Assembly (NCBI RefSeq): GCF_013369335.1
Contig: NZ_SZQJ01000036.1
Coordinates: forward strand, 62,001-126,000
From: Vibrio sp. JPW-9-11-11
Lineage (GTDB): Bacteria; Pseudomonadota; Gammaproteobacteria; Enterobacterales; Vibrionaceae
Direction: 5' to 3'
Length of the DNA stretch: 64,000 nucleotides
The notes beneath the pieces were generated by a model, which was given only the letters and a program-made list of their open reading frames with translations, was not told the origin of the DNA and ran no database searches. Positions 1 through 64,000 of the stretch are shown one piece after another. The position numbers and the translations under genes were made by a program. The number at the start of each line of letters is the position of its first letter. Positions within the stretch are counted from its first letter, which is position 1.

Positions 1-1631
1 TGTTTGCGGTGAATCGCTAGCTCTTCGCCCACACTGTCATCCGCGGTTTGCACCGGCTCTTTACCCAAAATATGCGCTTTTAGCATGCGGTGATTGATCA
101 TATCGCCGTATTTACGGATTGGCGAGGTCCACGTTGCGTACAGGTCAAGCCCCATCGCATAATGCGGCAAAGGTTGATTGCCAATTTCACTGTATGCCTG
201 GAACTTGCGAATACGATTATCTAGGTACGACGTTTCTTGTGTTGCTAACCAGCGACGAAGCTGGGCAAAACCTTCTAAAGTCGCGAGAGATTCTGCCGTA
301 AATGGAAGCTCACCGTTAGGGTTGATAAGCGCCACCACTTCTTCGATTTTCTCTGGTTTAAAGCCGGCGTGAGTATTGAATACCCCAGAGTCAAAGTTCG
401 CTTTCAACGTACGGCCCGCACAGATGTTAGCGGTGATCATCGCCTCTTCAACCAAACGGTTAGCGCTGCGGCGCAGATCAGCATGAATCGCCACAACATC
501 GTTATCTTCGCTTAGCTCAAATCGATAGTCAGGGCGGTCAGGGAACACGACGGCATTCTTCTCACGCCACTCAGCGCGCGCTGTCGAGAACTGGTACAAG
601 TCACGCACGATTTGGGCAATATCATCGCTAGGTTGCCAGGCGTCGGAATGGCCGTTTTCAATCCAGTCAGACACGTTGTCATACACTAAACGGGCATGAG
701 ACTTAATGTTAGCCGCAAAGAACTTGATGTCATCGCCAATCACGCCGTCTTTACTGACCGTTACGCGACAACAGAGTGCCGGGCGCACTTCGTTCTCGAT
801 CAGTGAACACAGCTCGTCCGCCAAGTCACGTGGTAGCATCGGAATATTCCGACCAGGCAGATAAATAGTGAAACCACGCTCGCGTGCCACTTTATCCATA
901 TCACTATCTGGCGTGATGTAAGCGGTGGGATCGGCAATCGCAATGGTCAGTTCAAAGTCACCCGATTCGGTTTTCTTCGCGTGCAGCGCATCGTCCATAT
1001 CTTTTGTGGACTCGCCATCGATGGTGACAAAAGCAACGTGCGTCATATCTACGCGCTCGAGATCCGCGTCGTCTTTGATTTGCCAATGATCGATGCCCGC
1101 AGGTTCGCTATTAGGCAGATCATTTTGCGCCAGCGTTACCCACCAAGGTGCGATTTTGTCGTCAGCGTCAGTGATCTTTTCTGAAATTTCAACGAAAAAG
1201 CCGTTGTCACCTTTTAGCGGGTGACGAATCAGGTGAGCCACCACCCAATCGCCTTCTTTTAGATCGTCGCTCTTAATGCCCTTACGGGTTTTCGCTTTAA
1301 GAGACAGTTTTTTCAATTGAGGGTGATCAGGAGCCACATTCAGCTTACCTTTGAACAGTTTCACACGGCCGATAAAGCGTGTTAATCCTTGTTCAATCAG
1401 CTCTTCTGGCTCCGCCACTTCACGCTCTTTTTCAGTACGAATGATGGCTTTGACCTTGTCACCGTGAAGACATTTTTTCATGTACGGTGGCGGGATAAAG
1501 AAGCTAGTTTTGCTATCGACTTCTAGAAAACCAAAGCCTTTTTCGGTTGCTTTGATGGTGCCTTCCTTTTTAGGAAGCGTTTCTTGAATTTGCTGCTTAA
1601 GTTGAGCCAGTAGCGGGTTATCTTGGAACAT
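1..1631 (-). CDS. rnb: Exoribonuclease II (RNase II), 3' part outside the window
   Basis: This is an RNB-family 3'-5' exoribonuclease that degrades single-stranded RNA in the cytoplasm. The protein begins [14 protein letters not shown], which matches my memory of the E. coli RNase II N-terminus closely. Cold-shock-type RNA-binding domains come first ([17 protein letters not shown]), then the RNB core. The core carries the catalytic acidic cluster [12 protein letters not shown] and the [17 protein letters not shown] block typical of the family. About 543 residues are visible of roughly 640-650 expected; the C-terminal S1 domain lies beyond base 1. The start is fixed by homology at the ATG at 1631-1629. 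It is transcribed away from deaD. RNase R is the alternative, but the N-terminus and spacing favour RNase II. Confidence 0.93.
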
Positions 1632-2091
1632 CTCTACAATTCTTACTGAAAAAATTGCGCACACTATAACACTGCGGCTATGGCCTCGCTAGCGCGCAGC
1701 CATGACAATCTCACCTTTAGACCGGATTTCAAACGCTTATCAAAACAAGCTATTCGCGGATAATTTAAACAAAGCACATCAATTAGTGACGAAGATGTGA
1801 ACAGAACGGCCCGATTCAGAGAAAAATTGTGATGAAATTCAATTTTTTCTAGCTTTTTTTATGCGTTTGAGGAATAATGCGCTCCCTCAAATCGATGCGA
1901 CTACAGTGTAGGCAAAGCTGCCATGTGACACCGCGAATGTAGTGAGCGGCATCGAGAGAATTTACGTCCCTAGTGGCTTGATGCGATTTACGACTTTTCC
2001 GCATCTGAACGGAATCAGCTCTCAACTGGATTGGTATTGGAATTGGTAGAGCTCGTGGGACCTTTTGTTGACATAATATAGTAGGATCCCA
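1632..2091. promoter_or_regulatory. Divergent promoter region and long deaD leader
   Basis: These 460 bp separate the divergent rnb and deaD starts and hold no convincing gene. An A+T-rich block around 1780-1870 is a likely promoter area. The last ~200 bp before deaD is probably untranslated leader, as cold-shock DEAD-box mRNAs often have long leaders (family knowledge). The deaD ribosome site is probably the TAGGA-type stretch just before the ATG at 2092. No known RNA family was recognised. Confidence 0.4.
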
Positions 2092-3966
2092 ATGACAGAT
2101 TCTGTAATTCAGTTTAGCGATCTAGCGCTTAACGACTCTATCCTTTCAGCTCTTGATGGTATGGGTTTTGTTTCACCAACTCCAATTCAGGCAGCGGCTA
2201 TCCCGCACCTATTGGCTGGTAAAGACGCACTAGGTAAAGCTCAAACTGGTACTGGTAAAACTGCCGCTTTCTCTCTACCTCTTCTTAACAAGCTAGACCT
2301 CGGCCAACGTAAGCCTCAAGCTATCGTTCTGGCACCCACTCGTGAACTCGCGATTCAGGTTGCTGCAGAAGTTAAGAACCTAGGTAAGAACATTGCTGGC
2401 CTTAAAGTGCTAGAGATCTACGGTGGTGCATCTATCGTTGATCAAATGCGTGCACTGAAAAACGGTGCTCACATCGTTGTCGGTACGCCAGGCCGTGTTC
2501 AAGACCTTATCAACCGTGACCGCCTACACCTAGACGAAGTTCATACATTCGTGCTTGATGAAGCAGACGAAATGCTCAACATGGGCTTTGTTGATGACGT
2601 AACAGAAATCATGGAACACGCGCCTGAGTCTGCACAGCGCGTTCTTTTCTCTGCAACTATGCCTCCAATGCTTAAGAGCATTGTTGAGCGCTTCCTACGC
2701 GATCCAGAAACGATCGACGTTGCAGGTAAAAACCACACGGTAGACAAAGTAGAACAGCAATTCTGGGTTGTTAAAGGCGTAGAAAAAGACGAAGCGATGT
2801 CACGCCTTCTAGAGACAGAAGAGACTGACGCATCAATCGTATTTGTCCGTACTCGTCAAGATACTGAGCGCCTAGCTGACTGGCTATCTGCACGTGGCTT
2901 CAAAGCAGCGGCTCTGCACGGTGATATTCCACAATCTCTACGTGAGCGTACTGTTGATCACATCAAACAAGGTGTTATCGACATCCTAGTTGCAACTGAC
3001 GTTGTAGCACGTGGTCTTGACGTTCCACGTATCACACACGTATTTAACTACGACATCCCATTCGATGTTGAGTCATACATCCACCGTATCGGTCGTACTG
3101 GCCGCGCTGGACGTAAAGGTAAGGCGATCCTTCTAGTTCGCACCAACCAACTGCGTATGCTTCGCACTATCGAGCGCGTCACTAAGTCATCAATGGAAGA
3201 AATCCAACTTCCGCACCGCGACAAAGTGGCAGAAGCTCGTCTACTCAAACTGGGTGCAGAGCTAGAGACAGAAAAAGAACACAAAGCGCTAGAGAAGTTC
3301 TCTGAGCTAGTTGAAAAACTGCAAGAGTCTCTAGAGTTAGATGCAGCAACACTTGCCGCTATTTTACTTAAGCGCCAGCAAGGTAAGCGCCCACTATTCT
3401 ACATTGGCGAAGACCCAATGATTGAAGCGATTGAGCGTGATAAGAAGCGTCGTAAAGAGCGCCGTGAAAATGGTCGTGATGGTGGCCGTAGCTTCAATAC
3501 TCAAGACTGGGATACGTACCAACTTCAAGTCGGCCGTGAACAAGGTGTTCAGGTTAAAGATATCGTTGGCGCACTGGCAAACGAACTTGGCCTAACCAAA
3601 GGCTCTATCGGTGCAATCAAGCTAGCACAAGGCGAGACTTACGTTCAGCTACCAAAAGCGATGTCTTCTGAGACTGCAGGTAAACTACGCAAACTACGTA
3701 TCCGTCAGAAACAAGTTGATGCTGTGGTCTGTGACTTTGACGACTTCCGCGAGCCGCGCGGACGCCGTGAAGGTGGTCGTCGTGACGGCGGTTACCGTGG
3801 CAACCGTGAAGGCGGTCGTCGCGAAGGCGGTTACCGTGGCAACCGTGAAGGTGGCCGTGGTGGTCGTGACGGCGAACGTCGCTTTGACCGCAACCGCGGT
3901 GGCGATCACCGTGGCAACTATCGCGGTGAACGTGGCCATGGCCGCGATCGTCGTAACGACGCTTAA
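2092..3966 (+). CDS. deaD: ATP-dependent RNA helicase DeaD/CsdA
   Basis: This is a cold-shock DEAD-box RNA helicase that unwinds structured RNA in ribosome assembly and mRNA turnover. Its 624 residues show the Q motif near residues 8-38, motif I AQTGTGKT at 50-57, DEAD at 156-159, SAT at 187-189 and HRIGRTGRAGR in the second RecA domain. A CsdA-type RNA-binding domain follows at about 480-555. The tail is very rich in Arg and Gly, with a 13-residue repeat. The length is close to E. coli DeaD (about 629). The gene ends in a strong hairpin shared with convergent cheV. The long leader suggests post-transcriptional control, as in other deaD genes (inference). Confidence 0.96.
   Translation: MTDSVIQFSDLALNDSILSALDGMGFVSPTPIQAAAIPHLLAGKDALGKAQTGTGKTAAFSLPLLNKLDLGQRKPQAIVLAPTRELAIQVAAEVKNLGKNIAGLKVLEIYGGASIVDQMRALKNGAHIVVGTPGRVQDLINRDRLHLDEVHTFVLDEADEMLNMGFVDDVTEIMEHAPESAQRVLFSATMPPMLKSIVERFLRDPETIDVAGKNHTVDKVEQQFWVVKGVEKDEAMSRLLETEETDASIVFVRTRQDTERLADWLSARGFKAAALHGDIPQSLRERTVDHIKQGVIDILVATDVVARGLDVPRITHVFNYDIPFDVESYIHRIGRTGRAGRKGKAILLVRTNQLRMLRTIERVTKSSMEEIQLPHRDKVAEARLLKLGAELETEKEHKALEKFSELVEKLQESLELDAATLAAILLKRQQGKRPLFYIGEDPMIEAIERDKKRRKERRENGRDGGRSFNTQDWDTYQLQVGREQGVQVKDIVGALANELGLTKGSIGAIKLAQGETYVQLPKAMSSETAGKLRKLRIRQKQVDAVVCDFDDFREPRGRREGGRRDGGYRGNREGGRREGGYRGNREGGRGGRDGERRFDRNRGGDHRGNYRGERGHGRDRRNDA
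3787..3864 (+). repeat. 39-bp in-frame tandem repeat in the deaD tail
   Basis: Two 39-bp units starting at 3787 and 3826 encode a 13-residue GGYRGNREGGRRx motif, with a further partial copy just upstream. The repeat is nearly identical at the DNA level, so copy number could change by slippage or recombination without breaking the frame. It lengthens the basic RNA-binding tail. Confidence 0.75.
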
Positions 3967-3985
3967 TCAAGACAGAAACAAAAAA

Positions 3986-4004
3986 GGATACGCATTGCGT
4001 ATCC
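3986..4004. terminator. Bidirectional terminator between deaD and cheV
   Basis: GGATACGCA and TGCGTATCC form a perfect inverted repeat flanked by an A-run on one side and a T-run on the other. It sits between two convergent genes and can end transcription in both directions. Confidence 0.9.
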
Positions 4005-4027
4005 TTTTTTTATAGCTGTACCACTGG

Positions 4028-5008
4028 TTACTGTCGGCCAAAAATATACTTGTCCATCATGGTCACCATTTTACCAATCTCGGGTTTGGTAATCGTATCG
4101 TTGGCGCCTAAAGCTAAAGCTTTAGCCCGGTTATCCTCACTCATTAAGGACGAAAACATAACAATCGGAATAGTGGCATAAGCTTCACTGTCACGTAGAC
4201 GCTTAACTAAGTGCATACCATCCATACGTGGCATCTCTACGTCGGTCACCACACCATCGATAAACTCGCTCACTGGCATGTTGTCCTCTTTGGCCACTTC
4301 GATGAGGTTCATCAACTTCTCATGTGCTTCACCGCCATCTTTACACGCGATCACATTATAGCCTGCAGAAGTCAACGTATCTTGAATCATCGAACGGATA
4401 AACGCGGAGTCATCGACCACCATAACGGTTTTTGCATTCCGTTTGGTGACCATGCGCTGGTTCAAATCAACCGACTTATCGACCGTCACATCGTATTTTT
4501 CCATGCTCAGTTCTGGGTTGATGTCGGCAATGATCTTCTCGAAATCAAGAATCATGATAAGATTGCCATCTTTTCGTACCACCGCCACCACGCAGTCTTG
4601 CTCACCCGCTTCCAAGAACTGACTCGGTGATTCAACATCATTCCAAGAGATACGGTGAATACGGCTAATACTGTCGATCAAAAAACCATTGGTCATGTTG
4701 TTAAAGTCAGTGACAATAACAAACTTGCGCTTTAGGTCTTTATTGGTTGGAACGCCCAACCAACCCGCCAAGTCCACCAGCGGGGTCAAAACATCACGCG
4801 AAGAGAAGACGCCAACCATATGCGGCTGGGCGTTCGGATAATCTGTGGTCTCAGGAACCTGGATGACTTCTCGCACTTTGGCGACGTTAATTCCGTAGTA
4901 GCAGGTTTTTGTCCCACCACCTGGAAGTTCTTTGACTAAATGGAACTCAATGATTTCCAGCTCATTGGTGCCACTCTCAGTTAAAATCGTACTACTTGAT
5001 CCGCTCAT
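4028..5008 (-). CDS. cheV: Chemotaxis coupling protein CheV
   Basis: CheV links chemoreceptors to the CheA kinase and has a phosphorylatable receiver for adaptation. The 326-residue protein has a CheW-like domain at about 15-175 (YYGINVAKVREVI, MVGVFSSRDVLTPLVDLAGW). A receiver domain at about 192-322 follows, with VVDDSAF as the acidic pocket, TDVEMPRMDGM carrying the phosphoacceptor Asp, and TKPE supplying the conserved Lys. The start at 5008 is preceded by an AAGAAAGAAGAATT stretch that can act as ribosome site. It is convergent with deaD and stands alone, as cheV genes often do in vibrios. Confidence 0.93.
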   Translation of the reverse strand: MSGSSSTILTESGTNELEIIEFHLVKELPGGGTKTCYYGINVAKVREVIQVPETTDYPNAQPHMVGVFSSRDVLTPLVDLAGWLGVPTNKDLKRKFVIVTDFNNMTNGFLIDSISRIHRISWNDVESPSQFLEAGEQDCVVAVVRKDGNLIMILDFEKIIADINPELSMEKYDVTVDKSVDLNQRMVTKRNAKTVMVVDDSAFIRSMIQDTLTSAGYNVIACKDGGEAHEKLMNLIEVAKEDNMPVSEFIDGVVTDVEMPRMDGMHLVKRLRDSEAYATIPIVMFSSLMSEDNRAKALALGANDTITKPEIGKMVTMMDKYIFGRQ

Positions 5009-5158
5009 AATTCTTCTTTCTTCATTTGATCACAACTTATTATCGTCAATAGTCGTAGATACTTTTATTCTTTTTAACCGCAAAGCAAAAGTTTGTAAAT
5101 CGAATAGACAGTGCGAGTTCAAAGTTCTGACCTTCAGGTTCTCAATATTACTGTTGAA

Positions 5159-6124
5159 TCACTCAACAGCTTGCCAGTGATACGGTATTTCTAGCTGCCA
5201 ACGCTCAAACTCTTTTTTTGAATAAATCGCTTTTCCTTGGTTATCAGTCACGATGGGAATAATAGGGTCATGGCCTGTTTGAATAATTTGATTGACCAGT
5301 TGTGCCGCTCGGGTTCCTTGGCTGTAACCAAATAATACCACCCCACCCGCGGCTTTGTTCTCACCAACGGCGAAGTCCCAAAACGCAAAAATCGGCAACG
5401 GCGAGTGGTTACGCGTCCATGTGATCACCTGTTCAGCAGGTACGTTGTTTCCCTGTTCATCAACCAAGGTTTGATACAGTCCGACAATAATCGCGCTAAA
5501 ACCAGATTGCTTGGCAGTGAGCACTTGCTGTTCCCATTGCTGCTTCGTTTCAATGGCTTGAATATCGACCTCGATCCCCAAGTTGTTCTTAATCAGGCTA
5601 TATTGTTTCTGTATGTAGTCTTTGGCAATCTTAGACGTTACCCCAGAGTCAAACAAAATCTTTACTTGAAACCGCTCTCGCTCAAACAAGCGTCTCAACT
5701 CCCCAAGTGACTTTACAAATAGTGGTCGCTCAAGCACCCCGGTAACTTTTGCCTGACCGCGATACTGACTGAGTAGCGCCCGCGGATTGGCATTCACGCC
5801 AAGAAAGACGATAGAAATCGGCTCATCATAAAGTTTAGGCAACAAATAATTAAATGCGTTGTCATCACCAAGAATAACAATCTCTGGCTGATGCTGTTGG
5901 TAAAACGCAAAAGCGTTATCTGCTTGCTCGGCATGCTCTGATGAAGGTAAACGTTTGGTATCCATCGAATAGCTGACCAGCTCTACTTTCGAGGTGAGGG
6001 TATCGTTAAGCCCCTCGACATAGCTGGCATCCCAAGGATAGGTCGAATGGTAGCTTTCTATCAACAGCACCTTGGTCGCCCACACCGGCGATGCACATAC
6101 AAGCAACAGCCAACTCCAACGCAT
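5159..6124 (-). CDS. Periplasmic ABC-type substrate-binding protein of a sensor module
   Basis: This is a secreted solute-binding protein of the ABC_sub_bind (PF04392-like) type. I chose the ATG at 6124, preceded by a GGGGGAAGAG ribosome site, because it gives a clean signal peptide (MRWSWLLLVCASPVWA). The mature part opens with KVLLIESYHSTYPWD and contains PEIVILGDDNAFNYL and FLGVNAN, typical of the fold. About 321 residues. There is no permease or ATPase nearby. It is divergent from a membrane histidine kinase whose start lies 113 bp away, so it more likely feeds a signal to that kinase than an importer (inference). The ligand is unknown. Confidence 0.75.
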   Translation of the reverse strand: MRWSWLLLVCASPVWATKVLLIESYHSTYPWDASYVEGLNDTLTSKVELVSYSMDTKRLPSSEHAEQADNAFAFYQQHQPEIVILGDDNAFNYLLPKLYDEPISIVFLGVNANPRALLSQYRGQAKVTGVLERPLFVKSLGELRRLFERERFQVKILFDSGVTSKIAKDYIQKQYSLIKNNLGIEVDIQAIETKQQWEQQVLTAKQSGFSAIIVGLYQTLVDEQGNNVPAEQVITWTRNHSPLPIFAFWDFAVGENKAAGGVVLFGYSQGTRAAQLVNQIIQTGHDPIIPIVTDNQGKAIYSKKEFERWQLEIPYHWQAVE

Positions 6125-6237
6125 AGCTCTTCCCCCACTTAAGTATGAAATGAGTGTAGTTGGCGAATTGCAACTCTCCAACCTTTGCGCCTCTGTTTAT
6201 TTTTCAAATGACTATACTGATAGAAAAGAGGAAAGTT

Positions 6238-8190
6238 ATGACTCGCAGCCGAAAAATTGAAGATTGCCAAGACAATCCGCTTTCCAGTCGTATCGGGCGA
6301 CGCATCATATTAATTATGGTCTTGCTCAGTGGTGTCATCACTGTGCTCACTACACTAATCCAACTTTCGTGGGACTATACCCACGAGTTTAATGCCGTCG
6401 AGCAGCGCCAAATTGAGATCCGCGATATTCACGCGCCGCTAATTGCTTCGTCGTTGTGGGATTTTGATCTTCTTTCGCTGCAACAAGAGCTCGACGGTTT
6501 GGTCAATCTACCCAAGCTCGATTATCTGCGCGTGCAAAGCGGTGATTACCAATTCGAGGCAGGTCAACCCACGGCTGAGCACCCCATTACCGAACAGTTC
6601 ACACTGCTATATCAACACCCGAACTCCTCTTTGGTTGAGTCTGTTGGCACCATTTTTATTCAAACCGATGCCAAACAGATCTACGACTATCTAATTTGGC
6701 AAGCCGTCTATACCTTACTACTCAATGCATTTAAAACTCTGCTGGTATGCTACTTGGTCTTGATGGTCTTTCATAAAAGCGTCAATCAACGTATTTTTGC
6801 TATTGCCTATTACCTACGAAAGTACAACCCTCGCCACCCCAAAGCGCCACTGGTACTCGATCGCCACGCCTGGATCGCTGAAAAAAATGACGAGTTAGAC
6901 TGGCTCGGTGACGAAACCAATAAGATCACCCAAAACGTCACCACGCTGTATAACAACATTAAGCAGGAACAAGAGCGGCTACACGAGTTCGCCCATATAT
7001 CTTCCGACTGGCTGTGGGAAACTAATGCCTTGGGTGAGTTAATTTATTGTTCTGAGAGTATGCAAGAGGCCTTATCGATTGCGCCAGACAGCAAGCCGAT
7101 ATTGAAACAGCTTCCGGCGTTAACTGATGCGCAGCAACTCACAGAGTCTCTCTCTCGCCAAGGGGATTTCAGCATGTGTGAGGTGAGTTTAACCATCAAT
7201 TGCATTAACCATTTTTTGCTGTTCCAAGCCAAAGCTCGCTTTGAAGATGATAGGTTTGCTGGCTTTCGTGGTACCGCAATCAATATCACAGAACTCAAAC
7301 GCGTTCAGATAGAACTAAAACAACTCAATCAATCACTAGAACATACTGTCGCGACGCGAACCTTAGACCTCAAGCACAGCATGGAACAGCTCAAGCAAAC
7401 ACAAGACCAGTTGATTGAGTCGGAAAAGCTCGCAGCACTAGGAGGCCTTGTGGCAGGCGTCGCGCACGAGGTCAACACGCCCTTGGGGATTGCTGTTACC
7501 GCCACTTCCGTTATCCAAGATGTGGTCAAGGAAGCCAAACAAGCTTTCGCCGCACAGACGTTAACCAGTCAACAGTTTGAGTCTTTGATGGCTCGAATGA
7601 GTGACAGCCATGCGATGCTCGAGAACAATCTCAACCGCGCCGCGAAGCTGATCCGTGACTTCAAGCAAACCGCGGTGGATCAAGTTTCAGAGAGCCGCAG
7701 CCATTTCAATGTGTATCAAGTTCTCGATGCACTTATCGCCAGCTTGCACCCAGAGACACGCAAAGTACCGGTCACGCCACGTTTAGAAGGCGATAGAAGC
7801 GTTATGATGAACAGCTTATCAGGCGTCTTAACTCAAGTGATCTCTAACTTGGTGATGAACAGCATCAATCACGCTTTCGACCAACAACCCAATCCTGAGA
7901 TAACCATTGAGTTTCAACAACAAGAAGATGCCATTGTCGTCGAGTATCGAGACAATGGTTGTGGCGTCGATGAGTCGTTGCATCAAAAGATTTTTGAGCC
8001 ATTCTATACCAGTAAACGAGGCTCAGGCGGCTCTGGTTTGGGGCTCAATTTGGTGTTCAACCTGGTAAAACAAAAGCTCAAAGGCGAGCTCTCCTTCGCC
8101 TCTCAGCCCGAGCAAGGCGTGCACTTTACCTTCACCTTGCCCAAAGTTCTTCCTTCGGAGAGCCATGGACCGGGTCAATCGGGTAATTGA
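6238..8190 (+). CDS. Membrane sensor histidine kinase with PAS domain
   Basis: This 650-residue inner-membrane kinase starts at the ATG at 6238, after GAGGAAAG. Transmembrane segments lie at about 22-45 (IILIMVLLSGVITVL) and 160-185, bracketing a periplasmic sensor region. A PAS-like domain at about 255-370 follows. The phosphoacceptor H-box is VAGVAHEVNTPLG. The ATPase domain has an N-box with NSINHAF, then DNGCGV and GSGLGLNLV. It has no receiver of its own. It is divergent from the binding protein and overlaps the convergent HD-GYP regulator by 16 bp at the 3' end, so the three probably form one signalling unit. The signal is unknown. Confidence 0.9.
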   Translation: MTRSRKIEDCQDNPLSSRIGRRIILIMVLLSGVITVLTTLIQLSWDYTHEFNAVEQRQIEIRDIHAPLIASSLWDFDLLSLQQELDGLVNLPKLDYLRVQSGDYQFEAGQPTAEHPITEQFTLLYQHPNSSLVESVGTIFIQTDAKQIYDYLIWQAVYTLLLNAFKTLLVCYLVLMVFHKSVNQRIFAIAYYLRKYNPRHPKAPLVLDRHAWIAEKNDELDWLGDETNKITQNVTTLYNNIKQEQERLHEFAHISSDWLWETNALGELIYCSESMQEALSIAPDSKPILKQLPALTDAQQLTESLSRQGDFSMCEVSLTINCINHFLLFQAKARFEDDRFAGFRGTAINITELKRVQIELKQLNQSLEHTVATRTLDLKHSMEQLKQTQDQLIESEKLAALGGLVAGVAHEVNTPLGIAVTATSVIQDVVKEAKQAFAAQTLTSQQFESLMARMSDSHAMLENNLNRAAKLIRDFKQTAVDQVSESRSHFNVYQVLDALIASLHPETRKVPVTPRLEGDRSVMMNSLSGVLTQVISNLVMNSINHAFDQQPNPEITIEFQQQEDAIVVEYRDNGCGVDESLHQKIFEPFYTSKRGSGGSGLGLNLVFNLVKQKLKGELSFASQPEQGVHFTFTLPKVLPSESHGPGQSGN

Positions 8191-9704
8191 TCACGAATTG
8201 CGATGAACTCAGCCCAATTGGCAATCAACAGGTCGACCAAAACAGGGTCAAAATGACGCCCACGCTGGGCAATGACCTCGTTTTTAATATCTTCATCGCT
8301 CCAAGGCTCTTTGTAGCTACGTTTGGATCCAAGCGCGTCAAACACATCAGCCAATGCCGCAATGCGGCCACTGATAGGTATATCCGTGCCCGCTACCCCT
8401 TGCGGGTACCCGCTGCCATCCCATTTTTCATGATGATAGGCGGCGATCTCTTTTGCCATAAGAATCAAACGGCGCTTTGAGCGACTGAGTATCTCCACCC
8501 CATATTCGACATGGCGTTTCATGATCTCCCACTCATCTGGCGTTAATTTGCCCGGCTTATGTAAAATGGCATCTGGAACCGCAACCTTACCGACATCATG
8601 CAGCGGAGAAGCGTGCTTGAGCATATTGGCCTCGCGCTCCCCCAGCCCATACATCAGAGCCAGTTTCTCACAGAACAGCGATACCCGTTGAACATGCGCA
8701 CCGGTCTCGCGACTGCGTGCTTCTACCGCATTGGCTAAGTTGTACACCAGCTCTTTTGACGTATCTTTAATATCGATCAGCAAAGTGAGGTTTTCGAACG
8801 TCAAACCAATATTTTGCATATAGATTTCGAGCAGTTGAACATCGAGATCATTCAAATCACGATGAAAATTGACGTACAAAATGCTATCGACCCCTTGCTC
8901 ATCGTTGGCATAAAGGACAAACGCGTCGCCAAAATGCATGGACTGCTGCAGTTCGAGAGCTTGGCGACAACGCACTGCAACCTGTTCAGGAAGCTTGTCA
9001 AACGTGCACTCACTGTAGCAATCAACATAGTCCCCTGTTGCCGCAATCGTCAGTGCTCTCGATGCTTCCCCTTCCGGACGTGGTTGAACGACACAATAGA
9101 AGGCCGACTCTTCCAGTTGCAGTAGCGAGGTTAGCTGCTCAAGTACCGAGGAGGCATACGCTTGTATCGTCGTGGTATTTTGCACTTGAGCCGATGCCTG
9201 AATAACCTTTCTCAGACCATTTTTTTGCTTCTCAATCAAACACAGATCGCGATAAGAACGAAGCATTGAATAGAGCAAGGTTTTGAGCTTTTGTGTGGTG
9301 AGTTCAGTTTTTTCTTTGTAGTCGTCGATCTCGTATTCTCGAATAACGATATCTTCTGGTGCTTGACCCGCTTGACCTGTACGCAACACAAGCCGAATCA
9401 ACGAGTTATTGAGTTGCTCGCGAATATACTTGACCAGCTCAAGCCCAGCGTGCTCAGTCTCCATCACCACGTCAACCAAAGCCAAGGCAATATCATCGTT
9501 TTGCTGCAAAATTGGCTTTGCCTGTTCGGCAGAGTAAGCAGACAGCAGCTCTAGCCCTCGTCCCTCAAACTGAAATCCTGATAGTGCCAAACGGGTAATT
9601 TGATGCATCTGCTCATCATCATCCACCAGTAGCACCAACCAAGGCTGTTTAGCGTTAGGCTGCAATACGTCTTGAGTGTTTTTTTGATCTGCGAATAAGT
9701 CCAT
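8175..9704 (-). CDS. Response regulator with DUF3369 and HD-GYP phosphodiesterase output
   Basis: This 509-residue cytoplasmic regulator probably degrades c-di-GMP. An N-terminal receiver (VLLVDDDEQM; phosphoacceptor in ALVDVVME) is followed by a DUF3369-like linker at about 170-310. The HD-GYP domain at about 320-500 has LHDVGKVAVPD, HHEKWDGSGYP and RIAALADVFDAL, so the HD and GYP-type residues are present and it should be active. The start at 9704 gives MDLFADQ. Its 3' end overlaps the end of the histidine kinase gene by 16 bp on the opposite strand. That kinase, which has no receiver, is the obvious partner (inference). Confidence 0.92.
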   Translation of the reverse strand: MDLFADQKNTQDVLQPNAKQPWLVLLVDDDEQMHQITRLALSGFQFEGRGLELLSAYSAEQAKPILQQNDDIALALVDVVMETEHAGLELVKYIREQLNNSLIRLVLRTGQAGQAPEDIVIREYEIDDYKEKTELTTQKLKTLLYSMLRSYRDLCLIEKQKNGLRKVIQASAQVQNTTTIQAYASSVLEQLTSLLQLEESAFYCVVQPRPEGEASRALTIAATGDYVDCYSECTFDKLPEQVAVRCRQALELQQSMHFGDAFVLYANDEQGVDSILYVNFHRDLNDLDVQLLEIYMQNIGLTFENLTLLIDIKDTSKELVYNLANAVEARSRETGAHVQRVSLFCEKLALMYGLGEREANMLKHASPLHDVGKVAVPDAILHKPGKLTPDEWEIMKRHVEYGVEILSRSKRRLILMAKEIAAYHHEKWDGSGYPQGVAGTDIPISGRIAALADVFDALGSKRSYKEPWSDEDIKNEVIAQRGRHFDPVLVDLLIANWAEFIAIRDQLPD

Positions 9705-9801
9705 TTATCGCCCTAAGCTTAAAGTCATTATCACTTAAGGTTTAGCACAAATTCATCAAGTTAGGTGGGATAACTGCTAGGAAACAACTACCCATTTGGT
9801 G

Positions 9802-10809
9802 TTATTTTAGACACGCCTTCACTGTTGCACGTTCGACGAGCGTCGGTTCAAGCTGAACCACTTGAGCTTGATCGCTGTCACCTGCCAGTTTTTTCAAAAC
9901 GGCTTCAACCGCCGCTTTACCTAAGCGATATTTCGGTTGGTGGATAGTCGTTAAAGAGGGGCTCATGAACTTGGCGATATGTATATCATCGTAGCCGATA
10001 ATCGAGAGCTGCTCAGGAATCGCTACACCTTGTTCATTGGCTGCATTGATCACCCCCATCGCCATCATGTCGTTACAAACAAAGATCGCACTTGGCAACG
10101 GCCCTTTCTCTGCCATTTTTTTGAACGCCTCATAGCCGCCTTCACACTCAAAATCAGCCTCGATAATCCAGTCCGATTTAAACTTGAGTCCGGCTTCATT
10201 TAAAGCACGTTTGTAGCCTTCATAACGCATCTGCGCCTGATGTTTAACCAAAGGTCCGGTAATACAGCCGATCTCAGTATGACCAGAGTCAATCAGGTAC
10301 TTCGCCGCCAGATAGCCGCCACGCAAAGAGTTGTCTTGAATCTTATCGCTGGTAAACAGCATGGGGCCCCAGTCCATCACCACAACCGGTATGTCAGGAT
10401 ACTGTTCAAACACATCGATACGCTCTCCCTCGAGCGAAGAGCACATCAAAATTAAGCCATCAACCCGCTTTTGCAATAACGTGTTGATCGATTCTCGCAT
10501 TCGCTGGTTATCCCCTTCAGTATTGCACAGAATGAGGTTATAGCCTTGCTGGTAGCAACTGCGCTCTACCCCTTTCACCACTTCACCAAAGAAAGGGTTG
10601 GTTGACGTCGTTACCAGCATTCCTATGGTTTGAGTTCGGTTTATTTTCAAACTTCGCGCCAACGCCGACGGGCGATAATTGAGCTCTTTCGCAGCCTGAT
10701 TAACCCGCTGTGAGATCTCTTCACTGACATAGCGAGATTTGTTAATGACATGGCTCACCGTTGAGGTCGACACCCCAGCCAGTCGTGCGATATCTTTCAT
10801 TGTTGCCAT
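9802..10809 (-). CDS. rbsR: Ribose operon repressor RbsR
   Basis: This LacI-family repressor controls ribose uptake genes. The N-terminal helix-turn-helix is MKDIARLAGVSTSTVSHVIN, and the periplasmic-binding-protein fold follows to residue 335, close to E. coli RbsR (330). It is the last gene of an rbsD-A-C-B-K-R order, 21 bp after rbsK, which matches the E. coli arrangement. Its likely target is the perfect palindrome at 15842-15861 in front of rbsD, which is very similar to the remembered E. coli RbsR operator. D-ribose is the expected inducer. Confidence 0.92.
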   Translation of the reverse strand: MATMKDIARLAGVSTSTVSHVINKSRYVSEEISQRVNQAAKELNYRPSALARSLKINRTQTIGMLVTTSTNPFFGEVVKGVERSCYQQGYNLILCNTEGDNQRMRESINTLLQKRVDGLILMCSSLEGERIDVFEQYPDIPVVVMDWGPMLFTSDKIQDNSLRGGYLAAKYLIDSGHTEIGCITGPLVKHQAQMRYEGYKRALNEAGLKFKSDWIIEADFECEGGYEAFKKMAEKGPLPSAIFVCNDMMAMGVINAANEQGVAIPEQLSIIGYDDIHIAKFMSPSLTTIHQPKYRLGKAAVEAVLKKLAGDSDQAQVVQLEPTLVERATVKACLK

Positions 10810-10830
10810 GCCGTACTCCCTTACGCCAGA

Positions 10831-11754
10831 TTATTGATTGCGCTCCGCAAGAAAGGCGTCAACTTCAGCACGCGATGGTATCGAGGTTTGAGCCCCAAAG
10901 CGAGTCACAGAGATTGCCGCTGCTGCATGAGCAAATTTAATCGCTGATTCTAAAGGCAAATCCTCAAGTAAACCAGTGACTAATGCCCCATTGAAGGTAT
11001 CACCTGCCGCCGTGGTGTCGAGCGCTTCAACGCGAAACCCTTCAATTAAGTCACCGCGACCATTTTGGCTGAGCCACACTCCTTTGGCGCCTAAGGTAAT
11101 CATGACAATTTCGATGCCCTTACGGTGCAGCACATTGGCCGCCTCTTGAGCACTTTCATTGTCTGTAACCGTTATTCCAGTCAGCACTTCAGCTTCTGTT
11201 TCGTTCGGCGTGATGACATCGATACAAGCGAGTAGCTCATCTGACAACTCACGCGCTGGCGCCGGATTAAGAATCACATTGGTGCGAGCCTGCTTAGCGA
11301 CCTGCGCCGCTTTCTCGATCCCGCATAATGGGGTTTCCAATTGCATGAGCAGATACTTGGCATTGCGAATCGATTCTAAGTCTGGCTCTATCGCGTCTGC
11401 GGTTAGTTTGGCATTAGCCTCAGCGGAAATACAGATGCTGTTTTCACCGCTATCAGACACTTGGATCATCGCGATACCAGTTGGACAGTTCGGCTCCATT
11501 TTCACGCCGCGAATATTGATGTTGTCCATCTTGAAATTTTCACGAATATTGATGCCAAACGCATCATCACCCACGCAGGCAATAAAACCTGTATCAGCCT
11601 TTAAGCGTGCCGCCGCAACCGCTTGATTTGCCCCTTTACCACCCGGAATGACTTGATAGTTGCGACCATGTAACGTCTCGCCAGGGCGAGGAAAAGAAGG
11701 CACTTGAAGAACATGGTCAGCGTTAACACTACCTAAAACCACTAACTTATTCAT
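10831..11754 (-). CDS. rbsK: Ribokinase
   Basis: This PfkB-family kinase makes D-ribose 5-phosphate from ribose and ATP in the cytoplasm. The ATG at 11754, after GAGGAC, gives a 307-residue protein beginning MNKLVVLGSVNADHV, the usual ribokinase start. PfkB signatures are GGKGANQAVAAARL near residue 40 and DTTAAGDTFNGAL near 250, the latter with the catalytic Asp. A longer frame reading upstream through the hairpin region is not needed. It follows rbsB after two strong stem-loops and precedes rbsR. Confidence 0.95.
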   Translation of the reverse strand: MNKLVVLGSVNADHVLQVPSFPRPGETLHGRNYQVIPGGKGANQAVAAARLKADTGFIACVGDDAFGINIRENFKMDNINIRGVKMEPNCPTGIAMIQVSDSGENSICISAEANAKLTADAIEPDLESIRNAKYLLMQLETPLCGIEKAAQVAKQARTNVILNPAPARELSDELLACIDVITPNETEAEVLTGITVTDNESAQEAANVLHRKGIEIVMITLGAKGVWLSQNGRGDLIEGFRVEALDTTAAGDTFNGALVTGLLEDLPLESAIKFAHAAAAISVTRFGAQTSIPSRAEVDAFLAERNQ

Positions 11755-11800
11755 AAGGTTGTCCTCGGCTCGATAGAGCCCAATAGATGTGAACAGGAGA

Positions 11801-11839
11801 AATAGTGATGGACTCTCAGGCACAGAGCCCATCACTATT
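11801..11839 (-). promoter_or_regulatory. Stem-loop 1 between rbsB and rbsK
   Basis: AATAGTGATGG at 11801-11811 and CCATCACTATT at 11829-11839 are perfect inverted arms with extra inner pairing (ACTCT/AGAG). There is no clear U-run after it in the direction of rbsK. It probably stabilises the rbsB mRNA end or weakens read-through (inference). Confidence 0.7.
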
Positions 11840-11840
11840 T

Positions 11841-11880
11841 GCCCTCTTTGCTGCCGACAGATAACCGCAGCAAAGAGGGC
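11841..11880 (-). promoter_or_regulatory. Stem-loop 2 between rbsB and rbsK
   Basis: GCCCTCTTTGCTG at 11841-11853 and its exact complement CAGCAAAGAGGGC at 11868-11880 give a 13-bp stem with a 14-nt loop, starting 11 bp after the rbsB stop codon. It is placed like the 3' hairpins that raise expression of binding-protein genes in ABC operons. It is not a standard terminator because no long U-run follows. Confidence 0.75.
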
Positions 11881-11891
11881 TCCAACGTCAA

Positions 11892-12770
11892 TTACTTAGT
11901 AATCACTTTTAGCGGAACCGGAATGTACGCTTCGACCTGCTCGCCTTTGAGTACTTGGTCTGCAGTTTCGATACCGAGTGCACCAATCAAATCGGGTTGT
12001 TGTGCAATTGTGGCAGACAGCTTACCGCGGTTAACGGCGGCGATACCGTCATCGGTACCATCAAAGCCAACAATCATCACGTCTTTGCCTGATGCTTGCA
12101 CGGCGCGCAGTGCACCCAGTGCCATTTCATCGTTCTGGGCAAATACCGCTTCAACGTCTGGATTAGCCGCAAGCAAGTTTTCCATCACGTTAAGGCCCTT
12201 AGTACGGTCAAAATCGGCAGGCTGGCTCGCCAATACATCCATTTCACTGCCTTTTACCGCATTCATAAAGCCTTCACCACGCTCACGTGCTGCAGACGTA
12301 CCCGCGATACCCTCGAGCTGAATGACTTTGGCTTTCATGCCGACTTTTTCGACAATGAAGTTGCCCGCCATTTCGCCACCCACCACGTTGTCTGACGCAA
12401 TGTGGCTGACCACCTCACCACGACTCGCGCCGCGATCAAGGGTAAGAACAGGAATGTTAGAGCGGTTGGCCATGCGAATTGCGTTTGATACTGCGTCCGA
12501 GTCGGTTGGGTTGATCAAAATCGCTTTAACGCCACGGACGGTTAAATCTTCAACGTTAGAAAGCTCTTTACTCGGGTCGTTTTGCGAGTCCAACACGATC
12601 AGTTCATAACCCAGCTCCTTCGCTCTCGCTTCTGCCCCATCTTTCATGGTGACAAAGAACGGGTTGTTCAGCGTCGACAATACGATGGCCATCGTATCTT
12701 GTGCCTGTGCGGATACAGAAACGGTTGACGAAAGTAGTGCCGCGGAGATAAGAGTTGCGAGTTTTTTCAT
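11892..12770 (-). CDS. rbsB: Ribose-binding periplasmic protein RbsB
   Basis: RbsB captures D-ribose in the periplasm for RbsAC and the Trg-type chemoreceptor pathway. The ATG at 12770, after GGACAGAG, gives a 292-residue precursor with signal peptide [21 protein letters not shown]. The mature start is [17 protein letters not shown], typical of Rbs[16 protein letters not shown] lies in the hinge and sugar-contact region. The length is close to E. coli RbsB (296). Strong stem-loops on both sides (12793-12816 and 11801-11880) fit a gene expressed at a higher level than its neighbours. Confidence 0.95.
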
Positions 12771-12792
12771 TTTCTCTGTCCTTGTGTAGGGT

Positions 12793-12816
12793 GGGTCAAG
12801 ACACGTCACTTGACCC
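12793..12816 (-). promoter_or_regulatory. Stem-loop between rbsC and rbsB
   Basis: GGGTCAAG at 12793-12800 and CTTGACCC at 12809-12816 form an 8-bp stem with an 8-nt loop in the 65-bp gap before rbsB. It may block 5'-directed or 3'-directed decay at this joint (inference). Confidence 0.55.
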
Positions 12817-12835
12817 TATTGAGTTTAGTTTTGAT

Positions 12836-13819
12836 TTACTTGTTTTTGTTGTCTACCAGTACCGCCAGCAAAATAACCACTGCTTTAGCAATCATCTGAT
12901 AGTAGGAGGAAACATCGAGTAAGTTGAGGGCATTATTTAAGAAACCAATGATAAGAGCACCGATCAAGGTTCCCATAATGCGGCCCTTGCCGCCCATTAG
13001 ACTGGTGCCCCCCAATACGACGGCCGCGATCGCATCGAGCTCGTAGCCCATACCAGCGGTTGGCTGAGCAGATGAAAGACGCGAAGTCACGATAATCCCG
13101 GCCAAGGCTGCGAGCAGACCACAGATGGCGTAGACGCCAATCTTAACGCGGTCAACGTTGATGCCTGATAAGCGAGTAGCCGATTCATTGCCACCCAGCG
13201 CGTAAACGTAGCGGCCAAAGCGAGTGTGGTTGAGTAAGTACCAAGCCGCAGCAAAGACGATCACCATTAACCACACGGGCACAGGAATACCGAGCGCATA
13301 ACCGGTACCAAACCAAGCAAAGGCGTCCGCCGTTTCGGTAAATCCGGTTGAAATAGGACGACCATCGGTGTAGACCATAGTGACACCACGCAGTAGCGTC
13401 ATCGTCACTAGCGTTGCAATGAACGCCTGCACTTTGCCCTTAGCGATAATAATGCCACTGATCGCGCCTAGCGCCGCACCAGCGAATAGCGCCGTTGGTA
13501 CGGCAATCAACACTGGAACTTCCATGGCAATCAAACTAGCAGCAAATGCACCACATAACGCCAGCACCGAGCCGACACTCAAATCGATCCCTGCGGTTAA
13601 GATAACCAACGTCATACCGACGGCGATAATCGCGTTAACTGATGTCTGACGCAGAATGTTAAGAATATTGTCGACGGTAAAGAAGTTTGGATTTAAGAAT
13701 GAGACAACAACAATCAATAATAGCAACGCAATCAGCGACTTTTGTTCAATTAACCACTCTTTACTAAACAGCTTATTACTGTGGGACGTATTTGTTTTGC
13801 TCATGGTATCGGTACTCAT
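12836..13819 (-). CDS. rbsC: Ribose ABC transporter permease RbsC
   Basis: This inner-membrane permease of the ribose importer has 327 residues with many hydrophobic segments from about 30 onward. The family motif [18 protein letters not shown] near residue 210 is the cytoplasmic loop that contacts RbsA. The ATG at 13819 overlaps the rbsA end by 4 bp, which indicates translational coupling. E. coli RbsC is about 321 residues. Confidence 0.94.
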
Positions 13820-15321
13820 GCGGCTTCCTCATTAATCATTTTGCCTACAGCACAGGCGAGTAGTTTTTCTTGGTCAGCGTCTTTGGCATCAAATTCTCCG
13901 CTGATCCGTCCTTCGTGCATCACCATAATGCGGTCACTCATGCCGAGCACTTCAGGCATTTCTGAAGAGACCAAAATGATGCTCATGCCATCAGCTTTGA
14001 ACTTATTGATCAGTTGGTAGATTTCTTTCTTGGCACCGACATCCACGCCTCGGGTCGGTTCGTCTAAAATCAAGACTTTCGGCTTTGTCATCAAGCCCTT
14101 AGCGATAGCGACTTTCTGCTGGTTACCGCCCGATAAGTTGCCAATGATTTGGTCACGTGTTGGTGTTTTAATATTGAATAGATTAATGAAGTCCTCGACT
14201 GCAATCACTTCATCGTTGTGCTGGATTCGACCACCTTTAGTCAGTTTATCGAGCGCACAAAGCGACATATTCTCTTTAACCGATAGCCCTAAAATTAAAC
14301 CATCGCCTTTGCGATCTTCGGAAATATAAGCAATACCATTGGCCAAGCCATCTTGAGGGGAAACGGGGTTGATAGTCTTTCCGTCTAAATTGATCACGCC
14401 GCGCGCACTAGGCAGAGCGCCATAAAGCACCTTCATTAACTCAGTGCGTCCAGCCCCCATCAAGCCGGACACGCCAAGGATCTCACCTCGTTTAAGCGTG
14501 AAGCTGACATCGTCAACCCCCGACCCAGTCAATCCAATGACCTCTAGACAGGTTTCACCATGGCGGACATCGATGCGCGGATACTGCTCATCCAACTTAC
14601 GACCAACCATCATCTCAATCAGGCCATCTTCATCGGTATCGCTTACTAAGCATTGACCAATAAATTTTCCATCACGCAATACGGTAATATCGTCACAAAT
14701 CTCGAAAATCTCTTTCAAACGGTGCGAGATATACACAATGCCACAACCTTGATCGCGCAGTTCGTTGATAACCGCAAACAGAGACTCGGTTTCGGTATCC
14801 GTTAATGCGTCTGTCGGCTCATCCATGATGATGACTTTGGATTCGAACGACAGCGCTTTGGCAATTTCCACCATCTGCTGCTCACCAAGGCTCAAATCAC
14901 CGAGCAAGGTCTTTGAGCTGTGCTTAACGTTAAGGCGCGCGAGTAGCTTGTCCGCTTCGGCATACATGTGTTGCCATTGAATACCACCAAACGCGTTGGT
15001 AAATTCTCGGCCTAAGAAAATGTTTTCTGCGATGGTGAGTTCGGGGATAAGGTTCAGCTCCTGGTGGATAATGCTGATACCCGCTTGCTGCGAGTCACGT
15101 GGACTGTTGAACGACGCAGGTTGGCCTTGGTAGTGAATGCTGCCAGCATCTAATGTGTAGATGCCCGTTAACACTTTCATCAGCGTCGATTTTCCAGCAC
15201 CGTTTTCGCCCAGTAGCGCCATGACGCGGCCGGGGTAAACATTGAGGCTCGCTTTGTCTAAGGCTTTCACTCCGGGGAACGCCTTTTCAATTGAACTCAG
15301 CTGTAGTATGGCTTGAGTCAT
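13816..15321 (-). CDS. rbsA: Ribose ABC transporter ATP-binding protein RbsA
   Basis: This double ATPase drives ribose import. The ATG at 15321 after GGAAGGAAAC gives 501 residues, the same length as E. coli RbsA. The first cassette has Walker [12 protein letters not shown], signature [15 protein letters not shown] and Walker [12 protein letters not shown]. The second cassette has the reduced Walker A-like [10 protein letters not shown], signature [15 protein letters not shown] and Walker [13 protein letters not shown]. The degenerate second P-loop is normal for sugar-type double ATPases. It overlaps rbsC by 4 bp. Confidence 0.95.
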
Positions 15322-15345
15322 AGTGTTTCCTTCCTGTTGCGCCAT

Positions 15346-15765
15346 CTAAAACACAACGCCAGCTTGAAAAATGACGTTCGCGTATGGGGTAAATTCGCCA
15401 GTGCGCACTACAGCGCGACTTTGTCCTGTACGTGCTTTAAAGGCCTCATGACTGACATATTGGATTGCAATGTCTTTGCCTGTCGATTCGCTTTCTGCAG
15501 CCAGCTCTTTGAGGAGTGCCTCATGGTGAGTTGGGCTGACCGATTTAAATTCTTCGGCGAGGATCACCCCTTCAATCTGTGATTCAGACAAGATCACTCG
15601 TACAGTTTCTAGAAATGCGGGCACACCATGAGTCAGTGCCAAGTCGATACGCTGCACCTGCGCCGGGATCGGTAACCCCGCATCACAGATCGTGATTTCG
15701 TCAGTATGACCGAGCGTGGCAATCAAATAGGACAGCTCTGAATTTAATAGCGTGTGTTTTTTCAT
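15346..15765 (-). CDS. rbsD: D-ribose pyranase RbsD
   Basis: RbsD interconverts the pyranose and furanose forms of ribose. The ATG at 15765 gives 139 residues, the E. coli length, starting MKKHTLLNSELSYLIATLGHTDEI. The conserved His and Asp of the active site lie in this block (GHTDEI, DAGLPIP). It is the first gene of the operon, with its promoter and the RbsR palindrome in the 100 bp upstream. Confidence 0.94.
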   Translation of the reverse strand: MKKHTLLNSELSYLIATLGHTDEITICDAGLPIPAQVQRIDLALTHGVPAFLETVRVILSESQIEGVILAEEFKSVSPTHHEALLKELAAESESTGKDIAIQYVSHEAFKARTGQSRAVVRTGEFTPYANVIFQAGVVF

Positions 15766-15841
15766 CTCATCGACCTTCAAAAATAGACGTTTGTTCAAGA
15801 GTGAGTGTTGCGTGTTATCGACTGAATTACTGAGAAAACAC

Positions 15842-15861
15842 TCATCGAAACGTTTCGATGA
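15842..15861. promoter_or_regulatory. RbsR operator upstream of rbsD
   Basis: TCATCGAAACGTTTCGATGA is a perfect 20-bp palindrome with the central CGAAACGTTTCG core typical of LacI-family sites. It differs from the E. coli rbs operator I remember only in the outer bases. It lies 77 bp before the rbsD start codon. Confidence 0.85.
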
Positions 15862-16071
15862 AATAATAATAGCTGGTTTTATTTATGCGAGTCGTGGTTA
15901 ACAAGATTGTGAATTGGATCTTTTTCGTGCAAAGAAGTCATTATAATGAAGTGATCGCCGTCACTGATTGATACTATTATCAGTGACGGTAAACGAAAAA
16001 TTTACCCACTTCGAACACATCTAAGCGGTGATAAACGCTATAGTGTCGTCAAAATGATATGGACCCAAACA

Positions 16072-16335
16072 ATGAACAACAGACTACTCGCAATCGGTGC
16101 AATTTTTTTGTTTAGCGGCTGCCAACAAGAGGTGGGAACGCAAGCATGGTGTGACACCATGGCGACAACAAACAAGGGGCAATGGAGCGCACAAAACGCC
16201 GTTGATTATACCAAGCACTGCATTTTACTTGATGCCGTCGGCAGTGAAGCATGGTGCAAAGATTTAGAGCAAAAATCTAGAGGCGATTGGAGCGCCAACG
16301 ATGCCACAAGCTATGCCAAACACTGCGTGTTTTGA
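16072..16335 (+). CDS. DUF3012-type small lipoprotein with duplicated motif
   Basis: This is an 87-residue predicted lipoprotein. A hydrophobic start (MNNRLLAIGAIFLFSGC) ends in a lipobox, so Cys17 should be lipidated. The rest holds two copies of a roughly 30-residue unit: AWCDTMATTNKGQWSAQNA...YTKHC and AWCKDLEQKSRGDWSANDA...YAKHC, each with two Cys. The second unit matches the DUF3012 proteins common in vibrios, which usually carry one copy. The ATG at 16072 is preferred over an in-frame ATG 18 bp upstream because it begins at the signal peptide. The function is unknown. Confidence 0.8.
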   Translation: MNNRLLAIGAIFLFSGCQQEVGTQAWCDTMATTNKGQWSAQNAVDYTKHCILLDAVGSEAWCKDLEQKSRGDWSANDATSYAKHCVF

Positions 16336-16351
16336 GGCAGAGGACAATAGA

Positions 16352-16376
16352 AAAGGCCTGGGCAGGCCAGACCTTT
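16352..16376. terminator. Terminator between convergent DUF3012 and VpsT-like genes
   Basis: AAAGGCCTGG pairs with CCAGACCTTT with one mismatch on the plus strand, and with only a G-U wobble on the minus strand, where it is followed by TTTT. It probably serves mainly the minus-strand regulator gene. Confidence 0.75.
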
Positions 16377-16405
16377 ATCAAGTTATTGACTGTTGAGTCT
16401 TGGGG

Positions 16406-17074
16406 TTAAACACGCTCTTCAAGAGAAATATTGTTGTTCGCCCACAGCAGTGCTTGCAAACGGTTTTTGGCGTTGATCTTTTTGAAGATATTATGCAAGT
16501 GAGTTTTGACGGTATTCTCACTGACAAACAGTTCATCAGCGATTTCAATATTCGACGCTCCATGCCCAAGTAAACGCATGATCTCTTTTTCGCGTTTTGT
16601 CAGGTTGGCGTAGGCTTGTGAAGTGGTCACAGTGTTGGCACAGCGGAAGTGTTCAATATAGTCCTGAGCCACTTTGCGAGATAGCCACATTTCATCTTGC
16701 ATCACTTTTTCCATGCCTTTGAGCAGCAATGGCAGTTCATCATCGAGATAAAACACCCCTACCAAGTTACGCCATTTGAATAGCTCGCTTGAGGGCGCAT
16801 CCGCCGGGCAATTAAACACGATTTCTTTCACCGCCGTTTGACTCTGCCCTTTGGCAAAGTGGTAGCTTTCAAACTTATCGCCATCAAGATAGTGGTAATC
16901 AATAAGTACTAAGTTGCCTAGTATCGACTCGCCTGGTACACAGTTTTTCAGTGAGTCGGCGGTCACAATCGCCACCTGCAGATCTAGCCCTTTCTCCAAT
17001 GAATCCTTTAGTAGTTTTGATTGCATGCTCACATCAGAAACGAGTGTAACTTTATAGATGTCATTGCTAGCCAT
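16406..17074 (-). CDS. LuxR/CsgD-family regulator, VpsT-like, likely c-di-GMP responsive
   Basis: This 222-residue transcription factor has an atypical receiver domain and a C-terminal LuxR helix-turn-helix (LTKREKEIMRLLGHGASNIE, then SENTVKTHLHNIFKKI). Residues 130-133 read WLSR, which fits the W[F/L/M][T/S]R c-di-GMP-binding motif described for VpsT. VpsT relatives control biofilm matrix genes. The ATG at 17074 follows AGGGATC; a TTG start 18 bp upstream is less likely. It could regulate the polysaccharide genes elsewhere in the window, but nothing in the sequence proves that. Confidence 0.85.
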   Translation of the reverse strand: MASNDIYKVTLVSDVSMQSKLLKDSLEKGLDLQVAIVTADSLKNCVPGESILGNLVLIDYHYLDGDKFESYHFAKGQSQTAVKEIVFNCPADAPSSELFKWRNLVGVFYLDDELPLLLKGMEKVMQDEMWLSRKVAQDYIEHFRCANTVTTSQAYANLTKREKEIMRLLGHGASNIEIADELFVSENTVKTHLHNIFKKINAKNRLQALLWANNNISLEERV

Positions 17075-17227
17075 AACGTTGATCCCTGCCAAAAGTAACT
17101 GTCAAACTAAACCTATCTTCTCACAGAGAATAGTCAACAGGTTGATTACTCTCACTCAACAAGGAAATACAATAAAAATAATTAATTTCAAAAGGTTAAG
17201 TTGACATTCTCATTTATAAGAAGCGTA

Positions 17228-18235
17228 TTAACTTACCCAAAGTCGAGCACGCGAATACGCCACAAGCACTAAGACTATCAGTGTGGAGAGAGGTAACGAT
17301 CCTCCACCACCACCTCCCGATTGTGGGGCGGTTGACTCACTCCCTCCTGTATCATTATTGATCAATACACGAACCCCATTGCGCGTCTCTACATAAGCTT
17401 TTGGTGTTTCTTGACCGGTAATAACTCGCGAAATCCAACTTTGATAATCGTAAACATCGGTAAATACCGACGTCACGTTGACACTCGCGTCGCCACAAGG
17501 CTCGGGGCCAAAGCTGGTGATACCAATTTGCACATATTGTCCCCCGGTTGACCAGTAAACAGGCCCGCCTGAGTCACCGCTACAGGTAGCATTTTTGTAC
17601 GTAGCGCCAGTCGGAACTGGACCGTCAAAACAAAGCTGGCTTGATGATATCTTACTGCCGAATACCGCTTGGCAATCCGTTGTATTTACATAGGTCAATG
17701 AGGTCTCTAATAACTGGGTTCCACCAGGGGTATTGTCCTCGATGTACCCATGTCCTACCGCTTTGTAATCAGCGTTAGTCGCGAAGGTGTTGTTGACAGA
17801 GGTATTAAGCAGCGAAGAGTAGTCGCTGACCGCCAGCGGCGATTCCAATTTGATGATCGCGATGTCGTTTGGCCAACGCTCTAGCTCAGAGTCTAGATAG
17901 CTGTCCGGATAGTAAAAAGCTTGCGCCTTAGCTTGTTGATTTGAGAGAAAATTACTCTCATCCTCTAATTGTGGAGCCACAACTGTGTAAAGCATCAGAT
18001 TATTGTCGGCGTATATGCAGTGCGCCGCCGTGAGTACGTATTGCGAGTTGATCATGGTCGCGCCGCAATAAGCCGATGCACTGTAGGTGTTACCATTTCG
18101 ATAAAAAAGACTGGCGAAAGACGGGTAATCAGAAATATCGGCATTAGAGCCATTGACAATATAGGGTTTCACGTCGACCGCATATGCGCTGGCGGGCACT
18201 AGTATCAACAACAAGCAGTAAAAGATACGACTCAT
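17228..18235 (-). CDS. Secreted trypsin-like serine protease with GlyGly-CTERM tail
   Basis: This 335-residue precursor has signal peptide MSRIFYCLLLILVPASAYA and a chymotrypsin-fold domain. The catalytic triad is visible as His72 (TAAHC), Asp124 (NDIAIIKL) and Ser222 (CSGDSGGPV). A proline- and glycine-rich linker leads to a run of six Gly (about 307-313), a hydrophobic stretch and a basic end. This is the GlyGly-CTERM pattern processed by rhombosortase in type II-secretion bacteria, as in the Vibrio Ves proteases. The exact Ves orthologue cannot be named here. It stands alone between two minus-strand units. Confidence 0.9.
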   Translation of the reverse strand: MSRIFYCLLLILVPASAYAVDVKPYIVNGSNADISDYPSFASLFYRNGNTYSASAYCGATMINSQYVLTAAHCIYADNNLMLYTVVAPQLEDESNFLSNQQAKAQAFYYPDSYLDSELERWPNDIAIIKLESPLAVSDYSSLLNTSVNNTFATNADYKAVGHGYIEDNTPGGTQLLETSLTYVNTTDCQAVFGSKISSSQLCFDGPVPTGATYKNATCSGDSGGPVYWSTGGQYVQIGITSFGPEPCGDASVNVTSVFTDVYDYQSWISRVITGQETPKAYVETRNGVRVLINNDTGGSESTAPQSGGGGGGSLPLSTLIVLVLVAYSRARLWVS

Positions 18236-18350
18236 AACAACATCCTGGCTTAAAACTACAAATTAAGTTTAGTTTACGTCAAACTCGATGATTGAGTTCA
18301 TAACACTCTAACCACAATCAGACAACTAAATGAGTATCCATTAACAAAAA

Positions 18351-18373
18351 AAACCTCTCGAATCGAGAGGTTT
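18351..18373 (-). terminator. gcvT terminator
   Basis: AAACCTCTCGA and TCGAGAGGTTT form a perfect stem around one base, with an A-run beyond that becomes a U-run on the minus strand. It lies 31 bp after the gcvT stop codon. Confidence 0.88.
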
Positions 18374-18403
18374 AAGATTTATATAACGTTTCGTTGCAAA
18401 TAA

Positions 18404-19522
18404 CTAGCCACGGTAATAACGCTGTGGCACGAATGGCATTTTCGCCACCGTCATCGGTAGCTTCTTACCACGCACGTCGGCAAACAGTTCAGTGTCAATA
18501 GCAGCAAGATCGGCGCGCACATAAGCCATAGAAACAGGCTTGCCTGCGTTTGGACCAGCAGTACCACTAGTAACAATGCCCACTTTGTTATCATCAGCAT
18601 CGAACAGCTCGGTCCCTTCACGTACTGGCGCTTTGGTTTGACCAACCAGACCAATACGCTTGCGCGTCACATCTTTAGTGTCGATCTGCTTAAGAATGAT
18701 CTCTGCCCCTGGGAAACCGCCTTCGCGTTCACCGCCAAGTCGACGTACCTTCTGAATCCCCCAAAGCAAACTTGCTTCCACTGGGGTTGTCGTTGTGTCG
18801 AGATCGTGACCATATAAACATAAACCACACTCAAGGCGTAAAGAATCACGAGCGCCAAGACCAATCCACTCTACTTCTACTTCCGCCGTTAACTTTTGCG
18901 CCAGTTCCTGTGCATGCGTGTTAGGTACTGAGATTTCGTAACCATCTTCACCAGTGTAACCACTGCGGCTAACAATGCACTCAACGCCTAAGATCTCTAA
19001 CTTCTTCACATCCATAAATAACATGTCTGCGACTTGTGGATTGAATCTTTTTAGTACATCAACGGCTTTAGGGCCTTGCAATGCGAGTAATGCTCGGTCA
19101 TCAATGACTTCAAGCTCAACGCCCGAAGGTAAATGCGCTTCTAGATGGTTAATGTCTTGATCTTTACACGCTGCATTCACCACCACAAAAAGATGATCGC
19201 CCAAATTAGCCACCATCAGGTCGTCCATGATGCCGCCTTGATCGTTGGTGAAAAACGCATAGCGCTGGTTGCCCGACGGAAGATCGATAATATCAACTGG
19301 AACCAATGACTCTAAAAACGCTGATGCACCCTCACCATGTAAACGCAGTTGCCCCATGTGCGATACATCAAATAAACCAGCCGCATCGCGCGTGTGTAAG
19401 TGCTCTTTCTTTACGCCAAGTTTGTATTGGACAGGCATATCGTAGCCAGCGAAAGGAACCATCTTCGCACCAGCTTCAATGTGCAGCGCGTGTAGAGGGG
19501 TTTTGAGTAGATCTTGAGTCAT
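18404..19522 (-). CDS. gcvT: Glycine cleavage system T protein (aminomethyltransferase)
   Basis: GcvT transfers the one-carbon unit from the aminomethyl-lipoyl group of GcvH to tetrahydrofolate, releasing ammonia. I choose the ATG at 19522, seven bases after GGAG, giving 372 residues beginning MTQDLLKTPLHALH. Motifs include PFAGYDMPVQY, DVSHMGQ and the SRSGYTGEDGYEI folate-site block with its conserved Asp. E. coli GcvT is 364 residues. It is transcribed away from glyA-gcvH-gcvP with the XRE-cupin regulator between. A palindrome shared with the glyA promoter lies 38 bp upstream of its start. Confidence 0.95.
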   Translation of the reverse strand: MTQDLLKTPLHALHIEAGAKMVPFAGYDMPVQYKLGVKKEHLHTRDAAGLFDVSHMGQLRLHGEGASAFLESLVPVDIIDLPSGNQRYAFFTNDQGGIMDDLMVANLGDHLFVVVNAACKDQDINHLEAHLPSGVELEVIDDRALLALQGPKAVDVLKRFNPQVADMLFMDVKKLEILGVECIVSRSGYTGEDGYEISVPNTHAQELAQKLTAEVEVEWIGLGARDSLRLECGLCLYGHDLDTTTTPVEASLLWGIQKVRRLGGEREGGFPGAEIILKQIDTKDVTRKRIGLVGQTKAPVREGTELFDADDNKVGIVTSGTAGPNAGKPVSMAYVRADLAAIDTELFADVRGKKLPMTVAKMPFVPQRYYRG

Positions 19523-19559
19523 TGTCGTCTCCATTTTATCAGGTTCGTTTTCCATGCAA

Positions 19560-19574
19560 GGAAACCTTGTTTCC
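19560..19574. promoter_or_regulatory. Palindromic operator in front of gcvT
   Basis: GGAAAC-CTT-GTTTCC is a perfect 6-3-6 palindrome. Together with the bases around it, it shares the 18-bp string GAAACCTTGTTTCCAATA with the region upstream of glyA. The neighbouring XRE-cupin regulator is the likely binder (inference). Confidence 0.7.
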
Positions 19575-19780
19575 AATAATAAACACGAGTGGAGAGAATT
19601 TGCACGATCAACACGACAAGAAGCGTTCAAAGTGTGACGCTTAACATCATATTTACATCTGAACAGACAAATAAAAAACGCCGCTTTGGCGGTAGAATCA
19701 CCAAAGCGACGTCATTTTACTCTTTCAAGACCCAAAAGCAAACGTTTGCCTTCGCTATAGGAAATTACAATTATCGGTGG

Positions 19781-20404
19781 CTATTTGGCCGTCACCCACA
19801 AAATATGCGCGTCTTGCTCACTAGTGGAAACCAACATATGCCCCATGTTGGCGTCATAGTAAACACTGTCGCCTTGGCTAAGTTCTACCGGCTCGTAAAA
19901 CTCAGAATAAAACAGAACCGAACCCGACAATATCAACAAGAACTCTTCACCGTCATGGCGAACCCAATCACTATACTCGTCAAAACTCCGTGCATGAACT
20001 TGGCTCTTAAACGGCATCATCTTTTTGTTCGACAGCTGAGTAGCCAATAACTCATGTTCATAAGTTGGCGTTGGGTGAGGTTTACCTTGGTTAGACTTAG
20101 TGATATCTCGTCGCCCCGTCGCCACCTTTTTCCTTGGTGGTTCAAACAGTTGCGGCATATCTATCTGTAACCCCATTGCCAGTTTTTGCATCGCTTGGAA
20201 GGTTGGGGAGATCTGTTCGTTTTCAATTTTACTTAACGTTGAGCGCGCAAGGCCTGTACGCTGGCTCGCTTCCTCTAACGTGATACCTAGCTTGCCACGA
20301 ATCTCTTTTATCCGCTGTCCTAGTTTCAGTGGTTCTATGTTTTCGTCGGCAGACTCTTTTGCCAGAGTCAACGACGGGTACTCGTCATAGATATCTTCGG
20401 GCAT
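19781..20404 (-). CDS. XRE-family regulator with C-terminal cupin domain
   Basis: This 207-residue regulator has a helix-turn-helix at about 33-90 (IKEIRGKLGITLEEASQRTG, LARSTLSKIENEQISP) and a cupin domain at about 125-205 (FLLILSGSVLFYSEFYEPVE, DANMGHM). The ATG at 20404, after GAGGGAAG, is better than an ATG 27 bp upstream. This family senses small molecules through the cupin. Its place between gcvT and glyA, with matching palindromes before both, suggests control of glycine catabolism, with glycine or a related metabolite as effector (inference). Confidence 0.87.
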   Translation of the reverse strand: MPEDIYDEYPSLTLAKESADENIEPLKLGQRIKEIRGKLGITLEEASQRTGLARSTLSKIENEQISPTFQAMQKLAMGLQIDMPQLFEPPRKKVATGRRDITKSNQGKPHPTPTYEHELLATQLSNKKMMPFKSQVHARSFDEYSDWVRHDGEEFLLILSGSVLFYSEFYEPVELSQGDSVYYDANMGHMLVSTSEQDAHILWVTAK

Positions 20405-20777
20405 GCTTCCCTCTTCAATATTTAGCAACATCCTGTGTGATTTTCATTGTGCCCCAAGCGCATAGTCGAGGAAAGACGTGAACAATAAATAAACCGTGCT
20501 CCCGTTAACAAATTTAGAAACCTTGTTTCCAATAGGAAATTTTTGGTTGATTGTTGTGCCGACAACCGCTATGTTACCAACTTGTTAGTTGTAGAGATGC
20601 GATTTCCGAGACCAAACGCTGACAGAGTTAACATTTGGAATCGGCTTTCCCCACCGTTTAGGGGTATGGAAATTCACCCTGCTCTTACGTAGATAAGAAC
20701 AGTAACAAAAAGCAGAGCCGACGAGAGCCATCGATAGAAGTAACCATCTCATCGGCACGAATGGAAGGTCATCTACC
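20405..20777 (+). promoter_or_regulatory. glyA promoter region and structured leader
   Basis: This 373-bp gap holds the divergent promoters of the XRE-cupin gene and glyA. Its right part can fold as a three-way junction: TCGGCT (20641-20646) pairs with AGCCGA (20716-20721), enclosing CCCC/GGGG (20649-20652, 20661-20664) and CTGCTCTTA/TAAGAACAG (20679-20687, 20694-20702, one mismatch). I looked for glycine and THF aptamer landmarks and did not find them. The leader may be regulatory, but this is only a folding observation. Confidence 0.45.
20517..20530. promoter_or_regulatory. Palindromic operator upstream of glyA
   Basis: GAAAC-CTT-GTTTCC matches the gcvT operator in 18 consecutive bases when CAATA is included, and differs from a full palindrome only at the outermost left base. 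It lies between the XRE-cupin regulator and glyA, so it may also mediate autoregulation. Confidence 0.65.
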
Positions 20778-22073
20778 ATGAACAAACCGTTTCAAAATCA
20801 CAGCTTAGAGAACTTTTTCTCTACTAACCTTGCTGCTACAGACGATGCTGTCTTCGCTGGAATTCAAGCAGAGTTTACTCGTCAAAATGAACAAATTGAG
20901 CTGATTGCTTCGGAAAACATTGTCTCGAAAGCAGTCATGCAAGCCCAAGGCACCTGCCTTACCAACAAATACGCAGAAGGTTACCCGGGCCGTCGTTACT
21001 ACGGTGGCTGTGAGCACGTTGATACGGTTGAGGCGATCGCTATCGAGCGCGCCAAGCAATTGTTTAAGTGTGAATACGCAAACGTTCAACCTCACTCTGG
21101 CGCACAAGCAAACGGCGCAGTCAAACTGGCCCTCTTGCAACCGGGTGACACCATTATGGGCATGTCGCTTGATGCGGGCGGCCACTTAACGCACGGCGCT
21201 CGCCCCGCGCTTTCCGGTAAATGGTTTAACGCCGTTCAGTACGGTGTGGATCGCGATACGCTAGAGATAGATTACGACGCGGTTCGTGAACTGGCTTTAG
21301 AGCACAAACCCAAAATGATCATCGCAGGTGGTAGTGCAATTCCACGTACCATCGACTTCGCTAAGTTCCGCGCCATCGCTGACGAAGTAGACGCAATCTT
21401 GATGGTCGATATGGCGCATATTGCAGGCCTAATCGCAACAGGTGCACATCCAAGCCCACTTCCGCATGCACACGTTGTCACCACTACAACACATAAGACA
21501 TTGCGCGGCCCACGCGGCGGTATGATCCTGACTAACCACGAAGAGATCATCAAAAAAATCAATTCTGCCGTGTTCCCCGGCCTTCAAGGAGGCCCATTAA
21601 TGCACGTTATCGCAGCCAAAGCGGTCGCGTTCGGTGAAGCTTTAGGCCCTGAATTTTCGACATATATTGATTCAGTGATCAACAACGCAAAAGTTCTGGC
21701 TGAAGTGTTGCAAACTCGCGGTTGTGACATTGTGACCGGCGGAACTGATACGCACCTTATGTTAGTTGACCTTCGCCCTAAAGGCCTCAAAGGTAATAAA
21801 GCGGAAGAAGCTTTGGAGCGTGCAGGGATCACATGTAACAAAAACGGCATCCCGTTTGATTCAGAGAAGCCTATGATTACATCGGGCATCCGTTTAGGAA
21901 CGCCTGCGGGAACAAGCCGCGGCTTTGGCGCTGAAGAATTCAAACTTATCGGTAACTGGATCGGCGATGTACTCGACGGGTTGGTTGAAAACCCGGAAGG
22001 TAACGCAGAAGTTGAGCAACGCGTTCGCAAAGAAGTCAAAACACTCTGTGCTCGCTTCCCACTTTACCAATAA
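20778..22073 (+). CDS. glyA: Serine hydroxymethyltransferase
   Basis: This PLP enzyme interconverts serine and glycine using tetrahydrofolate. At 431 residues it is slightly longer than E. coli GlyA (417), owing to an N-terminal extension. Core signatures are [26 protein letters not shown] and the PLP-lysine block [14 protein letters not shown]. The ATG at 20778 follows GGAAGG. It leads a glyA-gcvH-gcvP cluster, so here it probably works with the glycine cleavage system, making serine from glycine and the released one-carbon unit. A second housekeeping copy elsewhere is likely in a Vibrio (inference). Confidence 0.95.
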
Positions 22074-22107
22074 ACAATTTAATCAAAGTTATTTTGGAGA
22101 ATAAGCA

Positions 22108-22488
22108 ATGGACAACACACTGAAGTTTGCAGATAGCCACGAGTGGGTACGTGACAACGGTGACGGCACAGTAACTATCGGTATTTCAGAGCATGCTCAA
22201 GAAATGCTAGGCGACGTTGTTTTTGTCGACCTACCAGAAGTTGAAGACGAAATCGAAGCAGGCGATAGCTTCTCTTTGGTTGAATCAGTTAAAGCTGCGT
22301 CTGACATTTACGCACCAATCACAGGTGAAATTGTCGAGATCAACGAAGAGCTAGAAGATAGCCCAGAGCTTATTAACGAAGAGCCGTATGAAGGCGGCTG
22401 GATTGTAAAAGTGAAGATGTCAGACCCATCTGAACTCGACAATCTAAAAGACGCAGAAGAGTACCTAAACTCAATCGACGATGAGTAA
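22108..22488 (+). CDS. gcvH: Glycine cleavage system H protein
   Basis: GcvH is the small lipoyl carrier that shuttles the aminomethyl group between GcvP, GcvT and the L protein. Its 126 residues contain the lipoylation site as Lys62 in [12 protein letters not shown]. The protein is acidic, as usual. The ATG at 22108 follows TTGGAGAATAAGC. It lies 34 bp after glyA and is followed by its own terminator, so gcvP may rely partly on a separate promoter. Confidence 0.96.
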
Positions 22489-22502
22489 TTAGGAAAACAT
22501 AG

Positions 22503-22532
22503 AAAGCTGCCCCCGACTTTGGGTGGCAGCTT
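22503..22532 (+). terminator. Terminator between gcvH and gcvP
   Basis: AAAGCTGCC and GGCAGCTTT form a 9-bp stem with a 12-nt loop, followed by a T-run. It lies 14 bp after the gcvH stop. Read-through or a promoter in the following 80 bp would supply gcvP. Confidence 0.85.
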
Positions 22533-22612
22533 TTTTTCTAAGTTCGGACGTATAATTATCATTATCAGTAACGCTGTAATCCGTTACCCGAACATGGAGT
22601 AGGTAAAGGACA

Positions 22613-25477
22613 ATGACTGAATTACTTCAAAGCCTCAGCACACAAAATGAGTTCGTTGCTCGCCACAACGGCCCAAACAAATCTGATCAACAGAAAATGT
22701 TGGAAGCGATCAATGTTGCCAACCTAGACGCGTTGATTGATGAAACCGTTCCAGCGCAAATTCGCCTAGAAAAACCAATGACACTTGCCGCAGCAAAAAG
22801 CGAAGCAGATATGCTGGTGGCCATGCGCGAGTTTGCCGATCAAAACCAAATCAAACGTACATTTATCGGCCAGGGTTATTACAACACCTTCACGCCGAAC
22901 GTGATTCTACGTAACGTGCTGGAAAATCCAGGCTGGTACACGGCATATACCCCTTATCAACCAGAGATTTCCCAAGGCCGCCTTGAAGCGCTACTGAACT
23001 TCCAGCAAATGGTGATGGATCTCACGGCAATGGAGATTGCTAACGCCTCACTACTTGATGAAGCCACTGCCGCAGCAGAAGCGATGACGCTATGTAAGCG
23101 TGCGGGCAAAAGTAAAAGCAACGTCTTCTTTGTGGCTGACGATGTGCACCCGCAAACACTAGAAGTGGTGAAAACTCGCGCTAAGTACATCGGCTTTGAC
23201 GTGCAAGTTGGTTCTTTAGAATCACTCCCAGAGCAAGACGTGTTTGGTGCGCTTGTTCAATACCCTGGCACAACAGGTGAAGTTCGTGACCTAACCGACA
23301 TCATCGCTAAAGCGCAAGCCAACAAAACCCTAGTAACAGTTGCGACAGACCTACTCGCTTCAGCTCTACTTAAGCCTGCGGGCGAAATGGGCGCAGATGT
23401 AGTCATTGGCTCAGCACAACGCTTTGGCGTACCTATGGGTTACGGCGGCCCGCACGCCGCATTCATGGCAACTCGTGACAAGCACAAACGTACTATGCCA
23501 GGTCGCGTAATCGGTGTTTCTATCGATTCTAACGGCAACCAAGCACTGCGTATGGCGATGCAAACTCGTGAGCAACACATCCGCCGCGAGAAAGCGACAT
23601 CAAACATCTGTACCGCTCAAGCACTACTGGCAAACATGGCCTCTTTCTACGCGGTCTATCACGGCGCTGAAGGCCTACACACGATTGCTCGCCGTACTCA
23701 CCACATGACAGCAATTCTAGCGGCAGGCCTGACTAAATCTGGCTTCGAACTCGCGCACAATAGCTTCTTTGATACTATCACCATCAATTCTGGCGAGCAG
23801 ACTGACGCGCTGTACGCAAACGCGCAAACAGCTGGCATCAACCTGCGCAAACTACCTACTCAACTCGGTGTTAGCCTTGATGAAACAACGACCATAGCTG
23901 ACATTGAAGCGCTGTTTGCCGTATTTGGCGTAGAACAAGACGTAAACGCACTGTCATCAGAAATCGCGAACAACGAATTTGCTGCGATTCCTGAAGCGCT
24001 GCGTCGCACTTCTGAATACCTAACGCACCCAGTATTCAACACGCACCACAGCGAAACGCAGATGATGCGTTACCTAAAACAGCTTGAGAACAAAGACTTC
24101 TCGTTGACGCACGGTATGATTCCGCTAGGCAGCTGTACGATGAAGCTCAACGCCGCCGCTGAAATGATCCCAGTTACGTGGCCAGAGTTTGGCTCTATTC
24201 ACCCATTCGCGCCAATCGAGCAAGCAGCAGGTTACTCGGCACTCGCGAAAGATCTGAAAGAGAAGCTGTGTGAAATCACAGGCTACGATGACTTCTCACT
24301 ACAGCCTAACTCGGGCGCATCAGGTGAGTACGCAGGTCTTATCGCGATTCAACGCTACCACGAAAGCCGCGGCGAAGGTCACCGTAACGTATGTCTGATC
24401 CCAAGCTCTGCGCACGGTACTAACCCAGCGACTGCTTCTATGGTGTCAATGAAAGTAGTTGTGGTGAAGTGTGATGAAGATGGCAACATCGACATGACCG
24501 ACCTAGCAGCGAAAATCGACAAGCACTCTGAAAACCTATCAAGCATCATGATCACTTACCCTTCAACGCACGGCGTTTACGAAGAGCAAGTGAAAGAAGT
24601 GTGTGAAATGGTTCATGCCGCGGGCGGTCAAGTATACCTAGATGGCGCGAACATGAACGCTCAGGTTGGTTTAACGTCACCAGGCTTGATTGGTTCTGAC
24701 GTTTCTCACCTGAACCTACACAAAACCTTCTGTATTCCACACGGTGGTGGCGGTCCGGGTATGGGTCCTATTGGTGTAAAATCGCACCTAGCGCCATTCC
24801 TACCTGGTCACATCGAAAACGGTGTAGAAGGTGAAGATTTTGCAGTATCAGCTGCTGATTTAGGTAGTGCTTCTATTTTGTCTATCTCTTGGGCTTACAT
24901 CGCAATGATGGGTGAAGCGGGCCTAACAGACGCGACCAAAGTCGCGATTCTAAACGCGAACTACATGATGGAGCGCCTGCGCCCTCACTACCCGGTTCTT
25001 TACCGTGGTGCCAACGGCCGCGTCGCGCACGAGTGTATTATCGATATTCGTCCACTGAAAGAAGAAACAGGCATTAGCGAAGAAGATATCGCCAAGCGTC
25101 TAATGGACTACGGCTTCCATGCGCCAACCATGTCGTTCCCGGTGGCGGGCACGCTGATGGTTGAACCAACGGAATCGGAAGATCTTGAAGAGATTGACCG
25201 TTTCTGTGATGCAATGATCGCGATTCGTGAAGAGATGACAAAAGTGAAAAACGGTGAGTGGCCACTAGAGAACAACCCTCTAGTTAACGCTCCACACACT
25301 CAAGTCGATCTTGCTGCAGCAGAATGGGACCGCCCTTACTCTCGTGAGCTAGGCTGTTTCCCATCGAAAGCGACTAAGTCTTGGAAATACTGGCCAACAG
25401 TAAACCGCGTAGATAACGTTTACGGTGACCGTAACCTAATCTGCTCGTGCCCAAGCATTGATAACTACGAAGACTAA
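22613..25477 (+). CDS. gcvP: Glycine dehydrogenase (decarboxylating), P protein
   Basis: This PLP enzyme decarboxylates glycine and loads the aminomethyl group onto GcvH. The 954 residues match the single-chain bacterial form (E. coli 957). The cofactor lysine lies in [24 protein letters not shown] at the N-terminus and [12 protein letters not shown] are also diagnostic. The ATG at 22613 follows TAAAGGACA. The gene ends CPSIDNYED and its stop codon is only 4 bp from the duplicated target site of the Tn7-like element. The coding region is intact, so the insertion did not damage it; its 3' end is the likely landmark read by the element. Confidence 0.96.
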
Positions 25478-25481
25478 TTTT

Positions 25482-25486
25482 CCAGG
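25482..25486. repeat. Target-site duplication, gcvP side
   Basis: CCAGG lies immediately outside the element's TGATCAC terminus and is repeated exactly at 46418-46422 beyond the other terminus. A 5-bp duplication is the Tn7 hallmark. Confidence 0.88.
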
Positions 25487-25552
25487 TGATCACAGATAAC
25501 CAAGTTGGAAACTGTGATAACCGAGTTGGAAACCGATAACTAAATTGGAAAC
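25487..25552 (+). repeat. R-like end with three TnsB-type binding sites
   Basis: The terminal TGATCACA is followed by GATAACCAAGTTGGAAAC (25495-25512), GATAACCGAGTTGGAAAC (25516-25533) and GATAACTAAATTGGAAAC (25535-25552), spaced 21 and 19 bp apart. Dense sites at the target-gene-proximal end match the Tn7 right end. Confidence 0.85.
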
Positions 25553-25568
25553 TAACTTCAGTAAAAAA

Positions 25569-25588
25569 GGCGAACCGTTTGGTTCGCC
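25569..25588 (+). terminator. Terminator just inside the R-like end
   Basis: GGCGAACC-GTTT-GGTTCGCC flanked by A6 and T4 is a strong intrinsic terminator 91 bp after the gcvP stop. An equal hairpin lies just outside the far end at 46466-46485. It can end gcvP transcription despite the insertion. Confidence 0.9.
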
Positions 25589-25651
25589 TTTTCTCTTTGC
25601 ACAGTTTTTAGTCTAACATGGTGTCATATTTTCGATGCTAGGAACTCAGCA

Positions 25652-25813
25652 ATGACTAACGTTAAATCAAGGAAAACTCGGAAAGCTTACACTCCAGAGG
25701 AAGCTGCTCTTTTCGCTAAAGCAGCTAACGCAGCAGCAAAACAAATAGTTTCACTACAGCTTCAACGTTACGACGACACTCCTTATACCCGTAGCAAAAA
25801 GGATTCGTTATAG
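25652..25813 (+). CDS. Small basic protein at the R-like end, unknown
   Basis: This 53-codon frame starts MTNVKSRKTRKAYTPEEAAL and ends TPYTRSKKDSL. It is basic at both ends with an Ala-rich middle (AKAANAAAKQIV), which suggests a short helix. A possible weak ribosome site is AGGAACTC before the ATG. Its last six bases overlap the 3' end of the convergent ATPase gene. No family is recognised. Its position directly inside the transposon end is notable, but it could be a chance frame. Confidence 0.45.
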   Translation: MTNVKSRKTRKAYTPEEAALFAKAANAAAKQIVSLQLQRYDDTPYTRSKKDSL

Positions 25814-27856
25814 CTTACCAATAATATATGAATCAAAGTGCTTTAACTCAACATCAAGTCCAGAAATAGCTGATTGAAGATTGTTGTAATCTTCACTAGT
25901 TCCTATGATTATCTGCTTACCTATTTTCTTTACTTCAGATGATTTTACGATGAACTCTTGAAAGCTTTCATTCTTAGCCTCTTGTTGGCGAGGTTCATCG
26001 AGGATTAGTAACCCCAAATGATTCGTTTCCTGTCCAGAAGCACTATCTAGAGTTAACATTGAATATAGATATGACCAAATAACACGAATGTTATCGCTGG
26101 CAGATGCCTCTGAATTGATATCCACCTCATTAAGTGCAGGTTTGAAGCTTCGTTCTGATATTTCGAAGTCTTTTAGATCACTACTGCTGTAACCAAACGC
26201 TTCTAGATTATTTACAAAACTATTTTTCAAAGAGCTTAACTTTCTACGATCATTAGCGCTTAAACCATTAAATGGGAGTGCACTTAGAGCTTTCTCCGCT
26301 ATACCCCACGACAACAAGGCTTCTTCCATATTTCCTTTGATTTCTTCTTCACTTCGGAGAGCTTTTTCCAATGAACTGATCTCTCCTTCCAGAAGAAGCT
26401 CTTTCTTGATATCACTTCTTGAAGGTACAGAAGTTGAGTCAATCAAACTATCTTTGATACTTCTTATGAGGGCACGAGTTTTAGTTAATTCAGAACGAGA
26501 CTCTCTCAACAAGTTTTCTTTTTTATCAAGTTTTAGTTCCTCTCCTTTCGCTAACGCATTATATGCATCTAATTGCTTCTCCAGATATTTTATATTGTCG
26601 CCTAAACCCAAGACCTTTGAGTCATTATCTCCTAACTCCGTTAACAGTGTTTCAGGCATTTTTCTTTGGCAGGTTGGGCATTGCTTTTGTACTATAGAAA
26701 AATTCTCTTGTGATCCTATTTCCTCAAGACGTTGGAGATCTTTATACTTTCGTAAACTATCTTGGACGTCATGGATCCTATCCTTAATTGAAACAAAGTA
26801 CTTATCAGATACTGACAAGTCCGAAAGTAACATACTGATGCTCTTTTCTTGGCTACTTAGAAGAGTTTGTTGTTGCTCTAAATCACGCTCTAGTCTGCTA
26901 AGTTTCTGAGAATCAAGCTTACTATTAGTGAACTCCTGCTTTAGCTTAATCAAAGCGGTATTTAAATTCTCAATACGCTCTTTATAGCTCACCGCATTGT
27001 CAGAATCGTAGAAATAAAGGTACGAACCATTGGCTAATTGTGTTTTCTTTCCAATTTTTTCGTCTAACTGATTCGAAACGAAACCATATGTTCTCTTCGC
27101 TTCATTCATGAGGTTATCAAGAGCTAATTCCCAAACTCTCTCAGCGTCTTTCTTCTTCTGGGTATGTTCTTGTCTTCTTTTTGCAACATCTCTAGCATCT
27201 AGGTCTAGGGTGAACTCGATTACTCGCTCAGATAGCTCTTTTATACCCAAGTACGTTGGCAATATGTTGAGAATACCGCCCCATCCACGCGTTTGCTCAA
27301 CATAGTTCATTGCAAATATGGCTTCTAGGTATAGTGGAGATTCACCACCGTTATACTTCGTAACTCTAGGAAGCTCTATCTCAAGGAAGTCAGCAAGCAG
27401 GTAGTGAAAGCCTCTCTCCCGTGATGCAGCTCCTTCAACCCTTAAGTAGTAATCTGAGCTTTCAATGTCATTCCTTTCGAGGACTTCTTCAACCGACAGG
27501 TCAAAATAAACGGAAATCAGATCTTTTCTATCTTCATTACTACTCCTCATAATCGTCATACGCTTATTCGAGTTAGAAATTTGAAGATATATTTTCGATC
27601 CAATTACACTAACTTTTCTTCCGCCCTCGACCCTCAACTGGCTGGTTAATGCTGTTTTTAAGGGTACTTTTCTCGATGGGCCTAAACAACCTTCCAAACC
27701 AAGTGCGTATACAATGGACTGTATACATGTTGACTTACCATGCGTGTTCTCAGCATGAATTATGTTGAGGCCTTGCGTGAAAGGAATGTCAGTACCATAA
27801 AGGCCATCATTGGTTTGAGTGCGAATAGATAGATTCTCTATTACAAGGTTTAACAT
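25808..27856 (-). CDS. Rad50/SMC-like ATPase of an ABC-three-component-type system
   Basis: This 682-residue protein has a split ABC ATPase. The N-terminal P-loop at about 35-43 is AENTHGKST, with Ala in place of the usual first Gly. Long coiled coils at about 220-380 and 410-530 flank a zinc-hook-like CPTC at 393-396. The C-terminal Walker B is LGLLILDEPRQQ near 615-625. This resembles the DUF3732-type ATPases I associate with ABC-3C conflict systems. The ATG at 27856 overlaps the upstream small gene by 7 bp. With that gene and the nuclease-fold protein before it, it forms a compact three-gene minus-strand operon. A role in sensing foreign DNA or RNA and switching on the nuclease partner is inferred. 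Confidence 0.78.
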   Translation of the reverse strand: MLNLVIENLSIRTQTNDGLYGTDIPFTQGLNIIHAENTHGKSTCIQSIVYALGLEGCLGPSRKVPLKTALTSQLRVEGGRKVSVIGSKIYLQISNSNKRMTIMRSSNEDRKDLISVYFDLSVEEVLERNDIESSDYYLRVEGAASRERGFHYLLADFLEIELPRVTKYNGGESPLYLEAIFAMNYVEQTRGWGGILNILPTYLGIKELSERVIEFTLDLDARDVAKRRQEHTQKKKDAERVWELALDNLMNEAKRTYGFVSNQLDEKIGKKTQLANGSYLYFYDSDNAVSYKERIENLNTALIKLKQEFTNSKLDSQKLSRLERDLEQQQTLLSSQEKSISMLLSDLSVSDKYFVSIKDRIHDVQDSLRKYKDLQRLEEIGSQENFSIVQKQCPTCQRKMPETLLTELGDNDSKVLGLGDNIKYLEKQLDAYNALAKGEELKLDKKENLLRESRSELTKTRALIRSIKDSLIDSTSVPSRSDIKKELLLEGEISSLEKALRSEEEIKGNMEEALLSWGIAEKALSALPFNGLSANDRRKLSSLKNSFVNNLEAFGYSSSDLKDFEISERSFKPALNEVDINSEASASDNIRVIWSYLYSMLTLDSASGQETNHLGLLILDEPRQQEAKNESFQEFIVKSSEVKKIGKQIIIGTSEDYNNLQSAISGLDVELKHFDSYIIGKL

Positions 27857-28323
27857 ATGATATTACCCTGAATGATATTGTTAATTCTTTGATCGTTAAA
27901 ATGGGATTTCGAGTAAGCATTGATGAAATCACTTTCGAGAATGAACAGATTCGAATCTGCATCTATTTTTTTTGCAAACTGCACCCCTTTAGGGGTAAGT
28001 TTGATACTCTTTGCATCATCAATTATGAATAGCTTTTCACCTATACCTATATCTATTGCTCGATCAACAAGCGGGTCAAAACGGATATTACTATTCTCAC
28101 GAGAAAGCAAACCTCCCCGATATGCAACACGCTTTTTATCTGATGAAACAAGTGCATAAAGCACTTGGATTTTTTTCAAGTTGGCTTTGTTACCAGAACA
28201 AAGTTTATACAGAATCAATACTAACAACGAAATACGCCAGAGGGGTCTAAGTTCAGCGTCTACAGAAGCGCCTCTATAGTTAAACTTAATTCCGTGTTGG
28301 GGTTCAATGTCAAATAAATCCAT
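27850..28323 (-). CDS. Middle component of the ABC-three-component-type operon
   Basis: This 157-residue protein starts at the ATG at 28323, whose A is also the last base of the upstream TAA stop (TAATG coupling); a TTG 33 bp further up is possible. It is mainly helical with a hydrophobic segment near 30-42 (LWRISLLVLILYKLC) and a winged-helix-like middle (LVDRAIDIGIGEKLFIID, then KLTPKGVQFAKKI). Small helical proteins between an ATPase and an effector are the middle components of ABC-3C systems. The assignment rests mainly on order and size. It overlaps the ATPase gene by 7 bp. Confidence 0.6.
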   Translation of the reverse strand: MDLFDIEPQHGIKFNYRGASVDAELRPLWRISLLVLILYKLCSGNKANLKKIQVLYALVSSDKKRVAYRGGLLSRENSNIRFDPLVDRAIDIGIGEKLFIIDDAKSIKLTPKGVQFAKKIDADSNLFILESDFINAYSKSHFNDQRINNIIQGNIIC

Positions 28324-29234
28324 TAGTGGAAGTCCAATGTACAGTTCATTAGCCAATCAGCAACAGTTCCGAGAGCAATGGTGTCGAGATTGTCTTCATG
28401 TAGTTTTGCAGAGTTTTCTAACTTCTCTCGCAACACATTTTTCTGATAAGCAATGCTTTGGGATTCAGGTGATGAATCTAAAGCTTCGATGAAAATTTCT
28501 TCAGCCCGTTTGTCCTTCGTCGAGGTTATAGCTTTGTGGAACTCAGGATAATCTTCCTTTAGTTCAGTTAGCATGTTTTGTGACATTATCGCCTTACGCG
28601 TTAAGAGACCTTTACCATTGGCAACAACACTTGGATTTGAGTTGAGTTTACTGAGTTTAGTAGTCAGGTTTGACATAAACTCCGTCGAAGTATCTTCTAT
28701 AAAAGAGGCTACATGATGTTCCTCTATGTCCGATATGTTCAACTTTAAAGTGGCGTACCCTGCCTGCAAAAGCATGGTTTCTTCTTTTTTAAACTCACTA
28801 CGATCCCAGATCAAAACTCTGAAATCGTTGTTGTCAACGTAATCGAGGTTTGCAGCCTTAACTTCTAAGGTCTTTTTGGTCGCATGAGCCACTAGGTCTT
28901 TTGTTTTGTGGGAGGGTACAACTAAAATCCATCTTTTGATTTTTAGATCCCCAAAAAAACCACTCATTTTATCTGTATTAGTAATAAACTTTCCAATGTC
29001 CCTAGTCATCTTATTACGTTGCTTTTCGTAAAGCTTAGAGACATTTTCTACTTCTTCAGGGCAATACATCTGGTAGGCGTGTCCATCTAGAGAGAAGCCC
29101 TCTATGCCGCCATCCCCCTTATCATGATCAGGTATAGGGATATAGTTCGCAGACGAGTAGCGTTCTTTCAAAAGGTCATTTGCATGGGTCTCCCACTCAT
29201 CAGGAAACCATACTTTGTCATTGCTCAATTCCAT
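28323..29234 (-). CDS. Restriction-endonuclease-fold protein, first gene of the ABC-3C-type operon
   Basis: This 303-residue protein starts at the ATG at 29234; a TTG 27 bp upstream is an alternative. The N-terminal domain has GDGGIEGF at 40-47 and YQMYCPEE at 54-61. This is the pattern of Mrr-like nuclease folds in which the usual QxK is replaced by a Cys-Pro-Glu-Glu form. The middle has a beta-rich segment (RWILVVPSHKTKDL, FRVLIWDRSEF), and the C-terminal third is helical. It is probably the effector or recruiter of the three-gene system. Because the usual catalytic Lys is not visible in the second motif, catalytic activity is uncertain. Confidence 0.6.
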   Translation of the reverse strand: MELSNDKVWFPDEWETHANDLLKERYSSANYIPIPDHDKGDGGIEGFSLDGHAYQMYCPEEVENVSKLYEKQRNKMTRDIGKFITNTDKMSGFFGDLKIKRWILVVPSHKTKDLVAHATKKTLEVKAANLDYVDNNDFRVLIWDRSEFKKEETMLLQAGYATLKLNISDIEEHHVASFIEDTSTEFMSNLTTKLSKLNSNPSVVANGKGLLTRKAIMSQNMLTELKEDYPEFHKAITSTKDKRAEEIFIEALDSSPESQSIAYQKNVLREKLENSAKLHEDNLDTIALGTVADWLMNCTLDFH

Positions 29235-29366
29235 TAAAATCAGCTCAATAATGCGTGACAATTAACATAAACTAAAACATAAGATTATAAGAACTTAATT
29301 ACTGATAAACAGTGAGCATAATCAAATTGTATCTATCTGTTCTATAAGGACATCTGATTTATTGTG

Positions 29367-29792
29367 TTATGAAGTTATGCTTATCATACTTTCAAAAAAT
29401 GCTGATTCTACTCGCTCATACAAGTCTCTTCCCTCGGTAACGAAAACACACACTAAAAAAGAGCTTTCATTTGTATTTGCAAGTAGTGACCTCAGCCAAA
29501 ACGTCTCATTACACTCCAAAGGTGCCAGCGCGTCAGCTCCTTCAAAAATGACAAGTGTCTTGCGTCTACAACCTTCCAAAGTAGCAACCAATTCTCGGTT
29601 CTCTTCTGCTGCGAAAGCAGCTAGGGGGGATTCATACTCATTAAAGTTCAGATTAAAGACATCTATGCCTCTACTCTTAGCTTGGTCTCTACACACATCC
29701 AAGTAGCCCTCTGGTGTTTGGTCAGTTATCAATGAGCAGATGGTGAGCTCTAGTTCCCATGCCATACTGATAAATCTTTCTGCGCTAACCAT
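29367..29792 (-). CDS. Unknown 141-residue protein with a Walker-B-like segment
   Basis: The ATG at 29792 follows AGGCTTGGTT; a TTG 6 bp upstream is possible. The protein has a Walker-B-like strand (RKTLVIFEGADALAPLE) and a sensor-1-like strand (SSFLVCVFVTEGRDLYE) but no P-loop. It resembles the second half of an AAA/STAND core without the nucleotide-binding half. It lies upstream of the ABC-3C-type operon on the same strand, with a 132-bp gap to that start. It may be an accessory or a shortened relic. No family is recognised. Confidence 0.5.
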   Translation of the reverse strand: MVSAERFISMAWELELTICSLITDQTPEGYLDVCRDQAKSRGIDVFNLNFNEYESPLAAFAAEENRELVATLEGCRRKTLVIFEGADALAPLECNETFWLRSLLANTNESSFLVCVFVTEGRDLYERVESAFFESMISITS

Positions 29793-30215
29793 AACCAAGC
29801 CTAACTAATCATCACATGTTTGTAATACTAGCCTCTTTAAAAAAGATATCTAACTCTGTCGAAAATAAGCAACCAGAACAATAAATTTGCATGTTTTATA
29901 AGTTTTTTTTGAGTTAGGAATCCAAGTGTACGATCCGTGAACAATTATTTCTTAAAGCAATGAAATATAAAGACATTATATTCTATATCGATTTATATAA
30001 GGAATAATAATTAAGCCTAATGAAAAACTGCAAATTCCATGTATCCCTTCAAATATCACATTGAATTACAAGCTTTTCTAATTCAGCTCCCTAAGCTCTA
30101 AGTCAATTATATAAGTTATAATAAATCCTTTATTTACAAACACTTACAAGCACACCCAGTTAGACAAACCCTAGAAAGGCTGCTAACAATATATTAGTAA
30201 GTGAGGATTAGGCAT
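29793..30215. promoter_or_regulatory. A+T-rich divergent promoter region upstream of tnsA
   Basis: These 423 bp separate the minus-strand cargo from tnsA and hold no credible gene. The sequence is strongly A+T-rich. The ribosome site GTGAGGA ends 8 bp before the tnsA ATG. No TnsB-type site was seen here, so transposase autoregulation at this promoter is not evident. Confidence 0.5.
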
Positions 30216-31079
30216 ATGAAAATAGTTAAGCAACCATACATAACAAACTATGAGCTCAGAAAATTAGAAAAACACTTAAAGAAGATTAAGAATGGTGAGT
30301 ACGAGCCATATATTACAGTTCGACGTTCAAATAGTGTCGGTCTATCTCATATTGTTTTCAGTCACAAGACGAAACGCTGCCATCACTTATTCAGCTTAGG
30401 TGAGCTTGCTCTATTCCTTCATCTTGAGCACGATCCTGAAGTCTTGGATATACAAGAGCAATACCCCTTACCGTTAAATGAAACTCTCAAGTGGGCTAAA
30501 TATCTGAATTATCGACACCCTGCTAAATACAAAGAACGGGATGGTAAAGATATTCCTGCTGCAACCATGACCACGGATTTCGTTGTCACCTTGTATGATG
30601 CGACAAGAGACCAGCTTGGCATTCAGCCGTATAACTATAAACCGAGCTCAGCACTAAGCACTGAATTTGAGCCTCCCCAAAAAGTCACACGAACCCAACA
30701 AAAGTTCAAAATTGAAGAGATGTACTGGGGGCATTACAACCATCATCTAACGCAAATAACAGATGAAGACTTAAACCCCAACAAAACATACAACCTTCAA
30801 TGGCTTAGAGAGACTTACCATCATGTACGCGAGAGCCAAATCGAAGGCCCACTGTGCGAAGGGATGTTAAACACTCTAAACAAGAGCCTTATGAACGACC
30901 CAGATAAAACTCTAAAGCAGCATTTGAATCACGCATCATTAGTACATGATGTAACCGAACTTGCTGCGTTAGAGATATTTCAACATCTTGCGTATTCAGG
31001 TCAACTAGACGTTGACCTGAATGAGCGCATAGAAGTTTTTCGCCCTGTAATGATGATTACGCAACACGATGAGAATTAA
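30216..31079 (+). CDS. tnsA: Transposition endonuclease TnsA
   Basis: TnsA cuts the 5' strands at the transposon ends, so that with TnsB the element is excised for cut-and-paste transposition. The ATG at 30216, 8 bp after GTGAGGA, gives 287 residues. Restriction-fold catalytic residues are visible as Glu63 (FSLGELALF), Asp121 (TTDFVVTL) and Lys142 within QPYNYKPSS, in the order known for Tn7 TnsA (Glu63, Asp114, Lys132). A C-terminal wing at about 155-285 contacts TnsC in the family. The stop overlaps tnsB by 11 bp. An intact TnsA predicts clean excision rather than cointegrates. Confidence 0.92.
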   Translation: MKIVKQPYITNYELRKLEKHLKKIKNGEYEPYITVRRSNSVGLSHIVFSHKTKRCHHLFSLGELALFLHLEHDPEVLDIQEQYPLPLNETLKWAKYLNYRHPAKYKERDGKDIPAATMTTDFVVTLYDATRDQLGIQPYNYKPSSALSTEFEPPQKVTRTQQKFKIEEMYWGHYNHHLTQITDEDLNPNKTYNLQWLRETYHHVRESQIEGPLCEGMLNTLNKSLMNDPDKTLKQHLNHASLVHDVTELAALEIFQHLAYSGQLDVDLNERIEVFRPVMMITQHDEN

Positions 31080-33246
31080 TCAAAAATTAGTCGATGGCAA
31101 AAAAGGGCTTGAATATCTTATCGTAGATATTTGCCAAGACCTCGACCAAATTGCTGTCACTCAGCTCAATGTTGAACGCCCTAAAAGGCCTCATACGATT
31201 ATGCTAAGTGATACGTTGAGGCAAATAGAGCTGGGCAAATGGAAAGTGCTAGAGCATTCCTTTAGCCCTTACCTATACATGTCGGACGAAGAGTTACTGA
31301 AGGATAAGAAGCGCAGAAAGTGGTTACAACGCAGAGATAGCAGCTTTAACATTATTGCCCCGTTAATCGATAACGACGAACTACGTTACAACTATCTTTT
31401 TATCGATAGCAGTTCAATCTTACATCGATTGATAGAAACATCAGGTCGCAGCCGCAGTTATGTAGCAAAAATTTTAAATCGTTACTGGTATTACGGTTCT
31501 CACGTCAATGCTCTACTCCCTCTATGGAGAAATTGCGGAACGAATCAGTCTTTACCTGAAGTACCGTCATTTGACCAAGACCCTGAGTTAGGCAAAAGTG
31601 GCCCGAAAACCAAATATGGAAGTCCTTATCGTGGAGTCACTCTACAAGACATTAAACATATTCGACGATTTGCTAAAACCATTCCAAACGGTGGCAAAGC
31701 TAGGCTGAGTGACCTTTACGATCAGTTTACACGCAAGTTCATGTATGCGCGTGTTAAACCAATGATTGAAGAAGCACATGAGATAGCTTTACCTGTTCCA
31801 AGGGCCAAACTCATTTCACGAAATGCATTTAAATATCATTTTAAGCAAAACGTAGATCAACTTGAATTGATAAGGAAGGCTGTCGGCACGACCAATTTTC
31901 AAAAAGACTACCGAGGCCGTGCAGGCCTTGCTCGACAGGGTGTTCGTGGCCCCACAAGTCGCTATGAAATAGATGCAACAGTCGTTGATCAATACATACG
32001 CTACCCCTACGACAAAACCAATCAGTTAGCCACGGGACGCCCTGTGATCTATCTAGTTGTAGATACGTGGTCTGGCATGTTTGTTGGCACTCACGCTTGT
32101 TTTCACGGCCCAGATTGGACTGGAGCATCACAAGCCCTTTTCAATGCTTTTACCAACAAAGTCCAGTTTGCTAAACGCTATGGCGTTGAAATTACTGAAA
32201 ACGAATGGCCGTGCCACCATGTCTGCTCACAGTTAGTCATGGATCGAGGTTCCGAGTATACAGACCGTAACATTGAAAGCATGCTTAAGGGTGAAATTGG
32301 CTTATCAATCGCCAGTTTCGCTCCGTATCATCGCGGGGATTGTAAAGGAACTGTCGAGAAAGCATTTGATATTTTTCATCAAAATGCTGTTCGATTTGTG
32401 CCTGGTCAAGTCATGAAAGTACCCAGCAAGGAAGAGCAACACGCTTCTAGAAAAGCGTCGATGTCCTTCGAAGCATTCATGGAAAAGCTCATAAGGACAA
32501 TCATTTATACCAATAACAACCGCCTTAGAAAGAACAACCATAACTTCGAGATGTCTCGTGATGATGTTGGTTTCTCTCCTAGAGACTTATATCTCTACGG
32601 GCTAGAAGAAATGGTGATACCGCCAGCTCAGATTCCTGAAGAGCGACTTCGTTTCGCATTGCTACCTGCTGACAAGGCGACTGTGAGAATGGAGGGCGTT
32701 TACTTTAAGGGGCTGTATTACAGCGCTAACAAAATCATTCATAAACAATGGTTAGACAAAGCTCGTAATTTTGGTCGATACACAGTGGAAGTTCGATACG
32801 ACCAAAATTCAACGAACTTTATTTGGTGTAAAGACCCTGAATCTAACGAACTAATTACTTTAGAACTCACTGATCGCTCTGAAGCGTATCGTAATCAAAT
32901 TTGGCAATCGACCCTTCATGAAATCGAATTAACCAAACAAAAACAAAGCCTTCATGAAGAACATTCATTCGCTAACAAAATTGAGTTCTTAAACAAACTG
33001 GATGAAATCGATAAACAAGCAAAAGCTGACGCTCGATACTTAAAAACATCGTCAGCAAAGTCTATCCAGACAGGTATCAAAGAACGAAAGAGTATCGTCT
33101 CTTCTATTGAACGCAGCAAACAATCTGAGCAGATAGCAGCAACCTTAAGTTCCGAAGATAACGCTAGCTCCACTGCTAAAAAGAATACCCAACACTTGGA
33201 AACACCTGATTTTTTTGACTTTGATGATGAACAAGATGATAGCTAA
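31069..33246 (+). CDS. tnsB: DDE transposase TnsB
   Basis: TnsB binds the end repeats and carries out 3' cleavage and strand transfer. Its 725 residues show helix-turn-helix DNA-binding regions in the first 280 residues and an RNase H-fold core with Asp302 (YEIDATVV), Asp392 (VMDRGSEY) and Glu430 (KGTVEKAF), the full DDE triad. A beta-barrel domain follows, then a polar, acidic tail (FFDFDDEQDDS), the type of tail that contacts TnsC. It overlaps tnsA by 11 bp and probably tnsC by 11 bp. It should recognise the six GATAAC...GGAAAC sites. Confidence 0.95.
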   Translation: MRINQKLVDGKKGLEYLIVDICQDLDQIAVTQLNVERPKRPHTIMLSDTLRQIELGKWKVLEHSFSPYLYMSDEELLKDKKRRKWLQRRDSSFNIIAPLIDNDELRYNYLFIDSSSILHRLIETSGRSRSYVAKILNRYWYYGSHVNALLPLWRNCGTNQSLPEVPSFDQDPELGKSGPKTKYGSPYRGVTLQDIKHIRRFAKTIPNGGKARLSDLYDQFTRKFMYARVKPMIEEAHEIALPVPRAKLISRNAFKYHFKQNVDQLELIRKAVGTTNFQKDYRGRAGLARQGVRGPTSRYEIDATVVDQYIRYPYDKTNQLATGRPVIYLVVDTWSGMFVGTHACFHGPDWTGASQALFNAFTNKVQFAKRYGVEITENEWPCHHVCSQLVMDRGSEYTDRNIESMLKGEIGLSIASFAPYHRGDCKGTVEKAFDIFHQNAVRFVPGQVMKVPSKEEQHASRKASMSFEAFMEKLIRTIIYTNNNRLRKNNHNFEMSRDDVGFSPRDLYLYGLEEMVIPPAQIPEERLRFALLPADKATVRMEGVYFKGLYYSANKIIHKQWLDKARNFGRYTVEVRYDQNSTNFIWCKDPESNELITLELTDRSEAYRNQIWQSTLHEIELTKQKQSLHEEHSFANKIEFLNKLDEIDKQAKADARYLKTSSAKSIQTGIKERKSIVSSIERSKQSEQIAATLSSEDNASSTAKKNTQHLETPDFFDFDDEQDDS

Positions 33247-34630
33247 TTATATACCTCACCCTAACTCTCAGATGGCACAAAATCCTCTGATTGAAGCGCT
33301 TGGAATGCCATTGCTACCTAAACAATTTATCCAGGCAACAACACTATCTCCTGACATGATGATTGATGTCAGTTCGCTCCCTACTGAGCATCATGGTTAC
33401 TACACCAGAACATTCATTGATAACCTATCTGAGTGCTATGTTGTTCAGGATGAAGCCCCACGCCTTTATGACACCGTATTTCGCATGATTGAACGAGGCT
33501 ATATCTATCGCAACCCTTTGGTGTATGGCGATATTAAACAATTGCAATTTGCCGACTCTATTGAAATACCTGAAGGGCAAGAGCGCACTCTAAAGCAAAC
33601 AGCAAATCAGCAGAGTTTTTTGGTAGCAGGTCTATCAGGTCGCGGAAAGTCAGCGATGGTAGAAAGCATCTTGTCTGCCATTCCTCAAGTCATTTCACAT
33701 CAAGAGTACCAAGGACAAAAGTTCATCTACGAACAGATTGTCTGGCTCAAGATCGATATCCCAACAGCTCGCGGGCAGCGTGCACTACTCTGGAGGATTC
33801 TTGAGTCCATCGATTCGGTAACTGGTGAGAATTATTACGAATCACATCAGAAAAGCTCAGTTACAGCACTAATGATTGCGGTTCGTAAGGCTCTACTCAT
33901 CCATGGTGTTGGGATTATTGTTCTAGATGAAGCTCAGAACCTATCTGAAACTCGACAGTACGAGAAAGTCGGTAACAACGAAAACGCCACACTAAAGTTC
34001 GTGGAAGAGTTGTTTAACAAGGTTGGTGTACCACTATTACTCGTCGGGACACTATCAACACTTAATCTGTTTTCTAAAGAGATGACTGCCGCTAGGCGAA
34101 TTGGAAAGACAGGGTCGCTAATCTTAGAGCAATGTGCTGTTGAAAGTTCGTTTTGGAAACGCTTCATTAAGCAAATGTGCCCGACACAATTACTTAAGAA
34201 TCAGACAACTGACATTGATACTCTAACACGCCATGTTCACTACTTATCAGCAGGGATCCCTGCTATCGCGAGCAGCCTAATAAAGGCCACATTGTCTTAT
34301 CTGACTTATCTAACACCAAACAATCAAGACCTAAGCATGGCTGCTCTAGACCATGTATTCAAAGAACAATTTCTCTTGGTCTCAGGCGCATTAACGGCAC
34401 TAAAGCGTGGTCAATTTTATAAATATGAGGATTGCAATCCTTTATCTCAATTGCACTCTGTTCAACAGGATTTGTTTTCTGAAAGTGGCTCAGATATTGA
34501 CGGCAACCAAGTCTATAAGAAATCCATTAGAAGCTCTCGTTCTGCCGCAAACCTTACTGAGAAAGACCAAGAAATGCTAGAGAACTTAACTCCTGAAGCC
34601 TTACTAGCGCAGGCTAGAAAGTATGAATAA
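33236..34630 (+). CDS. tnsC: AAA+ transposition regulator TnsC
   Basis: TnsC is the ATP-dependent matchmaker between the target selector and the TnsAB transposase. Walker A is GLSGRGKS at about 132-139 and Walker B is IIVLDEAQNLSE near 225-236. Candidate starts are ATGs at 33224, 33227 and 33236; I use 33236 (464 residues), although an upstream one would add only four residues. The C-terminal tail (ENLTPEALLAQARKYE) may contact TniQ. The stop overlaps tniQ by 8 bp. Confidence 0.92.
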   Translation: MIANYIPHPNSQMAQNPLIEALGMPLLPKQFIQATTLSPDMMIDVSSLPTEHHGYYTRTFIDNLSECYVVQDEAPRLYDTVFRMIERGYIYRNPLVYGDIKQLQFADSIEIPEGQERTLKQTANQQSFLVAGLSGRGKSAMVESILSAIPQVISHQEYQGQKFIYEQIVWLKIDIPTARGQRALLWRILESIDSVTGENYYESHQKSSVTALMIAVRKALLIHGVGIIVLDEAQNLSETRQYEKVGNNENATLKFVEELFNKVGVPLLLVGTLSTLNLFSKEMTAARRIGKTGSLILEQCAVESSFWKRFIKQMCPTQLLKNQTTDIDTLTRHVHYLSAGIPAIASSLIKATLSYLTYLTPNNQDLSMAALDHVFKEQFLLVSGALTALKRGQFYKYEDCNPLSQLHSVQQDLFSESGSDIDGNQVYKKSIRSSRSAANLTEKDQEMLENLTPEALLAQARKYE

Positions 34631-35537
34631 CATCTTGTACCTACTACCGAACGAACACCTAAGAAGCTTCCTTAGCCGAGTTCATACTATGTCCCCTTTT
34701 GGCACTTTTGCTACTTCAGCAAAACGTGTAGGGCTGGCAAATTTCAGTGCGTCGCCAGTTACAGTCATGTCTGACCTAGACTCCATACTGATGAATATTC
34801 TTAATGATGACAATCGTTCGATTTGGCAAATGCATATGCACGGTAACGTCATCGAGTCTTTCCTCAACGAGCGAGAGAAGCGCGAACTACCATTGTTTTT
34901 GAAAGGAAAGCCATATGACATCGACTTTACGCAATCCCAAACGGTACATAATCGTTTGTGGCGTTACTGCAAAGACTGTATTGCTGAAGACTTAGATACT
35001 GTTGGTATTTCATATTTTCACCAACATCACCAACTACAGGGGGTTTTTCACTGCTACAAACACGGAACGAGGCTCATTAATAGCTGTTCTTCATGCAGTT
35101 ACACTGTAAAAAATCTTAGTCGAATGCAAACCCCAACATTAATCTGTCCGAGCTGTGGTTCCAGTATGATAAGTCAGGGAGCGTATTATGATGAAACAAT
35201 GCTAAGAGTTGAACAGCTTATGTTGGCGTTAAATGAGCAAACGCTCACCCTATGCCTTGAATCCGTGCAACAAAATACGTTGGCACGCATGGGGTTTACG
35301 CTTGAGCAAACTGATACGTTGGCTTTTAAGAAAGCTTGTGGCGATTGGTACAAAGAAATTTTCATGACTCTAGGGAAAGGCGCTCTAGAGCAGTACTTCT
35401 CGAATACGAGGAAAGTAAATGATCACATAATTTCTCCTACGATGAGGACAACACGCTTATTTTTATCGACTTCAACAAACAGATTTAGTCCACCACTGAT
35501 CTACATTCTCATGCTGGTTGCTACAGGACAGTTATAG
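34623..35537 (+). CDS. tniQ: Short TniQ-family target selector
   Basis: This TniQ/TnsD-family protein recruits TnsC to target DNA. Its 304 residues start LYLLPNEHLRSFLSRVH, the usual TniQ opening. Zinc-finger cysteines and histidines follow: CKDC near 117-120, HCYKH, CSSC near 155-158 and CPSCGS near 177-182. It is shorter than TnsD and lacks the long C-terminal DNA-reading region. It overlaps tnsC by 8 bp. With no Cas genes present its role is open: a partner of the second TniQ, or a selector for other targets (inference). Confidence 0.85.
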   Translation: MNNILYLLPNEHLRSFLSRVHTMSPFGTFATSAKRVGLANFSASPVTVMSDLDSILMNILNDDNRSIWQMHMHGNVIESFLNEREKRELPLFLKGKPYDIDFTQSQTVHNRLWRYCKDCIAEDLDTVGISYFHQHHQLQGVFHCYKHGTRLINSCSSCSYTVKNLSRMQTPTLICPSCGSSMISQGAYYDETMLRVEQLMLALNEQTLTLCLESVQQNTLARMGFTLEQTDTLAFKKACGDWYKEIFMTLGKGALEQYFSNTRKVNDHIISPTMRTTRLFLSTSTNRFSPPLIYILMLVATGQL

Positions 35538-35541
35538 ACCT

Positions 35542-37125
35542 ATGTACCTGCACGAAATAGCTGGTGAAGCCTTTTATAGCCTTGTTGCGCGACACCACGC
35601 AGCCTCACCAAGACGCTCGCTACGCGAAAAAAACCGAGCTCTCCTAGGGCGCACAGATGTTCGCATTAACCCCCAGCTTCCTTGCATGCTCGAACAAGTT
35701 GCCAAACAGACTTCAATAGATGCGGAAAGGTTGTTGTTTAACAGTACTTGTTTCCCTGTTGTCGGCGCTTGCCTTCAAGATAACAAAAGCAAAGCAAGAC
35801 TTAGATTGCACCTGTTGAGCAATGATGGCAGTCACATCGCGGTCTTATCACGTACTACTTCTTCTCGGTTAAGGTTTAGCAGCGCACTAAAGTTCTGTCC
35901 GCAATGCCTTGAGGAAGACACATTGAAATGGGGGCATGGTATTTGGCGTACCGTACATCAGTATTGCGGTATGTTCGTTTGTCCAAAGCATGCTTGTTGG
36001 CTGCAATATGCACCGACAGATGCCGATGGCCTTAACAAACGCATCGAACTACCACCAACACCTTACGATAGATGTTTCCATGGTTCTGATCTTTGTTTAG
36101 AACGAGCTTTGAGGTTATCGCAATTCATCAGTAGTTGGCATCGCTATGAATACGAACGTCGATACGAGCATATTGCTACACCCTCTCACTCATCTTGGAT
36201 GATTAAGGCCCATTTGTTAACTCCGAAAGGACAGATCAGGCAATCAGAAGCCGTCAATCGTCTACAAGACTTTTGGGCTCCTCTATTTGCTGGTGCAAAG
36301 CTACTGCCTTCGAAGCTATATAAATTCAATTTCTTAAGGTGCCTTCTCCTAAACGACCACTACAACCATTACATACAGCATGCATTGGTTGGTGCTTTCT
36401 TTGCGAAGAACGCCAAGTGTTACTTTCGACAAACTTCTCAGGTCTCGAACTATTGTAGTCGGGAATCTCATAAGCCTCGTGTCTGTCTATCCGAGTTGGC
36501 CTCAGGAAACTCGCTTCGTTCTGTCGCCAAGGCGACAGGATGTTCGGTTGGCTTTCTAGCAGCCATGGCGCAACGCAATGGGGTCACAATCAAGCATCGA
36601 TTTAAAAGACTCAACGATGCATTAGTCGACCAAATATTGAGACTCGCTTTTCGCGGGGTTCATAGACGAGATATCGCCAAATTATGCGGTGTTAGCGTTG
36701 GTACTGTAGAACAGCAAATAAATGCGATGTCAGGATTATCCGCATGGAGAAAACGACTCTGGTTCTGCCAAAAACGACATCAATATCGTCAAACACTCCA
36801 GAAGATCATTTCCCAGAATCCAACATTAACTCGGACAGAGATTAAAAATTCGAGCAGTTGCTACATGTGGCTATTTCGATATGACAAGGACTGGCTAAAC
36901 CAGCACTTACCAAAACGAGAGCCTGCTAAGTACCATCAATCTATTGATTGGAATCTGGCAGATAAAAAGCTGGCTAAACAAATTAAGCGACACGTAAAGA
37001 AGGCTACTTCAGTTTCACACGTCGAAAGGCAGGTGGACTCACAACACTCATTAATCAAAAACAGAAAACGCCTACCCCTTTCGGTTAGGCAAGCGGAAAA
37101 AATCGTCTCAAAATCCCAAAATTAG
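35542..37125 (+). CDS. tnsD: TnsD-like TniQ protein, likely reader of the gcvP 3' end
   Basis: This 527-residue TniQ-family protein starts at the ATG at 35542 (MYLHEIAGEAFYSLVARHHA), 4 bp after tniQ; a TTG 24 bp upstream is possible. A zinc finger (FCPQC near 115, CPKHACWL near 147) is followed by helix-turn-helix-like blocks (LRSVAKATGCSVGFLAAMAQ near 325 and RRDIAKLCGVSVGTVEQQI near 372) and a basic C-terminal region with FRYDKDWLNQHLPK, as in TnsD. Tn7 TnsD binds the end of glmS. By position, this protein probably binds the end of gcvP and fixes insertion just after the stop codon (inference). Confidence 0.85.
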   Translation: MYLHEIAGEAFYSLVARHHAASPRRSLREKNRALLGRTDVRINPQLPCMLEQVAKQTSIDAERLLFNSTCFPVVGACLQDNKSKARLRLHLLSNDGSHIAVLSRTTSSRLRFSSALKFCPQCLEEDTLKWGHGIWRTVHQYCGMFVCPKHACWLQYAPTDADGLNKRIELPPTPYDRCFHGSDLCLERALRLSQFISSWHRYEYERRYEHIATPSHSSWMIKAHLLTPKGQIRQSEAVNRLQDFWAPLFAGAKLLPSKLYKFNFLRCLLLNDHYNHYIQHALVGAFFAKNAKCYFRQTSQVSNYCSRESHKPRVCLSELASGNSLRSVAKATGCSVGFLAAMAQRNGVTIKHRFKRLNDALVDQILRLAFRGVHRRDIAKLCGVSVGTVEQQINAMSGLSAWRKRLWFCQKRHQYRQTLQKIISQNPTLTRTEIKNSSSCYMWLFRYDKDWLNQHLPKREPAKYHQSIDWNLADKKLAKQIKRHVKKATSVSHVERQVDSQHSLIKNRKRLPLSVRQAEKIVSKSQN

Positions 37126-37136
37126 GAACAATTACT

Positions 37137-37731
37137 ATGAAATTTCTCGGTACATTCAAACAAATTTTCGAAGCACACGAAGTCAAACCTCGCTTACGTG
37201 ACATCGCGATGTTTGTGACTCTTAATAATACAAGGCTCTATCCGAGAGAGCAGTTTGATGAAAATGGAGACATTCATCCGTACCTAGCACCACGTCTTGA
37301 CCTGATTAAGATCATCAAACAAGAAAACTCAGTTAAGTGGTTCTTTACTGAAAGTAACTTATCAAATTTGGGATTACAAAGTACCTGTTAGGCGCCCAGC
37401 TTTCCTCAAGGCACGCATGAAGCAATACATGAAAGCCGAAAAGTTGTTTGAGCAAAGTCGTAACTATGTCACAGCTAGCCCTGCATCACTCTTAAGAAGA
37501 GACGATGAAGCGAAAGTGTTCAACATGTTCTGTGATTACATGCTCACATTTAATCAAATCGCTGTTGAGAGCAAATCTATAACATTGAATGAATGGCTTG
37601 TGTGGTATTCAGACATGAGGCGTATTGAAGCACAAAAAGAAGAAAACAAAGAAAAACAAAGACGTCACCGAGAAGTTATCGCTGAATGTAACAAATTGGA
37701 AGATGACCAAGACTCAACCGACGAAAATTAA
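37137..37731 (+). pseudogene. Frameshifted (or programmed-frameshift) gene, paralogue of the next gene
   Basis: The first frame (37137-37391, 84 residues) starts 11 bp after tnsD. Another frame runs open from 37306 to 37731, with its first ATG only at 37417. Read together with one shift near 37340-37360, they give a single product of about 195 residues. This product parallels the 159-residue protein that follows: LYPREQFDENG against YYPSFQFDEHC, RPAFLKARMKQY against PPALVSKYLDKG, and YVTASP against YVTAKP. The second half ends in a charged coiled coil (EAQKEENKEKQRRHREVIAE). No good ribosome site precedes 37417, so two separate genes are less likely. The function is unknown. Confidence 0.65.
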
Positions 37732-37772
37732 CCGTATGATGACCAACGCAATGATCGCTGTGAGGAGATCTG

Positions 37773-38252
37773 ATGAATAAGCTCGAAACTAAGCGATTAA
37801 AAACTATTGTCTCGCTTCTCAACGGCCTAGAACTCATTTCTCATGAGGAGTTACCCGAAGAGCAGCACAACGCTCTTTGTATCAATGTGAACGGCTGGAG
37901 GTACTACCCGTCCTTTCAGTTCGATGAGCATTGTAATCTTATAGATAACCTCAGAAACAATCTTAGTCTCATGCGAGAAGGCCGAGACGACACTGATATT
38001 CTACTTTGGATGATCTCCGAGAAATCGGTATTGGTGGAGCGAGCTGTTGCTCCACCAGCATTAGTTTCTAAATACTTAGATAAAGGTGACTTAGAAGGCT
38101 ACGAGAGATTAGTCTCAACAGAAGCGCGAAGTCATAAATACGTAACCGCCAAACCCTGTGACTTGATTGATGGGCCTTTGTTTGAGGTGTTCGTTGAGGA
38201 CTGGTTAAGACCTGATGGGCGCAGAATTAAGACAAAAAGCATTACTTTCTAA
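37773..38252 (+). CDS. Small protein downstream of tnsD, weakly DUF2384-like, unknown function
   Basis: This 159-residue protein follows GAGGAGATCTG and starts at 37773. It has a beta-type block (RYYPSFQFDEHCNLIDNL) and then a helical block (DILLWMISEKSVLVERAV, then PPALVSKYLDKGDLEGYERL). This spacing recalls the toxin-binding DUF2384 domain of Xre/MbcA/ParS antitoxins, but similarity is weak and no RES-type toxin is beside it. It is the sister of the frameshifted gene before it and appears to be the last gene of the tns operon. It could be a transposition accessory or a cargo gene. Confidence 0.55.
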   Translation: MNKLETKRLKTIVSLLNGLELISHEELPEEQHNALCINVNGWRYYPSFQFDEHCNLIDNLRNNLSLMREGRDDTDILLWMISEKSVLVERAVAPPALVSKYLDKGDLEGYERLVSTEARSHKYVTAKPCDLIDGPLFEVFVEDWLRPDGRRIKTKSITF

Positions 38253-38302
38253 CACCCGTTTTAACTATCCGAAAAAGAGGGCGTCGGAAAGATATATAAA
38301 AT

Positions 38303-39952
38303 TCACGAAGGAAGCGAATTTATAAACAAACCATTCAACTGAACCAAACTCAAAAAATATGACGGTGCTGAAGTTTTGAGCTCTCCTCTCGAATTCTCAC
38401 GCAGTTCACTTTGACAAAGAACACAAAGTTCTTCTGCACGTGTTATTCCTACATAGTGAAGGTTCATTTCCTGTTGTAAGTCAGGGTATTGCGGAGGATC
38501 ATTCCAATCGCCTGTATATCTTCGGTAAGGGAAGTTCCACTCTTCCAATCCGAAGTGAAGCACAACTTTGAACTCTAATCCTTTCGACTTGTGCAATGTC
38601 ATGATTTGCACTTCTTCACGATTTATTGGTTTGTATGACTTTAGTGCTAAGTCATCCAACAGTATTTCAGCGAATACTTCTAACTCTCCAGACTTTACCT
38701 CCAAGTCAAACAAAGTTATGAGCTCGCTTGCAATAGTAACTAGCCGTGTATGGTCTTCCTCTTGCTTCAGCATACGAACTTGCTCTCTCGCATAGCTACT
38801 TTTACGACGAATATTGGGTGAGCTATTCCTAGCAAACTTATCGCATATTTCCTGTGCGCTAACAATTTTGCCGTACTTATACTCAATTAAAGCTGTCAAA
38901 AAATCAGAAGCGGTTGTGCCAATCGCGTTTAGCTTGTCATCGACGTACAACCTATTTGGCACCTCTAGATTCTCAGACACTAATTTTAAAATTCTTTCCG
39001 TTTTTGCCAATATGGCAATATCTGAAGCTTTTTCTACTTTAAATTTTTTCCCAGCGATCCATTCGCTTATTAAATCCGAGACTGTAGAAGCGCATGTCGG
39101 TAACCATCCCTCCATCACTAACCGAACGACGCGTAGATCACCCTCTTCATGTTCCACCAAGTTACAAGTAGGTCTTTTTAGGCGGCTGGCATAGTTAACG
39201 ATCGAAGGATGACTCCGATGATTCAAATCAATCTCAAAGTGCTTGAAACCAGAACCTTCACGCGTCAATTCCTCAAGTAGCTTGGGGTCACCTCCCCTAA
39301 AACCATATATCGATTGATCGTTATCACCAACTGCTATACCAACTAATCCTAGTTCGACGAGTTCAAGAAACAGCTCGTGCTGAGCAAGTGAGCTATCCTG
39401 ATATTCGTCAACAAATACATGTGTATATCTGGCCTTTATGTATCTCCTTGCTCCCTCAGAGTTTTTCAATACAAACAATGCGAGTCCCGAAAAGGAGCTC
39501 ATCCAAAGCACATTTTGTTCGTAAAGAGAATTAAATCCCCCATCATTCATTACATCTTCAAGAGTTGGGGCCTGATAATTCTGACTTAGTTGTGAGAGGT
39601 GATCTTCAGTCAGTTTCTTAACTATCTCGCAACCTGCAACTTGTCCTCCCCATAATCTTTCTAAAAAAGGGGCTATCAATTCACTGAAGCAAAAACTATC
39701 TATGGTGCCAAAGAAACTGGCTTTTGTATCATGCCCGTTTGCTTCGCATTTCTGTCTAAGCTCTGTGCTCGCCTTATTGGTAAAAGATATACCGATAACA
39801 CCTTTATAACTTGGAAGCATTGGAGTCAAAGCACGCACTTTCTCTTTAACAACTGTTGTTTTACCGCTACCAGGACAGGCAGTTATTACGGCACTACCAT
39901 CCTGATAATCGACAGCGTTTTTTTGTTGTTCGGTTAGCTTCAAAATAGTCAT
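38303..39952 (-). CDS. gajB: Gabija protein GajB, UvrD-like helicase
   Basis: GajB is the UvrD/Rep-type helicase partner of GajA in Gabija antiphage defence. Its 549 residues show Walker A ACPGSGKT at 25-32, Walker B VFVDEYQDSS near 190, GDNDQSIYGFRGG, and the later motifs MTLHKSKGLEFKVV and HYVGITRAEE. The length is in the range of known GajB (about 490-550). The ATG at 39952 overlaps the gajA stop by 4 bp. In known systems GajA tetramers bind GajB and cleave phage DNA when nucleotides run low. Confidence 0.9.
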   Translation of the reverse strand: MTILKLTEQQKNAVDYQDGSAVITACPGSGKTTVVKEKVRALTPMLPSYKGVIGISFTNKASTELRQKCEANGHDTKASFFGTIDSFCFSELIAPFLERLWGGQVAGCEIVKKLTEDHLSQLSQNYQAPTLEDVMNDGGFNSLYEQNVLWMSSFSGLALFVLKNSEGARRYIKARYTHVFVDEYQDSSLAQHELFLELVELGLVGIAVGDNDQSIYGFRGGDPKLLEELTREGSGFKHFEIDLNHRSHPSIVNYASRLKRPTCNLVEHEEGDLRVVRLVMEGWLPTCASTVSDLISEWIAGKKFKVEKASDIAILAKTERILKLVSENLEVPNRLYVDDKLNAIGTTASDFLTALIEYKYGKIVSAQEICDKFARNSSPNIRRKSSYAREQVRMLKQEEDHTRLVTIASELITLFDLEVKSGELEVFAEILLDDLALKSYKPINREEVQIMTLHKSKGLEFKVVLHFGLEEWNFPYRRYTGDWNDPPQYPDLQQEMNLHYVGITRAEELCVLCQSELRENSRGELKTSAPSYFLSLVQLNGLFINSLPS

Positions 39953-41643
39953 TCCTGAACAGTCTTAATCAATGCTAATAATGGTTTAGCAATGTTACTG
40001 TTAGCTAAATCACTCATATTTCCGCGTAACGCGATCACTAATTCTCGCATTCTAACTGCTTTCTTATCTTGCAAATAGTTTATAGCGGCAGCGGCAGATG
40101 TCTTATTAAGTGCTTTCAAAGTTGGCTGACTGAATTCACTCACTAAGTCTGTTTCAAGGTCTACTCTAGATAGAAACACATCATATGTTTCAAGTTGTTC
40201 ACTAACAACTTGCCAGTCAGGTTCGGGCATGTCACAAGGAGTTAACTTAACTTCAGAATGCTCCCACTTTTCTTCATTGATAATTGTCAAGCATCTATTG
40301 ACACCTGCATATTGCCAGAGCTCCTTGTTTGGCACTTTCGAAATGTCGTTGTCAGTCCTCATTACGACAGGAATATCCAATCCTTCTAAAATATCGATGA
40401 ACACCCTAAAATCGACTCCATCAACCGAGAGTATCGATAAATTTAGAAAATCTAAGTCATAGCCAAGTCCCTCTGCGAGTGCGTGATAAAAAATAACCTC
40501 TGATGGCCCTTCAACCAACAACACTCCGTTAGAAAAAAACGTCTCTGCTGGGATGATGCTCATACGATAACCCATCCCGTCCCATGCTTCGCTAATCCGC
40601 TCTGAACAACCATCATCAGCAGCCCATGTTTCTCCATCCTCAACATAGAGCCTTACAATTGAGTCAGGACTAAAACCCTCAGCAATCTGTGGAGAGTGAG
40701 TAGTTATGATCGTCTGGCCGCTTAACTCTTCTACAAGATAATTGGCTAATTTCCTTTGCTGATGAGGGTGCAAATGAGCTTCAGGTTCTTCGATCACATA
40801 GAACACCACACTATCATTTTCAGCATTTTCTCGGCTACTCCGAGATTTCCATAATGCCAGTAGTATCTGGTTGTTCCTTCCATCCCCCCCAAGGAGAACG
40901 TCGGAACCATTAGTATTCGCTCCCAGTTGCAACTTCTCAATGAAGTCACCCACCTGTATAGCTCCAGTATCTAATTGAACCTCATAATCACTATTGTGGT
41001 GTGCAAGCTTTTTAAGCTCTACATTTACGTCATTCGTTGCGGCTTCTACATATTTCAGAGCTGATACTTTCTTGTTCAAGGACTTCAAGTCGCTACTTAT
41101 CTCAGCCATTAGAGCTTCATCACATTCAGCTTCATCTTTTAGTAAAGACTGTTGGGCATGCTTCAATAATTGTTTCTTTTCTCTTTGTATGAATTTATCT
41201 AAATCCCTTTTTGACTGAACATACTTCAAGTTCATACATTTTAGGTACTTGCTCCGAGGGAAGTCATCAAGTGACTCCATAGATTCACCCATTAAGATTC
41301 TTGGTTCAAGGTTATCTCTACTTGCTCGATACTGTAGATAAACTTCTCCATTGTCACTCACACACCCTTTCAAGGTAGAGAGCACCGATTCCTCTACCAC
41401 CTCGTCAAACTTAATGGTAATAGCAAGCTCTGTGCTTATAGCTTCTTTGCCGATATGAAAATCCAACTCGGACGCTTCAACATCAGCCTCAGAGAAGCTT
41501 CTATCAAGTAGAAGCCTAAGAGCATGAAGCATGTTTGATTTGCCTACATCATTTGCTCCGATTACGAGGGTTTTCTCGTTGAAGTTAATATCGGTATCTT
41601 CGTAATTACGAAAACCCTGTAAATGCATGTTTGAAATTTTCAA
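39949..41643 (-). CDS. gajA: Gabija protein GajA, OLD-family nuclease with ATPase and TOPRIM domains
   Basis: GajA is a sequence-sensitive DNA endonuclease held back by ATP. Its 564 residues (about 578 in the reference protein) have Walker A GANDVGKS at 29-36, signature region LLGGDGRNNQILLAL, Walker B FYVIEEPEAHLHPHQ and the TTHSPQ switch. The TOPRIM domain follows from about 370, with LLVEGPSEVIFYHAL (catalytic Glu), SVDGVDF and MRTDNDIS (Asp pair). All key residues are present. With gajB on the same strand and a 4-bp overlap, this is a standard Gabija unit. It is divergent from the STAND gene. Confidence 0.92.
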   Translation of the reverse strand: MKISNMHLQGFRNYEDTDINFNEKTLVIGANDVGKSNMLHALRLLLDRSFSEADVEASELDFHIGKEAISTELAITIKFDEVVEESVLSTLKGCVSDNGEVYLQYRASRDNLEPRILMGESMESLDDFPRSKYLKCMNLKYVQSKRDLDKFIQREKKQLLKHAQQSLLKDEAECDEALMAEISSDLKSLNKKVSALKYVEAATNDVNVELKKLAHHNSDYEVQLDTGAIQVGDFIEKLQLGANTNGSDVLLGGDGRNNQILLALWKSRSSRENAENDSVVFYVIEEPEAHLHPHQQRKLANYLVEELSGQTIITTHSPQIAEGFSPDSIVRLYVEDGETWAADDGCSERISEAWDGMGYRMSIIPAETFFSNGVLLVEGPSEVIFYHALAEGLGYDLDFLNLSILSVDGVDFRVFIDILEGLDIPVVMRTDNDISKVPNKELWQYAGVNRCLTIINEEKWEHSEVKLTPCDMPEPDWQVVSEQLETYDVFLSRVDLETDLVSEFSQPTLKALNKTSAAAAINYLQDKKAVRMRELVIALRGNMSDLANSNIAKPLLALIKTVQE

Positions 41644-41869
41644 TCGTTCACCTTACATCCAATCTAAACTGTCACAACACCAAACAGATACGCAATCAGG
41701 CGCTGAGCAACAAAACTCGAAAAAGAATATCAAAAGGTATAAAGTGGAGTAAAAACAAAGATCACAAAACCAACGCGAACTGCGCAGTATATAAGCACCC
41801 ATAAGGATTATTTTGGTTCATCACTCCAATTGGTGCTTTGGAATTCATCAAGTTCTGGGATTTCTTGCC

Positions 41870-44668
41870 ATGCATGAACATATAAAGAAACGAATAGTAA
41901 AAGATCTGATAGAAGAAATTGGGAATCTCGATGACCGAGATATAGAGCTTGTTGGTAACAATTTCATAGCGGTTAGCGAAGGTCAACCGATGATACATCA
42001 CGGCCTTAACAAAGATTATAAACCCGCCAACTACACTGTAGACTCCTTTTCGGACGATTTTACAGTGGTAGGCGAATATAGCACGGACAAAAACTACTTC
42101 ACTCATAAAGGGACAGCTAAGTCCCCTACTTTTGAAAAGATCGAAAATGATGTAAACCACGCCGTCAATCATGCAGCGAAATGTGTGCTCAAAAAGATAT
42201 ATCTAATAACTAATCAAGAAGAACCAAACTATTTTAGAAAGAAGTTCAACACCACTGATCTTGCAAAGCGCCATTCGCACCTCATATCATTTATCGATGC
42301 TAGAAGGCTCTCCATAGGCATTTACGAACAATCAATTAGTAACCCCAACATCGCGGATTTCTACAAGCAATTCTTCCCTTTATTCTCTTTAAATCTAGAT
42401 AACTATGAATATTATGGAAAGTTGCCACACCTTTGCCAAGGGCACATTCGGGATGACGCCGTCTTAGATAAAATTATAACTCATGTAACTCAGAAAAATC
42501 CGATATGTGTTCTCTCTGGTCTTAGTGGTACGGGAAAGACTCAAACAGCAATTGATTTTGTACACAAGTGTACAGAGGACTTCCAAAACTATGTGTGGAT
42601 AATAGGTGACGACTGGTCTGAAAACAAACCGTTGAGTAGCGTTCAGCGCTCAAGGGGAGGAGCACCTGTAAACATTGCTGGACTATTTAACTCCACAAAA
42701 ACAATCTTAATAATTGATAGTTTAGAACGAGTTATAGATGAAACCGCCTTTAATGAATTAGCTGAGGGATTCAAGAAAGGTAGTATTGTTTTGGTTACAT
42801 CGCAGCTAACACAACCTTTGTCAGATATATACCTTCCGATCCCGCAGTTCTCCCTGCAAGTTGCATATGCGATTTTGGGGGAGTCTTTTCCAACATCTAC
42901 ATCAGATTGTGAAAAGTTTGTATCCAAATGTCGTTTTTCACCTTTGATATTGTCCATGGCAAGAAAACTTGCAGAGAATGAAGGCATAAGTAAATCAGAT
43001 ATTTATACAGAGATACTACAAGATCCAGAACTGATCGATGACGATAGTGGTAAATCTATAATTAAGAAAATCTTATCAAGACTAGAACCTAAGACACTTA
43101 AGTCACTGACCAAAATTTCTAATTCAGGGCAAAACACTCACGAAATACAATTTCTAAAAAATTACATAGGGTTTCTCAACCTGAATACCCTACAAAAACT
43201 TTCTTTGCTTGTACCGACCAAAGTGCCTGGTGTATTGAAAGTTCACGATCTAGTCGCTCAGTCGGTGATTGAATCCATCGATATAAGCGGGATAGCCAAA
43301 GATGTTGAAGATTTTGTGGCTAAGTTTAAGGGTGATATGACTCCCAGTGTCATTCGTCAAATACATCTATGCTTTAAACCTTTATACCAAGAGCATATAA
43401 AGAGAGGGCCCCGCTCCCCTGACTGGCTTCACTATTCGATACTTCAGTGTGAAAGTGATAGAAAAACAGAACTCTATGATGGCTTACACCAATTGCCTTT
43501 AACATCATTGACTAGATTGGATTTACCTTACCTAAAATGTGTTATTGATGCGAAGGAAATTCATTCCTATACAATTTTCGACAAAGCTGAGCGGACGAGC
43601 TTTTACAAGACCTGTGCAACTTCTTATGCCAAGTTAATAGAAACGACCTCCGATGAAGACTTACGAGCTGAGCTTCTTCACCATCAAGGGAAAGCCCTTC
43701 GCAGATGTGGAGAACTAGATGAAGCGTTAGCATCATTTACTAAACTACTAGCATTAAAACCTGATTGGCACGCAACTCATGGTCAAATAGCTCATCTAGG
43801 TAGCCAGCGAGAGGCTAGACCAGAAATTAAACGAGTAGGTGAAGAGTCAATGCGCATTTTAATTCAGGAAATGCTTAATGACTCCGCCTCTGTTCCACTA
43901 CGAGTATCCTTAGCAACTATCGCACGCCTGAGATCTTATTTGAATGTGAAGAATGATGTCAATTCCCAGAAAGACTCCGTAAGAAAGCTCGCCAATATAA
44001 TTGCACTATCAGCACTTGAAGGGCTTGACCAATTTTATGAAGGGTTTGTTTCATTTACCTCTTGTTTTGGATACAACCACAGTGAGCAATCGCTGTACAT
44101 CGCTGAGCTCGTTCCAGAGATAACCGTTGTTTCTCCTGTTCAAATTGATGAAAGGCAATGGTTGAGCGCCTGCGAAGCTTTTACCAATGCTGCTATTGAA
44201 GCTGATCGGGCGAACAAAATATCTATGCAAGAAACTTTAAACGAAGCTAGCCTGCGTTTTGCTGATGCATTAAGTAATTACCCTACGCTAACCTCATTTA
44301 CAGCTAGAGGGATCGCAAAAGCTTACACCTCTGCTAATGTTCCCAAAAAAGCGATAAAAACTATAAACAGGATAGACGAAAACGAAAGAAACCACTGGCT
44401 TCTATATGAGCTTGCAAAAGCTTACCTTGAAGATGAACAGAATGAGTCAGCATTAAGAACCGCGAAGGAGTGCTTTAATCAAGCATCCAAAGATCGAAAT
44501 GGGATAAGTCGAATATCTATTTACCATGAACTATTGAGTAAATGCTACGAGCAATGCGGTTCCCCAGTGAAGGCATGGCAGCACTGTAAGAGAGCATTAA
44601 AAAAATGTTCAAATCCAAAATACAGAGAAGCTATCGATAATCGGCTAAAAACATTAACAACAGTATAG
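41870..44668 (+). CDS. STAND NTPase with N-terminal nuclease-like domain and TPR sensor
   Basis: This 932-residue protein starts at the ATG at 41870; an in-frame ATG 57 bp upstream is less plausible. Residues 1-130 look like a restriction-fold domain: GLNKDYKPANYTVDSF, then DDFTVVGEYST, giving Asp62/63 and Glu69 as candidate active-site residues, without a clear Lys. The NTPase has Walker A GLSGTGKT at 217-224 and Walker B TILIIDSLERVID near 280, followed by a winged-helix region. From about 590 on come TPR-like helical repeats (LRRCGELDEALASFTKLLAL and others). Effector-STAND-repeat order is that of Avs-type phage-protein sensors, but this is shorter and I cannot place it in a named Avs type. 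Confidence 0.72.
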   Translation: MHEHIKKRIVKDLIEEIGNLDDRDIELVGNNFIAVSEGQPMIHHGLNKDYKPANYTVDSFSDDFTVVGEYSTDKNYFTHKGTAKSPTFEKIENDVNHAVNHAAKCVLKKIYLITNQEEPNYFRKKFNTTDLAKRHSHLISFIDARRLSIGIYEQSISNPNIADFYKQFFPLFSLNLDNYEYYGKLPHLCQGHIRDDAVLDKIITHVTQKNPICVLSGLSGTGKTQTAIDFVHKCTEDFQNYVWIIGDDWSENKPLSSVQRSRGGAPVNIAGLFNSTKTILIIDSLERVIDETAFNELAEGFKKGSIVLVTSQLTQPLSDIYLPIPQFSLQVAYAILGESFPTSTSDCEKFVSKCRFSPLILSMARKLAENEGISKSDIYTEILQDPELIDDDSGKSIIKKILSRLEPKTLKSLTKISNSGQNTHEIQFLKNYIGFLNLNTLQKLSLLVPTKVPGVLKVHDLVAQSVIESIDISGIAKDVEDFVAKFKGDMTPSVIRQIHLCFKPLYQEHIKRGPRSPDWLHYSILQCESDRKTELYDGLHQLPLTSLTRLDLPYLKCVIDAKEIHSYTIFDKAERTSFYKTCATSYAKLIETTSDEDLRAELLHHQGKALRRCGELDEALASFTKLLALKPDWHATHGQIAHLGSQREARPEIKRVGEESMRILIQEMLNDSASVPLRVSLATIARLRSYLNVKNDVNSQKDSVRKLANIIALSALEGLDQFYEGFVSFTSCFGYNHSEQSLYIAELVPEITVVSPVQIDERQWLSACEAFTNAAIEADRANKISMQETLNEASLRFADALSNYPTLTSFTARGIAKAYTSANVPKKAIKTINRIDENERNHWLLYELAKAYLEDEQNESALRTAKECFNQASKDRNGISRISIYHELLSKCYEQCGSPVKAWQHCKRALKKCSNPKYREAIDNRLKTLTTV

Positions 44669-44813
44669 GGTGCTCATAAAATGACAAACTAAAGCAACTT
44701 TGTTCTTAACAATCAGCTTGTTTTGTAAAAGACGATTGATGGTGGTGAACTCTCGGGCACATAGCTCCAAAAAGCCTAATAGATATGTACCACCTCTATT
44801 CGTTACAGTCTCA
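44669..44813. other. Gap between the convergent STAND and nuclease-membrane genes
   Basis: These 145 bp separate two convergent cargo genes. No gene, strong hairpin or repeat was seen. Confidence 0.4.
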
Positions 44814-45989
44814 TCAGGATATGCCAAGCATTAAAGCAATTTTACTATGTACAGAGAAGATAATAGAAAAAACCTCATTTAATGATGCAATAACAAGATT
44901 AGGTAGAAAAACCATAGTTGCTATAAAGGCATAAACAACCCAGTTCTTAATCTGGTTCTTCTTTTTTTCAAGCAAGGCCGTATTTCGAAATCTTTCAAGT
45001 GCTAGCGCCTGGTTATCTATCTCTTCTTGCTTCCTACCCTGCACACGCTGAAGTCTTTGTTCAGATGAGTCAACTTCACTCTTTAACCTTTGAATTCTGG
45101 CCCTCTCGGAGTTCAACTCATTCGAAAATAACTTTACTTTTGAATCAGACTCATCAATTTGTTGCTCCAAGAGACTTTTCTCTTCATGGAAATCGCTGAT
45201 TAATTTACGCACTACTTTATGGTGTACCCTTGTAGATATTGGATTGACGATAAGAGTTACGTAAATCCCTTTTTCAAAGTATGAAATGAGGTCATTGATA
45301 TGCTTTTCTACTAGTTCGGGGCCCCATAAGCGCTCCTCTGGCCAATCAGGCCTTTCAGCGGGGAACTGACGAAACGTATCATTCTTTATGAATAATTCGA
45401 GTACTGGTATATTGTGAAACATGAAGTCTTCTATCTTGTAAGATTCACAACCGTGCTTGTACTTAACTTCGATAGCCAGCTTGCCCCCCCATTGATCATA
45501 CATTTCATGATCTTCTTCAAAAGTACAAAGAACATCAGGGTAGTACGTCGCGCTATTGGGTAAGTTCAAATAAGGCTCTTTCCGTATAGAGGTGAAGTCA
45601 AATTCCAAAGGCTTATGTTTACAGTCACCAACAAATATGAATTTCATGTTCTGCATTCTTGAAAGAGCCTCGACTGCACACTTATGAGTCATCGACTCGT
45701 CATAACCTCTATCAATACCCAACTCAGATTCACCTTTACTGTAACGCTCGAACTGTTTATTTACTGTATGAACTTTAAGCCGATATCTATCATCTGGGTT
45801 AGGATGCAAGCTCATATAGTGCCTTTTCTTGTGCAGTTTGCGATTGTCTTTGGCTATTCGTATAGCCTTCTCTATACTAACAAGGCTATGCTCTCCTGAA
45901 ATGTCATCTTCTTGGTAATAGCCCACGCTACCATCTTCAGAATACAGCTTTACATACGCATTCTTTGGTCTAACACTTTTTAATGACAT
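44814..45989 (-). CDS. CoiA-like nuclease domain fused to coiled coil and C-terminal membrane segments
   Basis: This 391-residue protein seems to be a new-looking domain mix. Residues 95-200 have THKCAVEAL, YYPDVLCTF and GKLAIEVKYKHG. Asp152, Glu174 and Lys176 form a PD-(D/E)xK active site, with the layout of competence-protein CoiA-like nucleases. Residues 265-335 are a coiled coil (EEKSLLEQQIDESDSKVKLF and onward). One or two hydrophobic segments follow at about 346-390 (VVYAFIATMVFLPNLVIASL, then IIFSVHSKIALMLGIS). Hence it may be a membrane-anchored nuclease near the site of DNA entry (inference). It stands alone at the L-like end, with its own promoter region. No known defence system is matched. 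Confidence 0.65.
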   Translation of the reverse strand: MSLKSVRPKNAYVKLYSEDGSVGYYQEDDISGEHSLVSIEKAIRIAKDNRKLHKKRHYMSLHPNPDDRYRLKVHTVNKQFERYSKGESELGIDRGYDESMTHKCAVEALSRMQNMKFIFVGDCKHKPLEFDFTSIRKEPYLNLPNSATYYPDVLCTFEEDHEMYDQWGGKLAIEVKYKHGCESYKIEDFMFHNIPVLELFIKNDTFRQFPAERPDWPEERLWGPELVEKHINDLISYFEKGIYVTLIVNPISTRVHHKVVRKLISDFHEEKSLLEQQIDESDSKVKLFSNELNSERARIQRLKSEVDSSEQRLQRVQGRKQEEIDNQALALERFRNTALLEKKKNQIKNWVVYAFIATMVFLPNLVIASLNEVFSIIFSVHSKIALMLGIS

Positions 45990-46277
45990 GACACCCCCAA
46001 GACACTGTATACATAAACAGTACCCATATATGTTTCAATTTCAATACTAGGTTTCATTGATGAAACAAATACATGAATCCAATCTCAAATTTTAGAATCC
46101 ATAGTGATACAACTATCCATAACAACCCAAAAGATAGAGGAGTTTCGTATTCTGAGCTGTTTATATACTGCTTGTGTGGTGGAAATTCACAGTTCGTAAA
46201 GTGCGGTTCGCAAAGTACGGTTCGGGTTTTACGAACTGAACAATCACTCTAAGTGAGAGAGTTCTATTGAAGAGGAA
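45990..46277. promoter_or_regulatory. Promoter region of the last cargo gene and inner part of the L-like end
   Basis: This A+T-rich stretch holds the likely promoter of the minus-strand nuclease-membrane gene and a 49-bp inverted-repeat block at 46190-46238. No gene is supported. Confidence 0.4.
46190..46238. repeat. Inverted repeat with internal direct repeats near the L-like end
   Basis: CAGTTCGTAAA (46190-46200) is inverted as TTTACGAACTG (46228-46238). Between them, AAAGTGCGGTTCG and AAAGTACGGTTCG are direct repeats. It lies 40 bp inside the innermost L-end TnsB site. It may be a regulatory or architectural site, or a trace of another small element. Confidence 0.6.
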
Positions 46278-46417
46278 GTTTTCAACTTAGTTAACCAAAC
46301 CTGATGGCTTCATTTGCCATTAAGCGGTAGGAGTTTGCAACTTGGTTATTTTTGAGAAGTATTCCAGATGGCTGATTTAGAAAGCTAGCTAGTTTCCATC
46401 TTAGTTATCTGTGATCA
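46278..46417 (-). repeat. L-like end with three spaced TnsB-type sites
   Basis: Inverted copies of the TnsB-type site lie at 46278-46295 (GTTTTCAACTTAGTTAAC), 46333-46350 (GTTTGCAACTTGGTTATT) and 46392-46409 (GTTTCCATCTTAGTTATC), followed by the terminal TGTGATCA. Spacings of 55 and 59 bp contrast with about 20 bp at the other end, as in the left end of Tn7. Confidence 0.85.
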
Positions 46418-46422
46418 CCAGG
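46418..46422. repeat. Target-site duplication, far side
   Basis: CCAGG directly follows the ...GTGATCA terminus and equals 25482-25486. Confidence 0.88.
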
Positions 46423-46448
46423 TGATCACAGATAACCAAGTTGGAAAC
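46423..46448 (+). repeat. Extra copy of the R-like transposon end outside the element
   Basis: TGATCACA followed by GATAACCAAGTTGGAAAC is identical to the first 26 bp of the gcvP-proximal end. With CCAGG before it and T after it, 32 bp are identical (25482-25513 and 46418-46449). It carries one TnsB-type site in the same orientation as the R-like end and is followed by ACTAACTTGAATAACAAAA, similar to the sequence after site 3 of the R-like end. It is best read as the remnant of an earlier insertion at this site. Confidence 0.8.
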
Positions 46449-46465
46449 TAACTTGAATAACAAAA

Positions 46466-46485
46466 GGCGAACCGTTTGGTTCGCC
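46466..46485 (+). terminator. Second copy of the gcvP-type terminator
   Basis: GGCGAACC-GTTT-GGTTCGCC is identical in stem and loop to the hairpin at 25569-25588. In the interrupted site without the element, it would lie 52 bp after the gcvP stop, so it may be the native gcvP terminator. Confidence 0.85.
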
Positions 46486-46591
46486 TTTCTGTTTTGCGTT
46501 ATATGGATCCTTATTTCCCACAAATAATTATTGGCATATGCCATAAATGGGATGTACAGTGGTGGTGTTCCTCAGTCAAAAGGAGAACCCT

Positions 46592-47086
46592 ATGTTATTT
46601 GCCATTCCTAGTCGCGAATTGTCTCTTTCCAATCACTTTGCCAAAGCTCCACAGATAGTACTTTGGGATAGTCAAAGCCTAACTGAACGTATGATCGAGC
46701 TCCCCGAGTCTTCAAACTGCTGTGGTCACAAGAAGTTTTGGATTAAGACATTGCAAGACAACCAAGTGGATGCTGTCGTTGTTCGCTCTATAGGCACTAA
46801 TATGCTAAACACCTTGTTAAAGCTGAATGTGGCAGTGCTAAGTGCGCCGCGCGGTTTTGATATAACTAACTTTGATCAAAGTCTGTTAACTCCAGTGACA
46901 AACCTCGGCTTTGCACGACCATCACCTAATAGCAAAAAACACGGCTGCGCAACGCACTCTGACTCGCATCGATTACAACGCCCTTCTTATAATGGCGAGC
47001 TTAAGGCCCACAAGCTTTCACCAACAACGATGAAGCATCTGACAAAAGCCTTCGAACGCGCCACCCTACCTGAGAAAAAGAGATGA
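46592..47086 (+). CDS. NifX/NifB-type dinitrogenase cofactor-like protein
   Basis: This 164-residue protein belongs to the Nitro_FeMo-Co fold family, small proteins that bind metal clusters or are relics of that fold. The ATG at 46592 after AGGAG gives MLFAIPSRELSLSNHFAKAP, with the usual IPS...NHF opening. The core ends with LKLNVAVLSAPRG. The tail is polar. It overlaps the following NqrM-like gene by 4 bp, and a DUF134 gene is next; DUF134 and NifX-like genes are often neighbours. The organism is not implied to fix nitrogen. Confidence 0.8.
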   Translation: MLFAIPSRELSLSNHFAKAPQIVLWDSQSLTERMIELPESSNCCGHKKFWIKTLQDNQVDAVVVRSIGTNMLNTLLKLNVAVLSAPRGFDITNFDQSLLTPVTNLGFARPSPNSKKHGCATHSDSHRLQRPSYNGELKAHKLSPTTMKHLTKAFERATLPEKKR

Positions 47087-47298
47087 CCTATATACTGTGT
47101 TTTTTAGTGTTTTTAGGCGTGATAGTGTTGATGGCAGTCGGTGTCATTCTGCAACGAAAAACCCTACAAGGCAGTTGTGGCGGGCTCGCAACGCTCAAGA
47201 TAGAAAGAGAGTGCAATTGCGTGAGCACATGTGATGAGCACTCGTATCGGCTATATCAAATTCAAGAGCCGAAAGACAGAACTATGATTCGCGACTGA
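47083..47298 (+). CDS. NqrM-like (DUF539) small membrane protein
   Basis: This 71-residue protein has one N-terminal membrane helix (YILCFLVFLGVIVLMAVGVI), then QRKTLQGSCGGL, CNC and CDEH. This is the Cys pattern of NqrM, which helps insert iron into the Na+-translocating NADH:quinone reductase. The true nqrM normally sits by the nqr operon, so this is probably a paralogue. It starts inside the end of the NifX-like gene and its 3' end overlaps the convergent DUF134 gene by 17 bp. Confidence 0.75.
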   Translation: MTYILCFLVFLGVIVLMAVGVILQRKTLQGSCGGLATLKIERECNCVSTCDEHSYRLYQIQEPKDRTMIRD

Positions 47299-47563
47299 TC
47301 ATGATCGCCTGACCAAGAACAAGGCTTTGAGCAACTTTGGCTCGTGCACGTTTGACGATATTGCCAAACGTCTGTCTAGAGACCCCCATACGAGTCGCGG
47401 CTTCAAGCTGACTTAACGCTTCAAGATCGGCTAAGCGTATCGCTTCAAGTTCATCTGCGAGTAGATTGATCTGATTGAGTTTCGACAGTGGCACCCCGTT
47501 GGGTTTGAAGCACTCATACGGCGCGGTTCCGCATATATTTCGCTCTTTCTTTGGTCGAGCCAT
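47282..47563 (-). CDS. DUF134 family protein with helix-turn-helix
   Basis: This 93-residue protein starts MARPKKERNI and has the DUF134 landmarks FKPNGVPLS, DELEAIRLADLEALSQLEAA and GVSRQTFGNIVKRARAK. The last resembles a sigma-like helix-turn-helix, so it is probably a DNA-binding regulator of its NifX-like neighbour (inference). It is convergent with the NqrM-like gene, with a 17-bp 3' overlap. Confidence 0.85.
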   Translation of the reverse strand: MARPKKERNICGTAPYECFKPNGVPLSKLNQINLLADELEAIRLADLEALSQLEAATRMGVSRQTFGNIVKRARAKVAQSLVLGQAIMISRES

Positions 47564-47586
47564 GTTCTCTAATCCAGTGGTATTTT

Positions 47587-48000
47587 ATGTCTATCCAGAT
47601 CCCAGAAAATCACCAACACTGTTCGGTGTGCTGTCAGCCTTTTTTTAACCGTCACACTGTCATTGACTTTACTTTAACGTCGGATGGAGGGGTTGAAGGT
47701 AAAATTGTACCAACAGAAAAAGTGCAAGGCTATCAAGATGTCATGCAAGGCGGTTTAATCACCACTCTGCACGACTCAGCCATGACACATTGTTTGTTTG
47801 CTCAAAACATTCACGCCATGACGGCACAGTTAAATGTACGTTTTCTTAAACCCATCCCGCTCAACTCTGTTGTTTGGGTTAAGGCCCGCTGCCTAAACAG
47901 TAAGCAGAGGATGCACACACTACAAAGCGACATCTTTGTTGATGGAGTTTGTCACTCTCGAGCGGAGGCGAAATTCATGCAAAGTTTCGACGCGAAATAA
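47587..48000 (+). CDS. PaaI-type hotdog thioesterase
   Basis: This 137-residue protein has a hotdog fold of the PaaI/thioesterase group. MQGGLITTLHDSAMTHCLFA is the typical helix with HD, and MTAQLNVRFLKPIP is the central strand. It probably hydrolyses an acyl-CoA of unknown chain. The ATG at 47587 begins MSIQIPENHQHCSVC. The N-terminal CSVCCQPFF is Cys-rich, which is unusual and may bind a metal. It is divergent from DUF134. Confidence 0.75.
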   Translation: MSIQIPENHQHCSVCCQPFFNRHTVIDFTLTSDGGVEGKIVPTEKVQGYQDVMQGGLITTLHDSAMTHCLFAQNIHAMTAQLNVRFLKPIPLNSVVWVKARCLNSKQRMHTLQSDIFVDGVCHSRAEAKFMQSFDAK

Positions 48001-48080
48001 CGCTCAAACTCCGCGAGGAGAAAGCAAGTGATGCTGAGATTGGTTACACTGATGGGGTGCTATAAACATAAGGACTCCCT

Positions 48081-49025
48081 TTGCTGACCAACCAAACACT
48101 GACTCTTGCTTCAGCCAATCTGTTTAACTTTGTTGAGCCGCCCAACGCATTTTATCAGTTTGATAATATCTATGAACGGGAGCAGTGGCTTGACAAATGC
48201 CATTGGACCGAGCAACAACTTACAACGCTCAATGCGGATATTATCGGCCTGCAAGAAGTGTTTAGTATTGAGGCCGCCAAGTCACTGATGAACCAAATGG
48301 GTTACCCCTATTTCGCTACCGTCGACACTCCCATGGTGGAGGATGAGTACATTTTCTCACTCCCGGTGGTTGCTGTTGCGTCACGCTATCCATTTAAGCG
48401 GGTCAGAGCCGTTCAACCTTGTCCGTCAATTAGCCAAAGCTATCAGGTGATACCGCCCGCTTTTAGCCGCCAGCCGATTTTTTGCATCATCGATGTGCCC
48501 ATTATTGGCGAAGTCAGTATTTATGTATGCCATTTAAAATCTCAGCGGGCAACGGAGAGCATCAAGATTGAAGATGAACAGCCATTAGTCGGTAAGTGGT
48601 TGTCGGCTCAGCAGCGAGGTTGGGAAGCGGTGATGTTACGACTATTTATGCAGCAGCAATACCAACAAAAGCCAATGCCGACCGCACTAATGGGCGATTT
48701 CAATCAATGCTTGAGCAGTGATACGCTTGCCCCTCTGGTTAGCCCAATCGAGTCGGACGATGAGGCACTGACGTTGACCGATTGCTGGGATTTGCAAACT
48801 TCAGTGCCGACCCATCGCCCCGCTACTCATTACCATTTTAGTACCGGCAACGTACTTGACTACATTTTGCTTTCACAGGAGTTTCAGACAAACTCTTGCC
48901 AATCTCTTGCCGACGTAATTGACGTAAATACGCTGGATCAACACCTGATCAATCCTAACTATGAACAAGACAAAAATGCCAGCGATCATGCGTTTATCTC
49001 TGCGACTTTGCGCTTCGTGTTATAA
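48081..49025 (+). CDS. Endonuclease/exonuclease/phosphatase family protein
   Basis: This 314-residue protein of the EEP superfamily starts at TTG 48081, six bases after AAGGA. The core motifs are ASANLFNF, IIGLQEVF (metal-binding Glu), MGDFNQ, and SDHAFISATL with the catalytic His. It has no signal peptide, so a cytoplasmic phosphodiesterase or phosphatase is likely. The substrate is unknown. A perfect 12-bp inverted repeat follows. Confidence 0.8.
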   Translation: MLTNQTLTLASANLFNFVEPPNAFYQFDNIYEREQWLDKCHWTEQQLTTLNADIIGLQEVFSIEAAKSLMNQMGYPYFATVDTPMVEDEYIFSLPVVAVASRYPFKRVRAVQPCPSISQSYQVIPPAFSRQPIFCIIDVPIIGEVSIYVCHLKSQRATESIKIEDEQPLVGKWLSAQQRGWEAVMLRLFMQQQYQQKPMPTALMGDFNQCLSSDTLAPLVSPIESDDEALTLTDCWDLQTSVPTHRPATHYHFSTGNVLDYILLSQEFQTNSCQSLADVIDVNTLDQHLINPNYEQDKNASDHAFISATLRFVL

Positions 49026-49029
49026 CGCA

Positions 49030-49055
49030 ACAGGCCGTGTTAAAACACGGCCTGT
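49030..49055. terminator. Hairpin between convergent EEP and DUF2999 genes
   Basis: ACAGGCCGTGTT and AACACGGCCTGT form a perfect 12-bp stem with an AA loop. There is no long T-run on the plus strand, so termination strength is uncertain. Confidence 0.65.
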
Positions 49056-49079
49056 CTATGGATTAATCTCGCTTACCGA

Positions 49080-49337
49080 TTATGACGGCTGTTGAAGTTT
49101 GGCCTTTGCCTGTTCCACTTTAGCGAAATCCAGCCCTAGTTCTTCAACCGCTTGTTTGATCAAGGCTGGGTTTTGCATCACTTGCCCCATCAAAAGTTGC
49201 AGCTTGTCTTGTGGGAGACCAAGTTGGCTGATGGTCGCCATCGCCGCCAATGGATTTTCCGTCAAGGTTTGAAACAGTTGGTTGATTTGTTCATCGCTAA
49301 TATTGTTCTCTTTCAACATTGCAATAATTGGGTTCAT
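49080..49337 (-). CDS. DUF2999 family protein
   Basis: This 85-residue helical protein begins MNPIIAMLKENNISDEQINQ and ends in a Lys/Gln-rich stretch. It matches the DUF2999 family of vibrios and relatives, whose function is unknown. It stands alone. Confidence 0.8.
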   Translation of the reverse strand: MNPIIAMLKENNISDEQINQLFQTLTENPLAAMATISQLGLPQDKLQLLMGQVMQNPALIKQAVEELGLDFAKVEQAKAKLQQPS

Positions 49338-49569
49338 CGGGTTACCTATTTGGCTCAGTAAAACATGACGGGAAGTCTAGCACTGGCGCAGACCAATTTG
49401 TAGTCTGTTCAGCTCTAGCGCATTCGACGAATGGGTAGTGTACAGACCAGGGGCTTTACTAGGTAGCGAGCAAACTCAATTGACTTGTTTTATCCATTTC
49501 CTTACTGGCAACCCATTACGACATCCTTTATCCTGCCTGGCGAATAACGACTATTATCAAGGCGATACC

Positions 49570-50469
49570 ATGCTTAACCAACTGTATCTTCAGATCCCCG
49601 TCGGGGTTCGATTTATGCTGCTCTCTGCATTAGGGTTTGCGTTGATGTCGGCCTGCGTTAAATATGTCAGTCACTATGGTATTCCGGTGTTTGAAATCGT
49701 GGCGGCGCGCGCTTTGGTGTCACTGATCATTAGCTATCTCGATGTCAAACGAAAACGACTCTCTCCATGGGGCAACAATAAACCCTTACTGCTTGTGCGC
49801 GGTGTTATCGGCACCTTTGCTCTAATGTGTGTCTACTACTCGGTCACCACACTACCACTCGCAGAGGCGACGATCTTACAATACGTCCACCCTGTGTTTA
49901 CTGCCTTACTGGGGCTGATGTTTCTTAAAGAGCGCATTCAAACTTCCACCGTCATCTGCATCGTTTTTTGCTTGGCAGGGCTTGGCTTTATGATTCAACC
50001 GAGCCTAAACAGTGGGATTGAGTATCAACTCCCGTTATTTAGCGTCACGACCGCTTTGTTTGGAGCGCTTGGCAGTTCGATTGCTTACGTGATTGTGCGC
50101 AAACTAAGCCAAACCGAAGACAGCTCGGTGATCATCATGTATTTTCCACTTATCGCTCTGCCAGTGTCCTTGCTGCTCATTTGGGATAACTTCATTTGGC
50201 CAAGCCTCTACCTGACGCTGTTACTCGTCTTAGTGGGTATCTTTACCCAAGTTGGCCAGTACGGATTGACCAAGGCCATGCAGACCCAAGCGGCGGGTAA
50301 AGCCTCTGCCTATTCCTATGTTCAAATCGTTTTTTCCGCGTTGCTTGGCGTTTGGATCTTCGATGAAGTTCCTTCCATATGGACCTTCCTAGGCGGGAGC
50401 CTGATCGTCACTGGAGCATTAATTAATGTCTTTGGTCAAAAGTTGGTAAAACCTTTCCAACGTGGGTAA
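49570..50469 (+). CDS. DMT-superfamily (EamA) permease
   Basis: This 299-residue inner-membrane protein has about ten hydrophobic segments in two EamA repeats. ATILQYVHPVFTALLGLMFL in the first half and ASAYSYVQIVFSALLGVWIF in the second are the paired signature helices. The ATG at 49570 follows AAGG; the upstream in-frame stretch from 49438 is not hydrophobic or conserved-looking. The substrate cannot be told; relatives export amino acids or other metabolites. Confidence 0.88.
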   Translation: MLNQLYLQIPVGVRFMLLSALGFALMSACVKYVSHYGIPVFEIVAARALVSLIISYLDVKRKRLSPWGNNKPLLLVRGVIGTFALMCVYYSVTTLPLAEATILQYVHPVFTALLGLMFLKERIQTSTVICIVFCLAGLGFMIQPSLNSGIEYQLPLFSVTTALFGALGSSIAYVIVRKLSQTEDSSVIIMYFPLIALPVSLLLIWDNFIWPSLYLTLLLVLVGIFTQVGQYGLTKAMQTQAAGKASAYSYVQIVFSALLGVWIFDEVPSIWTFLGGSLIVTGALINVFGQKLVKPFQRG

Positions 50470-50583
50470 CAAATCACAACATATTGCTCATTGGGCAACG
50501 TGTTTTTGCTTATGCTAGGTAAAATCTTGCTCAACCAATCGCAACGAAAAACGTAAACAATTGATAAATTTAGATTTTATAAT

Positions 50584-50601
50584 TAGGCATAACAATTGCC
50601 C
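50584..50601 (+). promoter_or_regulatory. Sigma-54 promoter of the truncated hcp gene
   Basis: TAGGCATAACAATTGCCC has the GG-N10-GC spacing and GGCA/TTGC cores of an RpoN promoter. It lies about 55 bp before the hcp start codon. RpoN control of hcp copies through VasH is known in V. cholerae. Confidence 0.7.
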
Positions 50602-50653
50602 TTTAGTAAGCACATTCACATGTTAAACAAACACACTAAAGGAAAGGATTGCT

Positions 50654-50926
50654 ATGCCAACTCCATGTTATATCTCTATCGAAGGTGAAACTCAGGGTCT
50701 AATTACTGCGGGCGCATGTACTGCTGATTCTATCGGTGACTCATTTGTAGAAGGTCATGAAGATGAAATGCTGGTTCAAAAGTTTGACCACGTTGTAACC
50801 GTTCCAACTGACCCACAATCTGGTCAGCCTTCAGGCCAACGTGTTCACAAGCCATTTCAGTTCACTGTTTCGCTCAACCATACCGCTTGTTTGTCCGCAT
50901 TACACCTGTATAAGCCGTCGAGCTAA
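50654..50926 (+). pseudogene. hcp: Type VI secretion tube protein Hcp, truncated after 75 codons
   Basis: The first 75 codons encode a near-perfect Vibrio Hcp N-terminus (MPTPCYISIEGETQGLITAG and onward to QFTVSLN). A good ribosome site (AAGGA) and sigma-54 promoter precede it. After codon 75 (about 50878) the frame enters IS5-family sequence and ends 15 codons later. Full Hcp is about 172 residues, so more than half, including strands needed for ring assembly, is missing. No C-terminal hcp part is found beyond the IS, so the IS and an adjacent deletion removed it and whatever followed. Confidence 0.9.
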
Positions 50927-51548
50927 ACAGGTTGAGGTTTCATTTAAAACTAAAACTAGAGGTGCGATACAGCATCTGGTCATTGATGCCACTGGTCTCA
51001 AGGTTTATGGTGAAGGTGAATAGAAAGTCAAGAAGCACGGTACTGACGGGAAGCGTAGAGTATGGAGAAAGCTGCATTTAGCAGTCGACACCAGTACTCA
51101 CGAGATAGTAGCAGCAGAACTGAGTTTATCTAATGTCACTGATGCAGAAGTCCTTCCTAATTTGCTTAAGCAAACACGTCGACGAATCATCGAGATATCT
51201 GGAGATGGTGCTTACGACACAAGGAATTGCCATGATACCATACGGTTGAAGCAAGCAGTTCCGCTTATCCCACCAAGAGAAGGGGCAGCCTTCTGGGAAC
51301 AAGGACACCCTCGCAATTTAGCAGTAGTTTGCCAAAAGCTCTATGGCTCCAACAAGAAGTGGAAAAAGCGGTATGGTTATCACAAGCGTTCGCTCTCTGA
51401 AACAGCCATGTATCGTGTGAAGCAGTTGCTAGGCGGGAGGTCAAGCCTTAGAAACTACAATGCTCAGGTAGGTGAAACCTACGCCATGATTAAAGCGCTG
51501 AATAAGCTTACAGGGCTTGGTATGCCTGAAAGTCGGTACATTGTTTAA
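50879..51548 (+). pseudogene. IS5-family transposase, N-terminally truncated with in-frame stop
   Basis: In one frame the sequence reads CPHYTCISRRAKQVEVSFKT, HLVIDATGLKVYGEGE, then TAG at 51021-51023 where Trp is usual (GEGEWKVKKHG), then on to GMPESRYIV and a stop at 51548. The DDE core is visible (IDATG, then GDGAYDT, then YHKRSLSETAMYRVKQL). The first third is missing. Confidence 0.85.
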
Positions 51549-51591
51549 GAACGCGCGGTTTGGTTTTCCGTCCGAATTACGCAACAAAGCC
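50879..51591 (+). mobile_element. Decayed IS5-family insertion sequence
   Basis: The right end (GGCTTTGTTGCGTAATTCGG, inverted at 51572-51591) is preserved. The left end and the start of the transposase are missing: sequence jumps from hcp directly into the transposase interior. The transposase frame also has an internal amber stop. This copy cannot move by itself. Confidence 0.82.
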
Positions 51592-51992
51592 ACGACTATG
51601 TTGCGATAGATCTTGATACCGACATTTGTAAAAAGTTTGCAAAGTAAAAATGTTTTTTGTTGCTGTGGGCTGATTGTGTTTGATTTAACCAACTCCAATC
51701 AGCTTACAGCCAAATAGTGCACTGGGGGTTAGGTCCTCCGTTTGTCACCACTACACAACCACTTCCATATTCGACTCTTCCATACATTTAGAACGCGTCT
51801 AAAAAGTTATAACCCACACAAACAATAGGATAGGTGCGTCGAACTCTCCTAGCTGCGTATTTCTCCGGCACTTTGCCCGCCAACTAACCATTAATGACTA
51901 TACTATCATTAAACTTTGTAATGAATTGTCGTCACCTCTAGGCAAGCAGTAAGCAGTGATGCCGTTTCGAAACCTTAGCGTGAGGGAACCGC
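51592..51992. other. Intergenic region before the glycan cluster
   Basis: These 401 bp hold no supported gene. An imperfect inverted repeat near 51665-51715 (GGCTGATTG and CAATCAGC) could form a hairpin. The stretch TTAATGACTATACTATCATTAAAC near 51892-51915 is a likely promoter area. The GTG start of the next gene follows GAGGGAA. Confidence 0.45.
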
Positions 51993-53183
51993 GTGATTAA
52001 GCTGCTTTTCTATTCTCATGATAGCTATGGCCTAGGCAACATTCGCCGAATGATTGCCATTGCCGAGTATTTGATCGAGCAGCATAGTAATGTCACGGTT
52101 TTGCTGATCACTGGCTCAACCATGTTGCATGCTTTTCGAACCAACCACGCGCTTGATTACGTTAAGCTTCCTTGTTTAGGCCGCGACCAACTGGGACAGT
52201 ATCGCCCGAAGCTGGACAGTTTTAGTCATTGCCGAGAGCTTATTGCACTACGAGGGCAGATGATCCAACAAGTCCTCCAGCACTATCAGCCCGACCTGTT
52301 TTTAGTTGACAAAAAGCCGATAGGATTAGGCAACGAGTTAAGTAGAAGCTTTCAGTATTTACAAAGTTGTTCCAAACGCCCACGGCTTGTATTGCTGCTA
52401 CGAGACATTTTGGACAGCGCCAAAGTGACATCGCGTATCTGGCGTAAGAACCACTATTTCACCTTTATCGACAAGCACTATGATCAAGTGCTGATAGCCG
52501 GGCAACAGAGCGTGTTTGATGCCACCCGCCACTACCAGTTTCCAAACAACATTCGTGAAAAAACCAGCTACCTAGGCTATTTGCAAAGACCGATTCCAAC
52601 ACAAGATGTTGATAAAACCGAACGGCCAGATACAAACATTAAACGTGTGCTGGTGACGGTGGGTGGAGGAAACGACGGAGTGTCGGTCATTACTCACTAT
52701 CTTCAAGGTCTTGCTCAATCTGAGTATCGCAGCAACATCCACAGCACGGTGATCTGCGGCCCTGAAATGTCGGCGCGTGATATTGAGAATTTGTTCCAGC
52801 TAGCAGCTCCATTAAGCAATGTGACCATGCTGCAATTTAGTGATGAATTAACCTCCTATATCGCTAACTCAGACTTAATCGTCTCAATGGGCGGGTACAA
52901 CACGGTGTGTGAGATTCTTTCAGCGGGAAAACCTGCCCTAATCATACCAAGAACCACGCCCTGCACTGAACAACTGATACGGGCCCAGAGTATGAGTCGT
53001 TTGAAACTATTTGACTATATTCATCCCGAGCAAGTAAGTGGCAAAGCGTTGATGGAAAAGGTCGCCGACATGCTAAATCGCTTGGGGAATTCGACTTACC
53101 ATCAAAAGATTCGATTAGATGGAATGGAAAATATCAGCCAATGGATTCTGAGTCTTGCCAGCTCTAGGCGGCTCACCCACTGA
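51993..53183 (+). CDS. MurG-like glycosyltransferase (COG4671 type)
   Basis: This 396-residue GT-B-fold glycosyltransferase starts at GTG 51993. The N-terminal motif LFYSHDSYGLGNIRRMIAIA is typical of COG4671 predicted transferases. The C-terminal half has VTVGGGNDG and the donor-site block MGGYNTVCEILSAGKPALII, like MurG and GT28. No signal peptide is seen. It is the first gene of a six-gene same-strand cluster for a surface glycan. Donor and acceptor are unknown. Confidence 0.8.
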   Translation: MIKLLFYSHDSYGLGNIRRMIAIAEYLIEQHSNVTVLLITGSTMLHAFRTNHALDYVKLPCLGRDQLGQYRPKLDSFSHCRELIALRGQMIQQVLQHYQPDLFLVDKKPIGLGNELSRSFQYLQSCSKRPRLVLLLRDILDSAKVTSRIWRKNHYFTFIDKHYDQVLIAGQQSVFDATRHYQFPNNIREKTSYLGYLQRPIPTQDVDKTERPDTNIKRVLVTVGGGNDGVSVITHYLQGLAQSEYRSNIHSTVICGPEMSARDIENLFQLAAPLSNVTMLQFSDELTSYIANSDLIVSMGGYNTVCEILSAGKPALIIPRTTPCTEQLIRAQSMSRLKLFDYIHPEQVSGKALMEKVADMLNRLGNSTYHQKIRLDGMENISQWILSLASSRRLTH

Positions 53184-53215
53184 ATGGGACTGGCATCAAG
53201 GATTGGAGATCAAGC

Positions 53216-54430
53216 ATGCGCGTTGCTTACGTTGTCAAACGTTACCCAAGATATTCTGAGACATTTATTGTCAACGAGATTTTAGCTCATGAGCAGGCTC
53301 ATCAAGAGCTATTCATTTACGCATTATTGCCCCCTCAAGATACGCACTTCCAAGACATAATTTCTCGAGTAAGAGCGCCAGTCGCTTACTTGTCTGCTAA
53401 GGCAGAACGAGCCAGCAGTTTTTGGGAGAAGCAAAAGGCGGTTGCGCTGTTATACCCTATGATGTGGGCCGCCTTAAGTCAGTATCCAAAAGCCAGTGCG
53501 CGCGAGGTACTGCAAGCACTCGAGCTATGCGAACACATACGCAAAAAACGCATCACTCACCTTCACGCTCACTTTGCAACTACCGCCACAACCGTGTCGC
53601 AAATCGCCAGCGCGATTACAGGCGTCCCTTATAGCTTTACCGCTCATGCAAAAGACATTTTCCATCAAGAGGTCGATAAAAAACTGCTGTTGAAAAAGTT
53701 TGATTCCGCGCAATGCGCTATCACAGTGAGTGACTTTAACGTCACGTACCTAACTCAACAACTCCGGGTCCCCAAACAACAGCTCAAACGTATCTACAAT
53801 GGTTTAGACCTTGATGAGTTTGCTTTCCACTCTCCTAATTTACGCGAACCTGTTATCTGTACGGTAGGCAGGCTGGTTGAGAAAAAAGGCATTAGCGATC
53901 TCATTGATGCTTGTGCACTGCTTAAAGAGCGCGGCGTGGTGTTTCATTGTCAGATCATTGGCAGTGGCGAACTCTACCAGGCGCTCAAACAGCAGATCAA
54001 CTCACTAGGTATGGAAGGTCAAGTGAAAATGCTTGGCTCTTTACCACAGAAAGAGGTCAAGCAGTATTTGCAACAAGCCGCGTTATTCGCTGCGCCATGC
54101 ATCGTCGGCCATGATGGAAATCGAGATGGATTACCGACAGTGCTTCTTGAAGCCATGGCGATGGGCACCCCTTGCATCTCTACAGACGTAACCGGCATCC
54201 CAGAAGTCATTCAACATGAGGTAACCGGGCTGATGATAGAACAGCGTAATCCTGCCCAACTTGCCATTGCAATCGAGAGGCTGTTGTCCGACAGCGAATT
54301 TAGAGTCAGCCTCGCCAACAACGCACGACAGAAAATAGAGCAAGACTTTGATATCCATCTAAATGCAGCACGCATTCGTCAATGCTTTTGTCGACCTGTC
54401 GATCACCCTCTATCTGACGAGCAGGAGTAG
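53216..54430 (+). CDS. Family 4 glycosyltransferase
   Basis: This 404-residue GT4 enzyme follows TTGGAGATC. The N-terminus VKRYPRYSETFIVNEIL is common in exopolysaccharide GT4 proteins. The C-terminal nucleotide-sugar domain has VGRLVEKKGISDLIDAC and the EX7E-like region GLPTVLLEAMAMGTPCIS. The gene lies 33 bp after the previous one and 4 bp before the next, consistent with one operon. Confidence 0.85.
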   Translation: MRVAYVVKRYPRYSETFIVNEILAHEQAHQELFIYALLPPQDTHFQDIISRVRAPVAYLSAKAERASSFWEKQKAVALLYPMMWAALSQYPKASAREVLQALELCEHIRKKRITHLHAHFATTATTVSQIASAITGVPYSFTAHAKDIFHQEVDKKLLLKKFDSAQCAITVSDFNVTYLTQQLRVPKQQLKRIYNGLDLDEFAFHSPNLREPVICTVGRLVEKKGISDLIDACALLKERGVVFHCQIIGSGELYQALKQQINSLGMEGQVKMLGSLPQKEVKQYLQQAALFAAPCIVGHDGNRDGLPTVLLEAMAMGTPCISTDVTGIPEVIQHEVTGLMIEQRNPAQLAIAIERLLSDSEFRVSLANNARQKIEQDFDIHLNAARIRQCFCRPVDHPLSDEQE

Positions 54431-54433
54431 CAA

Positions 54434-55594
54434 ATGAATGTCGCCTATGTATGCTCTGACCGAGGGGTTCCTATTTTTGGCACCAAAGGATGTTCGCTCC
54501 ATATTCAGGAGGTGTGTCAGGCTCTATCACAGTATCAGATTTCTTTTTCACTCTTTGCCGCCAGCCTTGGCGGGCAGTGCCCAAGTCAACTTCATCCAAA
54601 TGTGGTTTATCAAATTGCTCACCAACGAATAAAAGATCGCGCCCAACGCGAACAAGCCGACATCGAGGATAATCAAGCGACACTTGAACTGCTCGCCAAC
54701 GCAGGTCCTTTTGACTTTGTCTACGAACGTTATTCGCTCTGGAGTCATGCAGGTATGACCTACGCCAATGCTATTGGGGTCCCCGGGATCCTCGAAGTGA
54801 ATGCGCCCTTGATTGAAGAGCAAGCACGCTATCGCGGCTTAGTTGACCATGCCTCGGCTGTTTCCATCTCAGAGCAATGCTTTAGCCACGCCACCCATAT
54901 ACTCGCGGTGTCGAAAGAGGTCGCACATTACTTAAACCAGTTTCCTCAGGCCAGAGGCAAAATACAATTGCTACCCAATGGCGTGAATGTTGAAAGATTT
55001 TCCAACTGTCGTTCTCACGCCATCACCAAGCGGCCATTTACCATTGGCTTTGTCGGAACCTTGAAACCTTGGCACGGGGTTGAGTCACTGATCGAAGCCT
55101 TCGCTCAACTTTACCCACTCCATTCACACATTCGCCTGATGATTGTCGGCGATGGACCACAACGCCCTGCGCTGCAAGCCCAGATAGACTCGTTGGACCT
55201 TAATCATGTCGTGCAAATGACAGGCGCTGTCAGCCCAGCAGAAATGCCCGACTACCTAAGCAAAATGGATATCGGTGCTGCGCCTTACCCTGACAATATC
55301 GAGTTCTATTTTTCACCACTCAAGGTGTTTGAGTACATGGCGGCGCAACTACCTGTAGTCGCAAGTCGTACCGGACAGATAGGTGATGTCATTGAGCACA
55401 AGGTGCACGGCTTACTCTATTCCCCCGGAGACGTGCAGCAACTGATCGAGTGCTTGGACTATTTAATCACACATCCCAATGACGCAACGCTACTGGGTAA
55501 ACAAGCGCGTTATGAAGCTGAGCAAAAACACAGCTGGCATCAGCGAGTAGGTCAACTGTTGAACTGGTTGGCCTTACCTACAAGGGTACACTGA
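54434..55594 (+). CDS. Family 4 glycosyltransferase
   Basis: This second GT4 protein has 386 residues. It begins VAYVCSDRGVPIFGTKGCSLHIQE and has FVGTLKPWHGVESLIEAF and SPLKVFEYMAAQLPVVAS in the donor-binding half. It starts 4 bp after its neighbour and ends 2 bp before the ABC exporter gene. It differs clearly from the preceding GT4, so the two probably add different sugars. Confidence 0.85.
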   Translation: MNVAYVCSDRGVPIFGTKGCSLHIQEVCQALSQYQISFSLFAASLGGQCPSQLHPNVVYQIAHQRIKDRAQREQADIEDNQATLELLANAGPFDFVYERYSLWSHAGMTYANAIGVPGILEVNAPLIEEQARYRGLVDHASAVSISEQCFSHATHILAVSKEVAHYLNQFPQARGKIQLLPNGVNVERFSNCRSHAITKRPFTIGFVGTLKPWHGVESLIEAFAQLYPLHSHIRLMIVGDGPQRPALQAQIDSLDLNHVVQMTGAVSPAEMPDYLSKMDIGAAPYPDNIEFYFSPLKVFEYMAAQLPVVASRTGQIGDVIEHKVHGLLYSPGDVQQLIECLDYLITHPNDATLLGKQARYEAEQKHSWHQRVGQLLNWLALPTRVH

Positions 55595-55595
55595 T

Positions 55596-57416
55596 ATGGC
55601 AAGAGCAACGGGGCTCAAAGATAGCCTGCCAAAATTGCGGCGCTTTTTTTATCATGTTCGCCCTTACATCATAGAGAAACGGGCGCTCATTGCCGCAGCT
55701 TTTGTTGGGTTGTTCATCCAAATGCTACTGCGCTTGCTAGAGCCGTGGCCATTGAAATACATTATTGATCGGTTAATGACACCGGACCCAAGCAGTGCTA
55801 AGCACCTAGATATACTGCGCAACCTCGAGATTTCTCACTACTTTGCTGCCTTGGCGTTGGCACTGGTCGCCATCACTTTGCTCCGTGCATTAGCGACTTA
55901 TACCACTACCATCTGCATGGCTTTAGTCGGCAATCACGTCATCATTCGCCTTCGTGCTCAATTGTTCGATCATCTGCAAAGGCTCTCTCCTGTGTTTTAT
56001 CAAAAACAGCGTAGTGGCGATCTTGTGGTTCGGCTGATCAGTGATATGGGAATGATGAAAGAGGTCGCGGTGACAGCAGCGGTCCCGCTCTTGGGCAACT
56101 CCCTGATCTTCATTTGCATTGTGTCGGTGATGCTGTGGCTCAACTGGCAACTAGCTTTACTCTCTCTGTCTACCCTGCCGTTACTGTGGCTGTTCACCCT
56201 CAGCAGCAGTAAACAAATTCATACCGTTGCGCGCAAAAATCGACAAAGGGAGGGGGTGATGGCAGCGACGGCATCAGAGTCGATTCATGCGATAAAATCG
56301 GTCCAAGCCCTGACGTTAGAAGGACGGTTTTCGTCAATCTTTGGCAGCGCGAATAACAAAAGTCTTAAAGAAGGGGTGAAGAGCAAACGTTTGATTGCCG
56401 GGCTACAACGCAATGTGGACATTCTGATTGCTGTCTCCAGTGCTATCGTCTTATGGTTCGGCTCATTACAAGTGATGGAAGGCAAGCTAACCGCAGGTGA
56501 GCTTGTGGTGTTTATCTACTATCTGAGGCGTGTTTTTCGCCCTATCAGAGACTTTAGCAAATACACCGCACGTCTCGCCAAAGCATCGGCCGCAGGAGAC
56601 CGAGTTCTTGATGTGCTCAATCAAGAACAAGATGTTCGAGACCAACCCGATGCAATTGATGCCCCCAGTTTTGTTGGCAACATCGCCTTCGAGTCGGTGT
56701 CTTTCTCCTATCTAGGGGATGCCAAGCATCACCTAAATAACCTCACACTAAAGCTCAACGCCGGAGAAAAAGTCGCGATAGTTGGTCCCTCTGGCAGTGG
56801 TAAATCCACTATGGTCAACCTTCTGCTTCGTCTTCATGACCCACAGCAAGGCCGGATCACTATTGATGACGTCGACATCCGAACCTACCGCCTCGCCAGT
56901 TTACGCAATCAAATTGCCGTTGTTTTGCAAGAAACAGCCCTGTTTGCGACCTCTATTGCCGAGAACATTACTATCGGGCAGCAGGGTTATTCAATGCAGC
57001 AAATTATTCAAGCGGCCAAATTGGCCGAAATCCATGAATTCGTCGCGTCTTTACCGCAAGGATATGACACTGAAGTCGGGGAACGTGGGGTAACACTTTC
57101 TGCTGGTCAGCGGCAACGGATCGCGATTGCTCGAGCGGCCCTTAAACAGGCGCCAATATTGATTCTTGATGAGCCCACCACAGGATTAGATCCGGTAACA
57201 GAAGCGTCGGTCAGCCGTGCTTTATACAGACTTTCCGAGGGCCACACCGCCATTATCATTACCCACCGCAAGGAGATCGCTAAGCAGTGCGACCACATTG
57301 TGTATATGGACAAGGGCCAACTTTCTGAGCAAGGCACACATCAAACGCTGCTTGAAAAAGCAGGGGAGTATAGATCGCAGTTCGGAGCATTAGCGGGGGC
57401 CAACAATGACCAGTGA
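55596..57416 (+). CDS. ABC exporter with fused membrane and ATPase domains
   Basis: This 606-residue half-transporter, probably a homodimer, has about six membrane helices up to residue 310. The ATPase follows: Walker A VGPSGSGKST, signature LSAGQRQRIAIARA, Walker B ILILDEPTTGLD and the switch His in ITHRKE. It is of the MsbA/lipid-linked-glycan exporter type. In this cluster the likely cargo is the glycolipid or glycan made by the three transferases (inference). The stop overlaps the kinase-fusion gene by 11 bp. Confidence 0.88.
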   Translation: MARATGLKDSLPKLRRFFYHVRPYIIEKRALIAAAFVGLFIQMLLRLLEPWPLKYIIDRLMTPDPSSAKHLDILRNLEISHYFAALALALVAITLLRALATYTTTICMALVGNHVIIRLRAQLFDHLQRLSPVFYQKQRSGDLVVRLISDMGMMKEVAVTAAVPLLGNSLIFICIVSVMLWLNWQLALLSLSTLPLLWLFTLSSSKQIHTVARKNRQREGVMAATASESIHAIKSVQALTLEGRFSSIFGSANNKSLKEGVKSKRLIAGLQRNVDILIAVSSAIVLWFGSLQVMEGKLTAGELVVFIYYLRRVFRPIRDFSKYTARLAKASAAGDRVLDVLNQEQDVRDQPDAIDAPSFVGNIAFESVSFSYLGDAKHHLNNLTLKLNAGEKVAIVGPSGSGKSTMVNLLLRLHDPQQGRITIDDVDIRTYRLASLRNQIAVVLQETALFATSIAENITIGQQGYSMQQIIQAAKLAEIHEFVASLPQGYDTEVGERGVTLSAGQRQRIAIARAALKQAPILILDEPTTGLDPVTEASVSRALYRLSEGHTAIIITHRKEIAKQCDHIVYMDKGQLSEQGTHQTLLEKAGEYRSQFGALAGANNDQ

Positions 57417-59736
57417 AGAATTAGAGATTATTGCTCGTGATCCTTCTCTTCCTGGATTGAGCCTAGTGCTTAATGAAAGGAAACTAGGGCGAGTATTGCA
57501 ATCACTGCACCCTAGCCTTGCTTTCGACTCCATCACTAAGTACTACATTCGCTACAAAAAGGGGACGAACTGCTTAGTCAAGTATCAGCTCAGCCATCAG
57601 GGCGTCTGCCATTCACTGTACGCTAAAGCCTATGTTCCGAGCGACGCCGACAAACTGCATAAACGTGAGCCATCTTCAACCTTGTCTCCTCCACTCCGCT
57701 TTACCTTGCAACAAGAGTCTGTACTGATCGCCTATTTTCCTCACGACGAAAAACTCGCAGTAATGTCGCGTCTGATTGAACCGCTTGCACGGGAGCAACT
57801 ACTCGAGCGAGTACTTTATCAACCACAAGACTTCACAGGCTCGTCAATTGAAACACTGCAATACAAACCTGAAAGGCGCTTTGTTGGTTTGTTATCTGCA
57901 CCGACAGGCCAACGTGCAGTAATCAAGATCTACACCAAAGGGCGCTATGAGCAAGCTAAGCGCGCGCGGCGTCAATCGGTCAACGGACGTCGGCCGCTTC
58001 GTTTGATTGGACGTAGTAATAAGCACCATATTCTGGTTTATCAATGGCTAGAAGGAACACCTCTCAGCCAGCTCTGGAATCAAGTTGATTTCGACCCTAT
58101 TCAACTCAAGCGAACTGGCAAGCAGTTAGCCTTGTTCCATGGTAAATCTGCAAAACAGACCCTGCCCGAGCGTCATAATGACGAATACTGCCAACAGCTG
58201 AATCGAGTCGCGAAGAATACCGCTGACCTACTCCCAGAATTGCAACAGCAGACCGAATCGATCGCGCTGCGTATTGGTTATGGCGTGCTCAGACTCACCT
58301 CAGCCAAAACACGCATTCATGGTGATTTTTACGCAAAGCAAATCTTGGTGTGCCCAAAAGAAATAGCGTTGATCGACCTTGACGATGTCTGCCGCTTTTA
58401 TCCAAGTTGCGATCTGGGGTTGTTTATCGCTCACCTTGAGCGAGATCGAATCGCAATGCGCCTCAACCAAACACAAGTCGACACTTACCGCAGTGCTCTG
58501 CTGCAAGGATACCAAGCCCAGAGGGGCTTTTTCGAAGATGAAGTCCCTCTTTTTACCGCCGCCGGACTATTGCAGCTGATTCATCACCCCTTTCGCAATA
58601 ATGAACCTAATTGGCCCGCGCGAACCCGAGCTATCTTGCAGGCCAGCCTTCGCCATCTAGAGCAGTTTGAATCAAATCAACAAGGTAACTATCGCGTTTG
58701 CAGTGATCCCGACATGCCTTTTCTACACCAACTGCTTGATGTCAAGGCGATGAGTAGCGCAATCCAAGATGCTCTCTCTCTACATCATCCTGAGTTAAAG
58801 ACTAAGCGCTTGCGCAAAATCACCCCATTGCGACATAAAGTAGGTAAACGCATCTTGCTTGAGTTTGTTTTTTCAGCAGACGGCCAACAAGAGTATTGCG
58901 TAATTGGTAAAGCGCGAGCGAAAGGGTTCGACAGGAAAACTTGGCGAGCGAATTGTCGCCTGCAAGAACTGGGGTTTGCTACTGACTGCGCTGATAAAAT
59001 TGAAATTCCTAAACCTCTAGGATATTTGGCTTCACACCATATCTGGATGCAATCTAAAGTGAACGGCCAAGCGCTGTTTCCGCACTTTTGTGCAAACGAT
59101 GGAACTTGGGTTGCCGAAAGAAGCGCCGATGCACTATACAAATTACATGCAAGTGGTGTTGAGCTAGAGAAAATGCACACTCTGCAAGACGAGCTCAAGA
59201 TCTTGCGCCGCGCTCTAGCATCCGTGGCCGAACGTCACCCTGATTGGCAAGCTAGGTTAGACGTGCTATACGCGCAATGCCTCCTGCTAGCCGATAAACT
59301 ACCTCCGCCTATGGCTTGCCCTATTCACCGAGACTTTTATCACGACCAACTGCTTGTTGAAGGCGACAAACTGTATTTGCTCGACCTCGACTTGCTGTGT
59401 ATCGGTGACCCTGCCATCGACGTGGCCAACTTTATCGCACACATAGAGGAGCAGTGCCTGAGAGAATTTGGAAACATGAATCATGCTAGACGCCAAGTAG
59501 AAACGTTTACCGCTCGATATCAAGATCTTAGCGGCCAGGACATCACACAACAAATAGCGATTTATCGAATGCTAACACTGGCTAGGCACCTGTACATTAG
59601 CCAGAGAATCGCGAGTCGAAACAGCATCACTTACTCACTACTTGAGTACTGCGAGTCTCAAGCCCATGGACTGATTAGAGGAAGTTATTCAAGCAAAGAA
59701 ATGGACATAAGACATAATCCAAGGAGTGAACGATGA
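57406..59736 (+). CDS. Tandem APH-fold (kinase-like) fusion protein
   Basis: This 776-residue protein holds two aminoglycoside-phosphotransferase-like domains in a row. The first has its catalytic and metal motifs as IHGDFYAKQ near 305 and LIDLDDV near 323. The second has IHRDFYHDQ near 640 and [19 protein letters not shown] near 658. Both keep the HxDFxxxQ and DLD core, so both may be active. Proteins of this fold phosphorylate sugars, choline or antibiotics; here a sugar or lipid-sugar kinase is most likely. It is translationally coupled on both sides (11-bp and 4-bp overlaps). Double kinase fusions in glycan clusters are not something I recognise as common. Confidence 0.75.
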
Positions 59737-60899
59737 AAATAGCCATTGCTGGCACCGGCTATGTCGGGCTATCGAACGCCATGCTGTTCGCTCAGCATCA
59801 TCAGGTAGTAGCATTAGATGTAGTAGAAGAAAAAGTCTCACAGCTCAACAAGAGGATTTCACCCATCCTTGATAAAGACATTGCAGATTTTCTCGCCAAC
59901 AAGCCAATTGACTTTGTTGCCACCACAGACAAATACCAAGCCTATTGTGATGCACAAATTGTCATCATCGCTACACCAACTGACTACGACCCAACCACTC
60001 AATACTTTAATACACTCTCTGTTGAATCGGTTATTCGAGATGTCAAAAAAATAAACCCACAGGCTACCATGGTAATAAAGTCTACCGTTCCTGTTGGGTT
60101 TACAGAGCGAATAAAACAACAGCTTGATTGTCAAAACCTGATTTTTTCACCTGAATTCCTTCGAGAGGGTAAAGCGCTACATGACAATTTATACCCGTCT
60201 AGAATCATCGTTGGTGGATGCGATAACAGGGCAAAACAGTTCGCAAATCTGCTTATTGAAGGGGCTTGGACGAAAGAGATTCCAGTACTCTTGACTCACT
60301 CAACAGAAGCAGAAGCGGTGAAGCTTTTTTCTAATACTTACCTTGCTATGCGTGTCGCTTACTTCAATGAATTGGACTCCTATGCAGAAGCCCATGGCTT
60401 AAGTAGCCGAGATATCATCAAGGGTGTCTGCCTCGATCCGAGGATTGGCGATCATTACAACAATCCCTCTTTTGGCTATGGCGGCTATTGCCTATCAAAA
60501 GATACCAAGCAGTTGCTGGCAAACTACCATTCTGTGCCCAACACTATTATCAGTGCCATCGTGACAGCAAATCGTATGCGTAAAGATCATATTTCCGATT
60601 CAATCGTGAAGCGTTCGCCGCAAGTCGTCGGCGTTTATCGGTTAGTGATGAAATCAGGTTCAGATAACTTCCGCGCTTCATCCATTCAAGGCGTTATGCG
60701 CCGCCTACAAGAGAAAGGGGTTGAGATTGTCATCTATGAACCCGCTTTAGAGCAGCAAGAATTCCATCAAGCAAGAGTATTGAAAGACTTAGAGACTTTC
60801 AAAACTCTCTCAGACCTCATTATTTGCAACCGGATGAGCAAAGAGCTATACGATGTTTTAGACAAGGTTTACACTCGAGATCTATTCGGTTGCGACTAG
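59733..60899 (+). CDS. ugd: Nucleotide-sugar dehydrogenase (UDP-glucose 6-dehydrogenase type)
   Basis: This 388-residue enzyme oxidises a nucleotide sugar to the uronic acid, most likely UDP-glucose to UDP-glucuronate with two NAD+. It has the Rossmann start [15 protein letters not shown], the STVPVGFTE segment, [11 protein letters not shown] and catalytic Cys in [14 protein letters not shown]. The length fits the short bacterial Ugd class. It overlaps the kinase-fusion gene by 4 bp, and the glycan is therefore expected to contain uronic acid (inference). A GDP-mannose dehydrogenase is the main alternative. Confidence 0.88.
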
Positions 60900-60902
60900 T
60901 CT

Positions 60903-62192
60903 TTATTCACTGCCCTCGGCAAACGCATAGGCATTCTTGCCTGACTTTTTCACCTTATACATGGCGTCATCGGCTATTTTGAGCAAATCTTTTAGATTGT
61001 CAGCCTGCTCGGGATAAGAGGCGATACCGATACTAGCGTGGACTTTCACCATATTGCCTTGCACTTTGATCGGCTCAGCCAAGGTGCTGAGAGTGCGCTG
61101 AGCGATACTCTCCGTATCATTGGCGCCGGACTGGAGAATGACAAACTCATCACCACCGATGCGAGCGAGCATGTCGGTGCCACGAATGACGGATTTGATT
61201 CGCTGCGCGACGATTTTAAGTACTTCATCGCCAATATCATGACCGTGTTTGTCATTGATCTGCTTAAAGCCATCAAGATCAATAAACAACACTCGAACCC
61301 CTTCCCCTTCGCGCGTTGCTTCAATAAGTGTTTGCTTGGCGACTTCTTGCATATGGTGCAGACTTGAAACTTGGGTGAGAGTATCGGTCATCGCGATATC
61401 ATGAAGGCGTTTTCGTGCTTGTTCGACTTCTGCAAGTGCTTGGTAGAGTTCTGTCACGTCATACTCTACCACCAGTAGCAAAAACTCCCCGGTAAGCGGG
61501 TGGCGCGTGCGACGAATATCCAGTGCATGCTGGCGCTCTCCTAGCGCAGTGCGCATGATGTAGTCCCAGCGTCCTCCTTGTTGTTCGATGGCGGTAGCCA
61601 AGCACTTTCGTCCTTGGTCAGGGCAAGCAAAGCGCGCAACAAAGGTACTTGTCTCATCTGGGGTGCGATTTGTATTGAGGTGTGCATAGGTTTCGGTAGC
61701 CGCTGGGTTTTCAATCACCACTTCACCAGCCTCAGTAAAGGTGGTGGCAGCCACTCGGGTGTAGCGCATGGCTTCAACCAACAAAAGATTTTCCGGTTGC
61801 TCGCCTAGTTCAACTTTCTCATTGATAAAAGCTATGATGCCGCGATGTTTGTCTGGGCCTAGTAACACCGCTCGGTGCATCATAAATACAGTTTTGGGTT
61901 TGCCGTTTGGGTAGGTAGTCCAAGGGTCGATAGTCAGACCATTCTTCGCCGCCAATTCAAAAGTTTGCGCCGTTCTGTCCTTGGCCCCTTGCGTATCTCC
62001 AGACAAATCCTTGTCGATCAATTGCTGAACGTTATCTAACCCCCAAAATTCTACCGCCGCTTGGTTTCCCCACCACCAGCCGTGCTTATCGAGATCAAAA
62101 AACCATATCACATTCGGGATAAGCTCATACAAGGCAAGTTCATCGTGACTGGCTATATGAATCAAGTGTTCGTAATTGTCGCTGCTTTCCAT
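60903..62192 (-). CDS. PAS-GGDEF diguanylate cyclase
   Basis: This 429-residue protein has two PAS-like regions (about 15-125 and 135-250) and a C-terminal GGDEF domain. The active site RIGGDEFVIL is intact, and RGTD five residues before it is the inhibitory I-site, so it should make c-di-GMP with product feedback. No membrane segment is seen. FLLLVVEYDVTELYQAL ends the second PAS. It is convergent with the glycan cluster, 3 bp from the ugd stop, and could control it through c-di-GMP (inference). Confidence 0.92.
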   Translation of the reverse strand: MESSDNYEHLIHIASHDELALYELIPNVIWFFDLDKHGWWWGNQAAVEFWGLDNVQQLIDKDLSGDTQGAKDRTAQTFELAAKNGLTIDPWTTYPNGKPKTVFMMHRAVLLGPDKHRGIIAFINEKVELGEQPENLLLVEAMRYTRVAATTFTEAGEVVIENPAATETYAHLNTNRTPDETSTFVARFACPDQGRKCLATAIEQQGGRWDYIMRTALGERQHALDIRRTRHPLTGEFLLLVVEYDVTELYQALAEVEQARKRLHDIAMTDTLTQVSSLHHMQEVAKQTLIEATREGEGVRVLFIDLDGFKQINDKHGHDIGDEVLKIVAQRIKSVIRGTDMLARIGGDEFVILQSGANDTESIAQRTLSTLAEPIKVQGNMVKVHASIGIASYPEQADNLKDLLKIADDAMYKVKKSGKNAYAFAEGSE

Positions 62193-62330
62193 GCTTTGAA
62201 TCTATCTATCCACTCTATATCGCGATGGTATCACAATAATATCGTCGGTATCGTCAGGCAAACTGGTTTCGCAACGCGACTCTGTGATGCACTCAAAAAA
62301 TAAAAAGCAATGTAGCTATTGGGAAATGCA

Positions 62331-62359
62331 AAAAGCCCGCTGAGTAACAGCGGGCTTTT
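62331..62359. terminator. Terminator by the tRNA-Ser gene
   Basis: AAAAGCCCGCTG and CAGCGGGCTTTT form a 12-bp perfect stem with a 5-nt loop, flanked by A and T runs. It follows the minus-strand tRNA by 8 bp. Confidence 0.9.
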
Positions 62360-62367
62360 CTAAATAG

Positions 62368-62458
62368 TGGCGGAGAGATAGGGATTTGAACCCTAGATAC
62401 GCTATTAACGTATGCCGGTTTTCAAGACCGGTGCTTTCAACCACTCAGCCATCTCTCC
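62368..62458 (-). tRNA. tRNA-Ser(UGA)
   Basis: Read on the minus strand, it begins GGAGAGATGGCTGAGTGG and ends with TCTCTCC, G and encoded CCA. The anticodon arm CCGGT-CTTGAAA-ACCGG gives anticodon TGA for codon UCA. A long variable arm (CATACGTTAATAGCGTATC) and GGTTCAAATCC T-arm confirm a class II serine tRNA. Confidence 0.97.
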
Positions 62459-62776
62459 GTTTCGGCTGGTATAGTAGGTACATGCCCGATCGATGTAAAG
62501 CGTTAATTTACCTCAGGTTGTTTAAGTGCTTATAATATATACAGTTATCATTGACTAAGTAGATAAAGCCCCGTGTGACATCGCTCGCAACTGATAGATC
62601 GAAAGCTCTAATTAGAAAAGTACAATAAAATAGTGTTTTATTAGTATATCATTGAAATATAAGAATTAAACACTGTTCAGTTAACGCTTGTACGCCCGAA
62701 AGTCATTGCACAACAGTGTGAACTATATCAAAATTAGCGAATTAACTGGCTAGTGTGTTCAAAAACTGAGGTTTTT
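62459..62776. promoter_or_regulatory. Intergenic promoter region for tRNA-Ser and the MaoC gene
   Basis: This A+T-rich 318-bp gap carries the divergent promoters of the tRNA and of the MaoC gene. GAGG lies 6 bp before the latter's ATG. No gene or RNA family is recognised. Confidence 0.4.
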
Positions 62777-63460
62777 ATGAAAGTCGCTGACTTATTTAAA
62801 CATCGTGGTGAATCAAATTCTAAGCAGCATTCTGAATTTATGCAGTGGATGACTCCAACTGTTCGCGAATACTGGGAAGAAATTGTCAACAAGGCTCATA
62901 ACCGCCACCTGTTTACGCGTCTACGTGATTTTCATGTCCCTGCAGTTAACGATGAAGTTGAGGCACCACAACCAAAACCTATCGAACTCAAGCCAGAAGC
63001 TCAGCGCCTTTACAATGAGTTGCAGGCTAAGCTAGGCGAAGTTATCCATACCGGTGACTGGTTTGATGTAACACAAAAGCGCATCGATCAGTTTGCGCAG
63101 GTCACTGAAGATATGCAGTGGATCCACACCGATCCTGAGCGCGCAGCGGTCGAGTCTCCGTTTAAAACCACCGTGGCTCACGGCTTTCTGACGCTGGCAT
63201 TACTGCCTAAACTCACCGACAGCGTCGATCCCGAAAACAACTTATTCCCGACCGCCAAGATGATCGTGAACATTGGTTTAAACCAAGTGCGTTTTCCTTA
63301 CCCGGTTAAAGCGGGCAACCGCGTGCGAGCAGTGAGTACTTTGGCGAAAGTGACGCCAATTCGTAAAGGATTAGAGATCGAGCGAGAAATCAAAGTAGAA
63401 ATTGACGGTGTGCGTCGCCCTGGTGCGGTTGTTACATCGGTAATCCAGTTGCACTTCTAA
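62777..63460 (+). CDS. MaoC-like (R)-specific enoyl-CoA hydratase
   Basis: This 227-residue protein has a hotdog-fold hydratase domain at about 95-225. The hydratase-2 motif DMQWIHTDPERA carries the Asp-His pair, and TVAHGFLTLALLPKL follows. It probably hydrates trans-2-enoyl-CoA to the (R)-3-hydroxy form. An N-terminal stretch of about 90 residues (DLFKHRGESNSKQHSEF and onward) resembles phasin-like N-termini. The ATG at 62777 is chosen for its GAGG site. A strong terminator follows. Confidence 0.82.
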   Translation: MKVADLFKHRGESNSKQHSEFMQWMTPTVREYWEEIVNKAHNRHLFTRLRDFHVPAVNDEVEAPQPKPIELKPEAQRLYNELQAKLGEVIHTGDWFDVTQKRIDQFAQVTEDMQWIHTDPERAAVESPFKTTVAHGFLTLALLPKLTDSVDPENNLFPTAKMIVNIGLNQVRFPYPVKAGNRVRAVSTLAKVTPIRKGLEIEREIKVEIDGVRRPGAVVTSVIQLHF

Positions 63461-63486
63461 GGCTCAACCTAATACTACTTCCATTA

Positions 63487-63514
63487 AAAAAGGGTACGTT
63501 TTCGTACCCTTTTT
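63487..63514. terminator. Terminator between MaoC and the following convergent gene
   Basis: AAAAAGGGTACG-TTTT-CGTACCCTTTTT is a perfect 12-bp hairpin with runs on both sides and should work in both directions. Confidence 0.92.
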
Positions 63515-63532
63515 GTATTTGTTGAGTGCTTC

Positions 63533-63991
63533 TTAGCTCATGGTGTAACAACAACCTAGTTGGAAATCCTCGCCATTTTTCGCGGTGTACTCTTTTTCTT
63601 CGGTACACGCTCTCGGCTTACCTCTTTCGTCCCCTTTCACTAGGCTAATCCAATGGCGCATTGCTGCCATACCCGCCATTTCTTGTGGGAAAGTGGTACA
63701 GGTTTCAAGCTGGATATCTTCGATATCAATCAACTCAACACAACCGGTTCCTTTATGGCAACCTAGGGTCACTTCAACATGGCTTCCAGTCCCATCGCGG
63801 AACAAGATAGATTCGGGATCTTCCTTCTCGCCAGTGAAAGCAACAAAGTGCTTAGGGTGCTTTAAGCCGCTATGTCGGCCGTCTTTAAAGTAGGCCATTA
63901 CGTGACGGTAATCGATCACGTAAGCGGTCACCTCTTTATGAGAGCCACTTTCTAGTGGGAAGAGACGGTCAAGGAGCTGTTTCGCTTTCAC
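63533..63991 (-). CDS. Conserved-looking protein of unknown function, start uncertain
   Basis: The frame gives 152 residues from a GTG at 63991, but it stays open to the window edge, so the true start may lie beyond 64000. The sequence includes VTAYVIDYRHVMAYFKDGRH, HPKHFVAF, GCHKGTGCVELIDIEDI and a Cys-rich end (GCCYTM). One idea is a carbohydrate- or metal-related protein, but no family is recognised. It is convergent with the MaoC gene. Confidence 0.6.
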   Translation of the reverse strand: MKAKQLLDRLFPLESGSHKEVTAYVIDYRHVMAYFKDGRHSGLKHPKHFVAFTGEKEDPESILFRDGTGSHVEVTLGCHKGTGCVELIDIEDIQLETCTTFPQEMAGMAAMRHWISLVKGDERGKPRACTEEKEYTAKNGEDFQLGCCYTMS

Positions 63992-64000
63992 TTGTTTTTC

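Follow-up and report, generated by a model that had tools for sequence, protein, structure and literature searches.

Introduction

It is already known that Tn7-like elements can use a single attachment site repeatedly, and Parks and Peters are said to have described in 2007 how serial insertion and the remnants that it leaves build islands at attTn7. Among retroelements, a solo LTR is the one end that remains after recombination between repeats. The locus described here differs from solo LTRs in that the end belongs to a DNA transposon and its hairpin is homologous to host DNA. The element found here behind gcvP resembles Tn7 in having TnsABC together with TnsD and in lying, in one orientation, just past the 3' end of a conserved gene, which is glmS in the case of attTn7 (accessible text of PMC2918618). 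Both produce a 5-bp duplication and carry several TnsB sites per end. They differ in target and spacing, 9 nt past the gcvP stop codon as against about 20 bp behind glmS for Tn7, and also in that the ends of the gcvP element start with TGA and its R-end hairpin resembles the terminator of the target gene. In the dual TniQ-TnsD elements of Faure et al. 2023 (PMC10293859, accessible text), a shorter TniQ and a longer TnsD are adjacent, as they are here; neither gcvP nor glycine occurs in the accessible main text of that paper, and gcvP was not found in the accessible text of PMC8649781. In the Vibrio cholerae CAST Tn6677, the TnsB sites of the right end are accompanied by a palindrome that lies 97-107 bp from the boundary (accessible part of PMC10201428), comparable to the hairpin of the gcvP element at about 80-105 bp, but there the palindrome is connected with the orientation of integration and not with a target-gene terminator. 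Our literature search, which lay mostly outside subscription papers, returned no report joining Tn7-like elements with gcvP or glycine dehydrogenase. What is added here is the gcvP site, a candidate hinge at the sequence level and, across many vibrios, traces of old insertions that can be counted.

The element behind gcvP

The DNA analysed, called the window below, is a stretch of 64,000 bp from a Vibrio genome (G000 in the comparisons). It contains an element of 20,931 bp at 25487-46417, flanked on both sides by CCAGG and inserted 9 nt 3' of the gcvP stop codon (Table 1). Pfam matches on the element were TnsD (PF15978, E=1.2e-26), TnsA (PF08722, E=8.5e-10, with both N and C domains), a weak Mu-transpos_C match (E=7.9e-5), AAA_22/TniB and TniQ. 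The tniQ product is short (304 aa) and the tnsD product longer (535 aa), and their genes lie side by side. No CRISPR genes were among the Pfam matches examined in the window. The R end has three TnsB-type sites, and further sites are found in the L end. By its genes, ends, duplication and insertion site, the element is predicted to be a Tn7-like transposon. The fixed distance from gcvP proposed in the initial annotation was borne out, as insertion is 9-10 nt past the stop codon in the window genome and in G157, G112 and G046. The TnsB proteins of the window and of V. aestuarianus G023 are 100% identical (rounded), the TnsD proteins only 74%, a contrast that we read as a mosaic element, the target selector of which may have been exchanged or may be evolving separately.

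Table 1. Features at the gcvP locus of the window (position 1 is its first nucleotide)
Feature	Position	Strand	Evidence
gcvP (glycine dehydrogenase), presumed target gene	22613..25477	+	Pfam GDC-P E=3e-190; sequence
5-bp target duplication CCAGG, near copy	25482..25486	.	sequence
gcvP-proximal (R) end of present element, three TnsB-type sites	25487..25568	+	sequence
Hairpin within R end, look-alike of native gcvP terminator	25566..25591	+	sequence, folding, native copies
Lamassu-type cargo genes, matches to LmuA, LmuC, LmuB	25808..29261	-	PADLOC
tnsA, tnsB, tnsC, tniQ, tnsD of present element	30201..37125	+	Pfam
Gabija-type cargo genes, matches to GajB, GajA	38303..41643	-	PADLOC
Far (L) end of present element, 170 bp taken for model	46248..46417	-	sequence
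Target duplication CCAGG, far copy	46418..46422	.	sequence
Second R end, first 27 bp, one TnsB-type site, probable older-element remnant	46423..46449	+	27/27 identity to 25487-25513
Element-type spacer and hairpin, possibly element-borne or element/native hybrid terminator	46450..46488	+	sequence, terminator scan
Stretch of uncertain origin with Nitro_FeMo-Co-type and thioesterase-type genes, old cargo or native	46489..48064	+	synteny comparison

A second R end outside the element

The initial annotation had noticed a second R-like end directly outside the element, and the present analysis agrees: an exact direct repeat of 32 bp, consisting of CCAGG and the first 27 bp of the R end, brackets the element, the sequence from 46423 onward being identical to 25487-25513 at 27/27 positions. 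The repeated part of the R end had been given as 26 bp, a slight undercount. By a simple equal-base estimate, about 7e-12 exact 27-mers would be expected in the window by chance. In the outer end a single TTGGAAAC-type site is followed by AACTTGAATAAC and then by the hairpin. TnsB-type sites are at offsets 8, 29 and 48 of the inner end and at offset 8 only of the outer end, so that sites 2 and 3 are absent as had been stated. The spacer behind the site is AACTTGAATAAC in the outer end and AACTTCAGTAAA in the inner end, and this difference shows that the outer end was not newly copied from the present one. The outer hairpin was called at 46463-46488, and its 26 bases, AAAGGCGAACCGTTTGGTTCGCCTTT, are also present in the inner end; the description of the two hairpins as the same terminator thus stands for these bases, though not as a feature of the element only, given its likeness to the native gcvP terminator (below). 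Both hairpins fold strongly (-18.8 and -20.4 kcal/mol, z -5.9 and -4.9). A simple terminator scan called the outer hairpin and missed the inner one (0 found).

A search of the whole window genome with the 27-mer pattern, allowing up to 3 mismatches, found the two R-end copies and the L end, and nothing else. Scanning of 25401-64000 gave one L end, which is that of the present element, two R ends and one tns set. From the end of the outer hairpin, positions 46485-48064 had no match in the comparison set of 130 + 40 sequences; synteny with the relative G216 restarts at 48,065. The genes at 46547-47086 and 47551-48000, between the outer end and the resumed synteny, may be native or old cargo. An Rfam search of 25000-52000 gave no match.

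gcvP downstream regions in the genus

The end pattern, at up to 3 mismatches, was matched in 47 of 227 genomes of the genus and had no match in the other 180, which speaks for the non-native origin that the initial annotation had assumed. The refuting condition named there, an end-like sequence native to every strain that never carried an element, therefore does not hold. Where gcvP is free of an element, the stop codon leads straight to the native terminator, and typically about 30 nt separate it from a GCGAACC/GGTTCGC hairpin. This hairpin was present (at up to 2 mismatches, within about 200 nt) in 86 of the 110 gcvP downstream regions without a first-family R end, 79 of them exact, and a 14-base pattern of it occurs at four places in the window genome, two being at the gcvP locus. 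These native copies indicate that the hairpin is gcvP-like and that the R end carries a look-alike.

A census by rule of 130 gcvP downstream regions, the best 130 of 186 gcvP matches, gave 19 with a first-family end, 7 with an end of a second family (TGAGGATAACTAATTAAGTTGGTTAAC) and 104 with neither; being the better-ranked matches and not a random draw, these numbers are not frequencies. Inspection by eye showed more strongly decayed ends, or other ones, in some of the 104 (G083, G173, G180), and 27 of the 47 genomes with the end pattern fall outside the census. A matching empty site for the element of G166 (V. barjaei) was found in G035.

Elements beside older ends in other genomes

Seventeen elements, defined by an L-type end and with G195 left out, were compared. 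Six adjoin an older end, in line with the repeated use of the site that the initial annotation had implied: those of the window, G023, G111 (decayed), G022 and G036 lie beside an old end of the first family, and that of G021 beside one of another family. The remaining 11, as judged by eye, run into sequence without such an end. The G021 element is nearly the same as that of the window: its interior, compared over 1,412 bases behind the hairpin, and its L end, compared over 170, each have 1 mismatch, and TnsD is 100% identical. It has its own duplication, GTGGT, followed by the family-2 old end. Since a near-identical element thus has another family's end for its neighbour, the outer end is a property of the site and not of the element. 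In G036 the new element lies beside an old end that still has three sites, and no L end was detected within 20 kb. G023 has an L-end relic 2.5 kb past its outer R end.

Matching 5-bp duplications were found in 10 of the 17 (the window genome, G166, G157, G164, G046, G092, G104, G021, G022 and G036). In G121 the two copies are one base apart, and in G023, G111 and G213 they disagree. In G037 a 13-bp stretch, TCAGTTTTATTGA, and not 5 bp, is repeated either side of the element. These cases are counted against re-insertion beside a remnant. G135 and G145 lack the R end that a comparison needs.

Number of sites in the R ends

The distance from terminus to hairpin was determined for 51 R ends, including the outer ends of G000, G023, G022 and G036 (the decayed outer end of G111 was dropped by the pattern) and three that are separated from gcvP or are not demonstrably next to it (G081, G051, G213). 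It was 82-84 bp with three sites, 61-64 bp with two and 41-43 bp with one; the exceptions were one divergent end with 52 bp and five without a recognised hairpin. One-site ends made up 21 of the 51. Successive classes are about 20 bp apart, which is the site repeat, and this spacing, together with the differing hybrids in G070, G161, G216 and G002, indicates that contraction occurred more than once. One site would be the end point of contraction because no repeats are left. Since the ends are related by descent, these counts are not independent events.

Three sites were present in 10/10 ends from genomes with a first-family TnsD (E<=1e-127) versus 12/41 of the others (Fisher p=5e-5, indicative as the sequences are related). 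In three of those ten genomes tnsB has stops or is split (G117, G022 and G036). The three-site ends without tns (12/41) imply that contraction need not follow loss, and we read the contraction as one that may be tolerated after mobility has been lost. Efficient integration of the related Vibrio CAST (VchCAST) requires at least two TnsB sites in the right end (accessible part of PMC10201428), and by this analogy a one-site end is probably immobile. Comparison of one-site ends with empty sites of the same flank gave no clean pair among the sequences compared.

Survival of the R end and probable exchange at the hairpin

In a search at equal tolerance, 45 genomes had an R-type end and 17 an L-type end; 15 had both, 30 R only and 2 L only (binomial p=2.5e-7 for R only versus L only, relatedness ignored). 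This comparison leaves out G195, which is L-like at 3 mismatches; with it, the counts become 30 to 3. G117 is a fragmented assembly, and L relics occur among the R-only genomes in G081, G184 and G197. In the two L-only genomes, G135 and G145, a copy of the native terminator region replaces the R end, and 42 and 50 bp of it, respectively, are identical to the copy past the L end. We infer that gcvP always keeps one hairpin close behind it and that its position in between lets the R end survive.

Several loci appear chimeric at the hairpin when compared with native parents chosen by hand. To the left of it, G038 resembles a native site at 87% and the G023 element at 64.5%; to the right the values are 48.7% and 92%. 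G175 and G145 are similar, and G090 is weaker (72/47 left, 55/71 right). Between the window and G021, 9 of 86 positions differ in the R end and loop, and 1 in the next 1,412 (p=4e-11). The chimeras and this contrast suggest that ends have been exchanged, the break probably lying within the hairpin. Such an exchange could plausibly come about by natural transformation in which gcvP supplies the homology on one side. Identical R ends with unrelated interiors (64 pairs among 22 three-site ends) were also considered as evidence of exchange; they were not counted, because functional conservation of the ends suffices to explain them.

Origin of the outer end

The repeat, the duplication, the missing sites, the absence from most relatives and the recurrence in other species can be read directly from the sequences. 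They make it very probable that the sequence at 46423-46488 comes from the R end of a Tn7-like element, older but of the same family, which would have been lost and its end contracted before the site was used again. The older element would have inserted at the same place behind gcvP and then, presumably by deletion, have been lost except for its R end and possibly up to 1.6 kb more. Three TnsB-type sites would have been cut to one via recombination between near-repeats, as had been suggested from the repeats themselves and as the quantised end lengths support. The present element, probably directed by TnsD to the 3' end of gcvP, would finally have re-inserted at the same base pair and so have duplicated CCAGG in front of the old end. 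That end may have persisted through its position between gcvP and the hairpin that became the gcvP terminator, and the hairpin may act as a hinge where homologous recombination exchanges ends and interiors. This is the history that the initial annotation had put forward in outline, and its recurrence in G023, G111, G022 and G036, with a different old end in G021, argues for it. Its wording that the older element had decayed to its end describes the outcome well, except that up to about 1.6 kb more, as far as the synteny from 48,065, may also be old element. A model in which a clean solo end is left was tried and rejected, because in G040, G176 and G079 about 0.7-3.5 kb of additional DNA precedes the return of synteny with G152 and because G214 retains an element interior shared with G023; both were counted against clean loss.

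Tandem islands had also been considered possible. Two complete elements could have stood side by side, and the distal one could have lost all but its R end once the present element was in place; such a course differs from the one preferred above in the order of events only. Intact tandem pairs were not seen among the genomes examined, the nearest case being the new element of G036 beside its three-site end, and no L end was detected at 46,490-64,000 of the window. Given this three-site neighbour and the L-end relic in G023, we regard the tandem as unlikely but deserving of attention. The identity and direct adjacency of the 27 bp might also point to a by-product of the present insertion, in which transposition, one-ended or otherwise aberrant, placed a copy of the element's own R end outside. 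The outer end, however, has one site, not three, and a different spacer, the 5-bp duplication is clean, and the near-identical element of G021 has a different outer end, which leaves this explanation very improbable. Much the same low probability attaches to selection for a one-site end, for example as a weak mark of target immunity or as a permissive landing pad. Immunity is known for Tn7 where an element already sits (accessible text of PMC11406308) and 21 of the 51 ends have one site, but insertions have occurred directly beside one-site (G000, G023, G022) and three-site (G036) ends, and selection is unnecessary if one site is the natural end of repeat contraction.

If the outer sequence were native gcvP downstream DNA, the likeness would have evolved in the element. 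The hairpin, native-like in the 86 of 110 regions described above, would fit, but TGATCACAGATAACCAAGTTGGAAACT is missing from empty sites and from 180/227 genomes and, where found, starts at the insertion point of the element. For the 27-bp part a native origin is largely refuted, and overall we give it scarcely any credence. The window genome is a draft of 36 contigs, in which misassembly has to be considered; the exact repeat, however, is just 32 bp long, and since an independent assembly of V. aestuarianus LMG 7909 (G023) has the same arrangement, as do further independent genomes, an artefact has a negligible chance of being the cause.

Beyond the older-element origin preferred here, a more general reading is offered tentatively, as one that we hold to be possible and somewhat short of probable. 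The family may carry a copy of the target terminator in its gcvP-side end, which would restore gcvP termination after insertion. Hairpin homology would then be common to empty sites, elements and remnants and, together with gcvP, would allow ends to be swapped or stripped, strand one-site ends and leave the next element between direct repeats, here of 32 bp, for possible deletion. The gcvP site might in this way be a reusable parking slot maintained by target-gene mimicry. It can now be tested how large defence islands (Lamassu- and Gabija-type) leave a "safe" site again, and why one transposon end outlives the other. For annotators, an end-like sequence behind gcvP need not signal an element.

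Further arrangements at the gcvP site

The elements of G111 and G164 have just about 1.5 kb between R and L ends and are without tns genes. Ends of the second family, TGAGGATAACTAATTAAGTTGGTTAAC, were found at the same gcvP position in loci L243, L244, L246, L248 and L252, contracted forms included, and no first-family tns matches were present in the 8-20 kb read at the second-family loci. In G051 a family-2 R end adjoins gcvP and a first-family three-site end with a different hairpin follows 140 bp further, an arrangement that we read as probable stacking of ends from two families. Three family ends occur in G213, one of them directly against the native terminator, and an R end of this genome is away from gcvP, possibly owing to an inversion or rearrangement. 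The three-site R end of G081 is also away from gcvP and is without a gcvP-like hairpin; an L-end relic is about 2.9 kb off. Outside the genus, Photobacterium chitinilyticum (L242) has a related element (TnsD 53%) behind an apparent gcvP, the tail of which was read by eye, with a CTTGC duplication, a three-site R end and the same hairpin.

Two other repeats were noted in the window. Intergenic sequence of about 235 bp at 49105-49347 resembles, at 76-80%, stretches close to gcvP in G003 and, in reverse orientation, in G045, and is possibly a small mobile repeat. The ORF at 2092-3966 holds 39-bp near-repeats, rich in Arg and Gly codons, at 3765-3857.
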